Positions 1-64,000 are shown, counted from the stretch's first letter. The stretch: DNA of 64,000 nt from Sphaerochaeta sp. (GCA_016342655.1 JAEINL010000008.1:1-64000); one strand, 5' to 3'. Numbers and translations: made by a program. Notes: a model not told the origin generated them from the sequence alone.

Positions 1-269
1 TCATCATATCCTCCAACGATTATCATTGTCGGATATTGTTCATGATCTTTGTAGGGGGCTCGAATTTACGCTTACTTCCTGAACGGCATGCATTCTCACC
101 CGAGATAGATACCGACGACATGAAACCAAAACAAAAGGCAAAAAAGACGAAGATTCCGACAAGCCATCCCTGGAGCTTTGAAAAACAGATGAAGTTCAGG
201 GAAAGCGATGCCCTGATGAAAAAGCTCGAACCGTACTACAAGAGTCGGGACGAGTACAGATACACTTAA
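1..269 (+). CDS. C-terminal fragment of an unidentified protein, possibly a transposase
   Basis: The frame is open from the left edge to a TAA at 267-269, so this is the 3' end of a gene that starts outside the window. The visible part ends in a basic, lysine-rich stretch followed by a His-Pro-Trp motif and a charged tail. A His-Pro-Trp element near the C-terminus is found in some integrase-core transposases (ISNCY-like), as far as I recall, so a transposase tail is one reading, but no catalytic residue is inside the window. Codons just before the first internal ATG at 42 still look protein-like, so the real start is further upstream. I do not claim a function. Confidence 0.4.
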   Translation, partial: IISSNDYHCRILFMIFVGGSNLRLLPERHAFSPEIDTDDMKPKQKAKKTKIPTSHPWSFEKQMKFRESDALMKKLEPYYKSRDEYRYT

Positions 270-584
270 AGCTTACGCTTAAAACAAATGGACTTTCTCT
301 CTAGCAGCGTTCCGGAAGGAGCGCCGCTTCTCACACTTTCTGAAAAGCATTTTTTTCCAAACAGAGGATTCGTTTGTATAAAATCTTAAAAAATCGACAA
401 AAAAAGCCAAAAAACCAAAAAGCAGAGAGAAAAAATCTTTTTTATTCTAGAATATTGATAAAAAAACCTTTCTATTAGAGAGAAAAACTTAAAACACATT
501 ATCGCATCCGCTTGACATCCCTTTTGCCTTCACAATCCTTTTCCGACTAGATAATTGTGTGCTACAATAGCTTTGAGGTGTGCC
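270..584. other. Intergenic region, A-rich, with the HIT gene promoter at its end
   Basis: No credible coding sequence is seen here. Positions 370-480 are dominated by A-runs. A TTGACA hexamer at 512-517 has no matching -10 at the right distance. The best -10 is TACAAT at 563-568, with a poor -35 (TTTCCG, 540-545) 17 bp upstream. I see no hairpin that would serve as a clear terminator for the left-edge gene. Confidence 0.5.
540..568 (+). promoter_or_regulatory. Putative promoter of the HIT gene
   Basis: The -10 TACAAT (563-568) lies 17 bp from a weak -35 TTTCCG (540-545). The expected start of transcription falls just before the Shine-Dalgarno GAGGTG (575-580) of the gene starting at 585, giving a very short leader. 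Confidence 0.4.
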
Positions 585-986
585 ATGAAAACCATTTTTA
601 CAAGAATTCAAGAAGGAGAGATCCCTTCTGTTATAGTACATAAGGATGCACTTTGTACCGTTATCTTGGATATCCAGCCAGTACATAAGGGGCATCTTCT
701 GGTCATTTCCCAGGAACCCTATCCCACGTTCAGCGAGTGCCCCCTACCGACATTGAACCATCTTATGGATATCGCACAACAGGCAGACAGGAAATTACGC
801 TCTGTTTTGGACTGTGATGGAACCAATCTGATAATAAACAATGGAGCCGCAAGCGGACAGGAAGTACCCCATCTTCACATCCATATCATTCCCCGTTACA
901 CAGATGACGGGCAGAAGTTTGGATTCACCAAAAAGACCTATGCTGAGGGCGAAATGGCCAAGTATGGGAAAAAACTGGAGTTCTGA
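585..986 (+). CDS. HIT-family nucleotide hydrolase/transferase
   Basis: This 133-residue protein belongs to the histidine-triad superfamily, cytosolic enzymes that hydrolyse or transfer nucleoside monophosphates from substrates such as AMP-lysine or dinucleoside polyphosphates. The triad H96-x-H98-x-H100 sits in HLHIHIIPR, and the upstream NLIINNGAASGQEVPH segment is typical of the Hint branch. The length is close to the family norm. I chose ATG 585, which has GAGGTG at 575-580, over an upstream non-ATG codon at 555 that would place the start inside the promoter. The small zinc-ribbon gene follows after 2 bp, so the two are probably cotranscribed. The exact substrate cannot be read from sequence. 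Confidence 0.9.
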   Translation: MKTIFTRIQEGEIPSVIVHKDALCTVILDIQPVHKGHLLVISQEPYPTFSECPLPTLNHLMDIAQQADRKLRSVLDCDGTNLIINNGAASGQEVPHLHIHIIPRYTDDGQKFGFTKKTYAEGEMAKYGKKLEF

Positions 987-988
987 CT

Positions 989-1270
989 ATGAAAGCATGT
1001 CACCACTGCCATACGGTAGTAGAAACCCTGCAAACAATAGGAACACATACCATCTGTCCACACTGCGAAAGATCTCTGCACAGCTGTTACAACTGCAGGT
1101 TTTACAGCCCTGGGGCCTATCATGACTGTCTCGAGGGGATAGATGAGGTCATTGAAGAAAAACAAGAAGCTAACTTTTGTGATTTCTTTATGCTAGGTGA
1201 AGACAACCCAGAGGAAGATCGTAAAAAAGCAGATGCAAAAAAACGGGCGGAAGCCTTTTTCACCACCTAA
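989..1270 (+). CDS. Small cysteine-rich (zinc-ribbon-like) protein
   Basis: This 93-residue protein has Cys pairs C4-x2-C7, C23-x2-C26 and C33-x2-C36, plus single Cys near 47 and 64, a pattern that fits one or two zinc-binding ribbons. The C-terminal third is charged and probably helical (EEDRKKADAKKRAEAFF). It starts 2 bp after the HIT gene and ends 10 bp before the next lipoprotein gene, so all three form a likely operon. Small proteins of this kind occur beside unrelated housekeeping genes in spirochaetes. I do not recognise a named family and make no functional claim beyond probable metal binding. Confidence 0.75.
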   Translation: MKACHHCHTVVETLQTIGTHTICPHCERSLHSCYNCRFYSPGAYHDCLEGIDEVIEEKQEANFCDFFMLGEDNPEEDRKKADAKKRAEAFFTT

Positions 1271-1280
1271 GGAACTGAGC

Positions 1281-3614
1281 ATGAACAGACGACGTATCAC
1301 CATAGTGCTGTGCACCATTTTGCTTCTCTTCCTTATGGGTTGTCAGACCTACACTGCAGCCAAGGGGAAAGCAGCCATTCAACCCACTGTTTCTGTTTCC
1401 GATGAGAAAACCATCACCAAGTACTCCGTCCTACAAGAGGAAAAAGAGGCCTTGCTGAGAGAGAAAGCCCTGCAGGAACAACAAGAGCAAACTGCACTTG
1501 TTGAACAGCAACAAGCAGAGAGGGATAAGAAAATTACCTTCCTCACAGAGAGGGAACAGGAACTTGAAAGTTCCTTGACCACTTTGAACAGTCGTCTGAA
1601 AGAGGCAACCAAAGAAAACCAACAGCTTGTTGACTCCCTTACTGAGCTATCCTTGGAAAAGGAAGAGATACTACTGGATACCCAATTATCGTCCCAAGAG
1701 AGTGCACAGCGTATTGAACAGCTGAATGCACAAAATGCAGAACGCATTGAAGAACTGAAGCAGCAAAACACACAGCTTGCAAGCGAGATGGTTGAACTGC
1801 AAAGCCTTATAGAAGAGAACAAGTCTCTCCAACAGGAGCAAAAAGCTGAAACGCTTCGCCTCGAGCAGGAGCAAGAAGCCCTGCTATCAGAGCAAGAAAG
1901 CCAGAGGGATGCTACGTATCAGGAGCTCAGCGGTGAAAGTGAGGCTCTTGCCTCTGAAAATCTCACGCTCCAAGCCCAGCTTGAAGCACTGAAACAACAG
2001 AATGTACAACTTACCAGCGAGATGGTTGGACTGCAAAGCCTTATAGAAGAGAACAAGTCTCTCCAGCAGGAGCAAATAACTGAAAGGCTTCACCTCGAGC
2101 AGGAGCAAGAAGCCCTGCTATCAGAACAAGAAAGCCAGAGGGATGCTACGTATCAGGAGCTCAGCGGTGAAAGAGAGGCTCTTGCCTCTGAAAATCTCAC
2201 GCTCCAAGCCCAGCTTGAAGCACTGAAACAACAGAATGTACAACTTGCAAGCGAGATGGTTGAACTGCAAAGCCTACTTGAAGAAAATCAGGCTCTCCAA
2301 CAGGAGCAAAAAGCCCTGCTATCAGAACAAGAAAGCCAAAGGGATGCTACGTATCAGGAGCTCAGCGGTGAAAGTGAGGCTCTTGCCTCTGAAAATCTCA
2401 CGCTCCAAGCCCAGCTTGAAGCACTGAAACAACAGAATGTACAGCTTGCAAGCGAGATGGTTGAACTGCAAAGCCTTATTGAAGAGAACAAGTCTCTCCA
2501 GCAGGAGCAAGAAGCCCTGCTATCAGAACAAGAAAGCCAAAGGGATGCTACGTATCAGGGACTCAGTGATGAGCTTGAAACCCTAGCCTCTGAAAATCGA
2601 ATGCTCAAAGCCCAGTTAGAAGAAAAGACGCTGACAATTGAAGAGAAAATCCGTCTTGAACAGTTGCGTAGCGATGAGGCAAAACGTCTGGAGCAGGAAC
2701 GGCTGGCAAAGCGATTGGAACAGGAAGCCATAGAGAAGCGCATTGCCTCCCAATTGGAAGAAAAACGCATGGCACTGGAAAAAGAATGGAGACAGATCCC
2801 CGCTCTTAATCAGATCACTTACCCCAGACTCTACAAGACCGAGAAGCCTACATCCCTAGCCCAAGAGGGAGAGATGCTCCGGGTCTTGATGCTTCCCTTG
2901 GATGATGCACCATGGAAAGACAGCAAGATCGCCACAGAGGTTCATCAGAGCATACGAGACCTTGAGGTACCCATTGTCTTTGTCACAGGCCATATGGGAA
3001 ATGTGATAGCCCTGGTCAAGGAGATGCGCTCTAATGCAGCCATCTTCAGCACAGGGGCCATCATAACCAGCTTCCCAATCCAGGATTTGAGCCCCTATGG
3101 TGCAGAAATCCAGTATCAGGAAAAGAAGAACATGCGTCTCCTAGTGGCAAACCTTCCCGAGTATCAGGTAGAGGAAGCTTTTGCTCGGAACGGTGGATGG
3201 CAAGCAACGCAAAAAAAGCTCTCAGAAAGCAGACTCAACCAACTGAGAGGAATGATAGGGGAAGGCTCTCTTACGGTAGCCACCCTGTTGGGGGCTTCCC
3301 TGTATGAGCCATCCTATCGGGACTGGAATACCTTCAGTCCTGTTGCCTATCGTCAGTTAGACTATCTGTGGCCACTCTCCGACTTCTTGGAGAACAAAGG
3401 GTTTTACGACACCTATAGGCTTACCCACTTCAGCGAAGCAACCAATGCAGGCAATACTCTTATCACTCCAACATGGAGTGAAAGGGTCGACTTCATCTAC
3501 AGCAGAAAAATACTCCCCCTCGAGTCAGCAATGCTGACCATTGGGGGAGAGTCTGCTCCAGAGGAGAGCGGTGTCTCGCGTTTTGGTGTACTAGGGACCT
3601 TCCTCGTCCCCTGA
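1281..3614 (+). CDS. Coiled-coil lipoprotein with in-frame repeats and a degenerate nuclease-fold C-terminal domain
   Basis: This 777-residue protein has a lipoprotein signal with lipobox LMGC (Cys21), so it should be lipid-anchored in the envelope. Residues about 45-515 are Gln/Glu/Leu-rich coiled coil and contain four near-identical repeats of 67 or 78 residues (separate entry). Residues about 530-777 match the layout of the endonuclease/exonuclease/phosphatase (EEP) fold: an EPSYRDW segment like the GDFNEPS..DW of active members, then GFYDTYR, then RVDFIY. The catalytic positions are changed: GDFN reads GASLY and the final SDH reads SRF. I infer a structural, non-catalytic domain. An earlier in-frame ATG (1197) lies inside the upstream gene; ATG 1281 gives the signal peptide and follows GGAACTGAGC. 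Confidence 0.75.
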   Translation: MNRRRITIVLCTILLLFLMGCQTYTAAKGKAAIQPTVSVSDEKTITKYSVLQEEKEALLREKALQEQQEQTALVEQQQAERDKKITFLTEREQELESSLTTLNSRLKEATKENQQLVDSLTELSLEKEEILLDTQLSSQESAQRIEQLNAQNAERIEELKQQNTQLASEMVELQSLIEENKSLQQEQKAETLRLEQEQEALLSEQESQRDATYQELSGESEALASENLTLQAQLEALKQQNVQLTSEMVGLQSLIEENKSLQQEQITERLHLEQEQEALLSEQESQRDATYQELSGEREALASENLTLQAQLEALKQQNVQLASEMVELQSLLEENQALQQEQKALLSEQESQRDATYQELSGESEALASENLTLQAQLEALKQQNVQLASEMVELQSLIEENKSLQQEQEALLSEQESQRDATYQGLSDELETLASENRMLKAQLEEKTLTIEEKIRLEQLRSDEAKRLEQERLAKRLEQEAIEKRIASQLEEKRMALEKEWRQIPALNQITYPRLYKTEKPTSLAQEGEMLRVLMLPLDDAPWKDSKIATEVHQSIRDLEVPIVFVTGHMGNVIALVKEMRSNAAIFSTGAIITSFPIQDLSPYGAEIQYQEKKNMRLLVANLPEYQVEEAFARNGGWQATQKKLSESRLNQLRGMIGEGSLTVATLLGASLYEPSYRDWNTFSPVAYRQLDYLWPLSDFLENKGFYDTYRLTHFSEATNAGNTLITPTWSERVDFIYSRKILPLESAMLTIGGESAPEESGVSRFGVLGTFLVP
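1765..2585 (+). repeat. Four tandem in-frame repeats inside the coiled-coil lipoprotein gene
   Basis: A landmark (CTGCTATCAGARCAAGAAAG) recurs at 1881, 2115, 2316 and 2517, giving periods of 234, 201 and 201 bp (78, 67 and 67 codons). The two longer units carry an extra 11 residues (like AETLRLEQEQE) missing from the later two. Copies are nearly identical at the DNA level, which points to recent duplication or ongoing recombination rather than old divergence. Confidence 0.9.
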
Positions 3615-3634
3615 TCAGGACTTGTCCTGATCAG
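3611..3634. terminator. Perfect 10-bp inverted repeat between convergent genes
   Basis: The arms 3611-3620 and 3625-3634 (CTGATCAGGA / TCCTGATCAG) are perfectly complementary with a 4-nt loop. The structure overlaps the stop codons of both convergent genes (3612-3614 and 3615-3617). No T-run follows on either strand, so it may be a weak bidirectional terminator or a protection hairpin. Confidence 0.45.
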
Positions 3635-4235
3635 AACTTGGCTCTCCGACAACTTCAGCCTCACCCTCTATAGTTTGGCTGAACTGTCTGGTGAGTTTCC
3701 TCACATGCATCGACCAGACAAACATAGCTATACCTGAGGCAAGCAGTACCACCCCTACAAGCTTGAGAAGCAGGCCTCCTATCTGGGATGGGAAGGCAAA
3801 GAACAAGACCGCTAGCACGACAGAGAAGAGCGCTTCCGAAAGCAGTGGCGCTACACTGACATTGCCTTTGCGCAGGGAAAATGCCTGAAAAAGCAAAATG
3901 CATGCTGAAAGCAAGAGCTGTACTGCAAGAATATAAAGCAGGATGTGTGTGCTGAAATTCTTGGTGGAAAGTGAGAGAACAATCACCAAGACTCCAACAC
4001 CGATGTTTACAAACCCCTTGATGATCAAGGCTCTTCTGTTGAGGGGTCCCAAGGTATAGATACGCAGGGAGAGAAGGGAGTTGATCCCTGTGATACCCAT
4101 CCCCAGTCCTAGCAAGGCGACAAAGGCCTTTGCAAACGAATCCCCTTGGAACATCATGTAGACGCCAAGTAGCGACAGTATAGTTGCAATCACTGCAGTT
4201 GTGTTAAGATGTTTCTTCATAAAAGAATCTGCCAT
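3615..4235 (-). CDS. DUF308/HdeD-like integral membrane protein
   Basis: This 206-residue protein has about six hydrophobic segments in three pairs, with a short charged cytoplasmic tail (residues about 185-206). The paired-helix layout and Gly-rich helices such as ALLGLGMGITGI fit the HdeD/DUF308 family, whose E. coli member is linked to acid resistance; most members have no known activity. A strong Shine-Dalgarno AAAGGAG precedes ATG 4235. It is convergent with the lipoprotein gene, whose stop is directly adjacent, and divergent from the nucleotidase gene 92 bp away. Confidence 0.7.
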   Translation of the reverse strand: MADSFMKKHLNTTAVIATILSLLGVYMMFQGDSFAKAFVALLGLGMGITGINSLLSLRIYTLGPLNRRALIIKGFVNIGVGVLVIVLSLSTKNFSTHILLYILAVQLLLSACILLFQAFSLRKGNVSVAPLLSEALFSVVLAVLFFAFPSQIGGLLLKLVGVVLLASGIAMFVWSMHVRKLTRQFSQTIEGEAEVVGEPSSDQDKS

Positions 4236-4327
4236 GACACACTCCTTTCTCTGGTATTATTTACAGATAACCCATTTTTCTTTATGGTACAGGGAGCAAC
4301 AAAGCAAGTAAAGGAGTAGAGGCGCTA

Positions 4328-5038
4328 ATGTACAGATATCTTTTTTTTGATGCTGACGGAACGCTTTTTGATTTCAATGAGGCAGAAAGCAGAGCATTTT
4401 ACCAGATGGCTGCCAAGCTCGGCTTCAAGGCTTCGCCCGAACACCTGCAAATATATAAGGCCTGCAACGAAGCGTGCTGGAAAGCATTTGAGCGTTCTGA
4501 ACTCACACAAGCAATCCTCAAGGTCAAACGCTTTGAAGACTTCTTCGCCTCGGAAGCCCTATCTCTTGATGCCACCATTGCAAGCAAGATCTACCAAGGG
4601 TACCTTTCAGAGCAGGGTATCCTCTATAAGGAGAGCCTGCCTCTTCTGGATGCTCTCATCGAGGGTGGGTATACCCTCTACCTTGCATCAAACGGCATCG
4701 CCGAAGTGCAGCGTGGGCGCCTTAAGCAGTCAGATACACTTAGATACTTCAAGGATATCTTCATCAGTGAAGAGATAGGAGCCCAGAAACCTGCTAGGCA
4801 GTTCTTCTCTGTCATGCTTGAAAAAGCGGGATTGGAAGAAAAAAAGAGCGAGTGCCTGATGATCGGCGACAGCCTCACCAGCGATATTCAAGGGGGGGCA
4901 ACCTATGGCCTGGATACCGTCTGGCTCAACCTGGATGGTACGCACAAGAACGACACTTCCGTGCAGCCTACGTATGAAGTGCACAGCCTTTCTGAAATGC
5001 TCACTCTGTTCTCTAACGTAAACCCTCTACTTTCTTGA
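4328..5038 (+). CDS. yjjG: HAD-family pyrimidine 5'-nucleotidase, YjjG type
   Basis: This 236-residue HAD hydrolase is predicted to dephosphorylate nucleoside monophosphates, including non-canonical pyrimidine nucleotides. Visible motifs are motif I DADGTLFD near the N-terminus (nucleophile Asp8, acid/base Asp10), motif II in YLASNGIAEVQ, the motif III lysine in GAQKPARQFF, and motif IV in MIGDSLTSDIQGG. A helical cap lies between motifs I and II. Length and motif spacing match YjjG/YfnB proteins. AAGGAG lies about 10 bp before ATG 4328. The last 26 bp overlap the end of the convergent FKBP gene. Confidence 0.85.
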   Translation: MYRYLFFDADGTLFDFNEAESRAFYQMAAKLGFKASPEHLQIYKACNEACWKAFERSELTQAILKVKRFEDFFASEALSLDATIASKIYQGYLSEQGILYKESLPLLDALIEGGYTLYLASNGIAEVQRGRLKQSDTLRYFKDIFISEEIGAQKPARQFFSVMLEKAGLEEKKSECLMIGDSLTSDIQGGATYGLDTVWLNLDGTHKNDTSVQPTYEVHSLSEMLTLFSNVNPLLS

Positions 5039-5825
5039 GCTCGACTTGGACTATTAGCAGGGTATTCGGATCAATAATCTGGGTCCCTTCCTCACCATAG
5101 CCTAGCTTGGGGTGGATCCAAAACTGATATTTCGAACCTTCACTCATAAGCTTCACCCCTTCGATAAAGCCGGGAACCCCGATAGCCTTCAGCTGGAAGC
5201 GGGAGGAATGGCCCCTCTCATAGGAGGAGTCCACCACCTGCCCATTGAGCAAGATCATCTGGTAATCAAGTTCGACCATCTGCTCGCCGGTGGGCTTGGC
5301 CCCCTGGCCTTCAATGAGAACCTTGTACTGCAACCCTGAGTCAGTCACCTTTACCCCCTTCTGATCCTTGTTGAGGGCAAGAAAAGACTCAGCACGCTCA
5401 AGGTTCTCACTTGCGAGGGCATTCTGCTCAATCTGAGCAATTTTCAACATCTTGCTCTGCACTTCAGACAGGACTCTGGACATCTCTTCCTGGGAAAAGA
5501 AGCCTGAACCTGTCTGGGCATCAAGTACCCCTTTGGCAAAGAATTCACTGTCAAGATTTTCAAAACCCTGCTGATTCAAGCTCGAGTAGAGCATATAGCC
5601 ATAGGTATAACTAAAGCGCTCATCAAGGGAGACAGGCATAGGCTTGTCCTTGATCGAGTCAGTGACAACAATCTCAGGTTTTGTCTGGGTAACGGGGAGA
5701 CTGGGGGTAGTCAGAACGGGGGTGGCCGGAATATTCACCACTGGCGGTTCTTCTGAAACTCCACAACTGATTAGCGAGAGCACCACGATACAAGACGAGA
5801 TGCAAACACGAAATAAATTCTTCAC
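5013..5825 (-). CDS. FKBP-type peptidyl-prolyl isomerase lipoprotein
   Basis: This 270-residue exported protein should catalyse proline cis-trans isomerisation and assist folding in the envelope. From GTG 5825 it begins with a lipoprotein signal ending in LISC (Cys21). GGAAGG lies about 7 bp upstream, and this start removes a 22-residue N-terminal extension that would spoil the signal peptide. Residues about 55-160 resemble the FKBP N-terminal dimerisation domain (SYTYGYMLYSSL), and about 165-268 form the FKBP domain with VELDYQMILLNGQVVDSSYERG, GVPGFIEGVKLM and PKLGYGEEG. Architecture matches Mip/FkpA proteins. It runs 26 bp into the convergent nucleotidase gene. Confidence 0.88.
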   Translation of the reverse strand: MKNLFRVCISSCIVVLSLISCGVSEEPPVVNIPATPVLTTPSLPVTQTKPEIVVTDSIKDKPMPVSLDERFSYTYGYMLYSSLNQQGFENLDSEFFAKGVLDAQTGSGFFSQEEMSRVLSEVQSKMLKIAQIEQNALASENLERAESFLALNKDQKGVKVTDSGLQYKVLIEGQGAKPTGEQMVELDYQMILLNGQVVDSSYERGHSSRFQLKAIGVPGFIEGVKLMSEGSKYQFWIHPKLGYGEEGTQIIDPNTLLIVQVELKKVEGLR

Positions 5826-6030
5826 GGCACAACCTTCCGCTGCAGGGGTTTTGCCTCCGGACACACCCTTATAGGACAAGGCGTGCATCAAGACTGGATC
5901 GTACTGTCATTCACCCCGAGATGACAGCAACAACCAGACGGAGACTTGCATACAGAAAACTGTAACGCACATATGGCGAAACGTCCAGCAAAACATTACA
6001 AATCACCACTTTGATGACATACTTATCGCA

Positions 6031-6555
6031 CTATCGGGTAAATACACTCTTCCCCCTGCTGTCTATTGCCACGATGACAGGGAAATCCTCCACTTCCAGC
6101 TCCAAAAGAGCTTCCGGGCCCAAAGAAGCAAACGCAAGAGTTCTGACCTTCCTGACCGTCGAGGCATAGAGGGCTCCACACCCTCCGTACGCCTGCAGGT
6201 AGATGGCTCGGTTCTTAATGATGGAGGCTACCACCTCTTCACTTCGTGGCCCTTTGCCAACCATGACACGAAGCCCCTCATCCAGAAGACGGGGTGCGAA
6301 CGGATCCATTCGGGCACTGGTGGTAGGACCGCAGGATCCTAGGGGAAACCCTTCGGGAGCCGGAGAAGGCCCCATGTAGTAGATGGCCTGCCCTTGTACC
6401 TTGAAGGGAAGCTGTTCGTGCCTCTCCAACAAGTCAATGAGTCTGCTATGAACCTGATCCCTTCCCACATAGAGCGTCCCACTGAGCAAGACCTGGTCAA
6501 AGGCATTGAGGGAGAGCAGGTCGCTTTCCTGTATCGGCAACTGAATCCTACGCAT
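6031..6555 (-). CDS. Class I fumarate hydratase, beta subunit
   Basis: This 174-residue protein is the C-terminal-domain subunit of a two-subunit class I (iron-sulfur) fumarase or the related L-tartrate dehydratase, which interconvert fumarate and malate, or tartrate and oxaloacetate. The block YYMGPSPAPEGFPLGSCGPTT and the segment VMVGKG..SEEV are the family signatures. In E. coli FumA the two subunits are fused; here they are separate genes. ATG 6555 lies inside the end of the alpha-subunit gene (8-bp overlap), suggesting translational coupling. Fumarase versus tartrate dehydratase cannot be settled by eye; fumarase is likelier given no tartrate genes nearby. Confidence 0.85.
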   Translation of the reverse strand: MRRIQLPIQESDLLSLNAFDQVLLSGTLYVGRDQVHSRLIDLLERHEQLPFKVQGQAIYYMGPSPAPEGFPLGSCGPTTSARMDPFAPRLLDEGLRVMVGKGPRSEEVVASIIKNRAIYLQAYGGCGALYASTVRKVRTLAFASLGPEALLELEVEDFPVIVAIDSRGKSVFTR

Positions 6556-7411
6556 CCTCACCCTCCCAGACAATCTCAGCCTTGCGATCTGCCCAACAGT
6601 TGATGGAGACAGAGACCGGCATACCTGCTATGTGGGTAGGTTCTTCCTCGATTGCCACATGAAGGGCTGTGACCCTTCCCCCAAAACCACCTCCACCTAT
6701 CCTGAGAGCCTGGACAGCTGTAAGAATATCCTCTTCAAGCTTGGCATAGGCAGGATCAGGATGCTCTGTACGCGCATCACGCAGCAGGGCGTGTTTGCTC
6801 AGATATGCAGAGCGTTCCATGGTACCTCCGATTCCCACACCGATAAAGATGGGAGGACAGGGCTTGCCCCCAGCAAGGCGCACAATATCACACACAGCCC
6901 CGATGACAGCCTTAGGGCCGCCTGTCGGGTTGAGCATCCTCACCGAACTGCAGTTCTCACTGCCAAAGCCCTTGAGCAATACCTGAATGGTGAGACCGTC
7001 GCCATCGACAAGGTTCCAATTGATGATGGGAGGAAGGTTATCCTGCGTGTTGTTCCGAGTAAAGACAGGATCACTGACTACCGAACACCTAAAGCAGGCC
7101 TTCTTGACAGCATCCAGGCAGCCCTCGTTGATGGCTTTTTCAATCATGGCTGGAATAAGGGGGCAGCTTCTGCCCAAGTCTACAAAGACTACAAACATGC
7201 CGGTATCCTGACACATAGGAAGCTTTTTCTTGTCTGCAATCTCCAGGTTTTGCAAGATGGCATCAAAAACGGACAGACTTGTATTGCTTGCCACATCAGA
7301 GGCATATCTTGCCTCTTCTTCCCTTCCCTGCCTGATGCAGAAAAGGACATCAGGCTTCAGCCTTACAACTGCATCCTGCAACGCTTCACTAATTTTCCTT
7401 GAGAGTGTCAT
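6548..7411 (-). CDS. Class I fumarate hydratase, alpha subunit
   Basis: This 287-residue [4Fe-4S] subunit pairs with the beta subunit encoded directly downstream. Candidate cluster cysteines are in PMCQDTGMF, GSENCSS and GKPCPP, with the Gly-rich IGVGIGGTMERSA and RIGGGGFGGRVTALHV blocks typical of the family. ATG 7411 has GGAAGG about 10 bp upstream; an earlier in-frame start at 7438 has no such site. The gene begins 23 bp inside the VanZ-like gene, part of a chain of overlapping minus-strand genes. Oxygen sensitivity of this fumarase class fits an anaerobe. Confidence 0.87.
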   Translation of the reverse strand: MTLSRKISEALQDAVVRLKPDVLFCIRQGREEEARYASDVASNTSLSVFDAILQNLEIADKKKLPMCQDTGMFVVFVDLGRSCPLIPAMIEKAINEGCLDAVKKACFRCSVVSDPVFTRNNTQDNLPPIINWNLVDGDGLTIQVLLKGFGSENCSSVRMLNPTGGPKAVIGAVCDIVRLAGGKPCPPIFIGVGIGGTMERSAYLSKHALLRDARTEHPDPAYAKLEEDILTAVQALRIGGGGFGGRVTALHVAIEEEPTHIAGMPVSVSINCWADRKAEIVWEGEDA

Positions 7412-7910
7412 CCTGTTCCACCTTCCAATTCGGGTCATATAACCATGGACGAGTCACAAAATAGTTGCCTGCGAGGTTGAGCAAGACCAGTGCGATGGCC
7501 AATCCAACCACCAGACCCATAAAATCAGCTGCAAGATCCATCCATTCGCGCGAACGCCCAAATAAGGGTTGGATCATCTCAACAGCAAAACCAAACAGGA
7601 GCCCAATACTCAAGGTCATGAGGATGGAAGGGCCTGCCCATGAGGTGAGATGGAGGGTTGAATGGCTATTTTTCCCATTCTTTCTGGTCTTCCCGGATCC
7701 CGGAATCTGCAACGTGGCAATGAACAAGGAGAAGCCCAGCCCTGCATAGGCGGCCATATGATCCCCCTTATCTGCAAAGGGAATCCAAGTGACATTAGGA
7801 TAGCTCTCTTTGGGCATAAGCGAAAAATAGATAATAGCCAATACCACAAGGACAGTGAGGGCACTACCTACGATCCTGAGTATTGTCTGCAACGGAAGCC
7901 TGTCTCTCAT
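7389..7910 (-). CDS. VanZ-like membrane protein
   Basis: This 173-residue protein has four hydrophobic segments and the VanZ-like pattern: a first helix ending in SLMP, then FADKGDHMAAYAGLGF (the conserved D-K-x-x-H region) and a later GFAVEMIQPLFGRSREWMDLAADFMG block. VanZ-domain proteins are widespread; one confers low-level teicoplanin resistance, but most have no assigned role. ATG 7910 overlaps the stop of the upstream radical SAM gene in an ATGA arrangement, which fixes the start. It lies in the overlapping chain with the fumarase genes, without an obvious functional tie. Confidence 0.82.
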   Translation of the reverse strand: MRDRLPLQTILRIVGSALTVLVVLAIIYFSLMPKESYPNVTWIPFADKGDHMAAYAGLGFSLFIATLQIPGSGKTRKNGKNSHSTLHLTSWAGPSILMTLSIGLLFGFAVEMIQPLFGRSREWMDLAADFMGLVVGLAIALVLLNLAGNYFVTRPWLYDPNWKVEQDDTLKEN

Positions 7911-8902
7911 GTCAAATCCCCTTGCCACACATCCCTCTCTTCCATCGTTTTCTCAAGAAGAGAAAGAAATGCGCTTTTGTCCAAAAATGTCCTTGGAGCT
8001 ACCAACCTATGGTTAGGAGTCTCGCATAGTAGGCGTTCCACCACAATATCTTTTTCCAGATGCCTAAGAAGAAAAATGGTATTCTCCACATGTCTTCTTA
8101 GGGAGGCTACACTGACCTCACCTTGGGCATACCAGTCTTGGAGTCTTGTCCCTCCACAGACATGGAGGTTGTGAATCTTCACTGCCTCGCTGTTTGCCTT
8201 GTTTATCAAAGAGCATGTATGCTCAAAATCATGGCTAGTCTCAGACGGCAACCCTACAACTACATGAGTACAAACACCAATCCCGCGGGAATGTAACGCA
8301 TTTGCACTACGAATATAACAAATGGCATCATGACCACGGCCTATTCGTTCTAAGGTGTCCTCATTTGCACTCTGAAGGCCCAGTTCCACCCAAACCTTGC
8401 TGACACGGCTCTTGTAGCTTTCAAGCAAGTCAAGCACTTCGTCTGTTATACAGTCCGGTCTGGTTGAGATGATCAGTTCTACAAAGGGGCCTTCCTCCAA
8501 GGCTGCATCATAGAGCGCTCTGAGGGTCTGGATCTCTGCATAGGTGTTAGTCCAGGCCTGGAAATACACACTAAACAGCTCTGTCTTATAGCGGCGCTTC
8601 AAGAAAGCGCGCCCGTGTGCTATCTGAGTTTGTATGGAAGAACAACGCTGTTCGATAGTGAGTGTTGCAGGTGGGGGGGCACTGCTGATTTTCTCATCGA
8701 AAGGACCAGAATGCGTATATACGCTCTCTTTTTTCCTCTGGTACATTGCAGAGGCACCGGTGCCGTCACAAAAGACACAGCCTCCCTGCCGGTTTTCGTC
8801 GCGGTTAGGGCAGGAGAAGCCTGCATCAAGGCCTATACGGTAGACGCGTTTGCCGTAGACGGATTCCAGGTGCTCAGTGTATCCCCTCCAATGTAACCGC
8901 AT
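7907..8902 (-). CDS. Radical SAM protein, YhcC/TIGR01212 type
   Basis: This 331-residue protein has the N-terminal cluster motif of the YhcC-type radical SAM family, with Cys in GFSCPNRD and GGCVFCDG (spacing wider than the usual CxxxCxxC). It also carries the conserved KRRYKTELFSVYFQAWTNTYA and VWVELGLQSANEDTLERIGRGHD blocks. It should bind a [4Fe-4S] cluster and S-adenosylmethionine; the reaction of YhcC-like proteins is not established to my knowledge. ATG 8902 shares one base with the stop of the patatin gene (TGATG), so it is translationally coupled. Length is near the family norm. Confidence 0.88.
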   Translation of the reverse strand: MRLHWRGYTEHLESVYGKRVYRIGLDAGFSCPNRDENRQGGCVFCDGTGASAMYQRKKESVYTHSGPFDEKISSAPPPATLTIEQRCSSIQTQIAHGRAFLKRRYKTELFSVYFQAWTNTYAEIQTLRALYDAALEEGPFVELIISTRPDCITDEVLDLLESYKSRVSKVWVELGLQSANEDTLERIGRGHDAICYIRSANALHSRGIGVCTHVVVGLPSETSHDFEHTCSLINKANSEAVKIHNLHVCGGTRLQDWYAQGEVSVASLRRHVENTIFLLRHLEKDIVVERLLCETPNHRLVAPRTFLDKSAFLSLLEKTMEERDVWQGDLT

Positions 8903-11142
8903 CAGAGAATCTCTATTGCCAAGGATACCTGGCCAAGGACACTCGCCCCAAGGCGCACGATGATATCCCCTAAAGGTGTCTGCAGTCCAAGGCCCATACT
9001 CAAGCCGGCATCGACCTCAGTTGGTGAGGAGAACCAGAAGCCAAGGGGATAGGGAAGAGCTTCATACAGGTCAAACGTGTCTGTCACAACCACCTTGGCT
9101 GAAACCTGCAAAAAGGAGTTGAATCCCAAAAAGTCTTCTATCCTATGCTGGTACAGTATACCAGCGAGGGCAATATCCCGTTTCAATGATCCTGCGCTAT
9201 ACCCTGGAAACGCACTTAGAGCCCCTAGGTCTACATAGGAGGAGAGCAGAGTATAGGGCATGCGCATCATCGCCAGATGGATGTCATACCCGAAAGAGCC
9301 TCTGTTACTGAGAGAAAAGCGTTGTCTCCAGGCAGCCTGTAGTCCGAATACCGGCCGTTCGGTCCTTCCTATCCTAGTCCAGAACTCCCCGCGTACCCCT
9401 GAGCTTGCAAAGGTCGATAGCTGCGTATCCCAGACTAACGAGGCATAGAGTGAAGGGACTGCAAAGAATAAGGGAGGATCCCACATGTCGTCAGCATCAT
9501 AGAGCGATACCAGATCAACCAGACCTCCAAAATCCAACCTTCCATAATTAAGGAACTTGTAGTCCATGTTCAGGTCAACCCTGAAGCCTTTATCAAGGGC
9601 CACCACCCTCTCGCCATTTACCATGCTGTTAAGGGGGGTGAACCCACCTCCTTCATAGGTAAGGGAAAAATCCAGTTCCAAGGAGGTGTTCGGGGTGGTA
9701 TAGAAAGGGTAGAGAACAGAGGCCTTCAGCTTGGAAGTCTGTCCAAGGGTGGCCAATATCTCCAAAGAAAAACTGGAGTCCCTCAGGTTGGATATACGCG
9801 CTTGCACACGGGCATCATACGAGAGCCAGAGATTCCCATTGGGCGTATTGTTAGAGAGGCCGGTACTGCCTGACAGGCCTAGACTGATATTGGATTCACT
9901 CTTCTGGAAAGACTGGATAAACACCACAAGATCACCTATACCTTCTCTGATATAGGCCATCTGGTAGGTAGCGGAACTCAGGCGGTAGTGCTTCTTGATG
10001 AGAGCTAGGGATTGGTTGAGTCTTAGTTTCGTCTCTTCGTCCAAAGGCCTCCCTAAAAACTCAGAAAAATGATCTTTTTGGGGGATGTCGGTAGAAGGGA
10101 AGAGTGACACATCGACCACCCTGATGTTGGCTATAACAGGGTCTGGCTTGAAAAGATAGGTTCCTGCCCTATCTTTCTCTTTGACTACGAGAGGACGGGA
10201 GAGGGCGATACGGGAGGCAAGTTCAGAAAACTCCTCTGCCTTTGCTTCGCAGGCCTTCTCCCCCGCTTTGATAATCTGTTCGCACTTCATGAAGTCGAGG
10301 GCAAGAATATTCGTTAGGGAGGGTAATATCAGAAGGTCGGCCAAATGATACTGGCTCTGAGATCCAATCTGGGTTACCAAGATTATGGTCTGCATGACCA
10401 TGCTGGAAAGGGAACCCAACAGATTTTCTGCATCCTGGTCGGTAGTATTCACATCACTGGCAATGATGATGTCATAGCCAAGGTTCTTGGCCAGCTGTAT
10501 TGGGAGATTGTCCACAAGGCCCCCGTCGACAGCATACCTGCCATCACCCTGGGGATAGGGGGTAAAGAGTATGGGAATGGAGATGCTTGACCGAACAGCT
10601 GTGACCAGCGAACCATCTTCGTAGATAATCTTCTCTCCTGTGACAACATTGGCACCGACGCATCGGAAGGGAGTTTCGAGGTCATCAAAATCAAGAGTAT
10701 CGGGGAGCTTGGAAAAGACCGAGGCCAGCATTTCCATGACCTTCTGGTCGCCTAGCAACCCGGGAGAGGATCCAACACCACCCTTGTCAAACCCCAAGGA
10801 GAACACATTGCTATGGGTCGGCTCAAAGGCCTGTGTAATTTCATAGGAAGAAGAGAAAGTATTTTCTAAAAACATGCTGGAAAGATTGGGGGACTCAGCG
10901 AAGGCTCTGATCTCCTTGGGGCTGTAGCCAGCTGCATAAAGAGAGCCCACCAAGGCCCCCATACTAGTTCCCAACACCATATCGATGGGGATGCCATACC
11001 GCTCGACAGCTTCAAGCACTGCAATGTGTGCAAGACCTCTTGCCCCACCTCCCGACAGCACAAGGGCCACCGTAGGTCTTGAGGCAAACAAAGAGATGCT
11101 ACATACGAGCACAACAAGCAAAGAAAACGCTCTCCTTTTCAT
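8902..11142 (-). CDS. Patatin-like phospholipase fused to an outer-membrane beta-barrel
   Basis: This 746-residue protein starts with a cleavable signal peptide (MKRRAFSLLVVLVCSISLFA). The patatin domain (residues about 22-300) has the oxyanion GGGARG, nucleophile GTSMG and the DGG catalytic Asp in YAVDGGLVDNLP. A POTRA-like linker follows (about 320-400), and the C-terminal 330 residues alternate polar and hydrophobic strands, ending in IVRLGASVLGQVSLAIEIL, typical of an Omp85-like barrel. This layout matches PlpD-type (type Vd) autotransporters, in which a lipase is exported through its own barrel. It lies 2 bp after fmt and overlaps the radical SAM gene by 1 bp. Confidence 0.85.
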   Translation of the reverse strand: MKRRAFSLLVVLVCSISLFASRPTVALVLSGGGARGLAHIAVLEAVERYGIPIDMVLGTSMGALVGSLYAAGYSPKEIRAFAESPNLSSMFLENTFSSSYEITQAFEPTHSNVFSLGFDKGGVGSSPGLLGDQKVMEMLASVFSKLPDTLDFDDLETPFRCVGANVVTGEKIIYEDGSLVTAVRSSISIPILFTPYPQGDGRYAVDGGLVDNLPIQLAKNLGYDIIIASDVNTTDQDAENLLGSLSSMVMQTIILVTQIGSQSQYHLADLLILPSLTNILALDFMKCEQIIKAGEKACEAKAEEFSELASRIALSRPLVVKEKDRAGTYLFKPDPVIANIRVVDVSLFPSTDIPQKDHFSEFLGRPLDEETKLRLNQSLALIKKHYRLSSATYQMAYIREGIGDLVVFIQSFQKSESNISLGLSGSTGLSNNTPNGNLWLSYDARVQARISNLRDSSFSLEILATLGQTSKLKASVLYPFYTTPNTSLELDFSLTYEGGGFTPLNSMVNGERVVALDKGFRVDLNMDYKFLNYGRLDFGGLVDLVSLYDADDMWDPPLFFAVPSLYASLVWDTQLSTFASSGVRGEFWTRIGRTERPVFGLQAAWRQRFSLSNRGSFGYDIHLAMMRMPYTLLSSYVDLGALSAFPGYSAGSLKRDIALAGILYQHRIEDFLGFNSFLQVSAKVVVTDTFDLYEALPYPLGFWFSSPTEVDAGLSMGLGLQTPLGDIIVRLGASVLGQVSLAIEIL

Positions 11143-11144
11143 GG

Positions 11145-12089
11145 TTATCCTAACTTTGTTCCTAGGAACGTACGGTTACCCGGTAGGAATGAAATCCAGT
11201 CCATCTCCTTACGTTTCTCTATCTGCAATCGATCGACCCAAAGCAGGCCTTCGCCGGTGGTGATGGCTATACCCTTTCCCTTCTGCTTAGACACAACTGT
11301 GCCAACTTCACTTCCTGGTGGTACAGGATCAGAACCTGCATCCTTGAGCAAACCAGCAACAGAAGTGATATAGAGCGTCTCACCCCCAAAGGTAGTATAG
11401 GCCTTTGGCCAAGGATTCATAGTTCTCACCAAAGCATGGATATCCTTTGCCCGAAGATTCCAGTCGATGAGGGCCATCTCGCGGGTAATGAGGGTGGTAT
11501 AGGTGGGTTCTCCCTTTTGGGGGACAAAACAGGCAGTCCCTTGCCCTACGCTCCTCATCGCTTCTACTGCCAAGAGAGCAGCCTTATCCCTGACCAAGTC
11601 AGTCAGAGACTGGGTAGTCTCATCTCCTTGGAGTGCAAATTCCTCAGATAGCAACAGATCTCCGCTGTCCATTTCGGCTGCAATGCGTTGGATGCTTATG
11701 CCTGTTGTCCCATATTTGTTGAGAATTGCCCCCTGGATAGGGGAGGGGCCTCTCAGAAGAGGCAACAGTGAGGGGTGAATATTGAGCTTCTCCCCAAGAA
11801 AGAGAGATAAGAACCTAGGTCCGAACATCTTGCCATAGGCAAAGCAGACCAGGGTATCACACCCATAGGATGCAACCAAATCCCGCCCTTCTGTACGTAG
11901 GCTTTCGGGTTGCAGTACAGGAAGCCCAAGGGCAAGGGCCTCCTCCTTCACAGCAGAAGGGAGCAAGGTCTTTCCCCTTGATCCCATCTTGTCCGGGTTG
12001 GTGAGAACCGCACCCACTTCAAACTGTTCGGACAAGGCATGGAGAGTAGGCACCGCAATAGCGGCTGTCCCTGCAAACAGAATTCTCAC
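11145..12089 (-). CDS. fmt: Methionyl-tRNA formyltransferase
   Basis: This 314-residue enzyme transfers a formyl group from 10-formyl-tetrahydrofolate to Met-tRNAfMet for translation initiation. The N-terminal transferase domain shows the catalytic NIHPSLLP (Asn and His) and AEMDSGDLL (Asp), and a C-terminal OB-type domain follows (about 205-314). The start is a GTG at 12089 overlapping the def stop by 4 bp (GTGA), the usual coupling of def and fmt. Length is close to other bacterial Fmt proteins. Confidence 0.95.
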   Translation of the reverse strand: MRILFAGTAAIAVPTLHALSEQFEVGAVLTNPDKMGSRGKTLLPSAVKEEALALGLPVLQPESLRTEGRDLVASYGCDTLVCFAYGKMFGPRFLSLFLGEKLNIHPSLLPLLRGPSPIQGAILNKYGTTGISIQRIAAEMDSGDLLLSEEFALQGDETTQSLTDLVRDKAALLAVEAMRSVGQGTACFVPQKGEPTYTTLITREMALIDWNLRAKDIHALVRTMNPWPKAYTTFGGETLYITSVAGLLKDAGSDPVPPGSEVGTVVSKQKGKGIAITTGEGLLWVDRLQIEKRKEMDWISFLPGNRTFLGTKLG

Positions 12090-12592
12090 CCCTTACGCCT
12101 CTTTTGTGAACGATTTTTCTTCTCATATGCTTTGACCATGCTCTCCCGATCTTCTGCGGTGAGGCGATCGATGAACAGGACTCCATTGAGATGGTCGTTC
12201 TCATGCTGGATGGCCCGTGCATGCAGGCCCTCAGCCTTGAAGGTAAATGCTTTTCCTTCAATATCCTGAGCCTGCACATGGACCCTTGCAGGACGCTCAA
12301 CATCATGCCAGACACCGGGAATGGAAAGACAACCCTCTTCTGAGCAATCGGTCTCTATGGATGTCTCGAGTATCTGGGGGTTAATATATGCTCTTTTCTC
12401 CACTCCGTTGATGTTGATCACAAACAGACGCAACGATACTCCAACCTGTGGGGCGGCAAGACCGACGCCATCGGCTTCGGACATTGTTTCAAACATGGCA
12501 TCGACAAGGACACGAAGCCCACTGTCGAATTTGGTAACTAGTTGGCACTTCTCTGTGAGTACCTCTTCTCCAAGGGTGTATATATCTAACAT
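12086..12592 (-). CDS. def: Peptide deformylase
   Basis: This 168-residue metalloenzyme removes the N-formyl group from nascent proteins, cotranslationally in the cytoplasm. All three family motifs are present: GVGLAAPQVG, EEGCLSIPG (metal-binding Cys) and QHENDHLNG (HExxH-type, two metal His and catalytic Glu). It heads the def-fmt-patatin-radical SAM-vanZ-fumarase chain. No Shine-Dalgarno lies in front of ATG 12592, and a good promoter places the mRNA start only a few bases before it, so translation is probably leaderless or nearly so. Confidence 0.96.
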   Translation of the reverse strand: MLDIYTLGEEVLTEKCQLVTKFDSGLRVLVDAMFETMSEADGVGLAAPQVGVSLRLFVININGVEKRAYINPQILETSIETDCSEEGCLSIPGVWHDVERPARVHVQAQDIEGKAFTFKAEGLHARAIQHENDHLNGVLFIDRLTAEDRESMVKAYEKKNRSQKRRKG

Positions 12593-12601
12593 GGTAGATA
12601 T

Positions 12602-12630
12602 ATGATACCAACACAGGCACCCTCGGTCAA
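12602..12630 (-). promoter_or_regulatory. Promoter of def giving an almost leaderless mRNA
   Basis: On the minus strand, -35 TTGACC (12625-12630) and -10 TATCAT (12602-12607) are separated by exactly 17 bp. Only 9 bp separate the -10 from the def start codon at 12592, so the transcript should carry a leader of 0-4 nt. It fits between the priA stop and def. Confidence 0.7.
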
Positions 12631-12632
12631 CG

Positions 12633-14606
12633 CTACAACATTTGCAAAGGGTCTATATCGACCTCAATATAAACGCCTGAAGGGGAGCTGTAATGTTCAA
12701 GGACATGAGCTACCACCTTATGGGCAGAAGAGGCGTCCTCGCCCATCAACAACAGGTGGTGACGCCAGTTGGAGGCAATCTTCTCCAATGGGCATTCGCT
12801 GTTGCACAGCACAGAGGGAGAAGGCTTCCCCTTGTAGGATCTGATGGCCGCTTCAAATAGGCCCTCAAGCTTATCGGCTTCAGAAGAGACCTTCTCCTTG
12901 TTCCTGCCCCTGAGCACCAGGTTTATAAGACGGGTATGAGGAGGAAATCCTGTCTGTTTACGCATCGTGAGTTCCTGGTCAAAGAATGCATCCACCTCCC
13001 TATGCAGCGCATATTGGACCGCGGCATTGTCAGGATGGAAGGTCTGGATGATGACCTGGCCTTGGTCGTTATACCGACCTGCACGGCCAGAGACCTGCAT
13101 CAAGAGTGAGAAAGTACGCTCTTGGGAGCGGAAATCAGGAATATTCATACCACTGTCAGCAAGCACGATACCAACCAGTTCTACCCCAGGGAAGTTAAGT
13201 CCCTTGGCAACCATCTGGGTCCCCAACAGGATATCAAGCTCTCCCTTGCGAAACCGGTCCAGGACCTCCTGCATATGCCCCTTGTCTTTGGCACTGTCGG
13301 TATCGAGGCGTTCTATAGATGCCTGGGGAAAAAACATACGTATATCCTGTTCGACCATCTCAGTACCGAACCCGCTGTAACCGACATCAAGGGAGTGGCA
13401 CTCAGGACAGACTTGGATAGGCTTCCTGCGATAGCCGCAGTAGTGACAGACCATCTCACCCTTGCCTTGGTGGAAGGTAAGGGAAACCGAACAATGGGGG
13501 CACTGCATGTCGTAGCCGCAGCTCTTGCAATGAAAGAAATAGGAGAATCCCCTTCGGTTGAGAAAGAGGATTACCTGCTTCTTGCGGGCAAGGACAGCCT
13601 TGATCTCCTGCAACAGCCTCTTGCTGATAGTATGCTTCTCACCTTGCATATCCACCACACTGACCTTAGGAGGCACCCCGCCCCCTACCCGACTGTCCAG
13701 GCGTAGCTCTGCAACCTGACCTTTCTGTATCATGCTCCAGGCCTCAAGAGAGGGGGTGGCACTTCCCATGACAAGGACAGCCCCCTCTTCACGACAGCGT
13801 TGCTGGGCAACCTGACGTGCATGATAGCGTGGGGTGTTCCCACTCTTATAGCTGTTCTCATGCTCCTCATCGAGGATTATCATACCTAGGTTCTCAAACG
13901 GGGCAAAGACAGCGCTACGTGCACCAATGGCAAACAGTACCTCCCCGCTTTTTATACGCTTCCACTGCTTGAGGCGTTGGCTCGGGGTAAGGGCGGAGTG
14001 CAGGATGGCCACCTTGTTTGCAAACCTGTTGGTCACCTGCCTTGCTAGCTGGTGCGTGAGGGTAATCTCAGGCACCAGATAGATGACAGCTTTGCCCTGC
14101 TCTATCATGGCCTCGGTACAGCGCAGAAACACCTCACTCTTTCCGCTACCGGTTATTCCATAGAGATAGTACATGGAAGCCTTCCCTGCAAGGATGGCAG
14201 AGATGGCTTTTTGTTGGTCTGTCGAGAGGTTCATGACCTCACGTATCGTCTCATCATCCTCAACAGCCAAGGCCGGCGTACTGCTGTCCCGCCTTCCGCC
14301 GGGGATCATCATGCTCAAAGCCTCGCCTTGGCTACACAGGTAGAAGCGTGACATCCACAAGGCCAGGGAGACAGAGACCTCACCATACAGGCTCTCCTTG
14401 TCGATGACCCGTTTAATATCCTTAAGCTGGTAGGTAGCCTCAAAGCTGTCAGTCACACCAATGACGTAGCCTGTCATCTCCCGCTTGCCGAAAGGGACAA
14501 CCACCCGCACCCCTACGATAACAAAGCTTTCCATCTCAACAGGTATCGCATACGTGAAACTCTGTTTGAGTGGAATATCGAGGACGAGATGTGCAAACTT
14601 GCTCAT
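12633..14606 (-). CDS. priA: Primosomal replication-restart helicase PriA
   Basis: This 657-residue superfamily 2 DNA helicase restarts stalled forks by loading the primosome. Visible features are the N-terminal 3'-DNA-binding domain, Walker A GITGSGKSEVF, Walker B DEEHE, and the paired zinc sites with eight Cys (CKSCGYDMQCPHCSVSL and CHYCGYRRKPIQVCPECHS). GTQMVAKGLNFPGV and RSQERTFSLLMQVSGRAGR follow (motifs IV-VI). It is somewhat shorter than E. coli PriA (732) but complete in motifs. The start ATG overlaps the uracil-DNA glycosylase stop (ATGA), so it is the last gene of the truA-side chain. Confidence 0.95.
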   Translation of the reverse strand: MSKFAHLVLDIPLKQSFTYAIPVEMESFVIVGVRVVVPFGKREMTGYVIGVTDSFEATYQLKDIKRVIDKESLYGEVSVSLALWMSRFYLCSQGEALSMMIPGGRRDSSTPALAVEDDETIREVMNLSTDQQKAISAILAGKASMYYLYGITGSGKSEVFLRCTEAMIEQGKAVIYLVPEITLTHQLARQVTNRFANKVAILHSALTPSQRLKQWKRIKSGEVLFAIGARSAVFAPFENLGMIILDEEHENSYKSGNTPRYHARQVAQQRCREEGAVLVMGSATPSLEAWSMIQKGQVAELRLDSRVGGGVPPKVSVVDMQGEKHTISKRLLQEIKAVLARKKQVILFLNRRGFSYFFHCKSCGYDMQCPHCSVSLTFHQGKGEMVCHYCGYRRKPIQVCPECHSLDVGYSGFGTEMVEQDIRMFFPQASIERLDTDSAKDKGHMQEVLDRFRKGELDILLGTQMVAKGLNFPGVELVGIVLADSGMNIPDFRSQERTFSLLMQVSGRAGRYNDQGQVIIQTFHPDNAAVQYALHREVDAFFDQELTMRKQTGFPPHTRLINLVLRGRNKEKVSSEADKLEGLFEAAIRSYKGKPSPSVLCNSECPLEKIASNWRHHLLLMGEDASSAHKVVAHVLEHYSSPSGVYIEVDIDPLQML

Positions 14607-15355
14607 TTCGATTTCCCCTGAAGGGTAAGATTCAGAAAAGCTGCCACCTTCTTGATATCTTCCCAGACAGGGCGCTTGAGTTCCTCGTTGCGCAACACTG
14701 CCGCAGGATGGTAGGTAACCAGGACAGGAACCCCCTCATAGCGGTGAAAGCGCCCACGGAGCTTGCCTACCCCCTCGTCTGTATTGAGCAGGGCCTTGCT
14801 GGCAACGCCTCCTACCAAGAGGATGAGTTCAGGCTTGACTAGCTGGATCTGACGCTTCACAAAGGGAAGACATGAAAAGACCTCATCGGTATGCGGGTTT
14901 CGATTCTCAGGAGGACGGCACTTGACGATGTTTGCAAGATAGACATTGGTCTTTCGGGACAGACCGACAGGGGCCAGCCAGGTATCCAGATATTGCCCTG
15001 CCTTGCCGACAAAGGCACGCCCTGTGGCATCCTCATTTGAGCCCGGGCCCTCCCCGATTATCAGAAGGCGGGCAGGAAGGGCCCCCTCCCCAAAGACGGT
15101 GTGTGTACGGGTCTCACATAACGGGCAACGGGTGCACTCAGGGACCATACGCTGGAGCTGCTTCATGGTAGCCCCCTCTGGGGCGTCCTTGTCCAGAGGA
15201 AGAGGTAAGATTTCATCTATCAAGGAAGAAAAATCCATCTGGGGACTTGGGGTGACTTCTTTAGAGGTGATCAGAGCCTCTGCCTGATCGCAATAGGTCA
15301 AAAACTGTTGCAAGCCTTGGCCAAGGGCTTCTCTTTTCTCTTGGATATTACTCAT
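14603..15355 (-). CDS. Uracil-DNA glycosylase, family 4
   Basis: This 250-residue base-excision repair enzyme removes uracil from DNA. The family 4 signatures are present: cluster cysteines beginning CTRCPLCETR, active-site GEGPGSNEDATGRAFVGKAGQ, NIVKCRPPENRNP, a fourth Cys, and the HPAAVLRNE motif. A [4Fe-4S] cluster is expected. I chose ATG 15355 (8-bp overlap with truA); a longer frame running further into truA is not credible. The N-terminal 70 residues lie before the catalytic domain and are less conserved. Confidence 0.9.
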   Translation of the reverse strand: MSNIQEKREALGQGLQQFLTYCDQAEALITSKEVTPSPQMDFSSLIDEILPLPLDKDAPEGATMKQLQRMVPECTRCPLCETRTHTVFGEGALPARLLIIGEGPGSNEDATGRAFVGKAGQYLDTWLAPVGLSRKTNVYLANIVKCRPPENRNPHTDEVFSCLPFVKRQIQLVKPELILLVGGVASKALLNTDEGVGKLRGRFHRYEGVPVLVTYHPAAVLRNEELKRPVWEDIKKVAAFLNLTLQGKSK

Positions 15356-16193
15356 GCTTTTGCTCCTCAAACCAGCCATACTCTTCACTGTCATATGATA
15401 TTGCATAGAAGTACAGCCCCCAAGGAGGAGCTGTCCTTCCAGCACGCTTGCGGTCATGGCTTTCCAGGACCTCCTTAAATACAGACGCATCGAATCCCTT
15501 CTCAGCAAATTCCAGCATGGAACCTACCAGTGAACGGATCATCTTGTACAGGAAGGCATTGCCACTGATCGTGTAGGTCAGCACCTTAGACCCGAAGCGG
15601 TCCACCTCATAAGCCCAGTAGGATTCGTATATATCCCTCCATCGGCTCAAGGACTTGTCGCCTTTGGCTGTGAAGGTGGTAAAGTCATGTGTCCCCTGGA
15701 TGTATACGGCATAGGCATTGAGCAGGTCAATATCGGAGAACTTGCGAACCTTTGCGACCTGCTTTACATCAAAGGGTGTCATCTCCTTCTCAAGCTTTAT
15801 ATAGTAGCGATACTTGCGCCCCATCGCGGTATATCGGGAGTGGAAGGTGCCATCGACCTCACGACTCTCCAATATCCTGATGTCAGAGGGTAGCATGCGG
15901 TTCAGTGCAATGGCAAAGACCTTTCCGTCAATCCTCTGGTTAAAGGTGTCGAAATGACAGACCTGCCCAAATGCATGAACCCCGCTATCGGTGCGGCCAC
16001 TTCCGACCAGCTTGACCTTCTCGCCAATCATATTCTGGATCTCCTGCTCTATGCGCTCGGAAATCCCAATTCCATTTGTCTGTCTCTGCCACCCATTGTA
16101 GTGCTGACCATCATAGGCGACTGTCATGCGGATGCGTCTGATCCCCTCTTCCAGAGGCGCTAGTGGGGGCCTTCTCCAATCAGTTCGAGGCAT
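15348..16193 (-). CDS. truA: tRNA pseudouridine synthase A
   Basis: This 281-residue enzyme makes pseudouridine at positions 38-40 of the tRNA anticodon stem. The catalytic motif GSGRTDSGVHAFGQVCHF (nucleophile Asp) and YNGWQRQ are clear, as are KYRYYI and FLYKMIRSLVG. ATG 16193 has a GGGGGA Shine-Dalgarno and overlaps acpS by 14 bp. The short N-terminal leader before RIRMTVAYDG is longer than in many TruA proteins, but the ribosome site supports it. Confidence 0.94.
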   Translation of the reverse strand: MPRTDWRRPPLAPLEEGIRRIRMTVAYDGQHYNGWQRQTNGIGISERIEQEIQNMIGEKVKLVGSGRTDSGVHAFGQVCHFDTFNQRIDGKVFAIALNRMLPSDIRILESREVDGTFHSRYTAMGRKYRYYIKLEKEMTPFDVKQVAKVRKFSDIDLLNAYAVYIQGTHDFTTFTAKGDKSLSRWRDIYESYWAYEVDRFGSKVLTYTISGNAFLYKMIRSLVGSMLEFAEKGFDASVFKEVLESHDRKRAGRTAPPWGLYFYAISYDSEEYGWFEEQKHE

Positions 16194-16557
16194 CGGAATC
16201 CCCCTGCAATACTACTATGGCACTGGCTATCGGAGAATCGTGGGAAATGGAAAGGAGCACCATGCGATTCCCTACCAGGGTCTTTGCACTGCCATGGAGC
16301 ACCATGAAAGGCTTGCCTGTCGCTGTTGTATCAATTTGGATGTCAGAGGGTCGCATGCCTGCCATCCCTGTACCCAGGGCCTTGCCCAGAGCTTCCTTGG
16401 CGGCAAACCTCCCGCTGAGGTACTCACTCTTTCGTTTGGGTGCAAGAGTAAGGGCATAGGCAACCTCTTCAGGATGGAACAGTCGCCTGATCACCCCCTC
16501 AGAGAGATTCTCCATGCGAGAAATGTTCACTACATCGATACCTATCCCCTCAACCAT
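16180..16557 (-). CDS. acpS: Holo-[acyl-carrier-protein] synthase
   Basis: This 125-residue enzyme transfers 4'-phosphopantetheine from coenzyme A to acyl carrier protein. Motifs are GIGIDVVNISRM (magnesium-binding Asp) and FAAKEALGKALGTG (magnesium-binding Glu, catalytic Lys). The preferred start is ATG 16557, which shares bases with the upstream ybbR stop and follows AGGTGA; a GTG one codon earlier (16560) is an alternative. Length matches the family. Confidence 0.94.
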   Translation of the reverse strand: MVEGIGIDVVNISRMENLSEGVIRRLFHPEEVAYALTLAPKRKSEYLSGRFAAKEALGKALGTGMAGMRPSDIQIDTTATGKPFMVLHGSAKTLVGNRMVLLSISHDSPIASAIVVLQGDSDASN

Positions 16558-16961
16558 CACAGCTCACCTTCCCTATTGAAGAGGATCCTATACTGGCTGG
16601 GGGTGGGCGATACAAAGACGCCTCCACTCTCAAAGACATTCTCCTCATACGAGAGGGCCACAGGTGCACTTGCTATGCCTTCACGCTCCACAAAGGAGAA
16701 GCTGATGCTTGCCATGATGGAATTGGGATCTATCAGGTAGATGATATCCTCCTTGCCCCGTATCTCCACCTCAACCGATTCGGGGACCAGACTCATGGCC
16801 TCATAGCCACTGGGAAGGTGCACCTCCAAGGGGATGGTCACAACCCTTGCCCCTACTGTCGAGTATTGGATAAACAGGTAGATAAAAACAGCAAATACCA
16901 GCGATATCACCTTCGCAGGCCAATGGTAGAGCATATTTTGCAGATGCTTATTCAGTTTCAT
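16557..16961 (-). CDS. YbbR/CdaR-like protein with a single YbbR domain
   Basis: This 134-residue protein has one N-terminal membrane helix (VISLVFAVFIYLFIQYS) followed by about 100 residues outside the membrane that read as a single YbbR domain (VVTIPLEVHLPSGYEAM...VEVEIRG). In Firmicutes CdaR has several YbbR repeats and regulates the diadenylate cyclase CdaA; here the gene begins 14 bp inside cdaA, so the same partnership is likely. The short form may be the minimal version. ATG 16961 is the first start giving a clean membrane helix. Confidence 0.8.
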   Translation of the reverse strand: MKLNKHLQNMLYHWPAKVISLVFAVFIYLFIQYSTVGARVVTIPLEVHLPSGYEAMSLVPESVEVEIRGKEDIIYLIDPNSIMASISFSFVEREGIASAPVALSYEENVFESGGVFVSPTPSQYRILFNREGEL

Positions 16962-17769
16962 CGCTACTTGCCTCCTGCAGTAACTCCTCAGGAGTAATTT
17001 CGTGGTAGCTAAAGAGGGCGAGAAGCATCCTCTTGATAGTACTAGGCTCCAAGTCATAGTAGAGGTTTGCATTATAGGTCATGCTTATGGCACCGGTCTC
17101 CTCACTGACTATGATAACCACAGCATCAGACTCTTCTGCCATACCCAAGGCTGCCCGGTGACGGGTGCCGAAACTCTTCTTGATATCTGTCTGTTCACTG
17201 AGGGGCAGATAACAGCCAGCGGCCACGATCCGTCCGTTCTGGATAATCATAGCCCCATCATGCAACGGAGTATCATGGTCGAAGACAGTGAGTATCAGGG
17301 AGGTAGAGAGGTCTGCATTCAGCTTAGTCCCGCTATCCAGTATGTTCTTTATGCCCAGACGACGAGGAAAGACAATGAGGGCTCCCCTTCTCTTGTTAAC
17401 CAACACGTTACAAGCATTGAGGATACTGTCTATCTGGTCCCCACTTGTAGTCTGGGTCCCGATACGAAAGATCCTGCTGCTCCCACTCCACAACTGGGTG
17501 AACGACCGTCTCAACTCAGGCTGGTAGACTATGCAAATAAAGATGGTCAGAGGTATTGTCAACACCCTGAACACAGAAAGCAACACCTCTAGGGCGAGGA
17601 TGTAGCTTACTGCATAGGCAGCGAAAATGATGACGACCACCTTTACTATCTGTTGGGCTTTCGTCTGTGCTATGGCTTCATAGAAGCGGTAGAACAACCA
17701 CGCCAACACCCCTACCTGCAAGGCGGGGCGAAGGAAGGAGAGAATATTTTGCATTACCTCAGAGAACAT
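16948..17769 (-). CDS. cdaA: Diadenylate cyclase CdaA (c-di-AMP synthase)
   Basis: This 273-residue membrane enzyme makes cyclic di-AMP from two ATP. Three hydrophobic helices fill residues about 10-75, then the DisA_N domain shows RRGALIVFPRR, the catalytic DHDTPLHDGAMII and the ATP-binding GTRHRAALGMAEESDA. c-di-AMP usually controls osmolyte and potassium balance and wall stress. GAGGTG lies about 6 bp before ATG 17769. The downstream overlap with the ybbR-like gene and then acpS forms a conserved-looking membrane/lipid group. Usual glmM linkage is absent. Confidence 0.94.
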   Translation of the reverse strand: MFSEVMQNILSFLRPALQVGVLAWLFYRFYEAIAQTKAQQIVKVVVIIFAAYAVSYILALEVLLSVFRVLTIPLTIFICIVYQPELRRSFTQLWSGSSRIFRIGTQTTSGDQIDSILNACNVLVNKRRGALIVFPRRLGIKNILDSGTKLNADLSTSLILTVFDHDTPLHDGAMIIQNGRIVAAGCYLPLSEQTDIKKSFGTRHRAALGMAEESDAVVIIVSEETGAISMTYNANLYYDLEPSTIKRMLLALFSYHEITPEELLQEASSDETE

Positions 17770-17779
17770 CCATGCACCT

Positions 17780-19291
17780 CTATTCTTCCTTCTCGGAAGA
17801 AACCCAATTGAGTGTTCGGCTCACTGCCTTTTTCCAAAGGCGTACCTTTTCGTCCCTTACCTGCTTATCCATGGTTGGAGACCACCTAGTCTCTTCCTGC
17901 CAATACGAGCAGAGATCCTCTATATTTTTCCATACCCCTACCGAGAGACCGGCAGCATAGGCTGCCCCTAAGGCTGTAGTCTCCACAACCAAGGGTCTTA
18001 TAACAGGAATACCCAGAAGGTCGGCCTGGAACTCCATTAGTGGGGTACTGTTTGTCAGACCCCCATCCACCTTCAAGGTGGTCATATGCATGTTGCTGTC
18101 GCTCTCCATCGCCTTGAAAATATCATTTGCCTGGAAGGCGGTAGCTTCAAGGATTGCCCTGCACAGGTGAGCCCTGGTGGCGAACCCGGTGAGACCGGCT
18201 ATGACACCACGGGCATCAGAGCGCCAGTACGGGGCAAACAGGCCGCTGAAGGCAGGGACAATGTACACACCGCCGCAGTCTGGCACAGAGGTGGCCAGCA
18301 TGTCCAGTTCCTGGGGGTTAGAGACAATCTTCAGATTGTCCCTAGCCCACTGCACCAACGACCCTGCAACTGCAACTGATCCTTCAAGGGCATATACAGG
18401 CTTTTCATCACCCAATTGGTAGGCGACAGTCGATAAGAGGCCATTATCTGAATACACGAGCTTTTCTCCTGTATTTACCAAGAGGAAGCACCCTGTTCCG
18501 TAGGTGCTCTTACCCAGGCCCTGGGTAAAGCAAGCCTGCCCGAAGAGGGCTGCCTGCTGGTCGCCCAGGATTCCACAGACAGGGACCTCTGCACGAAAAG
18601 GACCACTTGGTGCTGTCTTCGTATAGACTACCCCTGAGGAGGGTACAATCGTTGGAAGGGCCTGTTTGGGAATATTGAAAAGGGAGAGCAGCTCATCATC
18701 CCACTGGCAGGTGGCGATGTTCATCAGCATATAGCGGGAGGCATTGGTGACGTCAGTGATGACAACCTTGCCTCCGCTGAGATTCCAGGCCAGCCAGGTG
18801 TCAATGGTTCCAAAGACAGCCTCCCCCTTCTGTGCCTCTTCGCGAAGACCCGTGACGTTTTCCAGGAGCCAAGCAATCTTAGAGGCTGCAAAGTAAGGAC
18901 TGAATATGAGACCGCTTTTCTCACGCAACCAGGATGCTTCCACTTTTCCCTTCAATGAATCGATAAGAGGAGCACCTCGAAGGTCCTGCCAGACAATTGC
19001 ATTATGCCAGACCTTGCCTGTCTTGGGATTCCAGGCGATGATGGTCTCCCTCTGGTTGGTGATGCCTATACCTAGGATATCAGAGCCTCTTGCCCCTACT
19101 TTCTTCATAGCCTTCACGATGCATGAGCCGCTATTGTCCCAGATCTCCCAAGGGTCATGTTCCACCCACCCCGGCTGGGGAAAGATCTGCTGGTGCTCAA
19201 GCTGCTCAGAAGCGATATTTGCTCCCTTCTCATCAAACAGAATAAATCGGGTACTGGTAGTCCCTTGGTCCAACGCTCCAATATACTTCAC
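17780..19291 (-). CDS. glpK: Glycerol kinase
   Basis: This 503-residue FGGY-family kinase phosphorylates glycerol to glycerol-3-phosphate. Signatures are GALDQGTTSTRFILFD at the N-terminus, the substrate residues in RETIIAW, GILGDQQAALFGQ, the phosphate-binding KSTYGTGCFLLVNTG and KVDGGLTNS. The GTG at 19291 has GAGGAGG about 7 bp upstream and gives the normal length; an extra 35 codons upstream look non-coding. No glpF or glpD is adjacent. Its stop is 10 bp before cdaA, so transcription may read into the cdaA chain. Confidence 0.95.
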   Translation of the reverse strand: MKYIGALDQGTTSTRFILFDEKGANIASEQLEHQQIFPQPGWVEHDPWEIWDNSGSCIVKAMKKVGARGSDILGIGITNQRETIIAWNPKTGKVWHNAIVWQDLRGAPLIDSLKGKVEASWLREKSGLIFSPYFAASKIAWLLENVTGLREEAQKGEAVFGTIDTWLAWNLSGGKVVITDVTNASRYMLMNIATCQWDDELLSLFNIPKQALPTIVPSSGVVYTKTAPSGPFRAEVPVCGILGDQQAALFGQACFTQGLGKSTYGTGCFLLVNTGEKLVYSDNGLLSTVAYQLGDEKPVYALEGSVAVAGSLVQWARDNLKIVSNPQELDMLATSVPDCGGVYIVPAFSGLFAPYWRSDARGVIAGLTGFATRAHLCRAILEATAFQANDIFKAMESDSNMHMTTLKVDGGLTNSTPLMEFQADLLGIPVIRPLVVETTALGAAYAAGLSVGVWKNIEDLCSYWQEETRWSPTMDKQVRDEKVRLWKKAVSRTLNWVSSEKEE

Positions 19292-19424
19292 ACAAGGCCT
19301 CCTCACTAAGCCTAGTATAGCTTCTTGCCCCCTTTTTTGAAAGCCAAAAAGCCATCTAAGCTTCTCTCTTCGCAAACAGTGGCGCCAACAGTGCAATTTT
19401 GCTCTATGGAAGAGATGAGCATTG

Positions 19425-19433
19425 TGGTATACT
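19425..19433 (+). promoter_or_regulatory. Extended -10 promoter directly before the DRTGG gene
   Basis: TGG-TATACT (19425-19433) is an extended -10 element. Seven bases separate it from ATG 19441, so transcription should begin at or next to the start codon. The upstream CTTGCCTTC has no Shine-Dalgarno. No good -35 was found. Confidence 0.6.
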
Positions 19434-19440
19434 TGCCTTC

Positions 19441-19785
19441 ATGAAACTGAAAGAAATACTTGAATGTGTCGATGGGAAACTGGTCTGGGGGGAATCCCAT
19501 CTGGAAGATGAGGTAATACGAGGATTCGCCAGTGACCTGATGAGTGATGTCCTCACCATTTTGGAAGATGACATCCTCCTCATAACAGGACTGTCCAACA
19601 ACCAATCCATCAGGACTGCAGAGATGAGCGATATCAGCAATATCCTCCTGGTGCGCAACAAGCGCCCAAGTCAAACCATGATCGATATGGCTAAAGACCT
19701 GAACATATCTCTCTCCTACACTCCATACTCCCTGTTCAAGGCGAGCGGTTTATTGTATGCGAAGGGATTGAAGCCGGTATATTGA
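19441..19785 (+). CDS. DRTGG-domain protein
   Basis: This 114-residue protein matches the small stand-alone DRTGG domain (MKLKEILECVDGKLVWG..., VIRGFASDLMSDVLTI, LLVRNKRPSQTMIDMAKDLNI). DRTGG domains are usually regulatory and sit beside CBS or phosphotransacetylase domains; stand-alone copies are often found next to anti-sigma-like ATPases and [FeFe]-hydrogenase genes, as here. The next gene starts 1 bp after its stop. The start is probably leaderless (see promoter). The ligand is unknown. Confidence 0.8.
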   Translation: MKLKEILECVDGKLVWGESHLEDEVIRGFASDLMSDVLTILEDDILLITGLSNNQSIRTAEMSDISNILLVRNKRPSQTMIDMAKDLNISLSYTPYSLFKASGLLYAKGLKPVY

Positions 19786-19786
19786 G

Positions 19787-20197
19787 ATGCATGAAGAATT
19801 CACCATCCCTTCCAAGGACTTCTCGGTAGCAGGTGAGGCTTCAAGCAAGATAAAACGCATCTTGAAGCAGCTCAACATACCTCCCCAGAGGATCAAGCAG
19901 ATTATCGTTGCCGTCTTTGAGGCAGAGGTGAATGTCATTGCGCACTCCTATGGGGGAAAGGTCCTCTGTGACATTGAACAAGAGAGGGTATTGATTGATG
20001 TCATCGACACCGGACCTGGAATAGAAGACCTGAATCTTGCCATGACAGAGGGGTGGTCAACTGCCACCAATGAAGTAAGGGAGATGGGATATGGTGCGGG
20101 GATGGGCCTGCCGAATATCAAGAAAAATTGCGATGAGCTGAAGATATACACGAAGAAGGGAGACCATACCCACATCTCCATGCGTTTTACCCTATAA
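19787..20197 (+). CDS. Anti-sigma-factor-like GHKL ATPase-domain protein
   Basis: This 136-residue protein is a single histidine-kinase-type ATP-binding domain like RsbW/SpoIIAB. The N-box is [10 protein letters not shown], the G1 box DTGPGI and the G2 box [11 protein letters not shown]. Such proteins are usually Ser/Thr kinases or protein-binding switches that control a sigma factor through a partner. No sigma factor or STAS antagonist is nearby; the neighbours are a DRTGG protein and a hydrogenase-like Fe-S protein, suggesting a redox- or H2-linked switch. It starts 1 bp after the DRTGG stop. Confidence 0.85.
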
Positions 20198-20207
20198 GGA
20201 GCGTACG

Positions 20208-21557
20208 ATGAACGACCTTCCCTTTCACCACTCTCTGCATGTCATTGAAGAGAAATGCAAGGGTTGCACTCACTGTATGAAGCGCTGTCCGACCAAAGCC
20301 ATTCGTATCTTTGGGGGAAAGGCAAGGATCTTCAGCGACCTCTGCATCGACTGCGGACAGTGCATGGCAGTCTGCCCGAATGATGCCATTGAGGTCGAGC
20401 AGGACTCCTTCGAACAGTTGAATGCCTACCACCACCGCATAGGCATAGTCCCAGCGGTCTTTTTTGCCCAATTTGCTGACACCTTCTCTGAAGGGCAGAT
20501 ATGCAGAGCCCTCTACGAGTCGGGCTTCACCCATCTCTACCTGTCGGAAACAGGCATAGACATACTGGACAAGCTCGGAGCCCCCGAGATTGAACATGAT
20601 CTTCCCCTAATAAGCAACTTCTGCCCATCAGTACAACGCCTGATACAGATACGCTTTCCCCTGCTCTTGGAAAACCTGAGCCGGGTACGGCCCCCTGCCC
20701 AGATGGTAGCCCTCTTTGCAAAGGCGGAGCTGAAAGATCAGAACGACTCGATTGGCATATTCTATATCACTCCCTGTGCGGCCAAGATAGCCCAGATAAA
20801 GACCGAGGGGTCAGAGGAAAACAGCCTTTTTCAAGGTGTCATTAACTTTGACACTGCCTATAACAAGGTGAGGACCTTTCTGGAAATGCATAAGCACCAG
20901 GAGAGTACAGACAAGCTCGCCACACTCTCCTTTCCCACAGTCACCCGAAAGGCAAGCCAGTGGAGCTTGGTGAAGGGACAGAGCAACGCACAAAGGGGAC
21001 GCTCCCTCTCTGTTGATGAGGTGCATAATGTCATAGAGTTCCTAGACCAGCTGGAACAGGAAGACAATATCAATCTGGAGTTTCTTGAACTTGATGCGTG
21101 TGCTGAAGGATGCCCCGGGGGGATACTGACTGTACGCAACCGTTTTCTTGCAAGTGAAAGGCTCAGGCACTGGTCTCTGACCCTTCCTAAGGAGCTACCC
21201 CCTTCCCTGATCAAGCGCATCACCGACCAGAGCGAAGCCCTAGCCAAGAACCTCTATCTCAATCCCCCCCAGCCCAAAGGGGCTATGAAGCTGGACCAGG
21301 ATATCGGCAAGGCACTGTACAAGTTGGAAAAGGTTCACCAGATTCTTGCTGTCCTACCCAGCATAGACTGCGGACTGTGTGGATCGCCTACCTGCCGAGC
21401 CCTCGCAGAGGACATTGCCCAGAAGGAGGCGAGCATACGCCAGTGCGTAGTGCTCAAGCTCAAGGATCCCAAGGAGCTCAATGCCTTGGCAAAAATCTGG
21501 GGAGAAAGGCCTACAGGGGCAAGCGTCTTGAAGGACGATCAAGAACAGGATTCTTAG
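20208..21557 (+). CDS. [FeFe]-hydrogenase-like (probably sensory) iron-sulfur protein
   Basis: This 449-residue protein has two N-terminal [4Fe-4S] sites ([12 protein letters not shown] and [12 protein letters not shown]), then a hydrogenase large-domain core. The four cluster cysteines of the H-cluster remain in NFCPS, TPCAAK and LDACAEGC, but the first Cys of the usual TSCCP motif (the proton-transfer residue) is Phe. A C-terminal [4Fe-4S] domain with [17 protein letters not shown] follows. This pattern fits regulatory or sensory [FeFe]-hydrogenases more than a bulk H2 producer. It ends the DRTGG/HATPase trio and overlaps the convergent peptidase gene by 47 bp. Confidence 0.8.
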
Positions 21558-24462
21558 CCTTCTCTGTCTCCAAAAGCTGCAAACCTGCAATAACCACGAA
21601 CGAGTCCTCCGTCTTTGCATAGGCCAAAAGGGCCTTGGCACCCTCATTGAGGTGCTCACTTTTCATGCTCAAGAGCTGGTTGCGTCTCTTCGTCCTGAAG
21701 TCATCGGTTATGTTGTACAGTATCCTTCTGAAGGAGAGAATGGAGTTCTGTGACGGGGAGAGTGGACGAAGGTCATTACCCACCGTGGTGATGAGTGCAT
21801 TCTCAATATCACTAGGATCAACTTCCTTGGTCGTATAGAGCTCAAGGGTCTTGGTGAAGTCAGATAACGTACCTGCAATGCGGGGATCACGATAGGAGCT
21901 GAAGAAAAAGAGCTCTTCCATGACATCAGCATGGGCAGAGACCCCATAGGCCCCACCTTGAGCCCTTACTTTCTCCCAAAGGTCATTGCCGGTTATAATC
22001 TGACCAAGCAAGACCTGGGCAGCCTGCTCTTCGCTGCCCCGTTTGCTTGAACGCAGTACATATGCGCTGTAGCTGACCGTTGAAGGAAGTCGGTAGAGCT
22101 CCACAGCATGGGTAATGCCCTGGCTTACCTTTTCATACGAACGCAGTTTTGCCTCTATCGTCTCTTTCTCATCAAACAACAGGACAAACTTCTCATAGGC
22201 AGGAACAAGGGTTGGGACGAGGTCCTCGTCACAGCCAAGATGGAGGATAAGGCGGCTACGGTTGTTCAGCTTCTCCTGCAAGGCCTTGAACTCTTCGGCG
22301 ACAAGGAACAGCTGTTCATCATGGAGGTTCTCCAGGAAGAACCACTGGTCAAGGCCTGCTAGCTGCTCACCCTCATACTGGATGGTGCTGAAAATGGAGG
22401 AGGCAGACAGGGATGCGAAGCTATGGGCAGCATAGGTTATGTTGTCCACATAGTCGCCCTTGATATTGATAAGGGCTGCCTGAAGTCTCTCGAGGTCAGC
22501 GACATTGGCTGCGGTAAAGAGACTATGCAAAAAGGTGAGCGCTTCACTGAAATCCTCGATGAGGGTACGGGTCCTGCAGACCAAAAGCATCTTGTCAGGC
22601 CCTTCATGTGAGGAACCTATCTCCACATAGAGGTTGGTATCACCGGTGAGGCTCTTGAGCTTGTTGGTGACCTGTGGATATTCCATATCACCGATTCCGG
22701 TCATTTGCAACAGACGGATATACAGAGGCAATAGCAGGAGCTCCCGCTCTGTGAGGTCCTCAAGTTGGAAGGCAAAGTCAGCGTAGGCAATCTTGTTGCA
22801 GAACATCTTCTTCAGGAACAGTTTTCTCCCTGCAATGCAATGTTCTTCATAGACGTTGGGCTCAATCACAGAGGGAAGGTCCTCAAGCTTGAGGTAAGGG
22901 ACCTTCTGCTTGTCCTCGACTGTATCACCTTCGTTTTCGAACGCCACGAAATGCTCATTTTGTTGGGCGAGGGCCTTCAAGCCTTTCTTGCCCAAAGCCT
23001 GTGCCTGTATATGTGCATACTTCTCAATGGTTGCCATCTGTCTCTTTTCGTGTTCACTGTCTGCTTTGACGGTGACCAGACAACGGTGTGGGTTATCAAG
23101 GAGGTGTTGCTGTATCCACTCTTCAAAATAGCGGGGATTCGCGACAAGGGCGTCTTCCAGTGCCTGCAAAGGCTCAGCTGTCCCGATAGTCGCTGAGGGG
23201 GAACGGTCAACCAACCACCCTTTGAGAGAACGGTTGAGCGCCCTGAAGCCGTTGGGGAATCCTCCGGGGATTTCCTGTTGCTTGAAGCGCGACCGTTTCA
23301 TCGAGGAAGCGATGAGAGAGCTATCGAGGCCTTTGTCTACAATATCCTTGAGGGAGGAGAGTATGAGAGTCTGGGCTTCTTCAGCCCTCTCCGAATCGAT
23401 GCCTTTGAAACCGACGGTAAAAGGCATCTCCCGGAAGTCCCCGCTCATGCCACTTTCAGGGGAGATGTCCTTACCAAGCTTTGTATCAAGCAGAGCCTTA
23501 TACAGAGGGGCTCCGGGATTTCCCAGAAGGATATCCACCAGAGTCGATAGCGTTATCAGGGAGAGGGGGTCACTTGCTTCGCAGGTAGCCCATGAGAGAA
23601 CCACCGAATCACCATCCTGAGCTTCCCCTTCCTCAACCGGGCTGGTAAAGGAGGTCTTACGAGGCGTCTTCCAAGACTCTGAAAGGGGGACAAGGCTGTC
23701 CACATTGAGCTTGGCGTAGAAGCGCAGGTATTCACTGTCCAGCATCTGCAGCTTTTCACCCACACTCATGTCACCGTAGATGAAGAGTTTGCAATTCGAT
23801 GGATGGTAGAACTTGCTGTAGAAAGCGAGAAACTGCTGATAGTCCAGCTGGATAATATGTTCAGGGTCGCCTCCAGAGTCAAAGGCGTAAGGGGTGTCGG
23901 GAAAGAGGGATCGCACGCTGTTGCGTCCCACGATGCTGTCGTGGTCGGCACTTCCTCCGAGCATCTCGTTATAGACCACTCCCTCGAAGTGACAGACGTC
24001 CCCCTCACAGACCATGCGCACTCCCTCCTGCTGGAAGGTCTCCTCACGCAGAAGCGGGGCGAAGACTGCATCTGTATAGACAGAAAAGAGGTTGTCAAAA
24101 TCCTTCCGCAAAGGACTGGCTGCAGGATACATCGTCCTGTCAGGATAGGTCATGGCGTTCATGAAGGTGTTGGTACTTCCCTTCAGGAGGGTCATGAACG
24201 GATCACGCACGGGATATTTCTTGGAACCTGCAAGACAGCAGTGCTCAAGTATATGTGCGACCCCCGCATCATTGTTGGGAAGGGTCCTGAATACATAGCT
24301 GAAAAAGAGTTCCTTGTCGTCATTGACCACCTGGTAGACTTCCATCTGGGTGGCAATGTGGCGGAACAAATACCCTGTTGCTTTGTATTCCTGCAGCAAA
24401 GAGACCTCAGAGAGGACAAAACCAGAAACTTCATCACCAACGGCCCATTGTCTTTCACTCAT
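21511..24462 (-). CDS. M16C-family zinc metallopeptidase (PreP-like)
   Basis: This 983-residue protein resembles presequence protease/Cym1-type M16C peptidases, which degrade short unstructured peptides in a closed chamber. The inverted zinc motif HILEH (HxxEH) is near the N-terminus, with the downstream [19 protein letters not shown] and VVYNEMLG blocks. A single chain carries both M16 halves. No signal peptide is visible, so it is probably cytosolic. AGGAG lies about 10 bp before ATG 24462. The 3' end overlaps the convergent hydrogenase-like gene by 47 bp. Confidence 0.92.
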
Positions 24463-24511
24463 TGCTCATATGCTCCTATTCCAGGGGGAACACTACCATG
24501 AGCAAGAGTGA

Positions 24512-24540
24512 TTGACAACCCATTGAGCAAGTTCTACCCT
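24512..24540 (+). promoter_or_regulatory. Promoter giving a leaderless nfo mRNA
   Basis: TTGACA (24512-24517) and TACCCT (24535-24540) are separated by exactly 17 bp. Six bases separate the -10 from ATG 24547, so transcription should start at the A of the start codon. No Shine-Dalgarno is present between them. Confidence 0.72.
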
Positions 24541-24546
24541 TGGACC

Positions 24547-25401
24547 ATGCTATACATAGGAAGTCACACCAGCATCGCAGGGGGTTTGGAGAATGCAGCC
24601 ATCCAGGCCAAAGCCCTAGGAGCCACCGCTTTTGGCATGTTCACCAAGAACCAACGCCAGTGGGCATCAAAGCCCATCACAGAAGAAGAGAGTGCAAAGT
24701 TCAAGGAGACCCTCAAGGATCTTGGATTCTCCAAGGCACAGGTCCTACCCCACGACAGTTACCTCATCAACCTGGGAAATCCCGATAATCTCAAGCGACA
24801 ACAGAGCCTCGATGCCTTCATCGACGAGCTGCACAGAGTGCACACACTGGGCTTGGACAAGCTGAATTTCCATCCAGGCTCGCATGTGAACAAGATTGGG
24901 CGCAAAGCCAGTCTCGCCTTGGTGGCAGAAGCTCTGGATAGGGCTATCAGCTCCACCGAGGGGGTGAGGCCCATCATTGAGACTACAGCAGGCCAGGGAA
25001 GCAACCTAGGCTCAAGTTTTGAGGAGATAGCAGAACTGCTCTCCCTGACTAGGCAAAACCAGCAGGTGGGAGTCTGTATCGATACCTGCCACATCTTTGC
25101 TGCGGGCTATGACCTGAGAAGTGAAGAGGCCTTTCACAAGACCTTCGAGGAGTTTGATAGGATAGTGGGATTCGACAAGCTCGAGGCTTTGCATCTCAAT
25201 GATGCAAAGGTCGCCCTGGGAAGCAATCTGGACCGGCATGAAAGCCTGGGCAAAGGGCAGATAGGCATTGAGAGCTTCATCCGCATAGCTCAGGATCCCC
25301 GTTTCAGAGGCATCCCCCTGATCTTGGAGACGATTGACAGCTCGCTTTTGTCCGAGGAGATCGCCCTGCTCCAAGCATATGGACAGGAGGTACAACCATG
25401 A
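24547..25401 (+). CDS. nfo: Deoxyribonuclease IV (AP endonuclease)
   Basis: This 284-residue TIM-barrel enzyme cleaves DNA at abasic sites in base-excision repair, using three zinc ions. Family blocks are YIGSHTSIAGGLENA, FTKNQRQWASK, HDSYLINLGNP, NFHPGSH, ETTAGQGSNLGSSFEEIA, GVCIDTCHIFAAGYDL, HLNDAKVALGSNLDRHESLGKG and ILET. The metal His, Glu and Asp residues lie in these. ATG 24547 matches the family N-terminus; an earlier codon at 24508 would cover the -35. The stop overlaps the next gene by 4 bp. Confidence 0.95.
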   Translation: MLYIGSHTSIAGGLENAAIQAKALGATAFGMFTKNQRQWASKPITEEESAKFKETLKDLGFSKAQVLPHDSYLINLGNPDNLKRQQSLDAFIDELHRVHTLGLDKLNFHPGSHVNKIGRKASLALVAEALDRAISSTEGVRPIIETTAGQGSNLGSSFEEIAELLSLTRQNQQVGVCIDTCHIFAAGYDLRSEEAFHKTFEEFDRIVGFDKLEALHLNDAKVALGSNLDRHESLGKGQIGIESFIRIAQDPRFRGIPLILETIDSSLLSEEIALLQAYGQEVQP

Positions 25402-26141
25402 CCAAAACCAAACTCCCCTTTACCACGCCCATGGTCTTTGGTCATCGTGGCTACTCAAGCCTGGAACCTGAGAATACGCTGCCGGCCTTTCTGCTCTGCA
25501 TAGAAAAACACATACCCGGGGTCGAACTCGATGTGCAGGTATGCAAGACAGGAGAGCTGGTGGTTGTCCATGATGCGAACATGAAACGAGTCAGCGGAAG
25601 GGACTCCCTCGTATCAGATCTCACGTTCGAGGAATTGAGAAGCCTTGATGTGGGTAAGAAACATCAGGTGCCTCTCTTGAGTGAACTTTTTGAGAGCTGC
25701 AAAGACAAGCTGTACTATGATATTGAGCTGAAGGTACCCGGCCTACACGATGGGGGCCTCTCTGAGAAGACCTGGCAGACCATCAAAGCCTTCGGCCTTG
25801 AAGAGAGGTGCATGGTCTCCTCCTTCAACCCGTTTGCCCTACGCAGGTTCAACAAGATCAGCAAAGGCTCCCTTCCCACAGCAGTCATCTTTGATGAGAG
25901 CCCTTCGGTCCCCAAGATTTTCCACCATGGGTGGGGTAGGCACATCGCTCAGAGCTCCTACCTCAAGCCACCTCTGGCCCAACTCGATGAAGCATTCGTC
26001 AGGAAGTTCACTCAGCAGAGAGGCTATCAGATCTGCACCTGGACTGTGGATGACCTGCAAGAGGGCAGACGTGCCCTCGACTTGGGAGCCCTGATTCTCA
26101 TAAGCAACGACCCTGCCCTATTGCTTCCTCTGATTCCCTAG
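25398..26141 (+). CDS. Glycerophosphodiester phosphodiesterase
   Basis: This 247-residue GDPD-family enzyme hydrolyses glycerophosphodiesters to glycerol-3-phosphate and an alcohol. Catalytic and metal residues are in GHRGYSSLEPENTLPAF (His, Arg, Glu), GVELDVQVCKTGELVVVHD (Glu, Asp, His) and a later YYDIELKV (Glu). The C-terminus has the typical CTWTVDDLQEGRRALDLGALILISNDP. No signal peptide is visible, so it is cytosolic and UgpQ-like. ATGA overlap with nfo indicates coupling. glpK is on the opposite strand about 6 kb away. Confidence 0.9.
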   Translation: MTKTKLPFTTPMVFGHRGYSSLEPENTLPAFLLCIEKHIPGVELDVQVCKTGELVVVHDANMKRVSGRDSLVSDLTFEELRSLDVGKKHQVPLLSELFESCKDKLYYDIELKVPGLHDGGLSEKTWQTIKAFGLEERCMVSSFNPFALRRFNKISKGSLPTAVIFDESPSVPKIFHHGWGRHIAQSSYLKPPLAQLDEAFVRKFTQQRGYQICTWTVDDLQEGRRALDLGALILISNDPALLLPLIP

Positions 26142-27556
26142 AAGAACGAGGGAAGCAACAGCGATGAGCTGATCTGGCCAAAGCGACTGAAGGCCTTCTT
26201 CTTCGCATCTTCGGCACGTGAGGCAAAGGCCACGGCCTCCACTTCCAGCGTATCAGCAACCAACATGTTCTTTTCCATATCCCAAAGCTGTACACTGCCG
26301 GTGACCACCACTACACTCTGCTCTCCTATGCGTGTCTCATCGACTATACCAGCCTTTCCCTTGAGAACCAGTTGAGCCCCAGGAGCCTTGAGGAGCACCT
26401 CGTCGAAGAGCTCACTGACTTCCTCCTGGGCAAGGGCCAAGGGCGAAATTGCGACACCCCGACTATCATACAGGTCAAGGAAGGAGGAGAGGGCTTCCTT
26501 GGTGTTGCGAAGCGTTCCTGTATACTCGTACTCGCGAATATCTGCCACAATTTTCTTTGGTGCAAAGGCCGATAGGAGGAAATAGGGAAAATCTATGCCG
26601 CTCTTTTCCAAAGCCGCCTGCAGGGGGGCAAGAGATTCCCGAGGTATCTTCTGTTCCAACTGCGCAAGGGATGAGGAGAAATCAACAGCAAAGCGAATGA
26701 ATCCTTTTCCCACCAACCCGTAGTTATACGGAACAAACTGAATGACACCTTCTGAGGCAGTATTGAAAAAAAGCGAATCAGCGTAGTTCTTCCCCAGGCT
26801 ATTCATTGCGTCAAACTGGGCTACAACAGGGGCATTGAGGACCTTAGGGGACAGAAGGCGGCTCTTTCTTCTCAATTGAACCGTAGCTGTAGCCTTGAGG
26901 GGGTCGCTCTTGCTCAGGGAGAATCTCAAGGCGCTTATGAAGGTGATGCTTTTATCTAGCAGAGCGTCGACCTCATACTTCTTAGAGGTGACAGGCCCCT
27001 CCGATGCGATAAGGGCCGCATCGAAATAGAGCATGATGGCCCTGATGTCGTTATTCGCACGGTATGCCAAGTCAGCTGACCGTATTAGGGCTTCAATTTC
27101 CTTATCACGCTTAAGCACAGCATTGTAGACTCTGGTCCGCTTGGATTCCAGTTTTGCTGTATCGGCAGTTGCAAGGAGATAAAACTGGGCAGGAGAACGG
27201 AGCTCAGTCTTGGAGTATTCGTTGACGATATTCAGCCCAAAGGCCTCTATGGCATCTGTGGTGGTTAGTTCACGATAGTAAAGTCCCTGCACTGGTTCAC
27301 CGACAAACGCTGACAGTTGATTAAGAATGTCCTCATACGCCATAAGCTTGGCATTGAAAAGTACTTGGGTGGTCCCTTTTCCCACAAAGGCTGTCCTATT
27401 TGAGGATGCGACAGGGGTATAGACCCACGAGGGTAGGCCTTCCACTTGCGAGCGAACCAGGTTTGAAAGGGAGGTACAGGAGGAAAGAAGCGTGAGAATA
27501 AGCAAGAGTAGGATTCCAGAAAAAACCAAACCATATCGCCTGTATCCATGTTTCAT
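26138..27556 (-). CDS. LPP20-like lipoprotein of unknown role
   Basis: This 472-residue exported protein has a lipoprotein signal with lipobox LLSSC after MKHGYRRYG. The segment after it (LPSWVYTP..., AFVGKGTTQVLFNAKLMAYEDILNQLS) resembles the LPP20 lipoprotein region found in many spirochaete and Helicobacter envelope proteins. A second LPP20-like block is at the C-terminus (SVQLWDMEKNMLVADTLEVEAVAFASRAEDAKKKAFSRFG). The middle 250 residues are unfamiliar. I start at ATG 27556; an in-frame codon 9 bp upstream is also possible. It lies 12 bp after the barrel-like gene and probably shares its transcript. Confidence 0.7.
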   Translation of the reverse strand: MKHGYRRYGLVFSGILLLLILTLLSSCTSLSNLVRSQVEGLPSWVYTPVASSNRTAFVGKGTTQVLFNAKLMAYEDILNQLSAFVGEPVQGLYYRELTTTDAIEAFGLNIVNEYSKTELRSPAQFYLLATADTAKLESKRTRVYNAVLKRDKEIEALIRSADLAYRANNDIRAIMLYFDAALIASEGPVTSKKYEVDALLDKSITFISALRFSLSKSDPLKATATVQLRRKSRLLSPKVLNAPVVAQFDAMNSLGKNYADSLFFNTASEGVIQFVPYNYGLVGKGFIRFAVDFSSSLAQLEQKIPRESLAPLQAALEKSGIDFPYFLLSAFAPKKIVADIREYEYTGTLRNTKEALSSFLDLYDSRGVAISPLALAQEEVSELFDEVLLKAPGAQLVLKGKAGIVDETRIGEQSVVVVTGSVQLWDMEKNMLVADTLEVEAVAFASRAEDAKKKAFSRFGQISSSLLLPSFF

Positions 27557-27568
27557 TGTATGCATCCT

Positions 27569-28591
27569 CTAGTAAGTGTACGCCAAGCCAAGCTGCATGA
27601 ACAGTCCTGAGCTATACGCTCCGAGCTCAGTCACCCAGTACTTGTTACCCACACCAACGTCGAAACCCAAGCTGTCAAGACGATACCGATAGACAAAAAG
27701 AGCATTGCTTCCATAGAGCAGGTTAGTATCTGAGAGAGCGTAGCCAAGGCCTAGGGTGCACCTCATAGATAGCGAGCTGTTGCGCCAGAACCCAGAATGG
27801 AGACCAAATATCATCGAAAGGGGAAATTGGAGAGCAAAGCCTGCCTGACCATTCATACCAGAAAGAGCAGAACCGGTGAGGTCGATGCCCACTCCCATCA
27901 CCAATGTAAAGGGATAGAGGCCGACGTCCTGGCTGTAGAAGCCCTCAATGCCAAGCTGACCACCTGCTGCAAGTACTTTGGAAACAGAGAGGGACACTTC
28001 CCTACCCTCCTGTTTTTCCAGTCTCATACCAGGAAGCAGTTCTTTTCCACTGGTACCGACCAAGAGAGAGACAGGATCTTTATCATCAGAGACGTGCCGG
28101 ACAACCACAGTTGCCCACCGGTTGCCTTGGGCATCGAGGCCTTTGTAGTGGTCTCCTATTTGCAATGAGGAAAGGGTGGCATACCCACTCTCATAGGCAT
28201 ACTCTACAAACAGCATATCCTCTGATGCAAAAAGGGCCATCCCATCATAGAGAAGCATTGAGGAGAGTCTCTGTTCAAGTGAGCTCTCCAGCTTCTTTGG
28301 ATCCCTACCCTTGGCACTCAGGGAAAGTAGCAACGTACGCTGTCCGTATGAAAAAAGAACAGTGGCGGAGAGGGCGTTCGGTTCGGTTTCAAGAAGATCA
28401 GAGATAAAGACAGAGAGCACCCCCTCCCCGTCCATACGGGAGAGGAGGGATTGCTCTCCAACACGTGTAACCACACCAGTCAGCAAAGCATATGAAGGAC
28501 TCTCCCCTCCTGCGGTGACCACAAGAGTCGGTCGGGCAAAAAGAGAGGAGAGGCAAACGAGCATCATGACAGAGAGTAGCACTCGTCTCAC
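27569..28591 (-). CDS. Exported protein with a beta-barrel-like C-terminus
   Basis: This 340-residue protein starts with a cleavable signal peptide (MRRVLLSVMMLVCLSSLFA). Residues about 20-215 have no family I recognise. Residues about 215-340 alternate hydrophobic and polar positions with Gly/Ser-rich turns (GVGIDLTGSALSGMNGQAGFALQF, SLSMRCTLGLGYALSD) and end in MQLGLAYTY, with a terminal aromatic typical of outer-membrane barrel strands. It starts inside pepT's stop (4-bp overlap) and lies 12 bp before the LPP20-like gene. Function is unknown; an envelope location is well supported. Confidence 0.65.
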   Translation of the reverse strand: MRRVLLSVMMLVCLSSLFARPTLVVTAGGESPSYALLTGVVTRVGEQSLLSRMDGEGVLSVFISDLLETEPNALSATVLFSYGQRTLLLSLSAKGRDPKKLESSLEQRLSSMLLYDGMALFASEDMLFVEYAYESGYATLSSLQIGDHYKGLDAQGNRWATVVVRHVSDDKDPVSLLVGTSGKELLPGMRLEKQEGREVSLSVSKVLAAGGQLGIEGFYSQDVGLYPFTLVMGVGIDLTGSALSGMNGQAGFALQFPLSMIFGLHSGFWRNSSLSMRCTLGLGYALSDTNLLYGSNALFVYRYRLDSLGFDVGVGNKYWVTELGAYSSGLFMQLGLAYTY

Positions 28592-29832
28592 TTCTCAGAT
28601 CCCACCCTGATAATCTCCTTGACGAGATTCGCACTATCTTCCATGGCAGAAAGGGCTGCCCACTCAAAGCGTGAATGGAGGTTGTGCCCACCGGTGAAGA
28701 TATTCGGACAGGGTATATTATGTTCATTGGCCATTCTGGCCCCATCGGTGCCTCCTCTGATAAGAGCCTCCTGAAGATCCATCTTCAAGCGTGTGCCAGC
28801 CTCACGCAGGTTAGTCATAGCGATAGGCTTTTCCTGAGCAACCATAGCCATGTTGAAATAGACATGTTTGTCTTCAACGCTCACTTTCCCCTTGGGATAG
28901 AGGGCCGCTGCGCTTTGGGCAAGCAGTTTCAGAGCCTCGATACGCTGGTTTAGGACATCAATATCAAAGTCCCTGAGGTATACGGTGAGGTCGACTTCAG
29001 TGGCTGTGCCATTGATGGTATGGGCACAGTAGTAGCCATAACGGCCGTCGGTGGCCTCTGGGCTCTCTGCCTGAGGCAGGGCGTTTATAAAGAAAGCAGC
29101 CATGGTAAGGGCATTGACCAGCCTGCCTCGTGCGGCACCCAGATGATAGCTCACACCAGAGAAGTGCACATTGACGGTGGCTGCATTGAAGCACTCGCTC
29201 TCAATCTCAAAGCGCTTGCCTCCATCGATGGTATAGCAATATGCACACTTGATTTTATCATAGGGGAAGGTGTCCATCCCGGCTCCAGTCTCCTCATCAC
29301 TGGTGAAAATGAGTTCCAGAGGCCCATGTTTGCTAGTCGGGTCATCACTGAGTGCTTTTGCCACAGCCATAATGGCGGCAACCCCTGCCTTGTCATCACT
29401 ACCTAGCAAGGTCGTGCCATCGGTGACAATGAGGGTCTCCCCCGTATACTGTGCAAGCTCCTCGTTATCTTCAACCTTAATCGTGTACTCTGTGTTCAAG
29501 GGAATATCAGAACCATCATAGCCTTCAATGACTCGGGGTTTCACCCCATTGCCTGGAACATCGTCAGCAGTATCAACATGTGCCATGAACCCAATGGTAG
29601 GGACCTCATAGTCGAGGTTGGAAGGAATACGTGCGATGACCACACCATGTTCATCGACAAGTATATCAGAGTGGCCCATGTCAGTAAGTTCAGATACCAG
29701 TAGGTTCAACAGGTCCCACTGGCCATCGGTGGAAGGGCTCTTTGTTGCGACGACAGTGTCGTCACTCATGGTGTCTATAGCCGCATATCGTAAAAATCTC
29801 TGAAGAATATCTTCAGCAAACGTACTTCTCAT
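28588..29832 (-). CDS. pepT: Peptidase T (tripeptide aminopeptidase)
   Basis: This 414-residue M20 metallopeptidase releases the N-terminal residue from tripeptides in the cytoplasm. Zinc-binding blocks are GFMAHVDTADD (His, catalytic Asp), LLGSDDKAGVAAIMA (bridging Asp), LIFTSDEETGAGMD (catalytic Glu pair), TIDGG (Asp) and the C-terminal IFTGGHNLHSRFEW (His). The length matches E. coli PepT (408). It heads the pepT, barrel protein, LPP20-like lipoprotein run through a 4-bp overlap with the next gene. Confidence 0.95.
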   Translation of the reverse strand: MRSTFAEDILQRFLRYAAIDTMSDDTVVATKSPSTDGQWDLLNLLVSELTDMGHSDILVDEHGVVIARIPSNLDYEVPTIGFMAHVDTADDVPGNGVKPRVIEGYDGSDIPLNTEYTIKVEDNEELAQYTGETLIVTDGTTLLGSDDKAGVAAIMAVAKALSDDPTSKHGPLELIFTSDEETGAGMDTFPYDKIKCAYCYTIDGGKRFEIESECFNAATVNVHFSGVSYHLGAARGRLVNALTMAAFFINALPQAESPEATDGRYGYYCAHTINGTATEVDLTVYLRDFDIDVLNQRIEALKLLAQSAAALYPKGKVSVEDKHVYFNMAMVAQEKPIAMTNLREAGTRLKMDLQEALIRGGTDGARMANEHNIPCPNIFTGGHNLHSRFEWAALSAMEDSANLVKEIIRVGSEK

Positions 29833-29925
29833 TGCGTATCTCCTATGGTCCTATTATTCCACAAACCTAAGCGGTGAGCAACAAGCAATGCAGGCCAAGC
29901 AAAGAAACCGGCCAAGTAAAGAAGA

Positions 29926-29943
29926 GGCCCTCCGAAGAGGGCC
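29926..29943 (-). terminator. Hairpin terminator after the 29962-30819 lipoprotein gene
   Basis: The arms GGCCCTC/GAGGGCC (29926-29932, 29937-29943) enclose a TTCG tetraloop when read on the minus strand, followed by TCTTCTTTACTT. It lies 19 bp past the stop at 29962, as expected for a Rho-independent terminator. Confidence 0.75.
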
Positions 29944-29961
29944 ACAATACCAGAAAGCTGC

Positions 29962-30819
29962 CTAGACACTGAAATTATATTTCTTGAGCATAGGCTTTAC
30001 CATATCGATGACGTTATACAGGGCAAAGACGCAGATGACGATTCCTGTCACGACAAACCCCCTCTTTAGCGTAGTTCCTACAGCGATCATGCTCGATGCC
30101 AATGCATAGGAGACCTCAGGTTCGGTAGTGACAGAGATGAGCCACTCATTGAAGGAAGTGTCAAGTTCGCCTCCAAACTGATAGTATCGCCAGATGGACA
30201 TAACTGTGCTGGCAACAACCCCAGAGGCTATGGCGATTGCTGTTGCTGCTGAGATTTTGCCCCAGAATACAACAGTAGGAATACAGGCATAGACCACCCC
30301 AGCAGTAAAGAGCACAATCGACCGGATCAGAAGCTTCTGCATATCCTTCCAGAAGGGGGCCCTCTGAGAAGGGGAAAGAGCCCTGGAGAATTGCTCAGCC
30401 TCAGCTAACATCAAAGAGCGGTTCTCGTCCAGCTTCTGTTCCAAGGAAGCCATCTCCTCTTCACTAATCAGGCCCCTGGCAAATTCAATTACCTGCTGCG
30501 CCTGATTCTCAGAGCCCACATCATTGACCGCATAACAGAACTCCAGATACTGTCTTCCCTGCTCCTCGCTGAGCGTGCTTTGGACAATATCAGAACCCGT
30601 ATACTCATCAGAAGAAAGGGCGCGAGAAACATCCTCTTCCAAATACTCCCATACCACATCCTTCTGCTCGTCGATGATACGGGCTACTGTAGGAAAGAGC
30701 TCCTTATCTGTGATCTTCGCTTTTGTTTGCGCCTCCCAACCTAGAGAACACCCCGACAGGGGGATGACCAACATGACCAATACCATCCAATTAAAGGTGT
30801 ACTGCATCTTTTTTCCCAT
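29962..30819 (-). CDS. Lipoprotein with C-terminal membrane segments, function unknown
   Basis: This 285-residue protein has a lipoprotein signal with lipobox LSGC after MGKKMQYTFNWMVLVMLVIP. The middle (residues about 30-150) is Glu-rich and mostly helical. Three hydrophobic stretches follow (LLIRSIVLFTAGVVYACIP, ATAIAIASGVVASTVMSIW, and FVVTGIVICVFALYNVI), which is unusual for a protein whose N-terminal Cys is lipidated, so the mature protein probably stays at the inner membrane. AAGGAGTG precedes ATG 30819. I do not recognise a family. Confidence 0.65.
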   Translation of the reverse strand: MGKKMQYTFNWMVLVMLVIPLSGCSLGWEAQTKAKITDKELFPTVARIIDEQKDVVWEYLEEDVSRALSSDEYTGSDIVQSTLSEEQGRQYLEFCYAVNDVGSENQAQQVIEFARGLISEEEMASLEQKLDENRSLMLAEAEQFSRALSPSQRAPFWKDMQKLLIRSIVLFTAGVVYACIPTVVFWGKISAATAIAIASGVVASTVMSIWRYYQFGGELDTSFNEWLISVTTEPEVSYALASSMIAVGTTLKRGFVVTGIVICVFALYNVIDMVKPMLKKYNFSV

Positions 30820-30866
30820 GTGACACTCCTTTTTGATTCTTGCCCTGACGAATCTATCGCTTCTCC

Positions 30867-31406
30867 TCACAGGCTGGGGATGGCAAGGAATTCCCACCCA
30901 AACAGAAATACAACGCGGAATTTGGAACGGTCGGCAAACGTACGCATAACCAGAGCATACTCAGATTCGAAAACCCCACTGGGGTCTGCGATGACGAGCC
31001 TCGGTTCAAGATAGAGGGATTTGGTAATATGCCAGACATACCCAAAGGCGACTTCATTGAGGTAGAGAATATCCGTCTCGGGCTTGTCAAAACCTCTGAA
31101 TATGCCCATCTGTATCAGAGAGACAGAGAGGTACAGCGCATTCCGGAAAGGATGGTAGTCAAGAAACAGGCCAAACTCCCAGAGCCTTACCTCATTGTAG
31201 AGCAAGTCGCTGGTCAAGGAGATAGGAATGCGGAGGGAGAACTCAGCATTGATGTTCGCCTTAAGATCTGCTGTAGCCTGAAGCGTAGGTAAGAACAGTG
31301 CCTCCAAACCCCTGAGGTCAAACCCCACAGAGAGAGTACTCCCCCCCTCTGCCCACACTGTGGTGAGGGTCAGAGCCAAGGCTATTGTCAGTAGGGTCCT
31401 TTTCAT
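30867..31406 (-). CDS. Small exported beta-barrel-like protein
   Basis: This 179-residue protein has a cleavable signal (MKRTLLTIALALTLTTVWA) and then alternating strands such as TLSVGFDLRGLEAL, INAEFSLRIPISL and WEFGLFLDYHPF, fitting a small outer-membrane barrel of about eight strands. ATG 31406 follows AGAGGTGA; a GTG one codon earlier is possible. It is 47 bp before the lipoprotein gene at 30819 and may be cotranscribed. Similar small barrels lie nearby, suggesting an envelope-protein cluster. No named family. Confidence 0.6.
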   Translation of the reverse strand: MKRTLLTIALALTLTTVWAEGGSTLSVGFDLRGLEALFLPTLQATADLKANINAEFSLRIPISLTSDLLYNEVRLWEFGLFLDYHPFRNALYLSVSLIQMGIFRGFDKPETDILYLNEVAFGYVWHITKSLYLEPRLVIADPSGVFESEYALVMRTFADRSKFRVVFLFGWEFLAIPSL

Positions 31407-31632
31407 CACTCACCTCTTGCCACTCACCCTACCACCGGTCTTCAAAAGGTTGAATTCTTCAAACTTACTACCCCAAACAGTGAGGCAGACCCTAAACAAT
31501 AGCGTCTACTAGCTATTAATCGCCAAATTTTGGGGAACAAAGGTGAATAATTTCCTTTTTGTCACTCTTATGGTAAACTTGTAGGTAGACTGCCTTCTTT
31601 TTTGTTATACTTGTAAGGGCAAGGAGCTTTGT

Positions 31633-32895
31633 GTGAATAAAACTTGGTCAATTATACTTATTGTTGTCGCCTGCATCGTAGTGCTGGGAGGTACCTACTG
31701 GTACTTTGGTATGCAGAAGCCGATAACGCAAAAGGAAACTACCCCTCCGACTGTAGTCGAACCTGTGAAGGTGCAGCCACCGACAACAAAGGATAGTCCT
31801 GTTGTTTCTGCTGACACAAAAGAAGACCTTCCTCTTGCAAAGCAGATAGTTGATACAAAGGAAGTTTCTGTTGCAGACCCAAGCACTGCTAAGCCAGCCG
31901 AAGAGATACAAAAAGGAACCCTCCCTGCAGAACCCTCAAAGCAACTGAAGCAAATACCCGCGCCAATTGCCCCAACCATTTCCAAGGGTGGAGGGTTTTT
32001 CCTTCCAACCCTGGGACCACAGAGTATGGAAGCGGTAGCAGAAACAGGTACAACAACCTCTGTTCTGGCCAGTGAGAAACTGCCTGCCAAGGCAGAAGTG
32101 AGCAATCTCTCCACAAAAGAAGTAAAAGTAGAAGAAGTCGTAGAAGTAGCAGCAGGAAATATTGTAGTAGATGAAGTGAAAGAGCCGAAACCTATCCTAG
32201 AAGTATCTGAAGTGCAAATAGAGCTTCCAGATAGCTCTGAGCAGGAAGGCAAAGTACCTGAGACCATACAGGAAAAGGCTCCTGAAGAGGAGAAGCTTTC
32301 CCCTGTTGCACAAGAAGAGCCTGTAGTCTCACAACCCGAAGAAGCGCAGAGTGTGCCCCCTACAGTAGTAGTAACCCCACCGGTGGTGAAGATACTCAGG
32401 AGCGAGACGACCCTCGCAGAGGAAAAGCCTGCAGATGAAAAACCTGCCCTAGAGGCAAGCCTCTCGGTCTCTTTCCTTGACTACAATTTCACCAATGACT
32501 TCTCCTCGACACAGAAGGGCTTCAATGTCAGCTTGGATGTCATGAGCCAGAAAGAGGTGTTTGGTTGGGGTGGTACCTTAGAGGTTGGGAAGCCAAGCTC
32601 CCTAGATATCGTACAGATAAGCCTGCTTGGCAAGGCAACCTGGAGCCTAGGCAAGGATGTGGTGACCTTCCCCCTATCCATCTCACTCGGACCAACGCTC
32701 TTCATTGATACCACTGCAAGTACCACCGGGTTTGGCATGAAGGCAAAACTCAGTGCTGGGGTAACCTATGCCATCTCAGAATCATTTCGGATGTTTTATG
32801 CGGTAGGAGTCGGAGCCACCTACAACTTCCAAGACAGCTCATCCTTTAGATTTGTCCTAGAGCCCCTCAGAATCGGTGTAGGGTTCAGCTTCTAG
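31633..32895 (+). CDS. Membrane-anchored protein with a Pro/Glu/Val-rich linker and beta-barrel-like domain
   Basis: This 420-residue protein starts at GTG 31633 with AAGGAG 6 bp upstream. The first 25 residues form a hydrophobic anchor (IILIVVACIVVLGGTYWYFGM) without a clear cleavage site. Residues about 28-270 are a low-complexity linker rich in Pro, Glu, Val and Lys, like the periplasm-spanning segment of TonB or TolA. The last 145 residues alternate like barrel strands (LSVSFLDYNFTND, FGWGGTLEVG, SFRFVLEPLRIGVGFSF) and end in Phe. An inner-membrane anchor joined to a barrel-like domain is odd. A TATACT at 31606-31611 may be its -10. The last 11 bp overlap the convergent gene. Confidence 0.62.
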   Translation: MNKTWSIILIVVACIVVLGGTYWYFGMQKPITQKETTPPTVVEPVKVQPPTTKDSPVVSADTKEDLPLAKQIVDTKEVSVADPSTAKPAEEIQKGTLPAEPSKQLKQIPAPIAPTISKGGGFFLPTLGPQSMEAVAETGTTTSVLASEKLPAKAEVSNLSTKEVKVEEVVEVAAGNIVVDEVKEPKPILEVSEVQIELPDSSEQEGKVPETIQEKAPEEEKLSPVAQEEPVVSQPEEAQSVPPTVVVTPPVVKILRSETTLAEEKPADEKPALEASLSVSFLDYNFTNDFSSTQKGFNVSLDVMSQKEVFGWGGTLEVGKPSSLDIVQISLLGKATWSLGKDVVTFPLSISLGPTLFIDTTASTTGFGMKAKLSAGVTYAISESFRMFYAVGVGATYNFQDSSSFRFVLEPLRIGVGFSF

Positions 32896-33481
32896 ACGGC
32901 TTTTCCTGATCCATGTCAGAAAAGGATGGGGCCTGTGAAGCATCACCAGAAACCTCCACTATCTGGGGGATGAGGGGCACATCCTCCCATCCTAGGGCTT
33001 CGACGATCGCCTCTTTCTGCTTGACTGCCTTACCGCTCAAAAAGCTGACAGAGCCTTCGTCCAGGTAGAGTATAAGTCCCTTTCTCAAGCCAAGGACCTT
33101 ACCTAACGCCAAACTACGTATTTCAGAGACTTCCAAGGACCAGACCTCCTCACAGGGGGTCTTTTTTGTCCTACCCTTCTGCAAACGCTGGTAGAGCTTC
33201 ACTGTGTTCTCTGTAATGACCAACCGACCTCTTGTAAGATCACCATCCCCTGAAGGCGGGACCTTCCCACAGAACAGGGAGAGGGGATACCCCTCTTTGC
33301 GGACTTTCTGCACATCCGAGTCACTGACCCAGTAGGAGACGACATAATACAGGAACACCAAGAAAAACAGGAGGGGGAAAATCAAATAGTAGGCCACTAT
33401 CCCGATGTAAGAGGGGGAGATAAACACCACAACAAGGGTCAGTCCTAGCAAAAGCAGTTTCAAGAGGATTTTCATATCCAT
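32885..33481 (-). CDS. Membrane protein with PH-like domain, function unknown
   Basis: This 198-residue protein has two adjacent membrane helices (ILLKLLLLGLTLVVVFI and YIGIVAYYLIFPLLFFLVFLYYVVSYW). A cytoplasmic part follows with GRLVITENTVKLYQ, SLEVSEIRSLALG and GLILYLDEGSVSFL, which reads like the YdbT/PH-type domain that follows paired helices in small bacterial membrane proteins; this is a guess from pattern. ATG 33481 or 33475 are both possible; neither has a strong ribosome site. The 3' end overlaps the convergent gene by 11 bp. Confidence 0.55.
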   Translation of the reverse strand: MDMKILLKLLLLGLTLVVVFISPSYIGIVAYYLIFPLLFFLVFLYYVVSYWVSDSDVQKVRKEGYPLSLFCGKVPPSGDGDLTRGRLVITENTVKLYQRLQKGRTKKTPCEEVWSLEVSEIRSLALGKVLGLRKGLILYLDEGSVSFLSGKAVKQKEAIVEALGWEDVPLIPQIVEVSGDASQAPSFSDMDQEKPSRS

Positions 33482-33569
33482 GACTGTAATGCCTAGGGAA
33501 GAAAAAGAAAAGCCTCTATGAAGGTGAAGCGGTTTGCCATAAGGGAAACCTTTGTGGGTGGAGGCTACT

Positions 33570-35633
33570 ATGAAACACGTTCGAACCATGACCGGCTGTA
33601 TTGTTTTACTGATGATCCTAGTCATAAGCTTTACCGGTTGCAAAGAGGAGCCCGGAAGATCTTCCCTGCGCCTGACTATGCACAGTAATGAAGACCAGAA
33701 TCGCTCCATCCTACCACAGGACACCCCCTTGGAAGTGTCTCGCTATGCAGTTACCGGAATAGGACCACAAGGAAGTACTTTCGAAATGCAGAGCACAAGC
33801 CCCACCATGGAGGTGGAGGGGTTGCTCATGGGTAACTGGGAAATTACGGCGGTTGGGCAAAACTTGCAGGGTGTTAACCTTGTGTCCGGTTCTGCCACTT
33901 GCTCGCTTACCAGCGAACCCACCAATGCCCTCATCGAGCTAAATTCTTTGATGGGTAGCGGAACGATGAACGTGGAGTTCACCTGGGACAGCTCGAAGAT
34001 ATCCAATCCGAGTATCGATCTCTGGGTTACAGATTCTGACGAAATAAAGACCAAAGTCAACCCAACAACCAGCAACTACATCAACGGGGCGGTCTACTAT
34101 AGTGCGACCTACCCTGCGGGTTCCTATCTGCTCCAAGGACGGCTGTACAGTGGGACCACAGCTGTAGCCGGATGTGCCGAGGTCGTCCGTATTGTAGGGG
34201 GCAAGACAACAGATGGGGTAATCGCCCTTGATCTTGACAAGTATCCTGAAATACCCAGCACCCTTACTCTGATAAACAAGGCAGGAACCCCTATCGAATG
34301 CTCAATTTCGGGGATTACCACCTCAGTTGCAGCATTTCAAGAGATTACCGCGAGTATCACCGTGCCTGAATCTGAAAACAACGAAGGCCTTGGTGTCCTG
34401 TGGTTTCTTGATGGGGAGGAACTATCGTCTTCCCTGGATTGTACGTTTACACCGAGCACAGGAACGCACCGCTTGGACCTCATAGCAAAGGGGGCCCTTC
34501 TAGCTAGTTCTGGATCAGCCAGCATCTCGTTCAAGGCCATAGTTGCAGGAACACCGGGGTTCCCAGTGCTCGCAAATACGGTTACGGACAATACCGACGG
34601 CCTGAAAATCAGTGGGAATACCAAGATAGCATTCCTTCCTGATGGAAAGATCTTGCTGGCAAGCTCAATACATAACTCCCTACAGATATGTAGGATTGTC
34701 CGTGATTCCTTGGAGGTCATCAGGACCTATACCCTATCAGATGGGTTTAACACCAGCATGGTAACCGATATCCTTGTGGATAAGAATACCAGCAAGGTCG
34801 CCATTGCCGACAACCTAAACCCGGGAATAACGCTCTACCAGTACAACACAAACAATGCTTCACTAACCAAGCTCTTTTCACGTGACAATGTGACCTTTAT
34901 ATATGAAGGAGGTCAAACAACCTTTGCAAGCATCAGTTCTCTCATGCTCGATCCCATCTCAGGCATACTCTACAACGTCGTACCCGGGACAAACATGCTG
35001 CCCTATTCCAATTTCTTCGCAACACAAGCATCAGAGTTCAATATGTACTCCTATAAGTATTGGTTTATGGATCCAGATACGATTAGTGGAATTACTCTGT
35101 CCCCATTCTTGAATAGGGTAGCCTGGTTCTCTACTGAGCAAAATGTCATCAAGATCGGCAAACGGACTCCAGATGGACAACTCTTCGGATTCCTTAGGGA
35201 ATACGCCTCACCGGAAACACCGTACCTCACAGGTATCAGTGCATCGGAGTTTATCAGTGACACCAGTCTGATTACAGGAGGGGATACCTCACTTAACCGT
35301 TTCCAGTATTCACCGTTGATCATTGATACCAATGAAGATGGATGGGAACAGGTGGAAACCTGGTTATCTGGAGCGGATGGTATCGGGGACATGCAAAACA
35401 TCGTGCAGCTCTTTACCGATACCACAAGAAGCCTGCTCTACGTCTTGTGTAAAGGGAGCCAGAATATGAAGGTATTCTCAATCCAACAGGGCTCGGACGC
35501 CTTGATGTATCAACAGACAATAGCACTTGAAGGCTTCACCCCTTCGGAGGCTGTAATCTCCCCAGACAAGCTGAACATGCTCATCGCATCCGACACGAAC
35601 AACCAGCTGCTGGTCTTCAGCATTCCCCAGTAG
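33570..35633 (+). CDS. Large lipoprotein with a probable beta-propeller domain
   Basis: This 687-residue protein has a lipoprotein signal with lipobox FTGC after MKHVRTMTGCIVLLMILVIS. GGTGGAGG precedes ATG 33570. Residues about 25-220 look like two beta-sandwich units, about 235-330 like an Ig-type unit (ECSISGITTSVAAFQEITASI), and about 345-687 contain repeated AFLPDGKILLASS, DILVDKNTSKVAIAD, LMLDPISGILYNV and SPDKLNMLIAS blocks that fit a YVTN/WD-like propeller. It lies just after a divergent membrane gene and before tandem hairpins. No enzymatic residues were recognised; surface or periplasmic binding is plausible. Confidence 0.65.
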   Translation: MKHVRTMTGCIVLLMILVISFTGCKEEPGRSSLRLTMHSNEDQNRSILPQDTPLEVSRYAVTGIGPQGSTFEMQSTSPTMEVEGLLMGNWEITAVGQNLQGVNLVSGSATCSLTSEPTNALIELNSLMGSGTMNVEFTWDSSKISNPSIDLWVTDSDEIKTKVNPTTSNYINGAVYYSATYPAGSYLLQGRLYSGTTAVAGCAEVVRIVGGKTTDGVIALDLDKYPEIPSTLTLINKAGTPIECSISGITTSVAAFQEITASITVPESENNEGLGVLWFLDGEELSSSLDCTFTPSTGTHRLDLIAKGALLASSGSASISFKAIVAGTPGFPVLANTVTDNTDGLKISGNTKIAFLPDGKILLASSIHNSLQICRIVRDSLEVIRTYTLSDGFNTSMVTDILVDKNTSKVAIADNLNPGITLYQYNTNNASLTKLFSRDNVTFIYEGGQTTFASISSLMLDPISGILYNVVPGTNMLPYSNFFATQASEFNMYSYKYWFMDPDTISGITLSPFLNRVAWFSTEQNVIKIGKRTPDGQLFGFLREYASPETPYLTGISASEFISDTSLITGGDTSLNRFQYSPLIIDTNEDGWEQVETWLSGADGIGDMQNIVQLFTDTTRSLLYVLCKGSQNMKVFSIQQGSDALMYQQTIALEGFTPSEAVISPDKLNMLIASDTNNQLLVFSIPQ

Positions 35634-35646
35634 GAGGAAATGGATT

Positions 35647-35683
35647 TGGACGGTCAGGACGTCTAGGTTGTCCTGACCGTCCA
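35647..35683 (+). terminator. Strong hairpin after the propeller lipoprotein gene (first of two)
   Basis: A 14-bp perfect stem (35647-35660 with 35670-35683) and a 9-nt loop begin 13 bp after the stop of the lipoprotein gene. No T-run follows. Its inner arm contains TCAGGAC/GTCCTGA, also present in the hairpin at 3611-3634. Confidence 0.6.
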
Positions 35684-35705
35684 TCGGGAAACGCTACAAG
35701 CTTCA

Positions 35706-35735
35706 GAAGGGAGTGCAGAGACCTGCACTCCCTTC
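35706..35735 (+). terminator. Second tandem hairpin
   Basis: A 12-bp perfect stem (35706-35717 with 35724-35735, GAAGGGAGTGCA and its complement) has a 6-nt loop. It starts 22 bp after the first hairpin. A run of T occurs only at 35759-35765. Confidence 0.55.
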
Positions 35736-36047
35736 GTCTATCCTAGCCCCTAGTTCAATTTTTTTAATGACCATATATCTTGTTACCCCTATCTGAAATC
35801 CGAAACAACCAATACAAGGATACATACAATCTGATTCACCATACCTCAATTGAGATCTGTAGGTGTCCTTTTAGATATACCTACATCATTGAATCTTGGA
35901 ATGGGAGGCATCATCTTCTTAGATTGGATAGGGAGTCTAAAAATTCTTTTGAATATATCTATCAGGTCGAATCAGTAACAACTTAGTTATTCCTGCAACC
36001 ACATTGGGCTGAGAGGCAAACCAGAAACAGGTATTCAATTAGTTTAA
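35736..36047. other. Region with no recognisable gene
   Basis: Only a short frame at 35780-35986 exists, without protein-like composition, a ribosome site or a signal. The stretch is A+T-rich and leads into a barrel-gene remnant that begins in frame at 36048. I see no repeat or RNA. Confidence 0.4.
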
Positions 36048-36284
36048 TTCCGATATGAAAAAGCCTTGCGGGATAATTTAATCTGGACTGAAGAGTATCT
36101 TGACAAATTGGAAATACCGGCACTGAGCGCCAGCCTTACAGTACAGTATTCCTTATGCCCCTTACACAGCCTCCACATGGAAGTTGGATACAGGCACCTC
36201 AAGGAAACGGTCTCCCAATTCCCTGACCAAAGCCAGATACGGGGTTCTTTCTTTGGCACGCTCCAATACGGAATTAGGATATAA
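36048..36284 (+). pseudogene. C-terminal remnant of an outer-membrane barrel protein
   Basis: The frame opens right after a TAA (36045-36047) and ends at 36284, giving about 78 residues with alternating strands (LSASLTVQYSLCPLHSLHMEVGYRHL) and a terminal GSFFGTLQYGIRI. This looks like the last three strands of an outer-membrane barrel. No ATG, signal or ribosome site is present; the only start is a TTG at 36066. The N-terminal part is absent upstream, so I read it as a decayed gene. It ends 2 bp before the methyltransferase gene. Confidence 0.45.
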
Positions 36285-36286
36285 CT

Positions 36287-36895
36287 ATGGAAACCACTTC
36301 CGAACACTACGCTATGTGGGGTGTTGCCCTCATTTGGGTCATCTTGTACTCTTTGATACTCCTGTTCCTACCTTTCTATAGGAAATGTGGGAGAAAACCC
36401 AAGACAGCTTATCTTGCCTTCGTCATTGCCTTTGCCCTGGAGATGTTTGGGATTCCATTTTCCCTCTATTTTGCGAGTTGGGCCTTTGGGATTCATCTGG
36501 GCGAAGGTGTTTTCTGGGGGCACACATTGGTCAATTCCATTGGCCACACAGGCATGTATATTGGCATTGTGCTAATGGCCATTGGCCTTATTCTCATCGT
36601 TTCCGGTTGGCAGCAAATTTACAAATTTTACTGGAGCAAGGAAAAAGGAGAGGGAAAACTCGTTCATGATGGGATCTATCGCTATATCAGGCATTCCCAA
36701 TATACAGGACTATTCCTGATTACTCTTGGCATGATGGTTGAATGGCTGACGATTCCCCAATTGGTGATGTGGCCAGTAATGCTGACACTCTATATCCGCT
36801 TGGCGTTCAAGGAAGAGAAGGATATGCTTGAGGAGTTCGGCATGGCCTACAGGGTCTACAAAGATGGTACGGGAATGCTTTTCCCCAAATTGTAA
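36287..36895 (+). CDS. ICMT/PEMT-like membrane methyltransferase
   Basis: This 202-residue protein has about five membrane helices and the SAM-binding pattern of the isoprenylcysteine carboxyl methyltransferase/phospholipid methyltransferase superfamily: GIYRYIRHSQYTGLFLITLGMMVEW (the conserved RHPxY region), then EEKDMLEEFGMAYRVYKDGT. Bacterial members act on small lipids or are uncharacterised; a target cannot be assigned. AGGA lies about 8 bp before ATG 36287. Residues 1-80 form extra helices beyond the core domain. Confidence 0.75.
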   Translation: METTSEHYAMWGVALIWVILYSLILLFLPFYRKCGRKPKTAYLAFVIAFALEMFGIPFSLYFASWAFGIHLGEGVFWGHTLVNSIGHTGMYIGIVLMAIGLILIVSGWQQIYKFYWSKEKGEGKLVHDGIYRYIRHSQYTGLFLITLGMMVEWLTIPQLVMWPVMLTLYIRLAFKEEKDMLEEFGMAYRVYKDGTGMLFPKL

Positions 36896-37098
36896 GGCCT
36901 TATTTTAGATTTGAAGCTGGCCTTACTATGCCAGAGCACCCCACTGTGTGATCGGTAGCATTCCTACGAGTATGACTACCGGTCCCATCACCCAATGCCC
37001 CAGAAGTTACAGGGAAAGGGTTACCTTATGCCTTTGAACAATTTTGAACCTAAGAGCCAAATATATTTGGAACGCGTTACAGGAGTTCTACAAATACC

Positions 37099-38196
37099 AT
37101 GGAAAAGGTTGGATTCATAACCATGATCATACTATTCCTAATTGTCTTAGCAATGTCAGCATATCTCATAGCCATAAGCCCTGGCAAACCAATCCCTCTG
37201 AGAGGACATGATGGGAAGACTATTGCAGGGAGCCTGTCAGAGAAGGTCTTCATTGAGGTACAGGGAATAAGACAAGGGATGTTCATACAAAGTACCAATA
37301 CAGACAATCCTGTGCTGTTATTCCTTCATGGGGGACCTGGAATGCCTGAGTATTTCTTGACCAGGGATTACCCTACAGGCCTTGAAGAAGATTTCACTGT
37401 CTGCTGGTGGGATCAACGGGGGGCAGGATTATCCTACGATACGTCTATACCCCCTGAGACAATGACAGCGGAGCAATATGTTAAGGATACAATCGCCATA
37501 ACGAACTATCTTCGAGATCGGTTTTGCAAAGGGAAGATATACCTGATGGGACATTCATGGGGTAGCTATATCGGTCTGTTGACTGCTCGTGCCGCACCCG
37601 AACTGTATCATGCATATATCGCCATTGCCCAGATCTCTCATCAGCTGGCGTCTGAAAATCTAACCTACCAATATATGCTTGAAAAATACAGGGAACAAAA
37701 CAATTATCCCATGGTAAGGAAACTGGAGAAATCACCTGTTACCATGACCCTTCCCTTACCCGAGCCATATATGCGCATACGTGACAAGGCCATGCATAAT
37801 CTAGGCATAGGAACGACCCATGATATGAAATCTGTAATACGCGGCATTTTTATCGCATCCTTGCTGAATAGGGAATATACCATCCAGGAAAAGGTACATA
37901 TTTGGAGGGGGAAAAAGTTTTCTAAGAGCTTTCATCTTTGGGACACGATGCAGGCCATGGATTTTTCATATGAACTGACCGAGGTGAGAATGCCCGTGTA
38001 CTTTTTGCATGGCATATATGATCACACTGTTTCCTTTACCGAAGCCAAGTCATACTTCGAAAAGCTGAAGGCACCAACGAAGGGATTTTACTCCTTTGAA
38101 CATTCCGCACACAGCCCGATATTTGAGGAACCGGACAAGGTTCGACACATCCTTACAGAAAATGTGCTATTGGGCATCACGCCCCTTGCTGATTAG
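37099..38196 (+). CDS. Alpha/beta hydrolase of the prolyl-aminopeptidase type
   Basis: This 365-residue hydrolase has an N-terminal membrane helix (TMIILFLIVLAMSAYLIAI) and then the alpha/beta fold: oxyanion HGGPGMPEYF, nucleophile GHSWGSYIG (Ser), a late YDHTVSF region (Asp), and HSAHSPIFEEP (His). HGGPG and the WDQRGAG block point to the proline iminopeptidase-like branch, but the membrane helix and length suggest a different substrate. The best ribosome site, AGGAG at 37081-37085, is 13 bp from ATG 37099. A peptidase or esterase role at the outer face of the membrane is inferred. Confidence 0.78.
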   Translation: MEKVGFITMIILFLIVLAMSAYLIAISPGKPIPLRGHDGKTIAGSLSEKVFIEVQGIRQGMFIQSTNTDNPVLLFLHGGPGMPEYFLTRDYPTGLEEDFTVCWWDQRGAGLSYDTSIPPETMTAEQYVKDTIAITNYLRDRFCKGKIYLMGHSWGSYIGLLTARAAPELYHAYIAIAQISHQLASENLTYQYMLEKYREQNNYPMVRKLEKSPVTMTLPLPEPYMRIRDKAMHNLGIGTTHDMKSVIRGIFIASLLNREYTIQEKVHIWRGKKFSKSFHLWDTMQAMDFSYELTEVRMPVYFLHGIYDHTVSFTEAKSYFEKLKAPTKGFYSFEHSAHSPIFEEPDKVRHILTENVLLGITPLAD

Positions 38197-38245
38197 CTAA
38201 CGGGACCACTCCCCCATTGCCTAAAACAATCAAAGGCGGATTATT

Positions 38246-38689
38246 ATGAAATTCCACAATGTACGAATTGTATATTTCAGTGGTACTGGCTGTACCAGGC
38301 TAGTTGCCGAGACGTTTAGGAACCAGTTGCTTGAAACTGGGCACACTACAACAATTGTTGAGCTTCGTCATGATATGACCCATGATGAGTCTGACTATGA
38401 TCTCTTGGTCCTGTGTTTCCCAGTATATGCATGCAATGCACCGCAGATAGTAATCACCTATGTGAAGGGTTCACAAGTTGTGCATCATATTCCGGTAGCT
38501 CTCATCTCTGTTTCCGCAGGGGGAGAAATGACTCCCAACCTAGCCTGTAGGACATCCATAAAAAAAGAACTGACCAGAAAGGGCTTTGCGATCCACTATG
38601 AGAAGATGCTCGTGATGCCATCGAATTGGGTCATAGCAACCAAGCCTTGCCTAGCCGCTCTGCTGCTAAGGATCCTACCCAAAAAAATT
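38246..38689 (+). pseudogene. 5' part of an EFR1-type flavodoxin-ferredoxin gene, cut by an insertion sequence
   Basis: Codons 1-148 encode the flavodoxin-like half: RIVYFSGTGCTRLVAETF (FMN phosphate loop), YDLLVLCFPVYA and VALISVSAGGEM. The frame then enters the insertion sequence at 38690 and stops at 38731. Removing the element plus one 8-bp duplication joins ...LPKKI directly to AYVISELD... in frame with the part at 40616-41050. The reconstructed protein is 292 residues and would be a flavodoxin-plus-two-[4Fe-4S] electron carrier. AAAGGCGG precedes ATG 38246. The gene is almost certainly inactive now. Confidence 0.88.
38682..38689. repeat. Left copy of the 8-bp target-site duplication
   Basis: AAAAAATT lies immediately left of the element and is matched by 40608-40615 immediately right of it. 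Both copies are perfect. Confidence 0.9.
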
Positions 38690-38705
38690 CGACCTGTGCG
38701 GTTGG
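38690..38705 (+). repeat. Left terminal inverted repeat of the insertion sequence
   Basis: CGACCTGTGCGGTTGG is the exact reverse complement of 40592-40607. The match would extend two bases outward through the target duplication (TT/AA), but the duplication itself sets the boundary here. Confidence 0.92.
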
Positions 38706-38732
38706 AGGCAACAAAAACATACAATCAATGAG

Positions 38733-38764
38733 AGTCATGCATTTTTCTGCATGATTCTTTTTTT
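38733..38764 (+). terminator. Terminator inside the left end of the insertion sequence
   Basis: The stem AGTCATGCA/TGCATGATT (38733-38741, 38748-38756; one G-T pair) has a 6-nt loop and is followed by C and seven T. It should stop transcription entering from the interrupted host gene, insulating the transposase. Confidence 0.7.
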
Positions 38765-38843
38765 TGGCCATATCATAGGCTAGTATAATTTATGGACATT
38801 GATTATATTTAAATATATAATTCGTATAAAAGTAGGCTAGCAG

Positions 38844-39092
38844 ATGTTTGTAAAGGCGATTACTGACAATAAGAATGGCAGAGAGGGGTATTACTGCTCA
38901 CTGGTGGAGTCCAGGAGAGTGGATGGGAAGTCCCTCCACGTTCTTATCCAATCTTTTGGATACGTTCCCTCCAAAAGGCTTCCCTACCTGCGGGCAGCCT
39001 TCAATGAAGGGGAGCCGGAGGAGATCCTATCCAGGGAGAAGGCGAAACTTGCAGCAAGGAAGACAGGAGGAAAAAAGAATGGCAAAGATTGA
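38844..39092 (+). CDS. Small insertion-sequence protein
   Basis: This 82-residue ORF begins MFVKAITDNKNGREGYYC and continues with LVESRRVDGKSLHVLIQSFG, which resembles the N-terminal region of several IS4/IS1634-type transposases (Leu-Val-Glu-Ser ... Gly-Lys). Here it is separate and overlaps the transposase start by 14 bp. It ends in a basic tail. Role is unknown; DNA-end binding is a reasonable guess. No strong Shine-Dalgarno precedes ATG 38844. Confidence 0.65.
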   Translation: MFVKAITDNKNGREGYYCSLVESRRVDGKSLHVLIQSFGYVPSKRLPYLRAAFNEGEPEEILSREKAKLAARKTGGKKNGKD

Positions 39093-40583
39093 GTACACGA
39101 TTAGGACAACCCTTGATGACGGGACCGTTGTGGAGAAGACCATATCCAATGAGTGCGACCTTACGCATCCAGACAAGATCGACAGGAAGACAATGAAAGG
39201 GCTTCTCAAGGATATCGACAAGTATGAGAAGGCACTCATCTCCACGCGCAAGGAGGCGGAGAAGGAGTTCACCGAGGCTGTCTTCGCCAGTGATGATGTG
39301 AAAAAAAAAGTCAAAAAAGAGCCGTCGACTCAGAAATAGGCCGATTCTGCCTAACAATCGATGATGATTTCGATACCTTCCTCACGCCAAAGCAAAGGTT
39401 TGTCAGCCTCTCCCTTGAGGAGCTGAACCTCATAATGATGACGAAACTCAGCTACAGGGATTGCACAGCCATCCTCAATCGGGTGATGCATAGGGATGAG
39501 GGGGAGCTTTTCCATCATCGCACGATAGCAGACCATGCAGAAAGCGTAGGGTTGCGCGTCTCCAAAGCCCTTTCGGATACCGCATCCACCATCCTTTGCT
39601 CCCATGCATTTGACCCCGATACGGCAATGCCCCTCGATGTCGAGGCTCTTCCCTCCAGCATCACCAAACCCAAGGTCACAGACACATCAGATGAGCAGTG
39701 GAATGCCATAATTTCAGATATGATAAGCACCTATAACATTGACAGGCCTGAGGAAGAGCAAATCTGCGACATCCCGCTGGCCCAGGGCATGGAGGCCCTG
39801 GCATCCGAGACCTGCATGATCAGCATCGATGATGTGGGGGTGAGACACCAGAAAGATGAGAGAAAGGGCGGTGGCAAAAAGGAGCGGAAGTTCGTCGAGA
39901 ATACGGTAATCCACATACAGGCAGACAGCAAAGCCTATGTCATCACGGCCGTTGGGATGGAACGCGCATTCAGGCTTCTGGTGGCATTCCTTCTTGAAAA
40001 CCATCTCATGGAGAACCGTCATCTGATCTTCTTCTCTGACGGTGCCCAGAACATACGGGCGAACATAGACAAATACTTCGGCTACCGCCCCTATTCCCTG
40101 ATTCTGGACTGGTACCATCTGGTGAAACGCATCAGGGAGCTCTCGAGCATGGCATTCAAGATGAACAAGGAGAAGAAACAGGAGACCATCAGGAAGATTC
40201 TCAGGATCCTATGGCCAGGCAATGTGGACAAGGCCATAGACCACATACGCAATCTTCCTGACAAAAGCATCAAGAACAAGTATTACGTAGAGGAGATGAT
40301 GTCCTATCTTGAGAGAAAGAAGCCGAACATCACCTGTCATGCCGCACGCAGATCCAGAAACCTCAGGATTTCCAGCAACACGAGTGAGAAGGCCAACGAT
40401 TGTTTAGTGGCTCAACGTCAGAAACACAATGGTATGAGCTGGTCATTTGAAGGCAGTGGAGCCCTTGCCCTTCTGACTACACTGAAAATGAACAACACTC
40501 TGGACTCGTGGCTACACGAGGGCAAGTTCTCCATGTCACTGAAATCGGAAGGAAGAGTAATATCCTCTATCAGGGCTGCTTAG
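39079..40583 (+). CDS. Transposase, probably made by -1 frameshifting
   Basis: ATG 39079 has a GGAGG ribosome site. In frame, the first ORF stops at 39339 after 86 codons. The frame at -1 is open from 39297 and reads sensible protein (EIGRFCLTIDDDFDTFLTPKQ, then LSLEELNLIMMTKLSYRDC) up to 40583. The two frames share nine consecutive A at 39301-39309, an ideal slippage site, giving a fused protein of about 501 residues. Candidate catalytic residues lie in SIDDVGV and FFSDGAQNI, with ILDWYHLVKRI and a late NTSEKANDC. Without frameshifting, translation of the catalytic part would have to start at ATG 39435. A sequencing error in the A-run is the alternative. Confidence 0.75.
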
Positions 40584-40591
40584 TGCCTATT

Positions 40592-40607
40592 CCAACCGCA
40601 CAGGTCG
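40592..40607 (-). repeat. Right terminal inverted repeat of the insertion sequence
   Basis: CCAACCGCACAGGTCG is the exact complement of 38690-38705. The transposase stop at 40583 lies 8 bp inside it. Confidence 0.92.
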
Positions 40608-40615
40608 AAAAAATT
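40608..40615. repeat. Right copy of the 8-bp target-site duplication
   Basis: AAAAAATT matches the left copy at 38682-38689 exactly and precedes the resumption of the host gene at GCA 40616. Confidence 0.9.
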
Positions 40616-41050
40616 GCATACGTTATTTCCGAACTAGATTCTGGGTCATGTGTCTTGACAAGGCCTGGTTTTGGAAATCGGCTCTTATCATTGCTAGGGA
40701 AAATGGAAATAGGTGGGGCAAAAAGTTTTGGGAAGAGAATCAAGGCAGGCACATCCTGCAACGGATGCGGCTTATGCTCCAAGCGTTGTCCAACAGCTAA
40801 CATATCGATGCAAAATGCCACACCCGTCTTTGGCAAGAAATGCTTACTCTGTCTGCAATGTATCTATCAGTGCCCCAATGGATCATTGGTTCCTGGAATC
40901 GGAAAGTTCATGGTACTACAGGAGGGGTTTGACCTACAGAAAATCCAAGCAACCCTACCTTTGGATGAACCAGTCGATATCGATGTTGAAGCCTCCGGAT
41001 TATTGTGGTTTGGTGTTAGGCGCTATCTGCAGGATACCCATGACATCTAG
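40616..41050 (+). pseudogene. 3' part of the interrupted flavodoxin-ferredoxin gene
   Basis: These 144 codons continue the reading frame of 38246-38689. They contain two [4Fe-4S] sites, CNGCGLCSKRCP and CLLCLQCIYQCP, the ferredoxin half of an EFR1-type protein. An open frame reaches back into the insertion sequence to a GTG at 40508, but that part is the element's right end, so a product from it would lack the flavodoxin half. Whether the ferredoxin half is still expressed from a promoter in the element is unknown. Confidence 0.86.
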
Positions 41051-41332
41051 GCACAGCTATGTGGCGATCCTGCTCCAGTTCTCTTGGGCATTCTTCTGTT
41101 GACCACAATAGCTTTGCCGAAGGGAAGTAGATAATCACTGGAGTGGTTGCACCAAAGTCTTGAAGGTCAAGGAAAAGCACAATACAAAAAAGTGTTGGTC
41201 AGAAATAGTGGATTCCTAGCCTCATACATTCGTATGATTCACCCATATTCGAGCAATTCATACTTTTGTATAATTTCTTTCTTCCTTGTTTTCTCCTACC
41301 TTCAATGCAGAGATACTGAGAAGGAGAACATT

Positions 41333-42088
41333 ATGAGAAAAGGAATACGAGGTATTGGGTATGCCTTTGCGCTGACACTAGCATTGGTACTGATCAACTT
41401 CTTGCCTGTGACAAGCTTAAGGACAAGGGCCATGCAAAAGTACACCATTGATGGCATTACGGTATTTGCAGAGCAGAAAGACTATGCAAATGCAGAGAGG
41501 ATTGTCAGTACCATACAGACTAGCAGCCAGCGGATTCATGAGGCCTTAGGAATCCAAGAAGACCAGCATATTGATCTTTACATATACCCCGACAGAAAGG
41601 CCCTGCATAGGAAAACAATCGGTTTTGTCGGTTGGTTCCTTCCTGACTGGTATATAGGAAGGAACTCATCAGGATCTGTTTTTATAACCTCCCCCTCTGA
41701 ACCGGGGCCTGAACATAGTCGGGAATCGATTGAAAAAGCTGCCGTCCATGAATATGTCCACGCCATGACAGATCGGCAGAACAAACATATGGGCTACTGG
41801 ATGAAAGAGGCTTTTGCCCTCTACCTTGCTGACCAGGAACCCTCACTTTCATCATTACGGGCATCCAGGCAGATAACATTTGCAGAATACAAGAGCCAGA
41901 ATCCCCTAGAGTTTGCCAATGTGGGCGGCTACTCGTTATCCTTCAATTATATGCAGTTTCTCATAGAGGAGTTCGGATGGGAAAGGGTCCTGGGGTTCCT
42001 CAATCCAGGAAAGACATTTGAGGAAATTACCGGTAGGGATGAGGAGGAAGTATTCCAACAGTGGAAACTTTCCTTAAACAGCATATAG
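41333..42088 (+). CDS. Membrane-anchored MA-type metalloprotease-like protein
   Basis: This 251-residue protein has an N-terminal hydrophobic segment (GYAFALTLALVLINFLPV) and then a peptidase-MA/gluzincin-like domain. The zinc motif HEYVHAMTD (HExxH) is followed by WMKEAFALYLAD, whose Glu is the likely third ligand. The C-terminus has FNYMQFLIEEFGWERVLGFL, typical of this group. AAGGAG lies about 8 bp before ATG 41333; earlier in-frame codons from 41147 cross a likely promoter (TATAAT 41269-41274). An outer-face protease is inferred; the substrate is unknown. It lies before the Pel operon but is separated by 467 bp. Confidence 0.75.
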   Translation: MRKGIRGIGYAFALTLALVLINFLPVTSLRTRAMQKYTIDGITVFAEQKDYANAERIVSTIQTSSQRIHEALGIQEDQHIDLYIYPDRKALHRKTIGFVGWFLPDWYIGRNSSGSVFITSPSEPGPEHSRESIEKAAVHEYVHAMTDRQNKHMGYWMKEAFALYLADQEPSLSSLRASRQITFAEYKSQNPLEFANVGGYSLSFNYMQFLIEEFGWERVLGFLNPGKTFEEITGRDEEEVFQQWKLSLNSI

Positions 42089-42518
42089 GGGAGATTCCCT
42101 CTTCCCCTCTGCGTAAGGGTTGTCCCTTGCATAGCTTGATACCCTGATGATTCAGCATTTTTTCATTGCTAGGATCCTGCACTACAGTTCAGGACATAAG
42201 AGGTATCACCTACTAATAGTTTTCCCATGCTGGGCAAACCACACCACAGCCGGCTATAGGGCGCAGACAGGAACCAAATCAGAAGCGATGGCACAGGCCG
42301 CAGTTTTTCAAGTATGACGTTTGATGCTAACACAATGCTTCCACGCTAATTTTCTCTGCCAACTAGCCCAAAAGGGCTACATGAGCAATCAAAAACACAT
42401 CAGAAATAGATGCAAATGGTTGGATAAGATCTCACCATGTAGGTATATAGGCTTACAAGAAAGCATAGAAAAACTAATTAGGAAATCGATAAAATAATAA
42501 TTTGTTGAGCTACAAGTA
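42089..42518. other. Intergenic region before the Pel operon
   Basis: No coding sequence, RNA or strong repeat is seen in these 430 bases. Composition becomes A+T-rich towards the right, at the edge of the Pel operon. No clear terminator for the metalloprotease gene was recognised. Confidence 0.4.
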
Positions 42519-42527
42519 TGCTATACT
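42519..42527 (+). promoter_or_regulatory. Extended -10 promoter of the Pel operon
   Basis: TGC-TATACT (42519-42527) is an extended -10. The nearest -35-like sequence (TTGTTG, 42502-42507) is only 14 bp upstream, so the extended element probably carries recognition. The first gene starts 29 bp downstream with AAAGGA before its ATG. Confidence 0.55.
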
Positions 42528-42555
42528 TTTAATCCAGTATCACCAAAGGATAATT

Positions 42556-43413
42556 ATGACTTCCAAAATTTGTACAAGACCAGTCATAGGTACTATTCTC
42601 GTCGTCATTATTTTGCTCGTGATAGTTGTTCTGAATGATTCGTCAAGAAGGCATCCCATTAGCTTCAGGATTTATTATGATAAGATCGATGCGATGATCT
42701 TATGCTGTATGTCAAACTATACGATGAATATCGTCGAAGCTTCTTTTTTTGAGAAGGAAGATGTGGAATATCTCCATAAAAACAATTCGCAAGTTGTTGG
42801 GTATCTCTCCTTGGTAGAAATTGGACATTGGAACACTCCCCTGATAAACGATTTGCATGAGGAAGATTATCTGGTAAATGCATCTCATGAAAAAATGAAA
42901 AGTTTGAGCAAAACTAATTATCTCGGCGATTTGTCATCCCCACATTTCAGCGAAATCCTTTTTACATACCTAGAGTCCAGAATTCTTGACAAAGGTATGG
43001 ATGGTGTGTTTTTTGATACATTGGATTGGATTGACTATTACGCAGATGATGCAAGAATCTATGAAAAACTTACCTCAGGATATAAAGCTTTTTTGATTGA
43101 GCTGAGACAAAGATACCCGGATATTATAGTAATCCAAAACCGAGGGTTTGAAAGTTACAAGAAATTCAGTCACGACTATATAGATGGAATACTATGGGAA
43201 AATTTCAAGTCCCCATATATTGAAGCAGATACGAAAAAAATACAAACCCTTAAGGAATTTGATAGATCGACAAAATTAAACAGAACGAATGTTTTTGTCA
43301 TTTCATTTGAAAATGAAGTTGAAAATAGAAAAACAGCAAAAACATTGAACTGGAATTTTTTGTTTAGCCAAATGGACAACAGATATTCTGAATGGGATAT
43401 AGTAGTAAGGTAA
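42556..43413 (+). CDS. GH114-type glycosidase (PelA hydrolase-domain-like), membrane-anchored
   Basis: This 285-residue protein has an N-terminal membrane helix (VIGTILVVIILLVIVVLN) and one domain of the endo-alpha-1,4-polygalactosaminidase (GH114/TM1410-like) type. Conserved elements are VVGYLSLVEIGHW, DGVFFDTLDWID (probable catalytic Asp), PDIIVIQNRGFE and DGILWENF. In Pel systems PelA joins such a hydrolase to a deacetylase; no deacetylase domain is present here. It is the first gene of the operon and would trim polymer at the membrane surface. AAAGGA precedes ATG 42556. Codon use is A+T-rich like the rest of the operon. Confidence 0.78.
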   Translation: MTSKICTRPVIGTILVVIILLVIVVLNDSSRRHPISFRIYYDKIDAMILCCMSNYTMNIVEASFFEKEDVEYLHKNNSQVVGYLSLVEIGHWNTPLINDLHEEDYLVNASHEKMKSLSKTNYLGDLSSPHFSEILFTYLESRILDKGMDGVFFDTLDWIDYYADDARIYEKLTSGYKAFLIELRQRYPDIIVIQNRGFESYKKFSHDYIDGILWENFKSPYIEADTKKIQTLKEFDRSTKLNRTNVFVISFENEVENRKTAKTLNWNFLFSQMDNRYSEWDIVVR

Positions 43414-43422
43414 AGGAAATAT

Positions 43423-45087
43423 ATGACAGGTAAAAAGAGAACCATTCTCCTACTAATATCACTAGTGCTATTGTTAGTATTGTGTGTTTCCTGTTCCTGG
43501 TTGTTTGAAACAGAAAAAACAGAGACGGCAATAACTGACAACAAAGAATTTTATAATGAGGATTCTTTGTCAGGCATCAAAGAAATGTATATTACTGTCC
43601 CAGAACCCAAAGAGAGTGATTCTCGCTATAACTTTACGCTTGAGCAATTAAATTCAAATATTGTTGATCCCTTTGCAAAGCATGACCCCGAAATCAAAGT
43701 TATTTTTCAGGAGGGATTCAACGGGAGTATCCAAAAGGATAATTATGGGTATGGGTTGAGTGACTATAATGCAACGATGAAATTAAGGGGTCAATCAGCG
43801 CGACTTGCAGATTTGGAATCGTACAAAATACGCTTGAATTCAAAAGCTCCGTGGGGCAAGTATGTTACGGTCAATCTCAACAAACACCCCTATGATGATT
43901 TGAGGATCAGAAACAAACTGGCATTTGAGTTGATAAAGGACATATCTGATATCACTAGCGTCAGCACACAATTTGTCCATCTATACATAAAGGATTTTAG
44001 CGAGGGCGACTACTCTACTCCCTATGTGGATTATGGCTTGTTCACCCACGTAGAGAATATTGACACCAGATATTTGGAAAATCATGGGTTGGACAAAAAC
44101 GGACATTTATACAAATGTGAGAATTTTGAATTCAAACGATATGAGGACGTACTTAGAAATGTAAATGATGATGAGTATGATGAAAACGATTTTGAAGATA
44201 TTCTTGAGATCAAAGGCGTCAATGATCATCGGAAACTAATTGAGATGCTCGATGCAGTAAACAATGAGTATAATCACATCAATGATGTCATTGCCACATA
44301 TTTCAATAGGGACAATTTTATCACTTGGCTGGCCTTGAATGTAATTACAGACAATGTTGATACGCAAAGCAGGAATTACTACTTATACAGTCCAACTGAT
44401 TCAACCACCTGGTATTTCATACCTTGGGACTATGATAAATCCCTGGGAGCTTATTCCGATACCAGACCAATCTGGCAAAAAGGAATTTCAAACCTTTGGG
44501 GAAACACCCTTGTGCGGAGATTTTTACGCAACACAGACAACAGGGCTGAACTTGATGCTAAGATGGTTGAGCTGGGCAATAAGATCTCCCAAGACAAATT
44601 GGAGTATTACAGTGAATTGTTCAAACCAATCGCTACAAGGTTCTTAACTACCGAACCGGATAATATACCCCCTGCGTTAGATATTGATGCTATCAATGAA
44701 GAGTTTGAACTACTAAAAGGTTCTATTCAGAAAAATTTGGAAGCATATTATACGAGCCTTGAAAGGCCAATGCCTGTTTTCCTCTATCCACCGCATCTCA
44801 ATGGGAACTTCATGGAGTTTGATTGGTCCCAGTCGTATGATTTCCAAGATGATCCGATATATTATCACTTCCAAGTAAGTGGTTCGCCTTTGTTTACGGA
44901 TATCTTGTATGAAGACGATATGTTGCTTAACAACGAGCTGATCATCAGGAAGTTTCCACCAGGACATTATTACTACAGAATATATAGTAGAGATTCACAT
45001 GGGAATACAACTGATGCCTTTGATATTTACTATGATGACAAGACAGAAACCTATTGCTTTGGGGTAAATGACTTTTATGTTAACTAG
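43423..45087 (+). CDS. CotH-like kinase lipoprotein
   Basis: This 554-residue exported protein has a lipoprotein signal ending CVSC. The CotH kinase domain (about 120-420) has the conserved MKLRGQSARLADLESYKIRLN, the LRIRNKLAFELIKDI helix, DYGLFTHVENID, and the active-site FIPWDYDKSLG with two Asp. CotH proteins are atypical protein kinases known from spore coats. Residues about 440-554 form a separate beta domain (FMEFDWSQSYDFQDDPIYYHFQVSG, then HYYYRIYSRDSHGNTTDAF), like fibronectin type III. It starts 10 bp after the GH114 gene. A role at the cell surface is expected; the phosphorylated target is unknown. Confidence 0.82.
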   Translation: MTGKKRTILLLISLVLLLVLCVSCSWLFETEKTETAITDNKEFYNEDSLSGIKEMYITVPEPKESDSRYNFTLEQLNSNIVDPFAKHDPEIKVIFQEGFNGSIQKDNYGYGLSDYNATMKLRGQSARLADLESYKIRLNSKAPWGKYVTVNLNKHPYDDLRIRNKLAFELIKDISDITSVSTQFVHLYIKDFSEGDYSTPYVDYGLFTHVENIDTRYLENHGLDKNGHLYKCENFEFKRYEDVLRNVNDDEYDENDFEDILEIKGVNDHRKLIEMLDAVNNEYNHINDVIATYFNRDNFITWLALNVITDNVDTQSRNYYLYSPTDSTTWYFIPWDYDKSLGAYSDTRPIWQKGISNLWGNTLVRRFLRNTDNRAELDAKMVELGNKISQDKLEYYSELFKPIATRFLTTEPDNIPPALDIDAINEEFELLKGSIQKNLEAYYTSLERPMPVFLYPPHLNGNFMEFDWSQSYDFQDDPIYYHFQVSGSPLFTDILYEDDMLLNNELIIRKFPPGHYYYRIYSRDSHGNTTDAFDIYYDDKTETYCFGVNDFYVN

Positions 45088-45095
45088 GAGCACAT

Positions 45096-45776
45096 ATGAA
45101 GTTTAGGCATGAGCAAAAATTCTTAATCGAATATGATACCTATGCTAGGATCAGAAGCTCTCTCAAACAGTGTATGACTCTCGATGCAAACTCAGTGGAG
45201 GGGCTTGGCTATCATATAAGAAGTCTGTATTTCGATGATATGTTCGAAAGCTCTTTGCATGAGAAGTTGTCGGGTATAGTTAACAGAAAGAAATACAGGG
45301 TGAGAATATATAATTACTCTCAGGACACAATAAAATTAGAAATCAAAAGAAAATTCAATGATTATACCAATAAAGTAGCAACTACGATACAGAGAGAGGA
45401 ATTTGAGAGGATTTACAACGCGGATGTCAGCGATTTGGCATTTACAGATGATAGTGTCAAAATGAGTTATTATCTTGAAATGAGAAACAATCTACTACGT
45501 CCGAAAGTGATTGTAGATTATTACAGGGAGGCCTTTGTACTGCCATATAACGAAATAAGGGTTACCTTTGACACGCAGCTTTCCGCTGCCAAACCGCGTA
45601 TGGATATATTTTCTGATAGGATACATAGTGTAGCTTTACCCCCATGCTACTCATTGATTTTGGAGGTGAAATATAACAATTTTCTACCTAGCCATATTAA
45701 AACAATATTGGAACGATATGATCTAACAAGATTATCCGTTTCTAAATTTTTGTTATGCCGGGATAGAATTCAATAA
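45096..45776 (+). CDS. VTC-domain protein (polyphosphate-polymerase-like)
   Basis: This 226-residue protein is a stand-alone VTC domain. Signatures are FRHEQKFLIEYDTYARI, HIRSLYFDD, NRKKYRVRIYNY, the basic IKLEIKRKFNDYTNKV, LRPKVIVDYYREAF, VTFDTQLSA and SLILEVKYNNFLP. Several Lys/Arg and acidic residues line the tunnel of the eukaryotic Vtc4 polyphosphate polymerase; bacterial stand-alone copies often sit next to DUF4956 and CotH genes, as here. No membrane segment is seen, so it is probably cytoplasmic. It starts 8 bp after the CotH gene. Confidence 0.85.
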   Translation: MKFRHEQKFLIEYDTYARIRSSLKQCMTLDANSVEGLGYHIRSLYFDDMFESSLHEKLSGIVNRKKYRVRIYNYSQDTIKLEIKRKFNDYTNKVATTIQREEFERIYNADVSDLAFTDDSVKMSYYLEMRNNLLRPKVIVDYYREAFVLPYNEIRVTFDTQLSAAKPRMDIFSDRIHSVALPPCYSLILEVKYNNFLPSHIKTILERYDLTRLSVSKFLLCRDRIQ

Positions 45777-45788
45777 GGAGATTTTTGC

Positions 45789-46469
45789 ATGAATGAATTG
45801 CTGAATTTTAATGATTTACTAAAAAACAGTGTAATTGAATCATCATATTTGGGAACCTACTCAATCAGAGATATTGCGAGTGTCATTCTAGTGACATTTG
45901 CCGTGAGTCTCTTTATGTTTTATATATACAAAAAAACATATAGTGGGAATGTATATAGCCACAAGTTTAATGTCTCTTTAGTGGTAATGGCCATAATTAC
46001 CTCGGAAGTAATTTTGACTATAAGTTCGAACTTGGTGCTGTCGTTAGGCATGGTTGGAGCCTTAAGCATAGTGAGGTTCAGGACAGCTGTTAAAGAGCCG
46101 TTGGATATTGTCTTTATGTTCTGGGCGATTGCAATAGGGCTTACGACGGGAGCCAGGCTATATGCCCTGACAATTATAAGTGCCCTTCTGATTGGTACGA
46201 TTTTGTTTGTCTTATTGAAATTCAAAAATACAAATAATGACTACTTGCTGATCATTCATCACATGACAAAAAGTAGTGATGGTGTGTTCGAGCTATTGCA
46301 GGAAGTAAACTATACGATAAAGTCAAAGACTGTTTCTCGTGGATTAATCGAACACACGCTTGAAATAAAACTCCTAGGTGCTGGCAGTGGGTTGGTTGAA
46401 AAACTTGCTGAAATTGAAGGTGTCTCACATGTTTCTCTTGTAAGTTACAATGGGGATTTTGCTCAATAA
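45789..46469 (+). CDS. DUF4956 membrane protein
   Basis: This 226-residue protein has about four membrane helices (IASVILVTFAVSLFMFYIY, VSLVVMAIITSEVILTISS, VMFWAIAIGLTTGARLYALTI, and the following helix). The segment between them, SLGMVGALSIVRFRTAVKEPLDI, is the signature block of DUF4956. A soluble C-terminal domain of about 80 residues follows. Its partner in many genomes is a VTC-domain protein, and it starts 12 bp after that gene here. A channel or scaffold for the VTC product is an inference. AAGGAG lies before ATG 45789. Confidence 0.85.
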   Translation: MNELLNFNDLLKNSVIESSYLGTYSIRDIASVILVTFAVSLFMFYIYKKTYSGNVYSHKFNVSLVVMAIITSEVILTISSNLVLSLGMVGALSIVRFRTAVKEPLDIVFMFWAIAIGLTTGARLYALTIISALLIGTILFVLLKFKNTNNDYLLIIHHMTKSSDGVFELLQEVNYTIKSKTVSRGLIEHTLEIKLLGAGSGLVEKLAEIEGVSHVSLVSYNGDFAQ

Positions 46470-46482
46470 CAGGGGTGATCAG

Positions 46483-47748
46483 TTGAATAGCAAAGAAAAC
46501 ACAATAGTAGAAATTACAACTGTCCTCCTTGAGACATTATTGGTAAATATTCTTATCAATTTTTTCTTCTATGAGCTGCAACCAAACCAAGCAGTATATT
46601 TGTCATTAAACCCTCATCCACTATTTCTGTTTTCGCTTCTCATGGGATTACGGTATGGGATAAAGATTGGGGTATTTTCTGCTTGCATCTCCTGTCTGTT
46701 CTATTTTGATGTGTATATGCAGACACAGGGAAATGCTGAGTTGTTCTTTGCATATTTCAAATACTATAAATATCCCCTGTTGTTCTTGTGGGGTGGGTTC
46801 ATTCTTGGAGCATTCAAAGATAATCATAGAAGAAAGGTTAGGAAGGCAAACGAAACTATTGATTTTTTGACACATGAAAATGCAAATCTTGAAAAGGATT
46901 ATTCGTACCTGGAATCAATACAAAAAGAGTTGAAAAATCAGATAATCAAATCTGATGAAAGTATCAACAGCCTGTATGACATAGCAAAGAAACTTGAAAG
47001 TTTTGAGATTGAGGAAATCTATTCTGAAACGATCGGAGTCTTAAAAAAATACCTGAAAGCTACAAATATTTCCCTCTATACAGTGGATAGAGAACAAGAT
47101 TATTTACGATTGAAAATTTCCTACAGTGATGTGGAGTCTAGTAATTCCATTAAAGCCTCTACCTGTTCCTGGTTTCTGCACGTAGACAAGGAAAGAAGAG
47201 TTGTGAAAAATCCGAACTACAGGGAAGGTGATGATGTACCTCTCATGGTTGGTCCCCTGATCAGAGATGATAGGGTCATAGCAGCGGTAATTATTACCAG
47301 CATGGAATTTGATATGATTTCAGAGTATGCCTTCAATTTGTTTCAGCTTATCATTGATTGGATCAACCGAACCCTCGAAAAGGCAAAATATGTTGAAAGC
47401 CTGAAGGAGAGTAAACACATAGAAAATACTAAACTCATAAAAGATTCAGACTATTTTAAGAATCAGATCAAAATTGCAAGAAGAAGAAAAAAAGAATTTG
47501 GGATGGAATACTGCCTATTGTCATATAGGGTTAAGGACTATGACCTTATAACAATAGACACCTTGGTCAGAGATACGTTACGAGCTGTTGACCTGGCATA
47601 TTACAATGAAAACAAAGCAGTGATTACGTTCTTATTGCCAGCAACAAAAAGGGAACACGCCATGCTCATTGAAGAGAGGATAGAAAAGAACTTTAGCGAT
47701 AATTTTGTAAAGATTGATCTGAATCCATTAGATGAACGTACAGCGTAG
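46483..47748 (+). CDS. pelD: PelD-like c-di-GMP receptor
   Basis: This 421-residue protein matches PelD in layout: several membrane helices (residues about 10-115), a coiled linker, a GAF domain (about 165-300), and a degenerate GGDEF domain (about 315-421). The I-site RxxD is kept as R367-A-V-D370, while the GGDEF position reads ENKAV, so it should bind but not make c-di-GMP. In the known system PelD binding switches on polymer synthesis with PelE, PelF and PelG. I prefer TTG 46483, which has AGGGGTGA upstream, over ATG 46450 inside the DUF4956 gene and without a ribosome site. Confidence 0.82.
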   Translation: MNSKENTIVEITTVLLETLLVNILINFFFYELQPNQAVYLSLNPHPLFLFSLLMGLRYGIKIGVFSACISCLFYFDVYMQTQGNAELFFAYFKYYKYPLLFLWGGFILGAFKDNHRRKVRKANETIDFLTHENANLEKDYSYLESIQKELKNQIIKSDESINSLYDIAKKLESFEIEEIYSETIGVLKKYLKATNISLYTVDREQDYLRLKISYSDVESSNSIKASTCSWFLHVDKERRVVKNPNYREGDDVPLMVGPLIRDDRVIAAVIITSMEFDMISEYAFNLFQLIIDWINRTLEKAKYVESLKESKHIENTKLIKDSDYFKNQIKIARRRKKEFGMEYCLLSYRVKDYDLITIDTLVRDTLRAVDLAYYNENKAVITFLLPATKREHAMLIEERIEKNFSDNFVKIDLNPLDERTA

Positions 47749-47775
47749 GGTATGCAAATTCCTAAGGAAGGGCAA

Positions 47776-47919
47776 ATGACCAAGAGAAACCTACTGAAGA
47801 ATGATGCAAGCAATACTAGGAGTGTTCAGACAATGCAACGTAAGGGTATCACCAAAGTGCCATATGGAGACAAAGACTGCCATACCTCAAGAATCCTCCC
47901 CCCTTTGGAGGCCCAATGA
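47776..47919 (+). CDS. Small 47-residue ORF between pelD and pelE
   Basis: The frame begins at ATG 47776 with AAGGAAGG (47764-47771) in front and ends in TGA 47917-47919, which overlaps the ATG of pelE (ATGA). Its product is basic and polar (MTKRNLLKNDASNTRSVQTM...) with one Cys and no membrane segment. The good ribosome site and the coupling overlap support real translation; it may simply serve to couple pelE translation. I know of no homologue. It is short enough to be missed by ordinary gene calling. Confidence 0.5.
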   Translation: MTKRNLLKNDASNTRSVQTMQRKGITKVPYGDKDCHTSRILPPLEAQ

Positions 47920-48881
47920 AATATATAGCATATGCAGCACTGATGATTGCTGACATCCTAGTGATACTATTTTTCATCCTATTTGAACAATATGCACTCC
48001 AAGTTCTGCTTTTGCATGCATTTTTGATTTTTGTCAGTTGGAGAATATACGTTACCTTTGCTAGTGAAGTGGAGGTATTACCGTACTTTATTCTGTTTTT
48101 CATGCCAATTCTTGGGATGATTATTTTTTTCACCCTATATGGTAGTCTCCATTACTTTGTGAGGGATGGTAATGCCATCAATGATTACGAGCAAATGCTT
48201 TCTGTAAAACTTGCCAGAAGAAAAAGAAAAAGAATTGACTATGACAGTGAAATACAAACAATGAGCTATTTTGATATGTTTTCTTTCATCGATCCTGAAA
48301 GGAAAAAAGAAATATTAATTAATTCCCAATATGCATATAAAATCAATAACGCAAAGATTCTAGCAAAAGGATTGGAATCGGAAGACAAAGAAGTTCAACA
48401 TTACGCTGCTACCCTTCTCAACAGCCAAGAAAATCAGTTTACCAACACTATCAGCATATTGAGAGATGCATATGAAATACAAAAGACCGAAGCCAATTTG
48501 GATGCATTGATTATTGCCTATCATGATTACATACGCTCATCATTCATTGGAAAAGAGAGTATACAAATATTCAAAAAGGAATATGTCGATTTGTTACTGC
48601 AGAAAGTACACAGGGAAACATATGATCTAAAATCGTTACAAAGTTTGTTTGTTTCATTCATTGAGATCAATGATTTTTATAACGCTACGCTGTTACATCA
48701 CAAAATCGAGGAAGAATTTGGCAAGAGCTCACAATCAATCGTAAACAAATTACACATTCTATATAAGAAAGGGTATACCTCCCAACTAGTTGACGCCCTT
48801 CTCACCATTGAACCTGAACAATGTACAGATGAGCCTAAGTTGAAAGAACTCCATGATTTCTTTGTGAAGGAGGTACAGTAA
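47916..48881 (+). CDS. pelE: PelE-like membrane protein
   Basis: This 321-residue protein has two or three N-terminal membrane helices (residues about 5-85) and a helical cytoplasmic part that looks like tetratricopeptide repeats (YAATLLNSQENQFTNTISILRDAYEIQKTEANLDALIIAYHDY). This is the PelE layout; PelE connects PelD to the synthase PelF/PelG. GGAGG is 5 bp before ATG 47916. The gene overlaps the small upstream ORF by 4 bp and is followed by pelF after 1 bp. Sequence alone is weakly diagnostic; position and topology support the name. Confidence 0.75.
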   Translation: MKYIAYAALMIADILVILFFILFEQYALQVLLLHAFLIFVSWRIYVTFASEVEVLPYFILFFMPILGMIIFFTLYGSLHYFVRDGNAINDYEQMLSVKLARRKRKRIDYDSEIQTMSYFDMFSFIDPERKKEILINSQYAYKINNAKILAKGLESEDKEVQHYAATLLNSQENQFTNTISILRDAYEIQKTEANLDALIIAYHDYIRSSFIGKESIQIFKKEYVDLLLQKVHRETYDLKSLQSLFVSFIEINDFYNATLLHHKIEEEFGKSSQSIVNKLHILYKKGYTSQLVDALLTIEPEQCTDEPKLKELHDFFVKEVQ

Positions 48882-48882
48882 G

Positions 48883-50304
48883 ATGAGAATATGCATGATT
48901 GCTGAAGGCTCCTACCCCTATGTTGCTGGTGGGGTCTCCAGTTGGATCAATCAGATCATAACGGCTTTCCCAGACAACGATTTTGTAGTCGTTTCAATAA
49001 TGCCAAGTAGAAAAGAGACTGTAGAGTACAAATATGAGATCCCAAAGAATGTAGTTTCAATACGTACTATTTACCTCAATGATTATATAAAGATACGACA
49101 CAAGAAAATAGTAAGGCAATACAGATTCAGCAAAGAGGACGAACAAGAATTAAGGAAATTGATCAGAAGCGCTTCTGACCTTGATTGGGAGTATATTATC
49201 AAGCTATTCAATACCAGGGACAGTACTGGTTCTTGTATTGATTTTTTGCAAAGCAAGTTTTTTTTCAATGAGATAGTTTCCCTGTACAATGAAAAATGTG
49301 GTGAAGAAATTTTTAATGTCTTTTTCTGGACTATGAGAAATATGTTCTTGCCTTTGCTATATCTCATCCAACAAAAAGCGGAAGACGCGGATATTTTCCA
49401 TTCTGCATCAACAGGATATGCTGGCATATTGGCAACATCATTTGCTGTAAGAAAAAATAAAGGGTTTGTGATATCAGAACACGGTATATATGGGAGGGAA
49501 AGAGAGGAAGAATTGTTAAAGGCCAAATGGGTCACTGGAATTTATACAAAATTATGGATTGATTACTTTTATTCAATGTCTTCGGCTGCGTATAGAAGGG
49601 CAGATGTCATTACATCCCTATTCCAGGCCAATAGAAAGATCCAAATACAACTTGGCGTTGATAGGAAAAGAACGAGAATTACACCTAACGGCATAAATTA
49701 TGACAAGCTACATATCGAGAAAGAACCCCATGATGGAGTTGCTATCGGCTCAATCCTTAGAATCGTCCCTATTAAGGATGTGATGACAATGATTCGAGCA
49801 TTTCGGATCGTAAAGGATAAGGTGGACAATGTTACATTTTATCTGATCGGACCTGCTGAAGAAGACTCGGCCTACTTTCAACAGTGTTTGAATTTGGTGC
49901 AACTTCTTGATCTTCAAGATTCCATACAATTCACGGGTAGAGTTGCTATTAAGGATTTTCTTGGGAAATTGGATATGTTGGTGCTCACATCAATATCTGA
50001 AGGACAACCTTTGGTAATCCTTGAAGGCTGGGCTGCTAAAATTCCTAGCATTTCAACAGATGTCGGTAGCTGCAGAGAGTTGCTTGAGCAGGATACATTC
50101 GAAGGTCCTTGCGGTATAGTTACAAAAATAGCTTCTCCAAGTGATACTGCAAGAGCTATCTTTCAATTAATTGCAAACCCTGCTTACAGAAACACAATGG
50201 GAGAAAATGGATTTAGACGAGGAAAGAGATTGTACAATGAAAAAGTATTGGTATCGAACTATTCAGAAATTTATGCTTGCGTGTATAAAAAGTACAACAA
50301 ATAA
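48883..50304 (+). CDS. pelF: PelF glycosyltransferase (polymer synthase)
   Basis: This 473-residue GT4-type enzyme is predicted to polymerise UDP-linked amino sugars on the cytoplasmic side. Family blocks are ICMIAEGSYPYVAGGVSSWINQII at the N-terminus, ISEHGIYGREREEELLKAKW, RADVITSLFQANRK, TPNGINYDKL, GSILRIVPIKDVMTMI, and the ExxxxxxxE element in SEGQPLVILEGWAAKIPSISTDVGSCRELL. The EHGIYGRER block is particular to PelF. It begins 1 bp after pelE, and GGAGG lies inside the end of pelE. It is the clearest Pel marker here. Confidence 0.93.
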   Translation: MRICMIAEGSYPYVAGGVSSWINQIITAFPDNDFVVVSIMPSRKETVEYKYEIPKNVVSIRTIYLNDYIKIRHKKIVRQYRFSKEDEQELRKLIRSASDLDWEYIIKLFNTRDSTGSCIDFLQSKFFFNEIVSLYNEKCGEEIFNVFFWTMRNMFLPLLYLIQQKAEDADIFHSASTGYAGILATSFAVRKNKGFVISEHGIYGREREEELLKAKWVTGIYTKLWIDYFYSMSSAAYRRADVITSLFQANRKIQIQLGVDRKRTRITPNGINYDKLHIEKEPHDGVAIGSILRIVPIKDVMTMIRAFRIVKDKVDNVTFYLIGPAEEDSAYFQQCLNLVQLLDLQDSIQFTGRVAIKDFLGKLDMLVLTSISEGQPLVILEGWAAKIPSISTDVGSCRELLEQDTFEGPCGIVTKIASPSDTARAIFQLIANPAYRNTMGENGFRRGKRLYNEKVLVSNYSEIYACVYKKYNK

Positions 50305-50317
50305 GGTGGCATGATAT

Positions 50318-51817
50318 ATGGCAGGTATCGGTTTTTCACTCCAGAGAATGTTTGATAAAGAGACTTTTTCCAGTAGAGCTCTGGCATATGAATATTCATC
50401 ATTTATTGCAGCCGGCCCATGGATTATCAGCGTACTATCTATCAACTTTTTACTCATTCTCATGGATCTGATACAAAGTGATTATTCAGAAAGAGATTTG
50501 TTTTCTGCAACGATTGTATACTCGTTCCTCTTTTCCAAAATATTGGTCGCCCCCATACAGTTGGTAGTTACCAGATATATTACGGACAAATTGTATAACA
50601 AGGAGTACGATGTATTGAAACCCACATATATTGGGGTAAACAATATTGTATTCTTTGTCAGTTTGCTTATTTCTCTAGTGTTCTATTTCAATATACCTCT
50701 ACCAATCTATTACAAGGTACTTTCGTCGTTTATATTTATATTGATATCAATGATTTGGGTAATAATGATATTTCTGAGTGCAGTAAAAAACTATAAGCTT
50801 ATAGGAATAGCCTATTGCATAGGGGGCCTGATTACAGTCGCTTTGGTTTTTTATTTTCTCGAAAATCCAATACCTTTCAGAGAAATGACAACCTTAACTA
50901 ATTTTCTGTTATCGTATGTCATTGGGTTGAGTGTGACATTCATAATACTTGCTTACACATTCTTCTCCACCTTTCATTATGGGAATCCTTATACATATGA
51001 TTTTATCAGGGCTTTCGGCAAACATGCGGTGTTAAGCTTCATAGGTTTATTGTATACGTGTGGCTTATGGGTCGACAATATCATCTTATGGTTTGGCGAT
51101 TACCAAGTTAAGGTCCATGATACTTTTATTTTTGCACCTTACTATGACAATGCAGTATTTTTATCTTATCTTACAACCATCGTGACCCTCGTCCTTTTCC
51201 TTGTAATCATAGAGACGGAATTTTATAAAACATATAAAGACTACTTTGGCAATGTCAATTCCACACAGACACTGCAAGAGATAGATGCATCGAAAAATAC
51301 AATGATAGAATCCTTGCGATATAATCTTTTCTATACTTTTATGATCCAACTATTGGTCAGCATAACACTGGTGTTGCTTGCAGGGCCAATATTCAAGGTA
51401 CTCAATATCAATTATGTTATCAGAGATATTTTCAAGCTAACTACTATCGGAGCCTTGTTCAACATCAGTTCATTCATTTGCATTCTAGTCCTTCTGTATT
51501 TTGAAAAAAGGAAAAGCGCCTTATTGATAGCATTTTGCTTTTTCACTTCCAATGCCGGATTGACTCTGTTTTTTTGCACACAACCCTTGCAGTACACCGG
51601 CTATGGATTCGCAATCGCATCAGCCTTCACGTTTGTCGTAGCCTTATTCCCTCTTCGGTATTATCTACAGAACATCAACTATGAAACCTTTGCCCTCCAG
51701 CCCATTTATTTGCATGAGCCAAATGATATTTTTGTAACATTTGCAAATTACCTCAATAGAAGGTGTGACAAAAAGCAGAGGATTTCCAACAATAGGCATG
51801 GACGACAAAGAAGATAG
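50318..51817 (+). CDS. pelG: PelG polysaccharide transporter
   Basis: This 499-residue protein has about twelve membrane helices and begins MAGIGFSLQRMFDKETFSSRALAYEYSSFIAAGPWIISVLS, the typical PelG opening. PelG is a flippase-like partner of PelF that carries the polymer across the inner membrane. It starts 13 bp after pelF and is the last gene of the operon, with a strong hairpin 90 bp downstream. The short charged tail (DKKQRISNNRHGRQRR) is cytoplasmic. Confidence 0.92.
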   Translation: MAGIGFSLQRMFDKETFSSRALAYEYSSFIAAGPWIISVLSINFLLILMDLIQSDYSERDLFSATIVYSFLFSKILVAPIQLVVTRYITDKLYNKEYDVLKPTYIGVNNIVFFVSLLISLVFYFNIPLPIYYKVLSSFIFILISMIWVIMIFLSAVKNYKLIGIAYCIGGLITVALVFYFLENPIPFREMTTLTNFLLSYVIGLSVTFIILAYTFFSTFHYGNPYTYDFIRAFGKHAVLSFIGLLYTCGLWVDNIILWFGDYQVKVHDTFIFAPYYDNAVFLSYLTTIVTLVLFLVIIETEFYKTYKDYFGNVNSTQTLQEIDASKNTMIESLRYNLFYTFMIQLLVSITLVLLAGPIFKVLNINYVIRDIFKLTTIGALFNISSFICILVLLYFEKRKSALLIAFCFFTSNAGLTLFFCTQPLQYTGYGFAIASAFTFVVALFPLRYYLQNINYETFALQPIYLHEPNDIFVTFANYLNRRCDKKQRISNNRHGRQRR

Positions 51818-51906
51818 GTGAATGTGTATGGACAGAAGGGAGTGCTAGTGTTTGCAGATGGCAAGTAGCGCATACCACGAGGCTTCCCTTACCGGACACA
51901 TGCAAA

Positions 51907-51934
51907 ACACCCGGCTTATTGCTAAGCCGGGTGT
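51907..51934 (-). terminator. Hairpin terminator between pelG and hydA
   Basis: A 12-bp perfect stem (51907-51918 with 51923-51934) has a 4-nt loop. On the minus strand the stem is followed by TTTTG, making it a Rho-independent terminator for the hydrogenase operon, 26 bp past the hydA stop. On the plus strand the tail is weak (ATCTTG), but it may still serve pelG. Confidence 0.85.
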
Positions 51935-51959
51935 ATCTTGTACGAGAATAGTGAACCTA

Positions 51960-53708
51960 TCAGGCCTTGTACAGTGGCAGTTCCTGGTAGTGGGTATGCA
52001 AGAGGTGGTGAGCCTTCTCGCCGTTCGGAGAGCCCAAGAAATCCTCATATAACTTGATGATGGAGGGGTTCTGGTGTGAACAGCGGTAGGTACTCTTCTT
52101 GTCATCTGCATAGAGACCTTCAGACCTTTCCTTGCGCAAGATGTCATTGGCACCATAGGGCTGACCACCACCGGCGATACAACCACCACGGCAAGCCATG
52201 ATTTCAATGAACTCATAGGGTGCCCTAGTTCCGGCAGCCTTGGCTTCACGAATTTCATCCAAGACTTCCTTCGCATGGGAGAGCCCATGGACAACAGCAA
52301 CTCGGACAGGAGTTCCATCGAAATCAACCGTGCCCTTCTTGATCTCATCAAGGCCACGGACAGCTTCGACTTCGACTCTGTCCATCTCCTTACCGGTCAC
52401 CACATTGTATGCAGTGCGAACAGCTGCTTCCATGACACCACCGGTGGCACCGAAGATTGTCCCGGCCCCTGAGTATTCTCCGATGGGGCTATCAGCCTCA
52501 ACTTCCTCAAGTTTCAGGAAATCCACACCTGAGTTCTTGATCAGGCGACCAAGCTCACGGGTAGTAAGGACCAAGTCCACATCCTGAAATCCTGAGGCAC
52601 TCATGTTGTCATCGCGCTTGGACTCAAATTTCTTTGCGGTACAGGGCATGATGGCTACAGAGAAAATCTCAGCGGGATTAAGACCGGCTTTCTCAGCATA
52701 GAAGGTCTTGGTAATCGCACCATGCATCTGCATAGGGCTCTTACAGCTGGAGACATTGTCAAGCAAGTCAGGATAATGCTTCTGGACATAATCAATCCAT
52801 GAAGGGCAGCAGGAAGTCAGCAAGGGAAGAGTTCCTCCCTTTGTAATCCTACCTACAAGCTCATGACCCTCTTCAATGATGGTAAGGTCAGCACTGAAGT
52901 TCGTATCATGAACTGCATATGCCCCGACCTTCTTCAATGCCGCGTAGATTTTCTTGGTCGTGACCGTACCGGCAGGAAGGCCAAAGCTCTCACTCAAGCC
53001 GACACGAATGGAAGGGGCTATCTGGACAACCACCTTCTTGGTGGGGTCCGCAACAGCTGCGCGGAATTCACTGGTCTCATCCTTTTCGTAGATGGCGCCA
53101 ACAGGACAGTGTGCAGCACACTGGCCGCATTTGACACAGGGGCTGTCATCGAGCTTGAGCATGGCTGCGGGAGCCATGCAGGTGCCGTCTCCACGTCCAA
53201 TGAACTCAAGGGCGAAGACACCTTGCAAATCCTGACAGACCTGTACGCAACGACCGCACTTGATACACTTTGAAGGGTCAAGGACGATGGAAGCGGATGA
53301 AGTGTCCTTAGGCGATTCGTTCAGGCGCACTTCAAAGGGTTGCTCGCGAATACCAAACTCAGCCGCCAAATCCTGTAGCTCACACTCTCCATTACGGATA
53401 CAGGTGAGACAGGATGAAGGGTGTGTGCTGAGGATCAGCTCAAGGATTGTCTTCCTCACTTCGAAAAGCTCAGGGTCATTGGTGATGACGCTCAAACTTT
53501 CATGGACAGGAGTGGCACAGGCGCGAATGATCTTGGCGCTACCCTCCTGCTTAACAATACAGAGCCCGCAGGACCCGAAAGGTACCAGGTCGTCGTGATA
53601 GCAGAGCGTAGGGATCCTGACACCGGCTGCCTTTGCAGCGTTCAGGACACTTGTGCCCGCCTCAACTTCTACGGGAATACCATTTATCTTTACATGTACG
53701 ATACTCAA
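51960..53708 (-). CDS. hydA: NADH/ferredoxin-dependent [FeFe]-hydrogenase, HydA subunit
   Basis: This 582-residue catalytic subunit should make H2 in an electron-bifurcating HydABC complex that uses NADH and reduced ferredoxin together. From N- to C-terminus: a [2Fe-2S] domain (CYHDDLVPFGSCGLCIV), a His-Cys [4Fe-4S] site (HPSSCLTCIRNGECELQ), two [4Fe-4S] ferredoxin sites (CIKCGRCVQVCQ and CVKCGQCAAHCP), then the H-cluster domain. Its motifs are L1 TSCCPSWIDY, L2 MPCTAKKFE and L3 MACRGGCIAGGGQPYG. A small C-terminal domain follows. All key cysteines are present. It is the last gene of the operon, 22 bp after hydB. Confidence 0.95.
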   Translation of the reverse strand: MSIVHVKINGIPVEVEAGTSVLNAAKAAGVRIPTLCYHDDLVPFGSCGLCIVKQEGSAKIIRACATPVHESLSVITNDPELFEVRKTILELILSTHPSSCLTCIRNGECELQDLAAEFGIREQPFEVRLNESPKDTSSASIVLDPSKCIKCGRCVQVCQDLQGVFALEFIGRGDGTCMAPAAMLKLDDSPCVKCGQCAAHCPVGAIYEKDETSEFRAAVADPTKKVVVQIAPSIRVGLSESFGLPAGTVTTKKIYAALKKVGAYAVHDTNFSADLTIIEEGHELVGRITKGGTLPLLTSCCPSWIDYVQKHYPDLLDNVSSCKSPMQMHGAITKTFYAEKAGLNPAEIFSVAIMPCTAKKFESKRDDNMSASGFQDVDLVLTTRELGRLIKNSGVDFLKLEEVEADSPIGEYSGAGTIFGATGGVMEAAVRTAYNVVTGKEMDRVEVEAVRGLDEIKKGTVDFDGTPVRVAVVHGLSHAKEVLDEIREAKAAGTRAPYEFIEIMACRGGCIAGGGQPYGANDILRKERSEGLYADDKKSTYRCSHQNPSIIKLYEDFLGSPNGEKAHHLLHTHYQELPLYKA

Positions 53709-53730
53709 TTTATTCCTCCTCTGTCGGATC

Positions 53731-55518
53731 CTACTGGACTACGACGGCTCCAAACTTACAGGTCTCCAAACAGACGCCACACTTGATACAGATGTTCTGG
53801 TCTATCACATGAACCTGTTTCTTATCGCCGGTAATAGCACCGACAGGACACTTACGCGCACATGCTGTACAGCCGATACACTTGTCAGCAAGAATCGAAT
53901 AGGTGACCAATTTCTTACAGGTGCCACTGGGGCAGGTCTTGTCTTCAATATGGGCACGATACTCTTCTGCAAAGAACTTCATGGAAGAGAGGACCGGGTT
54001 GGGAGCTGTCTGGCCTAAGGCACACAGAGAACCCAACTTCATGGCTTTTCCGATGGTCTTCAAGGTCTCCAGGTCCTCGGGTACGCCGTTTCCAGAAGTA
54101 ATCTTCTCCAGGATATTGCACAACGAGCGTCCACCAATTCTACAGGGGGCACACTTTCCACAGGATTCGTCAACGGTGAAGTTCAGGTAGAACTTGGCAA
54201 CGTCTACGATACAGTCATCCTCGTCCATAACGATCATACCACCGCTTCCCATCATGGAACCGATGCGCACCAGAGACCCGAAATCGATGGGGGTATCAAG
54301 ATCCGCTTCGGTGATAACACCACCGGAGGGTCCACCGGTCTGCACAGCCTTGAACTTACGGCCGTTGGCTATGCCACCACCGATGTCAAAGACAATCTCG
54401 CGCAAGGTGGTTCCCATAGGAACCTCAACCAACCCAGAGTTTCTGATCTTACCGGTAAGGGCAAAGACCTTGGTTCCCCTGCTGTCAGCGGTACCAATCT
54501 TACTGAACCAGTTGCCACCTTTGGTGATGATGACAGGGATGTTTGCCCAGGTCTCAACGTTGTTAATGACAGTCGGCTTACCCCAAAGACCCTTTACGGC
54601 AGGGAATGGCGGACGAGGCTGTGGCATTCCACGCCTTCCTTCGATGGACTGCAGAAGAGCTGTCTCTTCACCACAGACAAAGGCACCAGCACCAAGGCGG
54701 ATCTCAATGTCAAAATCAAAACCACTTCCTAGGATGTTATTGCCCAAGAGCCCATATTCGCGGGCTTGGCCCATAGCGATTTCAAGACGATGGATGGCCA
54801 AGGGATACTCAGCACGAATATAGATGAAACCCTTCTGTGCACCGATGGCCTTACCACAGATGGTCATGGCCTCAAGCACGGAGTGCGGGTCCCCTTCAAG
54901 GGTAGAACGGTCCATATAGGCACCTGGATCGCCTTCATCAGCATTACAGACTACATACTTCACATCATTCTCAGCCTGTTTGGAGAAGTTCCACTTCATC
55001 CAGGTGGGGAAGCCTGCCCCTCCGCGCCCACGAAGGCCTGCAGTCTTAAGCTCATTGATGATTTCCTCGCCGGTCATCTCAAAGAGGGCCTTCTCAAGGG
55101 CCTCATACCCCTCACGGGCGATGTACTCGTCGATATTTTCAGGATCGATGAATCCACAGTTGCGAAGCACAATACGGAACTGCTTCTGGTAGAACTGGAT
55201 GTCCTCAACCTTGGCATGTTTTCGGCTATCGCTCTTGTCATAGAGTAAGCGGGTCACTTCACGACCCTTGATGATATGCTCGGCGATAAGTTCGTGTGCG
55301 TCCTTAGGAGTCACCTTTACATAAAATGAATCCTCAGGGAGAATCTTTACGATCGGACCCTGCTCACAAAAGCCAAAACAGCCGGTCTTGATGACCTGCA
55401 CTTCATCGGCAACGCCCTGATCCTTACACTCTTTTACAAGGTTCTGATAAATCTGGTCCGCACGACTTGATTCACAAGCAGTACCTCCACAGACCAAGAT
55501 GTAGTTTCTGAAAGCCAT
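53731..55518 (-). CDS. hydB: HydB subunit (NuoF-like flavoprotein)
   Basis: This 595-residue subunit binds FMN and NAD(H) and is where bifurcation is thought to take place. An N-terminal thioredoxin-like [2Fe-2S] domain has CGGTACESS and GCFGFCEQGP. The NuoF core has the GLRGRGGAGFPTW nucleotide-binding loop, CNADEGDPGAYMDR (FMN site) and the [4Fe-4S] site SCGKCAPCRIGG. The C-terminus adds two [4Fe-4S] sites, CIGCTACARKCP and CIKCGVCLETCK. ATG 55518 shares one base with the stop of the upstream gene (TAATG). Length and domains match HydB of Thermotoga-type complexes. Confidence 0.95.
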   Translation of the reverse strand: MAFRNYILVCGGTACESSRADQIYQNLVKECKDQGVADEVQVIKTGCFGFCEQGPIVKILPEDSFYVKVTPKDAHELIAEHIIKGREVTRLLYDKSDSRKHAKVEDIQFYQKQFRIVLRNCGFIDPENIDEYIAREGYEALEKALFEMTGEEIINELKTAGLRGRGGAGFPTWMKWNFSKQAENDVKYVVCNADEGDPGAYMDRSTLEGDPHSVLEAMTICGKAIGAQKGFIYIRAEYPLAIHRLEIAMGQAREYGLLGNNILGSGFDFDIEIRLGAGAFVCGEETALLQSIEGRRGMPQPRPPFPAVKGLWGKPTVINNVETWANIPVIITKGGNWFSKIGTADSRGTKVFALTGKIRNSGLVEVPMGTTLREIVFDIGGGIANGRKFKAVQTGGPSGGVITEADLDTPIDFGSLVRIGSMMGSGGMIVMDEDDCIVDVAKFYLNFTVDESCGKCAPCRIGGRSLCNILEKITSGNGVPEDLETLKTIGKAMKLGSLCALGQTAPNPVLSSMKFFAEEYRAHIEDKTCPSGTCKKLVTYSILADKCIGCTACARKCPVGAITGDKKQVHVIDQNICIKCGVCLETCKFGAVVVQ

Positions 55519-55922
55519 TATCTACCCCCGTCCTTCTGAATGATGTCAGCAGCAGGTCGATCAAAGAGGTGATCGGTCACCAGTTGCTTTCCAATGATGT
55601 GCTGCTCAACAATTTTCCTTGCTGTCTGGGCATCCACATTTCCATAAATGGTGTTAGGCATGCCGGGAACCAGGACCTCAATGGTCGGCTCCACATAGCA
55701 AAGGCCCATGCATCCGGTCTGTGTGACCGATACGTTTTCAAGCTTATACTCGTCAAGGGCTGCCAGGAAGGTATCCAAGACAACCTTGGCCCCAGCGGCG
55801 ATGCCGCACGTGCCCATTCCAATGACGATACGTGAGTCCTTTCCTTCAATGTCGCGCTTCTGTATTGCGCTTTGCTTTTCATCTCTGAGCTTTCTCAGCT
55901 CTTCAAGTGTCATTTTTGCCAT
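55518..55922 (-). CDS. Thioredoxin-like [2Fe-2S] ferredoxin
   Basis: This 134-residue protein is a stand-alone thioredoxin-like [2Fe-2S] domain with GMGTCGIAAGAK and a distal TGCMGLCYVEP; four cysteines bind one cluster. It resembles the N-terminal domain of HydB and the ferredoxins found in hyd operons of clostridia and Thermotogales. An extra electron-carrying subunit is inferred. AGGAGACC precedes ATG 55922; an internal ATG (55913) is less well placed. Its stop is coupled to hydB. Confidence 0.88.
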   Translation of the reverse strand: MAKMTLEELRKLRDEKQSAIQKRDIEGKDSRIVIGMGTCGIAAGAKVVLDTFLAALDEYKLENVSVTQTGCMGLCYVEPTIEVLVPGMPNTIYGNVDAQTARKIVEQHIIGKQLVTDHLFDRPAADIIQKDGGR

Positions 55923-55955
55923 TATCTGGTCTCCTAGGTAGTGTAAAACAGTGGT

Positions 55956-56540
55956 TCATGCCAAAAAAGGTGAGTGTTGTACATACAGTGGCTTCAGGTC
56001 CTCTTCTTGTGATTCCAAAAACTCCTTGAGCAAGTTTAGGGTACCACTGGTGGATAACTGACCCAAGATGTCAGTGAGCTCTCTTTTGGAGAGTTCATAT
56101 CCCCCTTCTCCCTTGACCGTCGTAAGTGTACGCTTTACGACAAGCTCATCAGCGAGAGGATGACTCATTAGAGCCAGAAGTGTTGAAGGAAGGTCCCCAA
56201 AGGGAGGTGTATCCACGTTATTGAGGGGGAAGCTACAAGTGACCTTGGTCCCCAGACCCAATTCGGAATGCAAGGAGAAGCTCCCTTCACAAGCAGTAGT
56301 AGCCTGTACAAGAAATGGCAACCCCAAACCGACCTTACGTTTTGTATGTTTGACCCCATCTGTAACAAAAGGGTCCAGCACCCGAGCTTTCAAATCCTCA
56401 TCCATTCCCTTTCCGTTGTCCTCTATGGTACATACCAATAGGGTATCATCCTCCTGAAGGGTCAGAAGCACTTCAGTGCTACCGGCCTCAAAGGAATTCT
56501 GGACAATGTCCAACAGAAAATCACAGATAAAAATATGCAT
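55956..56540 (-). CDS. GHKL ATPase-domain protein inside the hydrogenase operon
   Basis: This 194-residue protein has an N-terminal GHKL (histidine-kinase-type) ATP-binding domain: N-box DIVQNSFEAGS, G1 IEDNGKGMD and G2 KVGLGLPFL. The C-terminal 80 residues are helical and unfamiliar. No phosphorylated His domain precedes it. Such genes are often found in hyd operons, suggesting a regulatory ATPase for hydrogenase expression or assembly; this is an inference. ATG 56540 gives a compact domain (AGGG 5 bp upstream, stronger AAGGAG 16 bp upstream); longer frames would run into hydC. Confidence 0.8.
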   Translation of the reverse strand: MHIFICDFLLDIVQNSFEAGSTEVLLTLQEDDTLLVCTIEDNGKGMDEDLKARVLDPFVTDGVKHTKRKVGLGLPFLVQATTACEGSFSLHSELGLGTKVTCSFPLNNVDTPPFGDLPSTLLALMSHPLADELVVKRTLTTVKGEGGYELSKRELTDILGQLSTSGTLNLLKEFLESQEEDLKPLYVQHSPFLA

Positions 56541-56559
56541 AGGCCCTGTTTTGCGCTCC

Positions 56560-57033
56560 TTATCTGTACTTTGAAATAATTCCGGCAATCTGGTCCTTAG
56601 TGACCTTGCCGAACACTTCCCCACCAACGGTGAGAACCGGAGCGAGCCCGCAACAACCAACACAACGGACAGCTTCCAAAGAGAAGAGCCCATCGTCAGT
56701 TACACCACCGATGTCAATTGCAAGAAGCTTGTTCAACTCGTCAATGAGTGGTTGTGCACCCTTCAGATAACAAGCGGTACCCATACAGACCTGTATGTTG
56801 TGTTCACCTGGCTTTGTCAGCTTGAAAAAGTGATAAAAAGAAACAACACCCCAGATAGTTGCCAAGGGGACATCCAACAAAGCGGCGACTTTGTCTGCTG
56901 CTTCCCGGGAGATGTAGCTCTGTTCCTGTTGCACCTTATGGAGAACCATAATGAGATTGCCCGGCTTATCCTTCCATTCCTCGATGAAAGAGATTAGTTC
57001 AGGCGAGAACTTGTTTTCGTTAGTTTCCGACAT
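56560..57033 (-). CDS. hydC: HydC subunit (NuoE-like [2Fe-2S] protein)
   Basis: This 157-residue subunit carries a [2Fe-2S] cluster bound by CMGTACYLKGAQ and CVGCCGLAPV, as in NuoE. The helical N-terminus (LISFIEEWKDKPGNLIMVLHKVQQEQSYISREAADKVA) is typical. It is the first gene of the operon hydC, HATPase, ferredoxin, hydB, hydA. GGAGG lies 5 bp before ATG 57033; the frame 18 codons upstream is inside the leader. The promoter and a divergent rex gene lie upstream. Confidence 0.93.
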   Translation of the reverse strand: MSETNENKFSPELISFIEEWKDKPGNLIMVLHKVQQEQSYISREAADKVAALLDVPLATIWGVVSFYHFFKLTKPGEHNIQVCMGTACYLKGAQPLIDELNKLLAIDIGGVTDDGLFSLEAVRCVGCCGLAPVLTVGGEVFGKVTKDQIAGIISKYR

Positions 57034-57067
57034 GTAACCTCCAGTACCCAATATTTTTAGTTTGCCC

Positions 57068-57097
57068 ATTCTACCATTTTTTCGCAAATCGTGTCAC
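57068..57097 (-). promoter_or_regulatory. Promoter of the hyd operon
   Basis: On the minus strand, -35 GTGACA (57092-57097) and -10 TAGAAT (57068-57073) are separated by 18 bp, and the -10 has a TGG extension. The leader would be about 28 nt, ending in the GGAGG of hydC. Confidence 0.6.
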
Positions 57098-57112
57098 CAT
57101 ATTCTTACAACT

Positions 57113-57128
57113 TATGGTAATAACCATA
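57113..57128. promoter_or_regulatory. Palindromic candidate operator between hydC and rex
   Basis: TATGGT and ACCATA (57113-57118, 57123-57128) flank AATA. The palindrome lies 16 bp upstream of the hyd -35 and 29 bp upstream of the rex -35, so one bound protein could act on both promoters. It does not match the classical Rex site (TTGTGA-type), so its binder is unknown. Confidence 0.4.
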
Positions 57129-57156
57129 CCATTCACCTGCATTTTTGAATTAAATA

Positions 57157-57185
57157 TTGACCAATTTCATGGTTTAATGTACAAT
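57157..57185 (+). promoter_or_regulatory. Promoter of rex
   Basis: TTGACC (57157-57162) and TACAAT (57180-57185) are 17 bp apart. Transcription would begin near 57192, and AGGAG (57199-57203) precedes ATG 57211 by 7 bp. Confidence 0.75.
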
Positions 57186-57210
57186 TAATCACATTAACAG
57201 GAGAATTACC

Positions 57211-57909
57211 ATGAACAATGACCAATTGATAAGAATCACAAGATACTACCGATCTCTGAACCGTCTTAAAACAATAGGACTGGAAAAAGTCTTCGCTCAC
57301 AACCTTGCTGATGCAGCAGGAGTTTCAGCTGCAATCGTCCGTAAGGATTTCTCTCAATTGGCGATATTTGGACAAAAAAGGGGGGGCTATGAGATCCATG
57401 ACCTGCTTAAGTCCCTCGGGGAGATTCTAGGCAAGGGTGATCCTCAGAACTGCATCATCATCGGCTGTGGAAGAATCGGTAAGGCCTTGATGCACTACAA
57501 CGGCTTTGAGCCGGATGGCATACGCATAGTAGCTGGTTTTGACAGTGACCCCATGGTGTACAGCGACGCATCGCACCCGGTGCCCATCTATCCTATCAAT
57601 CGCATTGATGAGGTAGTGGACGCCCTTGAGGTGACAGCTGGCATCATCGCAGTCCCTGAGCAAGCTGCCAACGACAGCTATGAAAGGCTGGTCAAGGCAG
57701 GTATCATGGGGATCATGAACTTCAGCCCCATCACACTGAAGCCCCAGCTTCAGGAAGACGGGACCATGCCGGTCGTGCACAACATAAACATAGCACTCGA
57801 ACTCGAACAGATTTTCTACGAACTCAAGTTTCCCAAGAACGGGGGCGCCTCACCTGCGCAAAAGCGTAAGCAAGAGCGGAAGGTGATCGCTGACGCCGCT
57901 AAGGGTTGA
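57211..57909 (+). CDS. rex: Redox-sensing transcriptional repressor Rex
   Basis: This 232-residue repressor senses the NADH/NAD+ ratio and controls fermentation and hydrogenase genes. The N-terminal winged helix (RLKTIGLEKVFAHNLADAAGVSAAIVRKDFSQLAIFG) and the Rossmann fold IIIGCGRIGKALMHY are typical, as is the C-terminal segment HNINIALELEQIFYEL that swaps between subunits. A 16-residue basic tail follows. It is divergent from hydC, so autoregulation and control of hyd are likely. Its last 60 bp overlap the convergent lipoprotein gene. Confidence 0.95.
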   Translation: MNNDQLIRITRYYRSLNRLKTIGLEKVFAHNLADAAGVSAAIVRKDFSQLAIFGQKRGGYEIHDLLKSLGEILGKGDPQNCIIIGCGRIGKALMHYNGFEPDGIRIVAGFDSDPMVYSDASHPVPIYPINRIDEVVDALEVTAGIIAVPEQAANDSYERLVKAGIMGIMNFSPITLKPQLQEDGTMPVVHNINIALELEQIFYELKFPKNGGASPAQKRKQERKVIADAAKG

Positions 57910-58884
57910 TAGGTTCCAAGCCATAGGCGTCCCGTCAGTATTAAGAGCCACTGACGGGGCGATTATTGCACTTGAGCCATACTCCCAACCCAAACCATCA
58001 AACAATAAACCATTGAGCAGAAATTGGTCATAATGATGCCAGGAACCTCCGAAATAGCAGGTTCCTGGTTTGTCATACCTGTTCTCCCCATCCATAAACG
58101 GCGAATACCAGACATCTGAATAGACCAAATCCCTTCTGCCTGTGATCCCTAGGGAACCGCTGGCCATATAGGTGCGCGATCTCTGGTCCCCTATGTCGAT
58201 GAGAGCAGGTTGTACTGCGCTGTTGTTCTTGTAGGAATCGGGATCGGTATTGAAATCGCCACACAGGACGATGAGGCTGCCTTCGTGTCGTGTCGCCGCT
58301 TCCTTGAGGACACGGCTAAGGTTTAGGCGTAACGCCTCTGTCTCGGCAAACTCCCCTATCTGGCTCTTTGCATGTAGGGCGAAGATGACAACTTCCCCCC
58401 GTTCTGTATCGAATACCGCTTCCAGAACAGGCCTTGAGCCTTCTACAGCGTGCACAGCTACCCTCTTGGGCTTGCTGCGACTTATCACGGCAGTGGCGAT
58501 GGCTGAGTCTTCGCCTTTGGCAACTGCATACCACAGGTACCCTTTACGCCCCAGGTGCCTGTCCAAGAGATCGGCGATAACCCCTTCGTGCTCAATCTCC
58601 TGCAAAACCAAGACATCACACAACCCAATGCTTCGGTTGGTCAGCACCTCATTGAGAGTTCTCAATCGCATATGATAGGATTCTGTGCTCCACTTCTCCG
58701 AGGGGCGGTACTCAGGGTATTCGTCCCCATCGAGCTTGTCGTCCATGAGGTTCTGCACATTGTAGGTAAGGATCTTGAACTCTTTTTCGTTGGAGATTTG
58801 TGCATCGAGGGTGCATCCACAGCCTACAAGAATAAGAAGGACCAGGATGAGAAGAGGAAAAGTCAGGACTGTATATTTTTTCAT
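57850..58884 (-). CDS. Endonuclease/exonuclease/phosphatase-fold lipoprotein
   Basis: This 344-residue exported protein has a lipoprotein signal (LILVGC, Cys22) and a complete EEP domain: LTYNVQNLMD, DVLVLQEIEHEG (Glu), VIFALHAKSQ, IVLCGDFNTDPDS (Asp, Asn), a DLVYSDVWYS segment and the final VSDHLPLLL (Asp, His). It may hydrolyse nucleic acids or phosphoesters outside the inner membrane. It contrasts with the degenerate EEP domain at 1281-3614. No ribosome site is visible before ATG 58884, and a hairpin (58890-58917) sits 5 bp upstream. The last 60 bp overlap rex. Confidence 0.88.
   Translation of the reverse strand: MKKYTVLTFPLLILVLLILVGCGCTLDAQISNEKEFKILTYNVQNLMDDKLDGDEYPEYRPSEKWSTESYHMRLRTLNEVLTNRSIGLCDVLVLQEIEHEGVIADLLDRHLGRKGYLWYAVAKGEDSAIATAVISRSKPKRVAVHAVEGSRPVLEAVFDTERGEVVIFALHAKSQIGEFAETEALRLNLSRVLKEAATRHEGSLIVLCGDFNTDPDSYKNNSAVQPALIDIGDQRSRTYMASGSLGITGRRDLVYSDVWYSPFMDGENRYDKPGTCYFGGSWHHYDQFLLNGLLFDGLGWEYGSSAIIAPSVALNTDGTPMAWNLSTLSGVSDHLPLLLTLLRR
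57928..57961 (+). terminator. Hairpin after rex, inside the convergent gene
   Basis: The arms 57928-57939 and 57950-57961 pair over 12 bp (one G-T) with a 10-nt loop, 18 bp after the rex stop. The following ATTATT is a weak tail. The whole hairpin lies inside the coding sequence of the lipoprotein gene on the minus strand. Confidence 0.5.
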
Positions 58885-58889
58885 GGTAC

Positions 58890-58917
58890 AAGAGGAAGGG
58901 GAAAAGTCCCCTCTCTT
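58890..58917 (-). terminator. Hairpin between the MFS-HEAT gene and the lipoprotein gene
   Basis: The arms AAGAG plus AGGGGA pair with TCCCCT plus CTCTT across a two-base bulge, with a 4-nt loop. It lies 4 bp past the MFS-HEAT stop and 5 bp before the next ATG on the same strand. It could end the upstream transcript or hide the start region of the downstream gene. Confidence 0.45.
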
Positions 58918-58920
58918 GCT

Positions 58921-61149
58921 TCAGATTTTTATGTTTTTCCCTAATGAGTAGCAGAAATAGAGTCCTGCGAGGGCATCCTGGATGTCAAATCGGTCGATGT
59001 CCATCTCACGGGACTTCATGATACCAATCTTCAGATTATCCAAGCAGGGGTCAAAGCTAAGGTCGGACTCATCCAAGATATTGAGACAGAAATCCCTCAA
59101 ATCTGCCCACTTCTGATTATAGAACATGAAAAGCACCTCATCATAGTGCTGGTCTATCTGGTTGAGATCCCTTGCCTCAGAAAGGAAGCTGGGGAAAAAC
59201 CCCTTGATATTCCCACTGTTCAGCTGCTCATAGAGAGAGGAAAGCCTGGGAGAACCAAACTTGAAGAAGGATGCAATGACAGCATAGCGAGTCTGACGGA
59301 AGGTGGCACTTCTTCCTTGCTCGACAGAGATAAAAAACTCCTGGTAGAAGGTGCCCTCCTTATCCATATGCCGCTTTGCTATCAGATAGTCAATTATCTC
59401 ATCAATATGCTTTGCTGAGTGGGAGAGCTCATTGACCAGAGGGAGGTATTCAGTGTTTTCAGTTATGCGTGCAAGGGTCTTGCTTGCCATGGAGCGTACC
59501 GATGACCACCGGCCATGCTTGAGCAGGGTGAGCATCACCTCCTTGACCTTAGGATCCTTCTTATACGAACCAAGGGCAGCAATGGCATCAAGCTGCACAT
59601 AGGAGTCATCATCGCGTGCTACCTTGATGAGGTCATCCAGCAGAGCTTTTCGGGGCCTGTCGGCCAGAGCACGTACAGCCTCAATCTTATCAGAGGAGAA
59701 TGGGGAGGCAAGGATCGACCGGATCTCACTTGTCGCCATGTTGTTGTAGTTGCTTCCCAAAGAGTGCATCAGGAATCTGCGTTTTGCCGGGTCGGTGGTC
59801 TTTTCCAGCTTCTCGATCATGGAGACAGCTTTCAGGCCGTGCATTGAAAACACAACTGCCGCTGCCGCCTGGGAGGAGTAGGCACCCACTTCCTGGAGTC
59901 TGGCGGCCACCAGGGCCTCTATGGCGGTAAGGGCCATGGCGAAAAGGAATACCAGCGTATACCCATTACCTGCAGCCTTACCATCGAGGATGAAGAGTGA
60001 GCGGGCAACATCACCGTTGTCGGCCAAGAGACCGCTTATGATACCTACCAAGAAGGCTATTATCGCAATGACAAAGTTTGCCATGGAGTTGAAGCCGACT
60101 GCATCATCATCGGGCATCACCTGTTGCACCAAGCGAAAAACCAGAAGGGCGATGAGTCCGACGAAGAAGTAGGTGAAAAATCCTAGGATGAAGAACCATA
60201 CGGGAGCGACCTCTGGGGTTATCAGGGCCCAGAGAAGAAAGAAGAAAAGGGAAAACAAGGAGGATATGAATACCAGAGGTCGTGAACCTAGGCGGTCAGA
60301 GAACTGCCGACTGATGTAACTGGCTGCCACCATGGCGAGGCCCAGCACCACAGAGTAGAGCACGACCATACTGCTTGACAGTCCAAGCTCGATCCTGAGA
60401 AAGGGAACGGTAAGGCCGAATATGACGGCAACTGCGGTGGCAATCCACCTGAGGAGGAGTCTTCTGCTCAAGAACGACTGTCTCATAGCATCCTTGAATA
60501 TGGTGAATACAGTACTGCCCTTCTTGTGGATGATGGTGCTGCGTGAGGGAACAAGGGACATCTCATAGGCTGCAAAGAAGTTCATGAAAGCGCCGATCAA
60601 CTGCAGTCCGATAAGGCCGACAAGGCCTGAGAACTGCTGTATGCCCAGGACAAGGGCGGTGATGCAGCGCACGACCATGGAGGAGCTCTGGTAAGCAACG
60701 TTGACGTTGGCTACCACCTTGCCCCGGTTGGAGACACTGCTGATGCTTTTCATGGTGAAATCGTTGAGGGCGATGCCGATCATACGGAAAATATTGAAGG
60801 TAGTATAGATGCCAAGCAACAAAAGGACTGCTGCGTTACCAGTCATGAAGAATAGCCCTATATAACCAAAGCAGACAACACCGCGGATCAGCCATGCTGC
60901 TGACTGCACTTTGACCTGGTTCTTCCCCTTGAAAATGATAGAGACAAAAGGAAGAACAACACCTGCTATATAGGAGGATGATGCAATGTATCCCAATGCA
61001 AGGTTCCCTGCACCAAAGTAAATGGCCAGCAGATAGACGAGGGTATCACCTAGCAGGCTGTATGCAATTCCATTGTACACTTCCTGCTGGTACATGTGCT
61101 TCCGTCCCAGCTGTTTCTCTGTTTCACTCAGGTATTTTGTCTTGGACAT
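58921..61149 (-). CDS. Major-facilitator-like membrane protein with C-terminal HEAT repeats
   Basis: This 742-residue protein has about twelve membrane helices (residues about 25-430), resembling a major-facilitator transporter, followed by a soluble helical part. The soluble part has repeated 30-residue units such as IEAVRALADRPRKALLDDLIKVARDDDSYVQLDAIAALGSYKKDPKVKEVMLTLLKHG and SVRSMASKTLARI that match HEAT/PBS-lyase repeats. The fusion is unusual; a scaffold function at the inner membrane is possible, and the transported substrate is unknown. It starts 6 bp after clpP. Confidence 0.8.
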   Translation of the reverse strand: MSKTKYLSETEKQLGRKHMYQQEVYNGIAYSLLGDTLVYLLAIYFGAGNLALGYIASSSYIAGVVLPFVSIIFKGKNQVKVQSAAWLIRGVVCFGYIGLFFMTGNAAVLLLLGIYTTFNIFRMIGIALNDFTMKSISSVSNRGKVVANVNVAYQSSSMVVRCITALVLGIQQFSGLVGLIGLQLIGAFMNFFAAYEMSLVPSRSTIIHKKGSTVFTIFKDAMRQSFLSRRLLLRWIATAVAVIFGLTVPFLRIELGLSSSMVVLYSVVLGLAMVAASYISRQFSDRLGSRPLVFISSLFSLFFFLLWALITPEVAPVWFFILGFFTYFFVGLIALLVFRLVQQVMPDDDAVGFNSMANFVIAIIAFLVGIISGLLADNGDVARSLFILDGKAAGNGYTLVFLFAMALTAIEALVAARLQEVGAYSSQAAAAVVFSMHGLKAVSMIEKLEKTTDPAKRRFLMHSLGSNYNNMATSEIRSILASPFSSDKIEAVRALADRPRKALLDDLIKVARDDDSYVQLDAIAALGSYKKDPKVKEVMLTLLKHGRWSSVRSMASKTLARITENTEYLPLVNELSHSAKHIDEIIDYLIAKRHMDKEGTFYQEFFISVEQGRSATFRQTRYAVIASFFKFGSPRLSSLYEQLNSGNIKGFFPSFLSEARDLNQIDQHYDEVLFMFYNQKWADLRDFCLNILDESDLSFDPCLDNLKIGIMKSREMDIDRFDIQDALAGLYFCYSLGKNIKI

Positions 61150-61155
61150 AGCGTG

Positions 61156-61731
61156 CTAGAGCTCACTCCTTGTCGTAATAATCCTGCTCACCAAGCCATA
61201 GGTGAGTGCTTCTGTACTTGACAACCAGTGATCCCGCTCAGTGTCCTTGGTTACCTCTTCAATGGTTTTGCCTGTCTCTTGGGCAATGAGTGCATCAAGT
61301 TTGGCTCGAAGCTTCTCCAGATGCAGGGCATGTATCTCTATGTCGGTGGCGACGCCTTTCATGCCGCTCATGGGCTGATGGATAAGGTAGGTCGAGTTGG
61401 GAAGTGCAAGCCTTCTCTCTGCAGGAACTGCAAGCAGTACAAGTGCTGCCGCGCTTGCAACAAGGCCCATTCCGACCATGGTCACAGGGCAGGAGACAAA
61501 ACGGGCCATGTCAAAGATGGCGTACCCGGCATCGACATCGCCACCGGGGCTGTTGATGAAGATCCTTACAGGATCATGGCTCTCGCCTTCCAAGACCAGC
61601 AGCTGTTTGATGACAAGTTCTGCACTCTCTTTATCAATCTCACCGCTAAGCATGATGGAGCGGGTCTTAAGGAGTTTTTCGTTTATCTGGGGATCCTGCA
61701 CTGCAGGCTTCTTTTCTTCGTTTTCTGGCAT
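61156..61731 (-). CDS. clpP: ClpP-family serine protease
   Basis: This 191-residue subunit should form the double-ring protease that degrades unfolded or tagged proteins with a Clp ATPase. Conserved parts are IFINSPGGDVDAGYAIFD, the nucleophile in GLVASAAALVLLAV (Ser), the STYLIHQPMSG (His) and DTERDHWLSSTEALTYGLV (Asp). The segment after the Ser differs from the usual ASMGA. No clpX or tig gene is adjacent. The gene may encode an additional or divergent ClpP rather than the main copy. ATG 61731 is the first in-frame start. Confidence 0.85.
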   Translation of the reverse strand: MPENEEKKPAVQDPQINEKLLKTRSIMLSGEIDKESAELVIKQLLVLEGESHDPVRIFINSPGGDVDAGYAIFDMARFVSCPVTMVGMGLVASAAALVLLAVPAERRLALPNSTYLIHQPMSGMKGVATDIEIHALHLEKLRAKLDALIAQETGKTIEEVTKDTERDHWLSSTEALTYGLVSRIITTRSEL

Positions 61732-61920
61732 GAAAAGCCTCTCTTTATAAAGGTTTGTCGCTTTCGCGTTTGGCCCAAGTATACGGGATAAGCTACATAT
61801 TGAAAAGGGATGATAGATTGATTACTTTCATTTCTCACATGCTCTTGACATTCTGCTTAAATTCTCTTTCTATAATGTCCTTGGAAGTTGGAATAATTTC
61901 AGGCAACAGCATTAAGAACT

Positions 61921-61936
61921 GCCCTATAATAAGGGC
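61921..61936. repeat. Small inverted repeat upstream of the methyltransferase promoter
   Basis: GCCCT and AGGGC enclose a 6-bp loop (ATAATA). It lies about 40 bp before the TTGACA of the methyltransferase gene and could be a regulatory site. It is short and may be chance. Confidence 0.25.
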
Positions 61937-61974
61937 AAAATTCAGCGATTTGCACAGTTCGCAAAAAAAATGAA

Positions 61975-62003
61975 TTGACAAAAACTAGCATCAATTGTAT
62001 ATT
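61975..62003 (+). promoter_or_regulatory. Promoter of the DNA methyltransferase gene
   Basis: TTGACA (61975-61980) and TATATT (61998-62003) are exactly 17 bp apart. The transcript would start near 62010, 30 nt before the TTG start at 62040, with AAAGGA in the leader. Confidence 0.78.
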
Positions 62004-62039
62004 TTTGGTACCTCTAAAACTTTCTCAAAGGAAAATATA

Positions 62040-63434
62040 TTGAGTACCTTTTTTGATATCACACAATCAGCTGACAAATTAAACATCACACCTCAACAAG
62101 TACGATCTCTTTGTCGATTTGGTAAGATTCAAGCACAGAGAGTTGGAAATTCATGGATGATAGACGAGCATACAATGGAAAAATTCATAGCAACAAACTC
62201 ATATGGAGAAGTATCTGACAGGATCAATACACAGCAAATAACAGAACAGCCAATTGCTCTGAGTTTTTTTTCTGGAGCCATGGGTCTTGATATTGGTATA
62301 GAAAAAGCAGGGTTCAACGTACGTCTGGCCAGCGAAATTAATCCTGCCTGTCGAAAAACAATACGGAAAAATCATCCTGAAATTGGACTTATTGGTGATA
62401 TCCGAAAGTATTCCGAAAACGAAATTCTTACAGCCGCTGGTCTTAAAGAAGGCCAGGAAATCGACCTTATTATAGGCGGCCCTCCTTGTCAAGCATTCAG
62501 TACTGCTGGGAAGCGTTTGGGGTTAGAAGATGATAGAGGAAACGTATTCCTCCGATATATTGATTTGATCCATCAACTACGTCCCAAGTATGCTGTCATT
62601 GAAAACGTACGAGGTCTTCTTTCAGCACCTATGAAACATATACCCCATAAGGATCGTACCAAGGAAATGCAAGCATCTCTCGACAATCTTGCCGGTGGAG
62701 CCCTCTTTCATATTTTGAAACAATTGGAGAATGCAGGATATACGGCTAGTTTCAACTTGTACAATGCAGCAAATTTTGGCACTCCACAAAAACGTGAGCG
62801 CGTTGTAATCATTTGCTCAAGAGATGGAAAACGTCCACCCTTCTTAGTGCCGACCCATGCAGAACATGAGCTATTCGGACTATCTCCCTGGAAAACATTA
62901 CGCCAGGCTATCGAACCCATTCAAAAAACACAACAGGACTCTATAAAATTTCCAGAACGTCGCCTGAAATATTATAGGATGTTGGATGAAGGGCAAAATT
63001 GGAAAAACTTGCCTCGGGAAATTCAAAGGGAAGCTTTGGGGGCCTCGTATGATTCAGGTGGAGGCAAAACAGGGTTTTACCGGAGACTGGCTTGGGACAA
63101 GCCATCTCCTACGCTTGTCACTCATCCTGCAATGCCAGCAACCGACCTAGCACATCCAACATTAGACAGACCCCTGAGCGTACAGGAATACAAAAGGATT
63201 CAAGAGTTCCCCGATGATTGGGAAATACAGGGAACCCTCATTGAGCAGTATAAACAGATAGGCAATGCCGTACCAATCAAGCTAGGCACGGCCATTGGTT
63301 CATTAGTCATGGCACTACTCAATAAGGAAGAGGTTCTGAGCTTTCCCAATTTTCCCTATTCTCGATACAAGGGAACAGATGATATTTCATGGAGAAGAGA
63401 GATGGAGCGTAAAATAAAGGCTTTAAAAATCTGA
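62040..63434 (+). CDS. DNA (cytosine-5) methyltransferase with N-terminal helix-turn-helix
   Basis: This 464-residue enzyme methylates cytosine at C5 in a specific DNA sequence. Catalytic-domain motifs: I LSFFSGAMGLDIGIEKAGF, IV IGGPPCQAFSTAGKR (nucleophile Cys), VI AVIENVRGLLSA, VIII RERVVIICSR, and late motifs IX-X (PSPTLVTHPAMP, YKQIGNAVPIKLGTAIG). Before it, residues 5-45 form an excisionase-type helix-turn-helix (TQSADKLNITPQQVRSLCRFGKIQAQRVGNSWMIDE). I choose TTG 62040, with AAAGGA upstream; an earlier TTG at 61995 lies inside the promoter. The convergent gene is a probable cognate restriction enzyme. Confidence 0.9.
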   Translation: MSTFFDITQSADKLNITPQQVRSLCRFGKIQAQRVGNSWMIDEHTMEKFIATNSYGEVSDRINTQQITEQPIALSFFSGAMGLDIGIEKAGFNVRLASEINPACRKTIRKNHPEIGLIGDIRKYSENEILTAAGLKEGQEIDLIIGGPPCQAFSTAGKRLGLEDDRGNVFLRYIDLIHQLRPKYAVIENVRGLLSAPMKHIPHKDRTKEMQASLDNLAGGALFHILKQLENAGYTASFNLYNAANFGTPQKRERVVIICSRDGKRPPFLVPTHAEHELFGLSPWKTLRQAIEPIQKTQQDSIKFPERRLKYYRMLDEGQNWKNLPREIQREALGASYDSGGGKTGFYRRLAWDKPSPTLVTHPAMPATDLAHPTLDRPLSVQEYKRIQEFPDDWEIQGTLIEQYKQIGNAVPIKLGTAIGSLVMALLNKEEVLSFPNFPYSRYKGTDDISWRREMERKIKALKI

Positions 63435-64000
63435 GATAGACCGTTTGATTGCAAGGTGTGCAACCGTTGCTCTGGTAACATTACCAACCTCTAGACATAT
63501 AGCAAGTAACTGTTCATAGGTTCCAACCCCACCAAGGAAATCCCAATATTCTTTTCCTATCAATACACAGGTATCACTCTGCATATTGAAAATGCCATTT
63601 GGAATTGTCCACTTATAGGAACTCCTATCTTCACCATAGGGATTATAATAAAGGCAGAAAAATGGCTTATACCTTGGATTCTCAGCCAACAAGTGTAACA
63701 TATCTGATTTTGCTTTCTCGGTCTGATCTAAATTCGGTTTTACTGTCTTAAGCGATAAAAAATATTCCTGTCCATCACGCTTGAACCACAGGTCTGAGAT
63801 TACCCTAACAGAAATGGTATCCCCTTTATTGAACGATTCAAGAACTTTTTTTTCTCGTGTCCAATTGGGTTGGATGGTATGATCTCTATAGCCTTGCAAC
63901 CAGCGGGTGATCTGATCTTGGGCCCCTTTGTAAATATTTACATAGAGAGCTTTTTGTTTTTCGTGTTCTTCGGTTGTTTCCCCTATGATAAGATCCGAAA
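63423..64000 (-). CDS. Partial type II restriction endonuclease, TdeIII-like
   Basis: The frame is open to the right edge, so only about 192 C-terminal residues are visible; the start lies outside the window. The sequence (VRVISDLWFKRDGQEYFLSLKTVKPNLDQTEKAKSDMLHLLAENP, then YYNPYGE and CVLIGKEYWDFLGGVGTYEQLL) recalls the TdeIII restriction family, with SLKTVKPN as a likely catalytic segment. Position next to a cytosine methyltransferase, convergent with a 12-bp overlap, supports a restriction-modification pair. The TdeIII name and the target sequence are from memory and unverified. Confidence 0.75.
   Translation of the reverse strand, partial: SDLIIGETTEEHEKQKALYVNIYKGAQDQITRWLQGYRDHTIQPNWTREKKVLESFNKGDTISVRVISDLWFKRDGQEYFLSLKTVKPNLDQTEKAKSDMLHLLAENPRYKPFFCLYYNPYGEDRSSYKWTIPNGIFNMQSDTCVLIGKEYWDFLGGVGTYEQLLAICLEVGNVTRATVAHLAIKRSISDF

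Follow-up and report, generated by a model that had tools for sequence, protein, structure and literature searches.

The window analysed here (the whole 64,000-nucleotide stretch GCA_016342655.1 JAEINL010000008.1:1-64000, from Sphaerochaeta sp.) contains, at 42556-51817 on the + strand, an operon-like unit of eight co-directional genes in the order GH114-like hydrolase-CotH-VTC-DUF4956-PelD-PelE-PelF-PelG (Table 1). All eight reading frames are intact. The intergenic gaps are 1-13 bp, except for a 167-bp stretch between pelD and pelE that holds a small ORF, and use of the first ATG of pelD would give a 20-bp overlap with the DUF4956 gene. Eight genes on one strand with this placement and spacing had been described in an earlier reading of the DNA alone (the sequence-only reading), and are confirmed by family models, profiles and synteny: PelD and PelE were called by weak domain matches together with shared profiles and synteny, and the other six genes by family models. 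The 55-codon ORF is absent from both close relatives of the locus, in Pleomorphochaeta sp. JB015 (L053) and in a MAG labelled Clostridium sp. (L054), and was dropped as probably not a gene since it is not conserved. PelG, VTC, DUF4956 and CotH were each found in one copy in the genome, all in the operon. Promoter and terminator scans gave results no better than those for shuffled sequence, so no promoter is claimed.

Table 1. Features of the operon and of the island carrying it (positions in the window)
Feature	Position	Strand	Remarks
Inserted island with the operon; upstream part made up of unrelated genes and an IS element	35634..51959		16.3 kb
GH114-like / PelA-hydrolase-like glycoside hydrolase	42502..43413 (ATG at 42556 also possible)	+	N-terminal membrane anchor; Pfam GHL15 6e-7, GH114 9e-7
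CotH-family kinase, predicted lipoprotein	43423..45087	+	Pfam 4e-56; 5jd9 2.6e-13
VTC-domain protein, predicted soluble polyphosphate polymerase	45096..45776	+	Pfam 1e-35
DUF4956 membrane protein	45789..46469	+	Pfam 8e-11
PelD-like: membrane helices, GAF, degenerate GGDEF	46450..47748	+	GAF_3 6e-6 the sole Pfam family
55-codon ORF in pelD/pelE gap (probably not a gene)	47752..47919	+	Stop overlaps pelE start
PelE-like	47916..48881	+	No Pfam family; synteny and a profile common to PelE of >90 pel loci
PelF GT4 glycosyltransferase (polymer synthase)	48883..50304	+	NCBIfam NF038011 3.6e-118
PelG inner-membrane exporter	50318..51817	+	Pfam PelG 5.5e-134

The GH114-like hydrolase matches TM1410 (9e-6) and PelA (5tcb, 3e-5) in the PDB, and a relative occupies the same place in the JB015 locus. 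In CotH, D313 and D336 are the counterparts of D228 and D251, the catalytic residues of B. subtilis CotH, a protein kinase of spore coat proteins that is inactive as the D228Q/D251A variant (PMC7821199). Equivalents of D228 and D251 are conserved in 94/97 and 96/97 relatives, and nearly all of the 97 have a hydrophobic N-terminus. A phmmer search with the single VTC sequence matched no VTC structure; a profile succeeded, reaching Vtc4 (3g3q) at 2.7e-21. The invariant residues K8, R68, R70, K84, K93, Y142, R144, R155, E190, S216 and K217 align with identical tunnel residues of Vtc4, whose roles in the catalytic tunnel we presume to be as in Hothorn et al. 2009. With the tunnel Lys, Arg and Glu conserved, the VTC protein is a predicted polyphosphate polymerase. 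It shares the polymerase fold family and these residues with the yeast VTC complex (Vtc4), but the bacterial protein is soluble by prediction, and the unrelated DUF4956 protein may supply the membrane part. The latter has five membrane helices and an ACT-like domain, with an invariant RxR; its AlphaFold2 model (pLDDT 73, moderate) has the MgtC C-terminal domain (2lqj, E 1e-3) as best PDB match, suggesting an MgtC-like build.

Assignment to the Pel systems follows from adjacent PelF and PelG homologues, with PelE between PelD and PelF. PelD itself is recognised weakly, its profile reaching the PelD structures 4euv/4dmz at 2e-4 to 5e-4; it has a GAF domain and a degenerate GGDEF domain with an RxxD I-site-like motif (RAVD) where c-di-GMP binding is expected, and lacks an SDR domain. 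Retention of the RxxD motif suggests that c-di-GMP control has probably not been lost. A PelA-type deacetylase (PelADA) was found neither in the window's genome nor in JB015 by a profile that detects it in three control genomes; one generic NodB-type deacetylase is encoded elsewhere in the window's genome. This is thus a Pel-like system without one part of the published ones. Pel systems are characterised by a product of partially deacetylated poly-alpha-1,4-GalNAc. It shares the PelD/E/F/G core and the PelA-type hydrolase fold with P. aeruginosa pelABCDEFG, but differs in the added CotH-VTC-DUF4956 triad, in the PelA deacetylase not found in the genome and in having no PelB- or PelC-like gene within the operon, despite the diderm host. 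The last two differences leave outer-membrane export unexplained, which counts against the explanation favoured below.

The clustering of cotH, poly-phosphate polymerase, DUF4956 and DUF4832 genes with pelDEADAFG was described by Whitfield et al. 2020 (PMC7112168), with CotH, polyphosphate polymerase and DUF4956 beside pel in streptococci, clostridia and bifidobacteria. The operon is therefore not the new kind of combined system that it had been taken for. The pairing of the triad with Pel is already known, and what is new is the setting: a diderm host of the Sphaerochaetaceae, a shuffled gene order and a deacetylase that was not found. It adds a Pel operon without a detectable deacetylase in diderm bacteria. 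Like the Gram-positive loci (PMC7112168), it has the PelD/E/F/G core, the same three accessory genes clustered and a glycoside hydrolase nearby; unlike them, it has a PelD without SDR, no PelADA found in the genome, a diderm spirochaete as host, and the triad upstream of pelD instead of downstream of pelG.

The triad in the window is contiguous with pelDEFG on one strand. Upstream placement is also seen in JB015, in L054 (as far as its contig reaches) and in a clostridial locus (L259), where the order is DUF4956-CotH-VTC and then PelD. The full order GH-CotH-VTC-DUF4956-PelD-E-F-G is common to the window, JB015 and, as far as the contig reaches, L054, and the canonical arrangement pelD-E-ADA-F-G-CotH-VTC-DUF4956 occurs in a third genome of the Sphaerochaetaceae (G723). 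Since the position of the triad varies between loci, its upstream placement is a variant and does not exclude the locus from the set. JB015 carries the same eight genes with PelADA likewise not found and a PelF that is 66% identical, but its flanking genes differ and it has no 167-bp pelD/pelE gap.

Relatives were retrieved with a PelF alignment (a single-sequence PelG scan of genome contigs returned none); one locus (L173), flagged as Pel by glycosyltransferase matches alone, lacks PelG and so was left out of the Pel count. The triad is complete in 40 of 80 PelF loci, absent from 37 and partial in 3, all three of which are cut by contig ends; its adjacency to pel is more than chance. The sequence-only reading had stated that it would be refuted if the two gene sets were never found together across genomes; the survey instead shows co-occurrence, in 40/80 PelF loci. 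In a phylum survey, the triad was not found in 20 spirochaete PelG regions. In 13 Bacilli loci (Paenibacillus, Solibacillus, Psychrobacillus), PelG and CotH are fused into a single chain of ~1030-1050 residues (Pfam-checked), a fusion with no mention in the main text of PMC7112168. Each of the 13 has an extra hydrophobic segment and a lipobox-like motif ahead of CotH, at the junction, which would place CotH outside, beside the exporter. Together, the all-or-none linkage and the 13 fusions suggest that CotH probably acts at the Pel exporter.

A 2025 study of S. intermedius, in which each triad gene was deleted singly, provides a functional comparison (PMC12345266). Its genes SIR_1591-1594, with pelDEADAFG, resemble those of the window, encoding a hydrolase (1591), an MgtC/ACT-like membrane protein (1592), a polyphosphate polymerase (1593) and CotH (1594); a difference is that aggregation there needs PelADA. 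The CotH mutant showed less aggregation and less Pel, and the DUF4956-like mutant less aggregation and more Pel (PMC12345266). No effect on aggregation or Pel was reported for deletion of the VTC-type gene SIR_1593 (PMC12345266), which argues against polyphosphate being required in S. intermedius. The functional tie between triad and Pel that the sequence-only reading proposed is borne out by these published mutants, by the all-or-none pattern in the 80 PelF loci and by the 13 fusions. The argument it drew from a single co-directional unit does not hold, as co-direction alone is insufficient and VTC-DUF4956, with or without CotH, lies mostly away from Pel.

The host is a member of the Sphaerochaetaceae, a diderm spirochaete. 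The earlier label of spirochaete was correct: the window's genome and JB015 (Sphaerochaetaceae) fall in one family, and both family surveys draw identical members, as judged by contig coordinates and E-values. The genes flanking the island (33552-35633 and a hydrogenase at 51960-53708) are 16.3 kb apart in the window, compared with 64 bp (G360), 124 bp (G326), ~1 kb (G358) and ~4 kb (G387) in four same-genus genomes, which lack the island and in none of which PelG was found. No tRNA, direct repeat or Rfam match accounts for the island ends. The G+C content of the operon is 36.6%, against ~49-50% in its surroundings. Apart from the window's genome, two genomes of the Sphaerochaetaceae, JB015 being one of them, were the only ones with PelG above the cut-off. 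The PelF tree joins the window with JB015 and L054 in a single clade (SH-aLRT 100) adjoining Tepidibacter and Peptoclostridium, and in the VTC-DUF4956 tree the window groups with pel-linked Bacillota copies, away from other spirochaete copies. The absence of the island in relatives, the G+C contrast and the two trees suggest that the operon was probably acquired horizontally in one piece, with Bacillota as the most likely source.

VTC exceeded the cut-off in 34/393 spirochaete genomes and in 94/198 genomes of Tepidibacter's order. Among 75 other VTC loci sampled from the spirochaetes and this clostridial order, 71 have DUF4956 next to VTC, 61 have CotH or a Cthe_2159 lipoprotein within 4 kb, and 2 have PelG nearby. 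VTC and DUF4956 were detected in the identical 3 of 14 control genomes, with CotH in 2 of those 3 and PelG in none of them, and in C. perfringens NELoc-2 a GT2 synthase is listed with VTC and CotH genes next to it (PMC2879425). Since most copies of VTC-DUF4956, whether CotH accompanies them or not, lie apart from Pel, the set is a portable module and is not Pel-specific. This qualifies the statement in PMC12345266, whose authors saw the triad arrangement at Pel only, whereas here it is common elsewhere. It also means that the primary substrate need not be Pel, which counts against our favoured explanation.

Alternatively, the triad may stand by itself as a module for phosphate or envelope stress, having no more in common with pel than a promoter and an acquisition history; it would then act on the cell envelope and affect Pel only indirectly. 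This would fit the 73/75 VTC loci without PelG, the fact that a Cthe_2159 lipoprotein can take the place of CotH, the several clostridial sets adjoining a divergent two-component system (response regulator plus histidine kinase), and the S. intermedius single-gene mutants, which still make Pel (PMC12345266). However, CotH is fused to PelG in 13 loci and the linkage to pel is strictly all-or-none, pel-linked VTC-DUF4956 copies mostly form separate lineages in the tree, and mutants of two of the three triad genes alter the Pel level (PMC12345266). We therefore regard a self-standing module as unlikely, while giving it appreciable weight.

On balance, we favour as the probable explanation a horizontally acquired Pel-type operon of the CotH-VTC-DUF4956 subtype, in which the triad tunes a Pel-like polymer. 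Within the cytoplasm, PelF would build an aminosugar polymer resembling Pel, and PelG, with PelD and PelE, would carry it across the inner membrane, with PelD probably gating export via c-di-GMP and the anchored glycoside hydrolase able to trim the product. VTC would make polyphosphate from ATP, while DUF4956 would tether VTC to the membrane and might also move polyphosphate across. The lipoprotein kinase CotH, outside next to PelG, would phosphorylate the emerging polymer or partner proteins, and this phosphorylation would tune polymer amount and cohesion. In this scheme we infer the enzyme activities, the passage of polyphosphate, the phosphoryl donor and the CotH substrate, as we do the phosphorylated polymer or polyphosphate involvement suggested by the sequence-only reading; that no phenotype was reported for the SIR_1593 mutant speaks against a strict polyphosphate requirement. 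A further proposal, which we hold to be doubtful, is that VTC and DUF4956 form a polyphosphate synthase-translocase feeding phosphoryl groups to extracytoplasmic CotH, as a general envelope-phosphorylation system docked onto the Pel exporter in some bacteria, and that in the deacetylase-less Sphaerochaetaceae form phosphate instead of free amines sets the polymer charge. How phosphoryl donors are supplied to kinases outside the membrane is a question made directly testable by the linked polyphosphate polymerase, MgtC-like membrane protein and lipoprotein kinase, the last of which is in some loci fused to the Pel exporter.

It was suggested by Whitfield et al., for streptococci without c-di-GMP control, that CotH is a regulatory protein kinase of Pel machinery proteins (PMC7112168); in the window, VTC and DUF4956 would then serve polyphosphate storage. 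The known phosphorylation of spore coat proteins by CotH (PMC7821199) is consistent with this role, but CotH is predicted to be extracytoplasmic, where no ATP is expected, and the RxxD motif of the window's PelD indicates that c-di-GMP control is probably not lost. We hold this reading to be very unlikely here. The genome contamination estimate of 5.94%, the PelA deacetylase not found in the genome, and the IS element and split gene directly upstream might raise the suspicion that the operon is a mere passenger, present through a contaminant contig or misassembly, or else a decaying Pel remnant that lacks the deacetylase and no longer functions. We find this hardly credible. Contamination was rejected on synteny: the hydrogenase flank shares 78-85% identity with its orthologues in the genus, and the other flank agrees with those genomes in gene order. 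All eight reading frames are intact, and JB015 has an operon of identical gene content and order, where the deacetylase is likewise not found.

In the Sphaerochaetaceae, pel genes and their accessory triad (CotH, VTC and DUF4956) occur in two forms, since a locus in a third genome of the family (L270) has the gene order pelD-E-ADA-F-G-CotH-VTC-DUF4956, the canonical Gram-positive order. In other surveyed loci (L057, L059-L061, L063-L065, L072, L074, L080, L087, L103 and L104), PelG and CotH are encoded as a single chain, and a lipobox-like motif lies inside it where the two parts join. In the clostridial locus L259, a DUF2194/PelADA-type deacetylase is fused to PelF, and the triad is positioned upstream.

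CotH is often replaced by a Cthe_2159-family lipoprotein next to VTC-DUF4956 (L169, L182, L233, L235, L238, L239, L243, L246 and L249), hinting that the secreted partner of VTC-DUF4956 is exchangeable. This lipoprotein lies near VTC-DUF4956 in 18 of the 75 VTC loci surveyed.

The 167 bp between pelD and pelE in the window, which are missing in close relatives (L053, Pleomorphochaeta sp. JB015, and L054, a MAG labelled Clostridium sp.), contain a 55-codon ORF whose end falls on the pelE start. The Pel-bearing island also contains an insertion sequence that encodes an ISKra4-like transposase, is bounded by perfect 19-bp terminal inverted repeats and interrupts an EFR1-type flavodoxin/ferredoxin gene.

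Coordinates of features in the window and in L259
Feature	Location	Size
Insertion sequence	window 38688-40609	
ISKra4-like transposase gene	window 39435-40583	
Flavodoxin/ferredoxin gene, two pieces	window 38246-38731 and 40508-41050	
pelD-pelE gap	window 47749-47915	
Deacetylase-PelF fusion	L259:10382-13675	1097 residues
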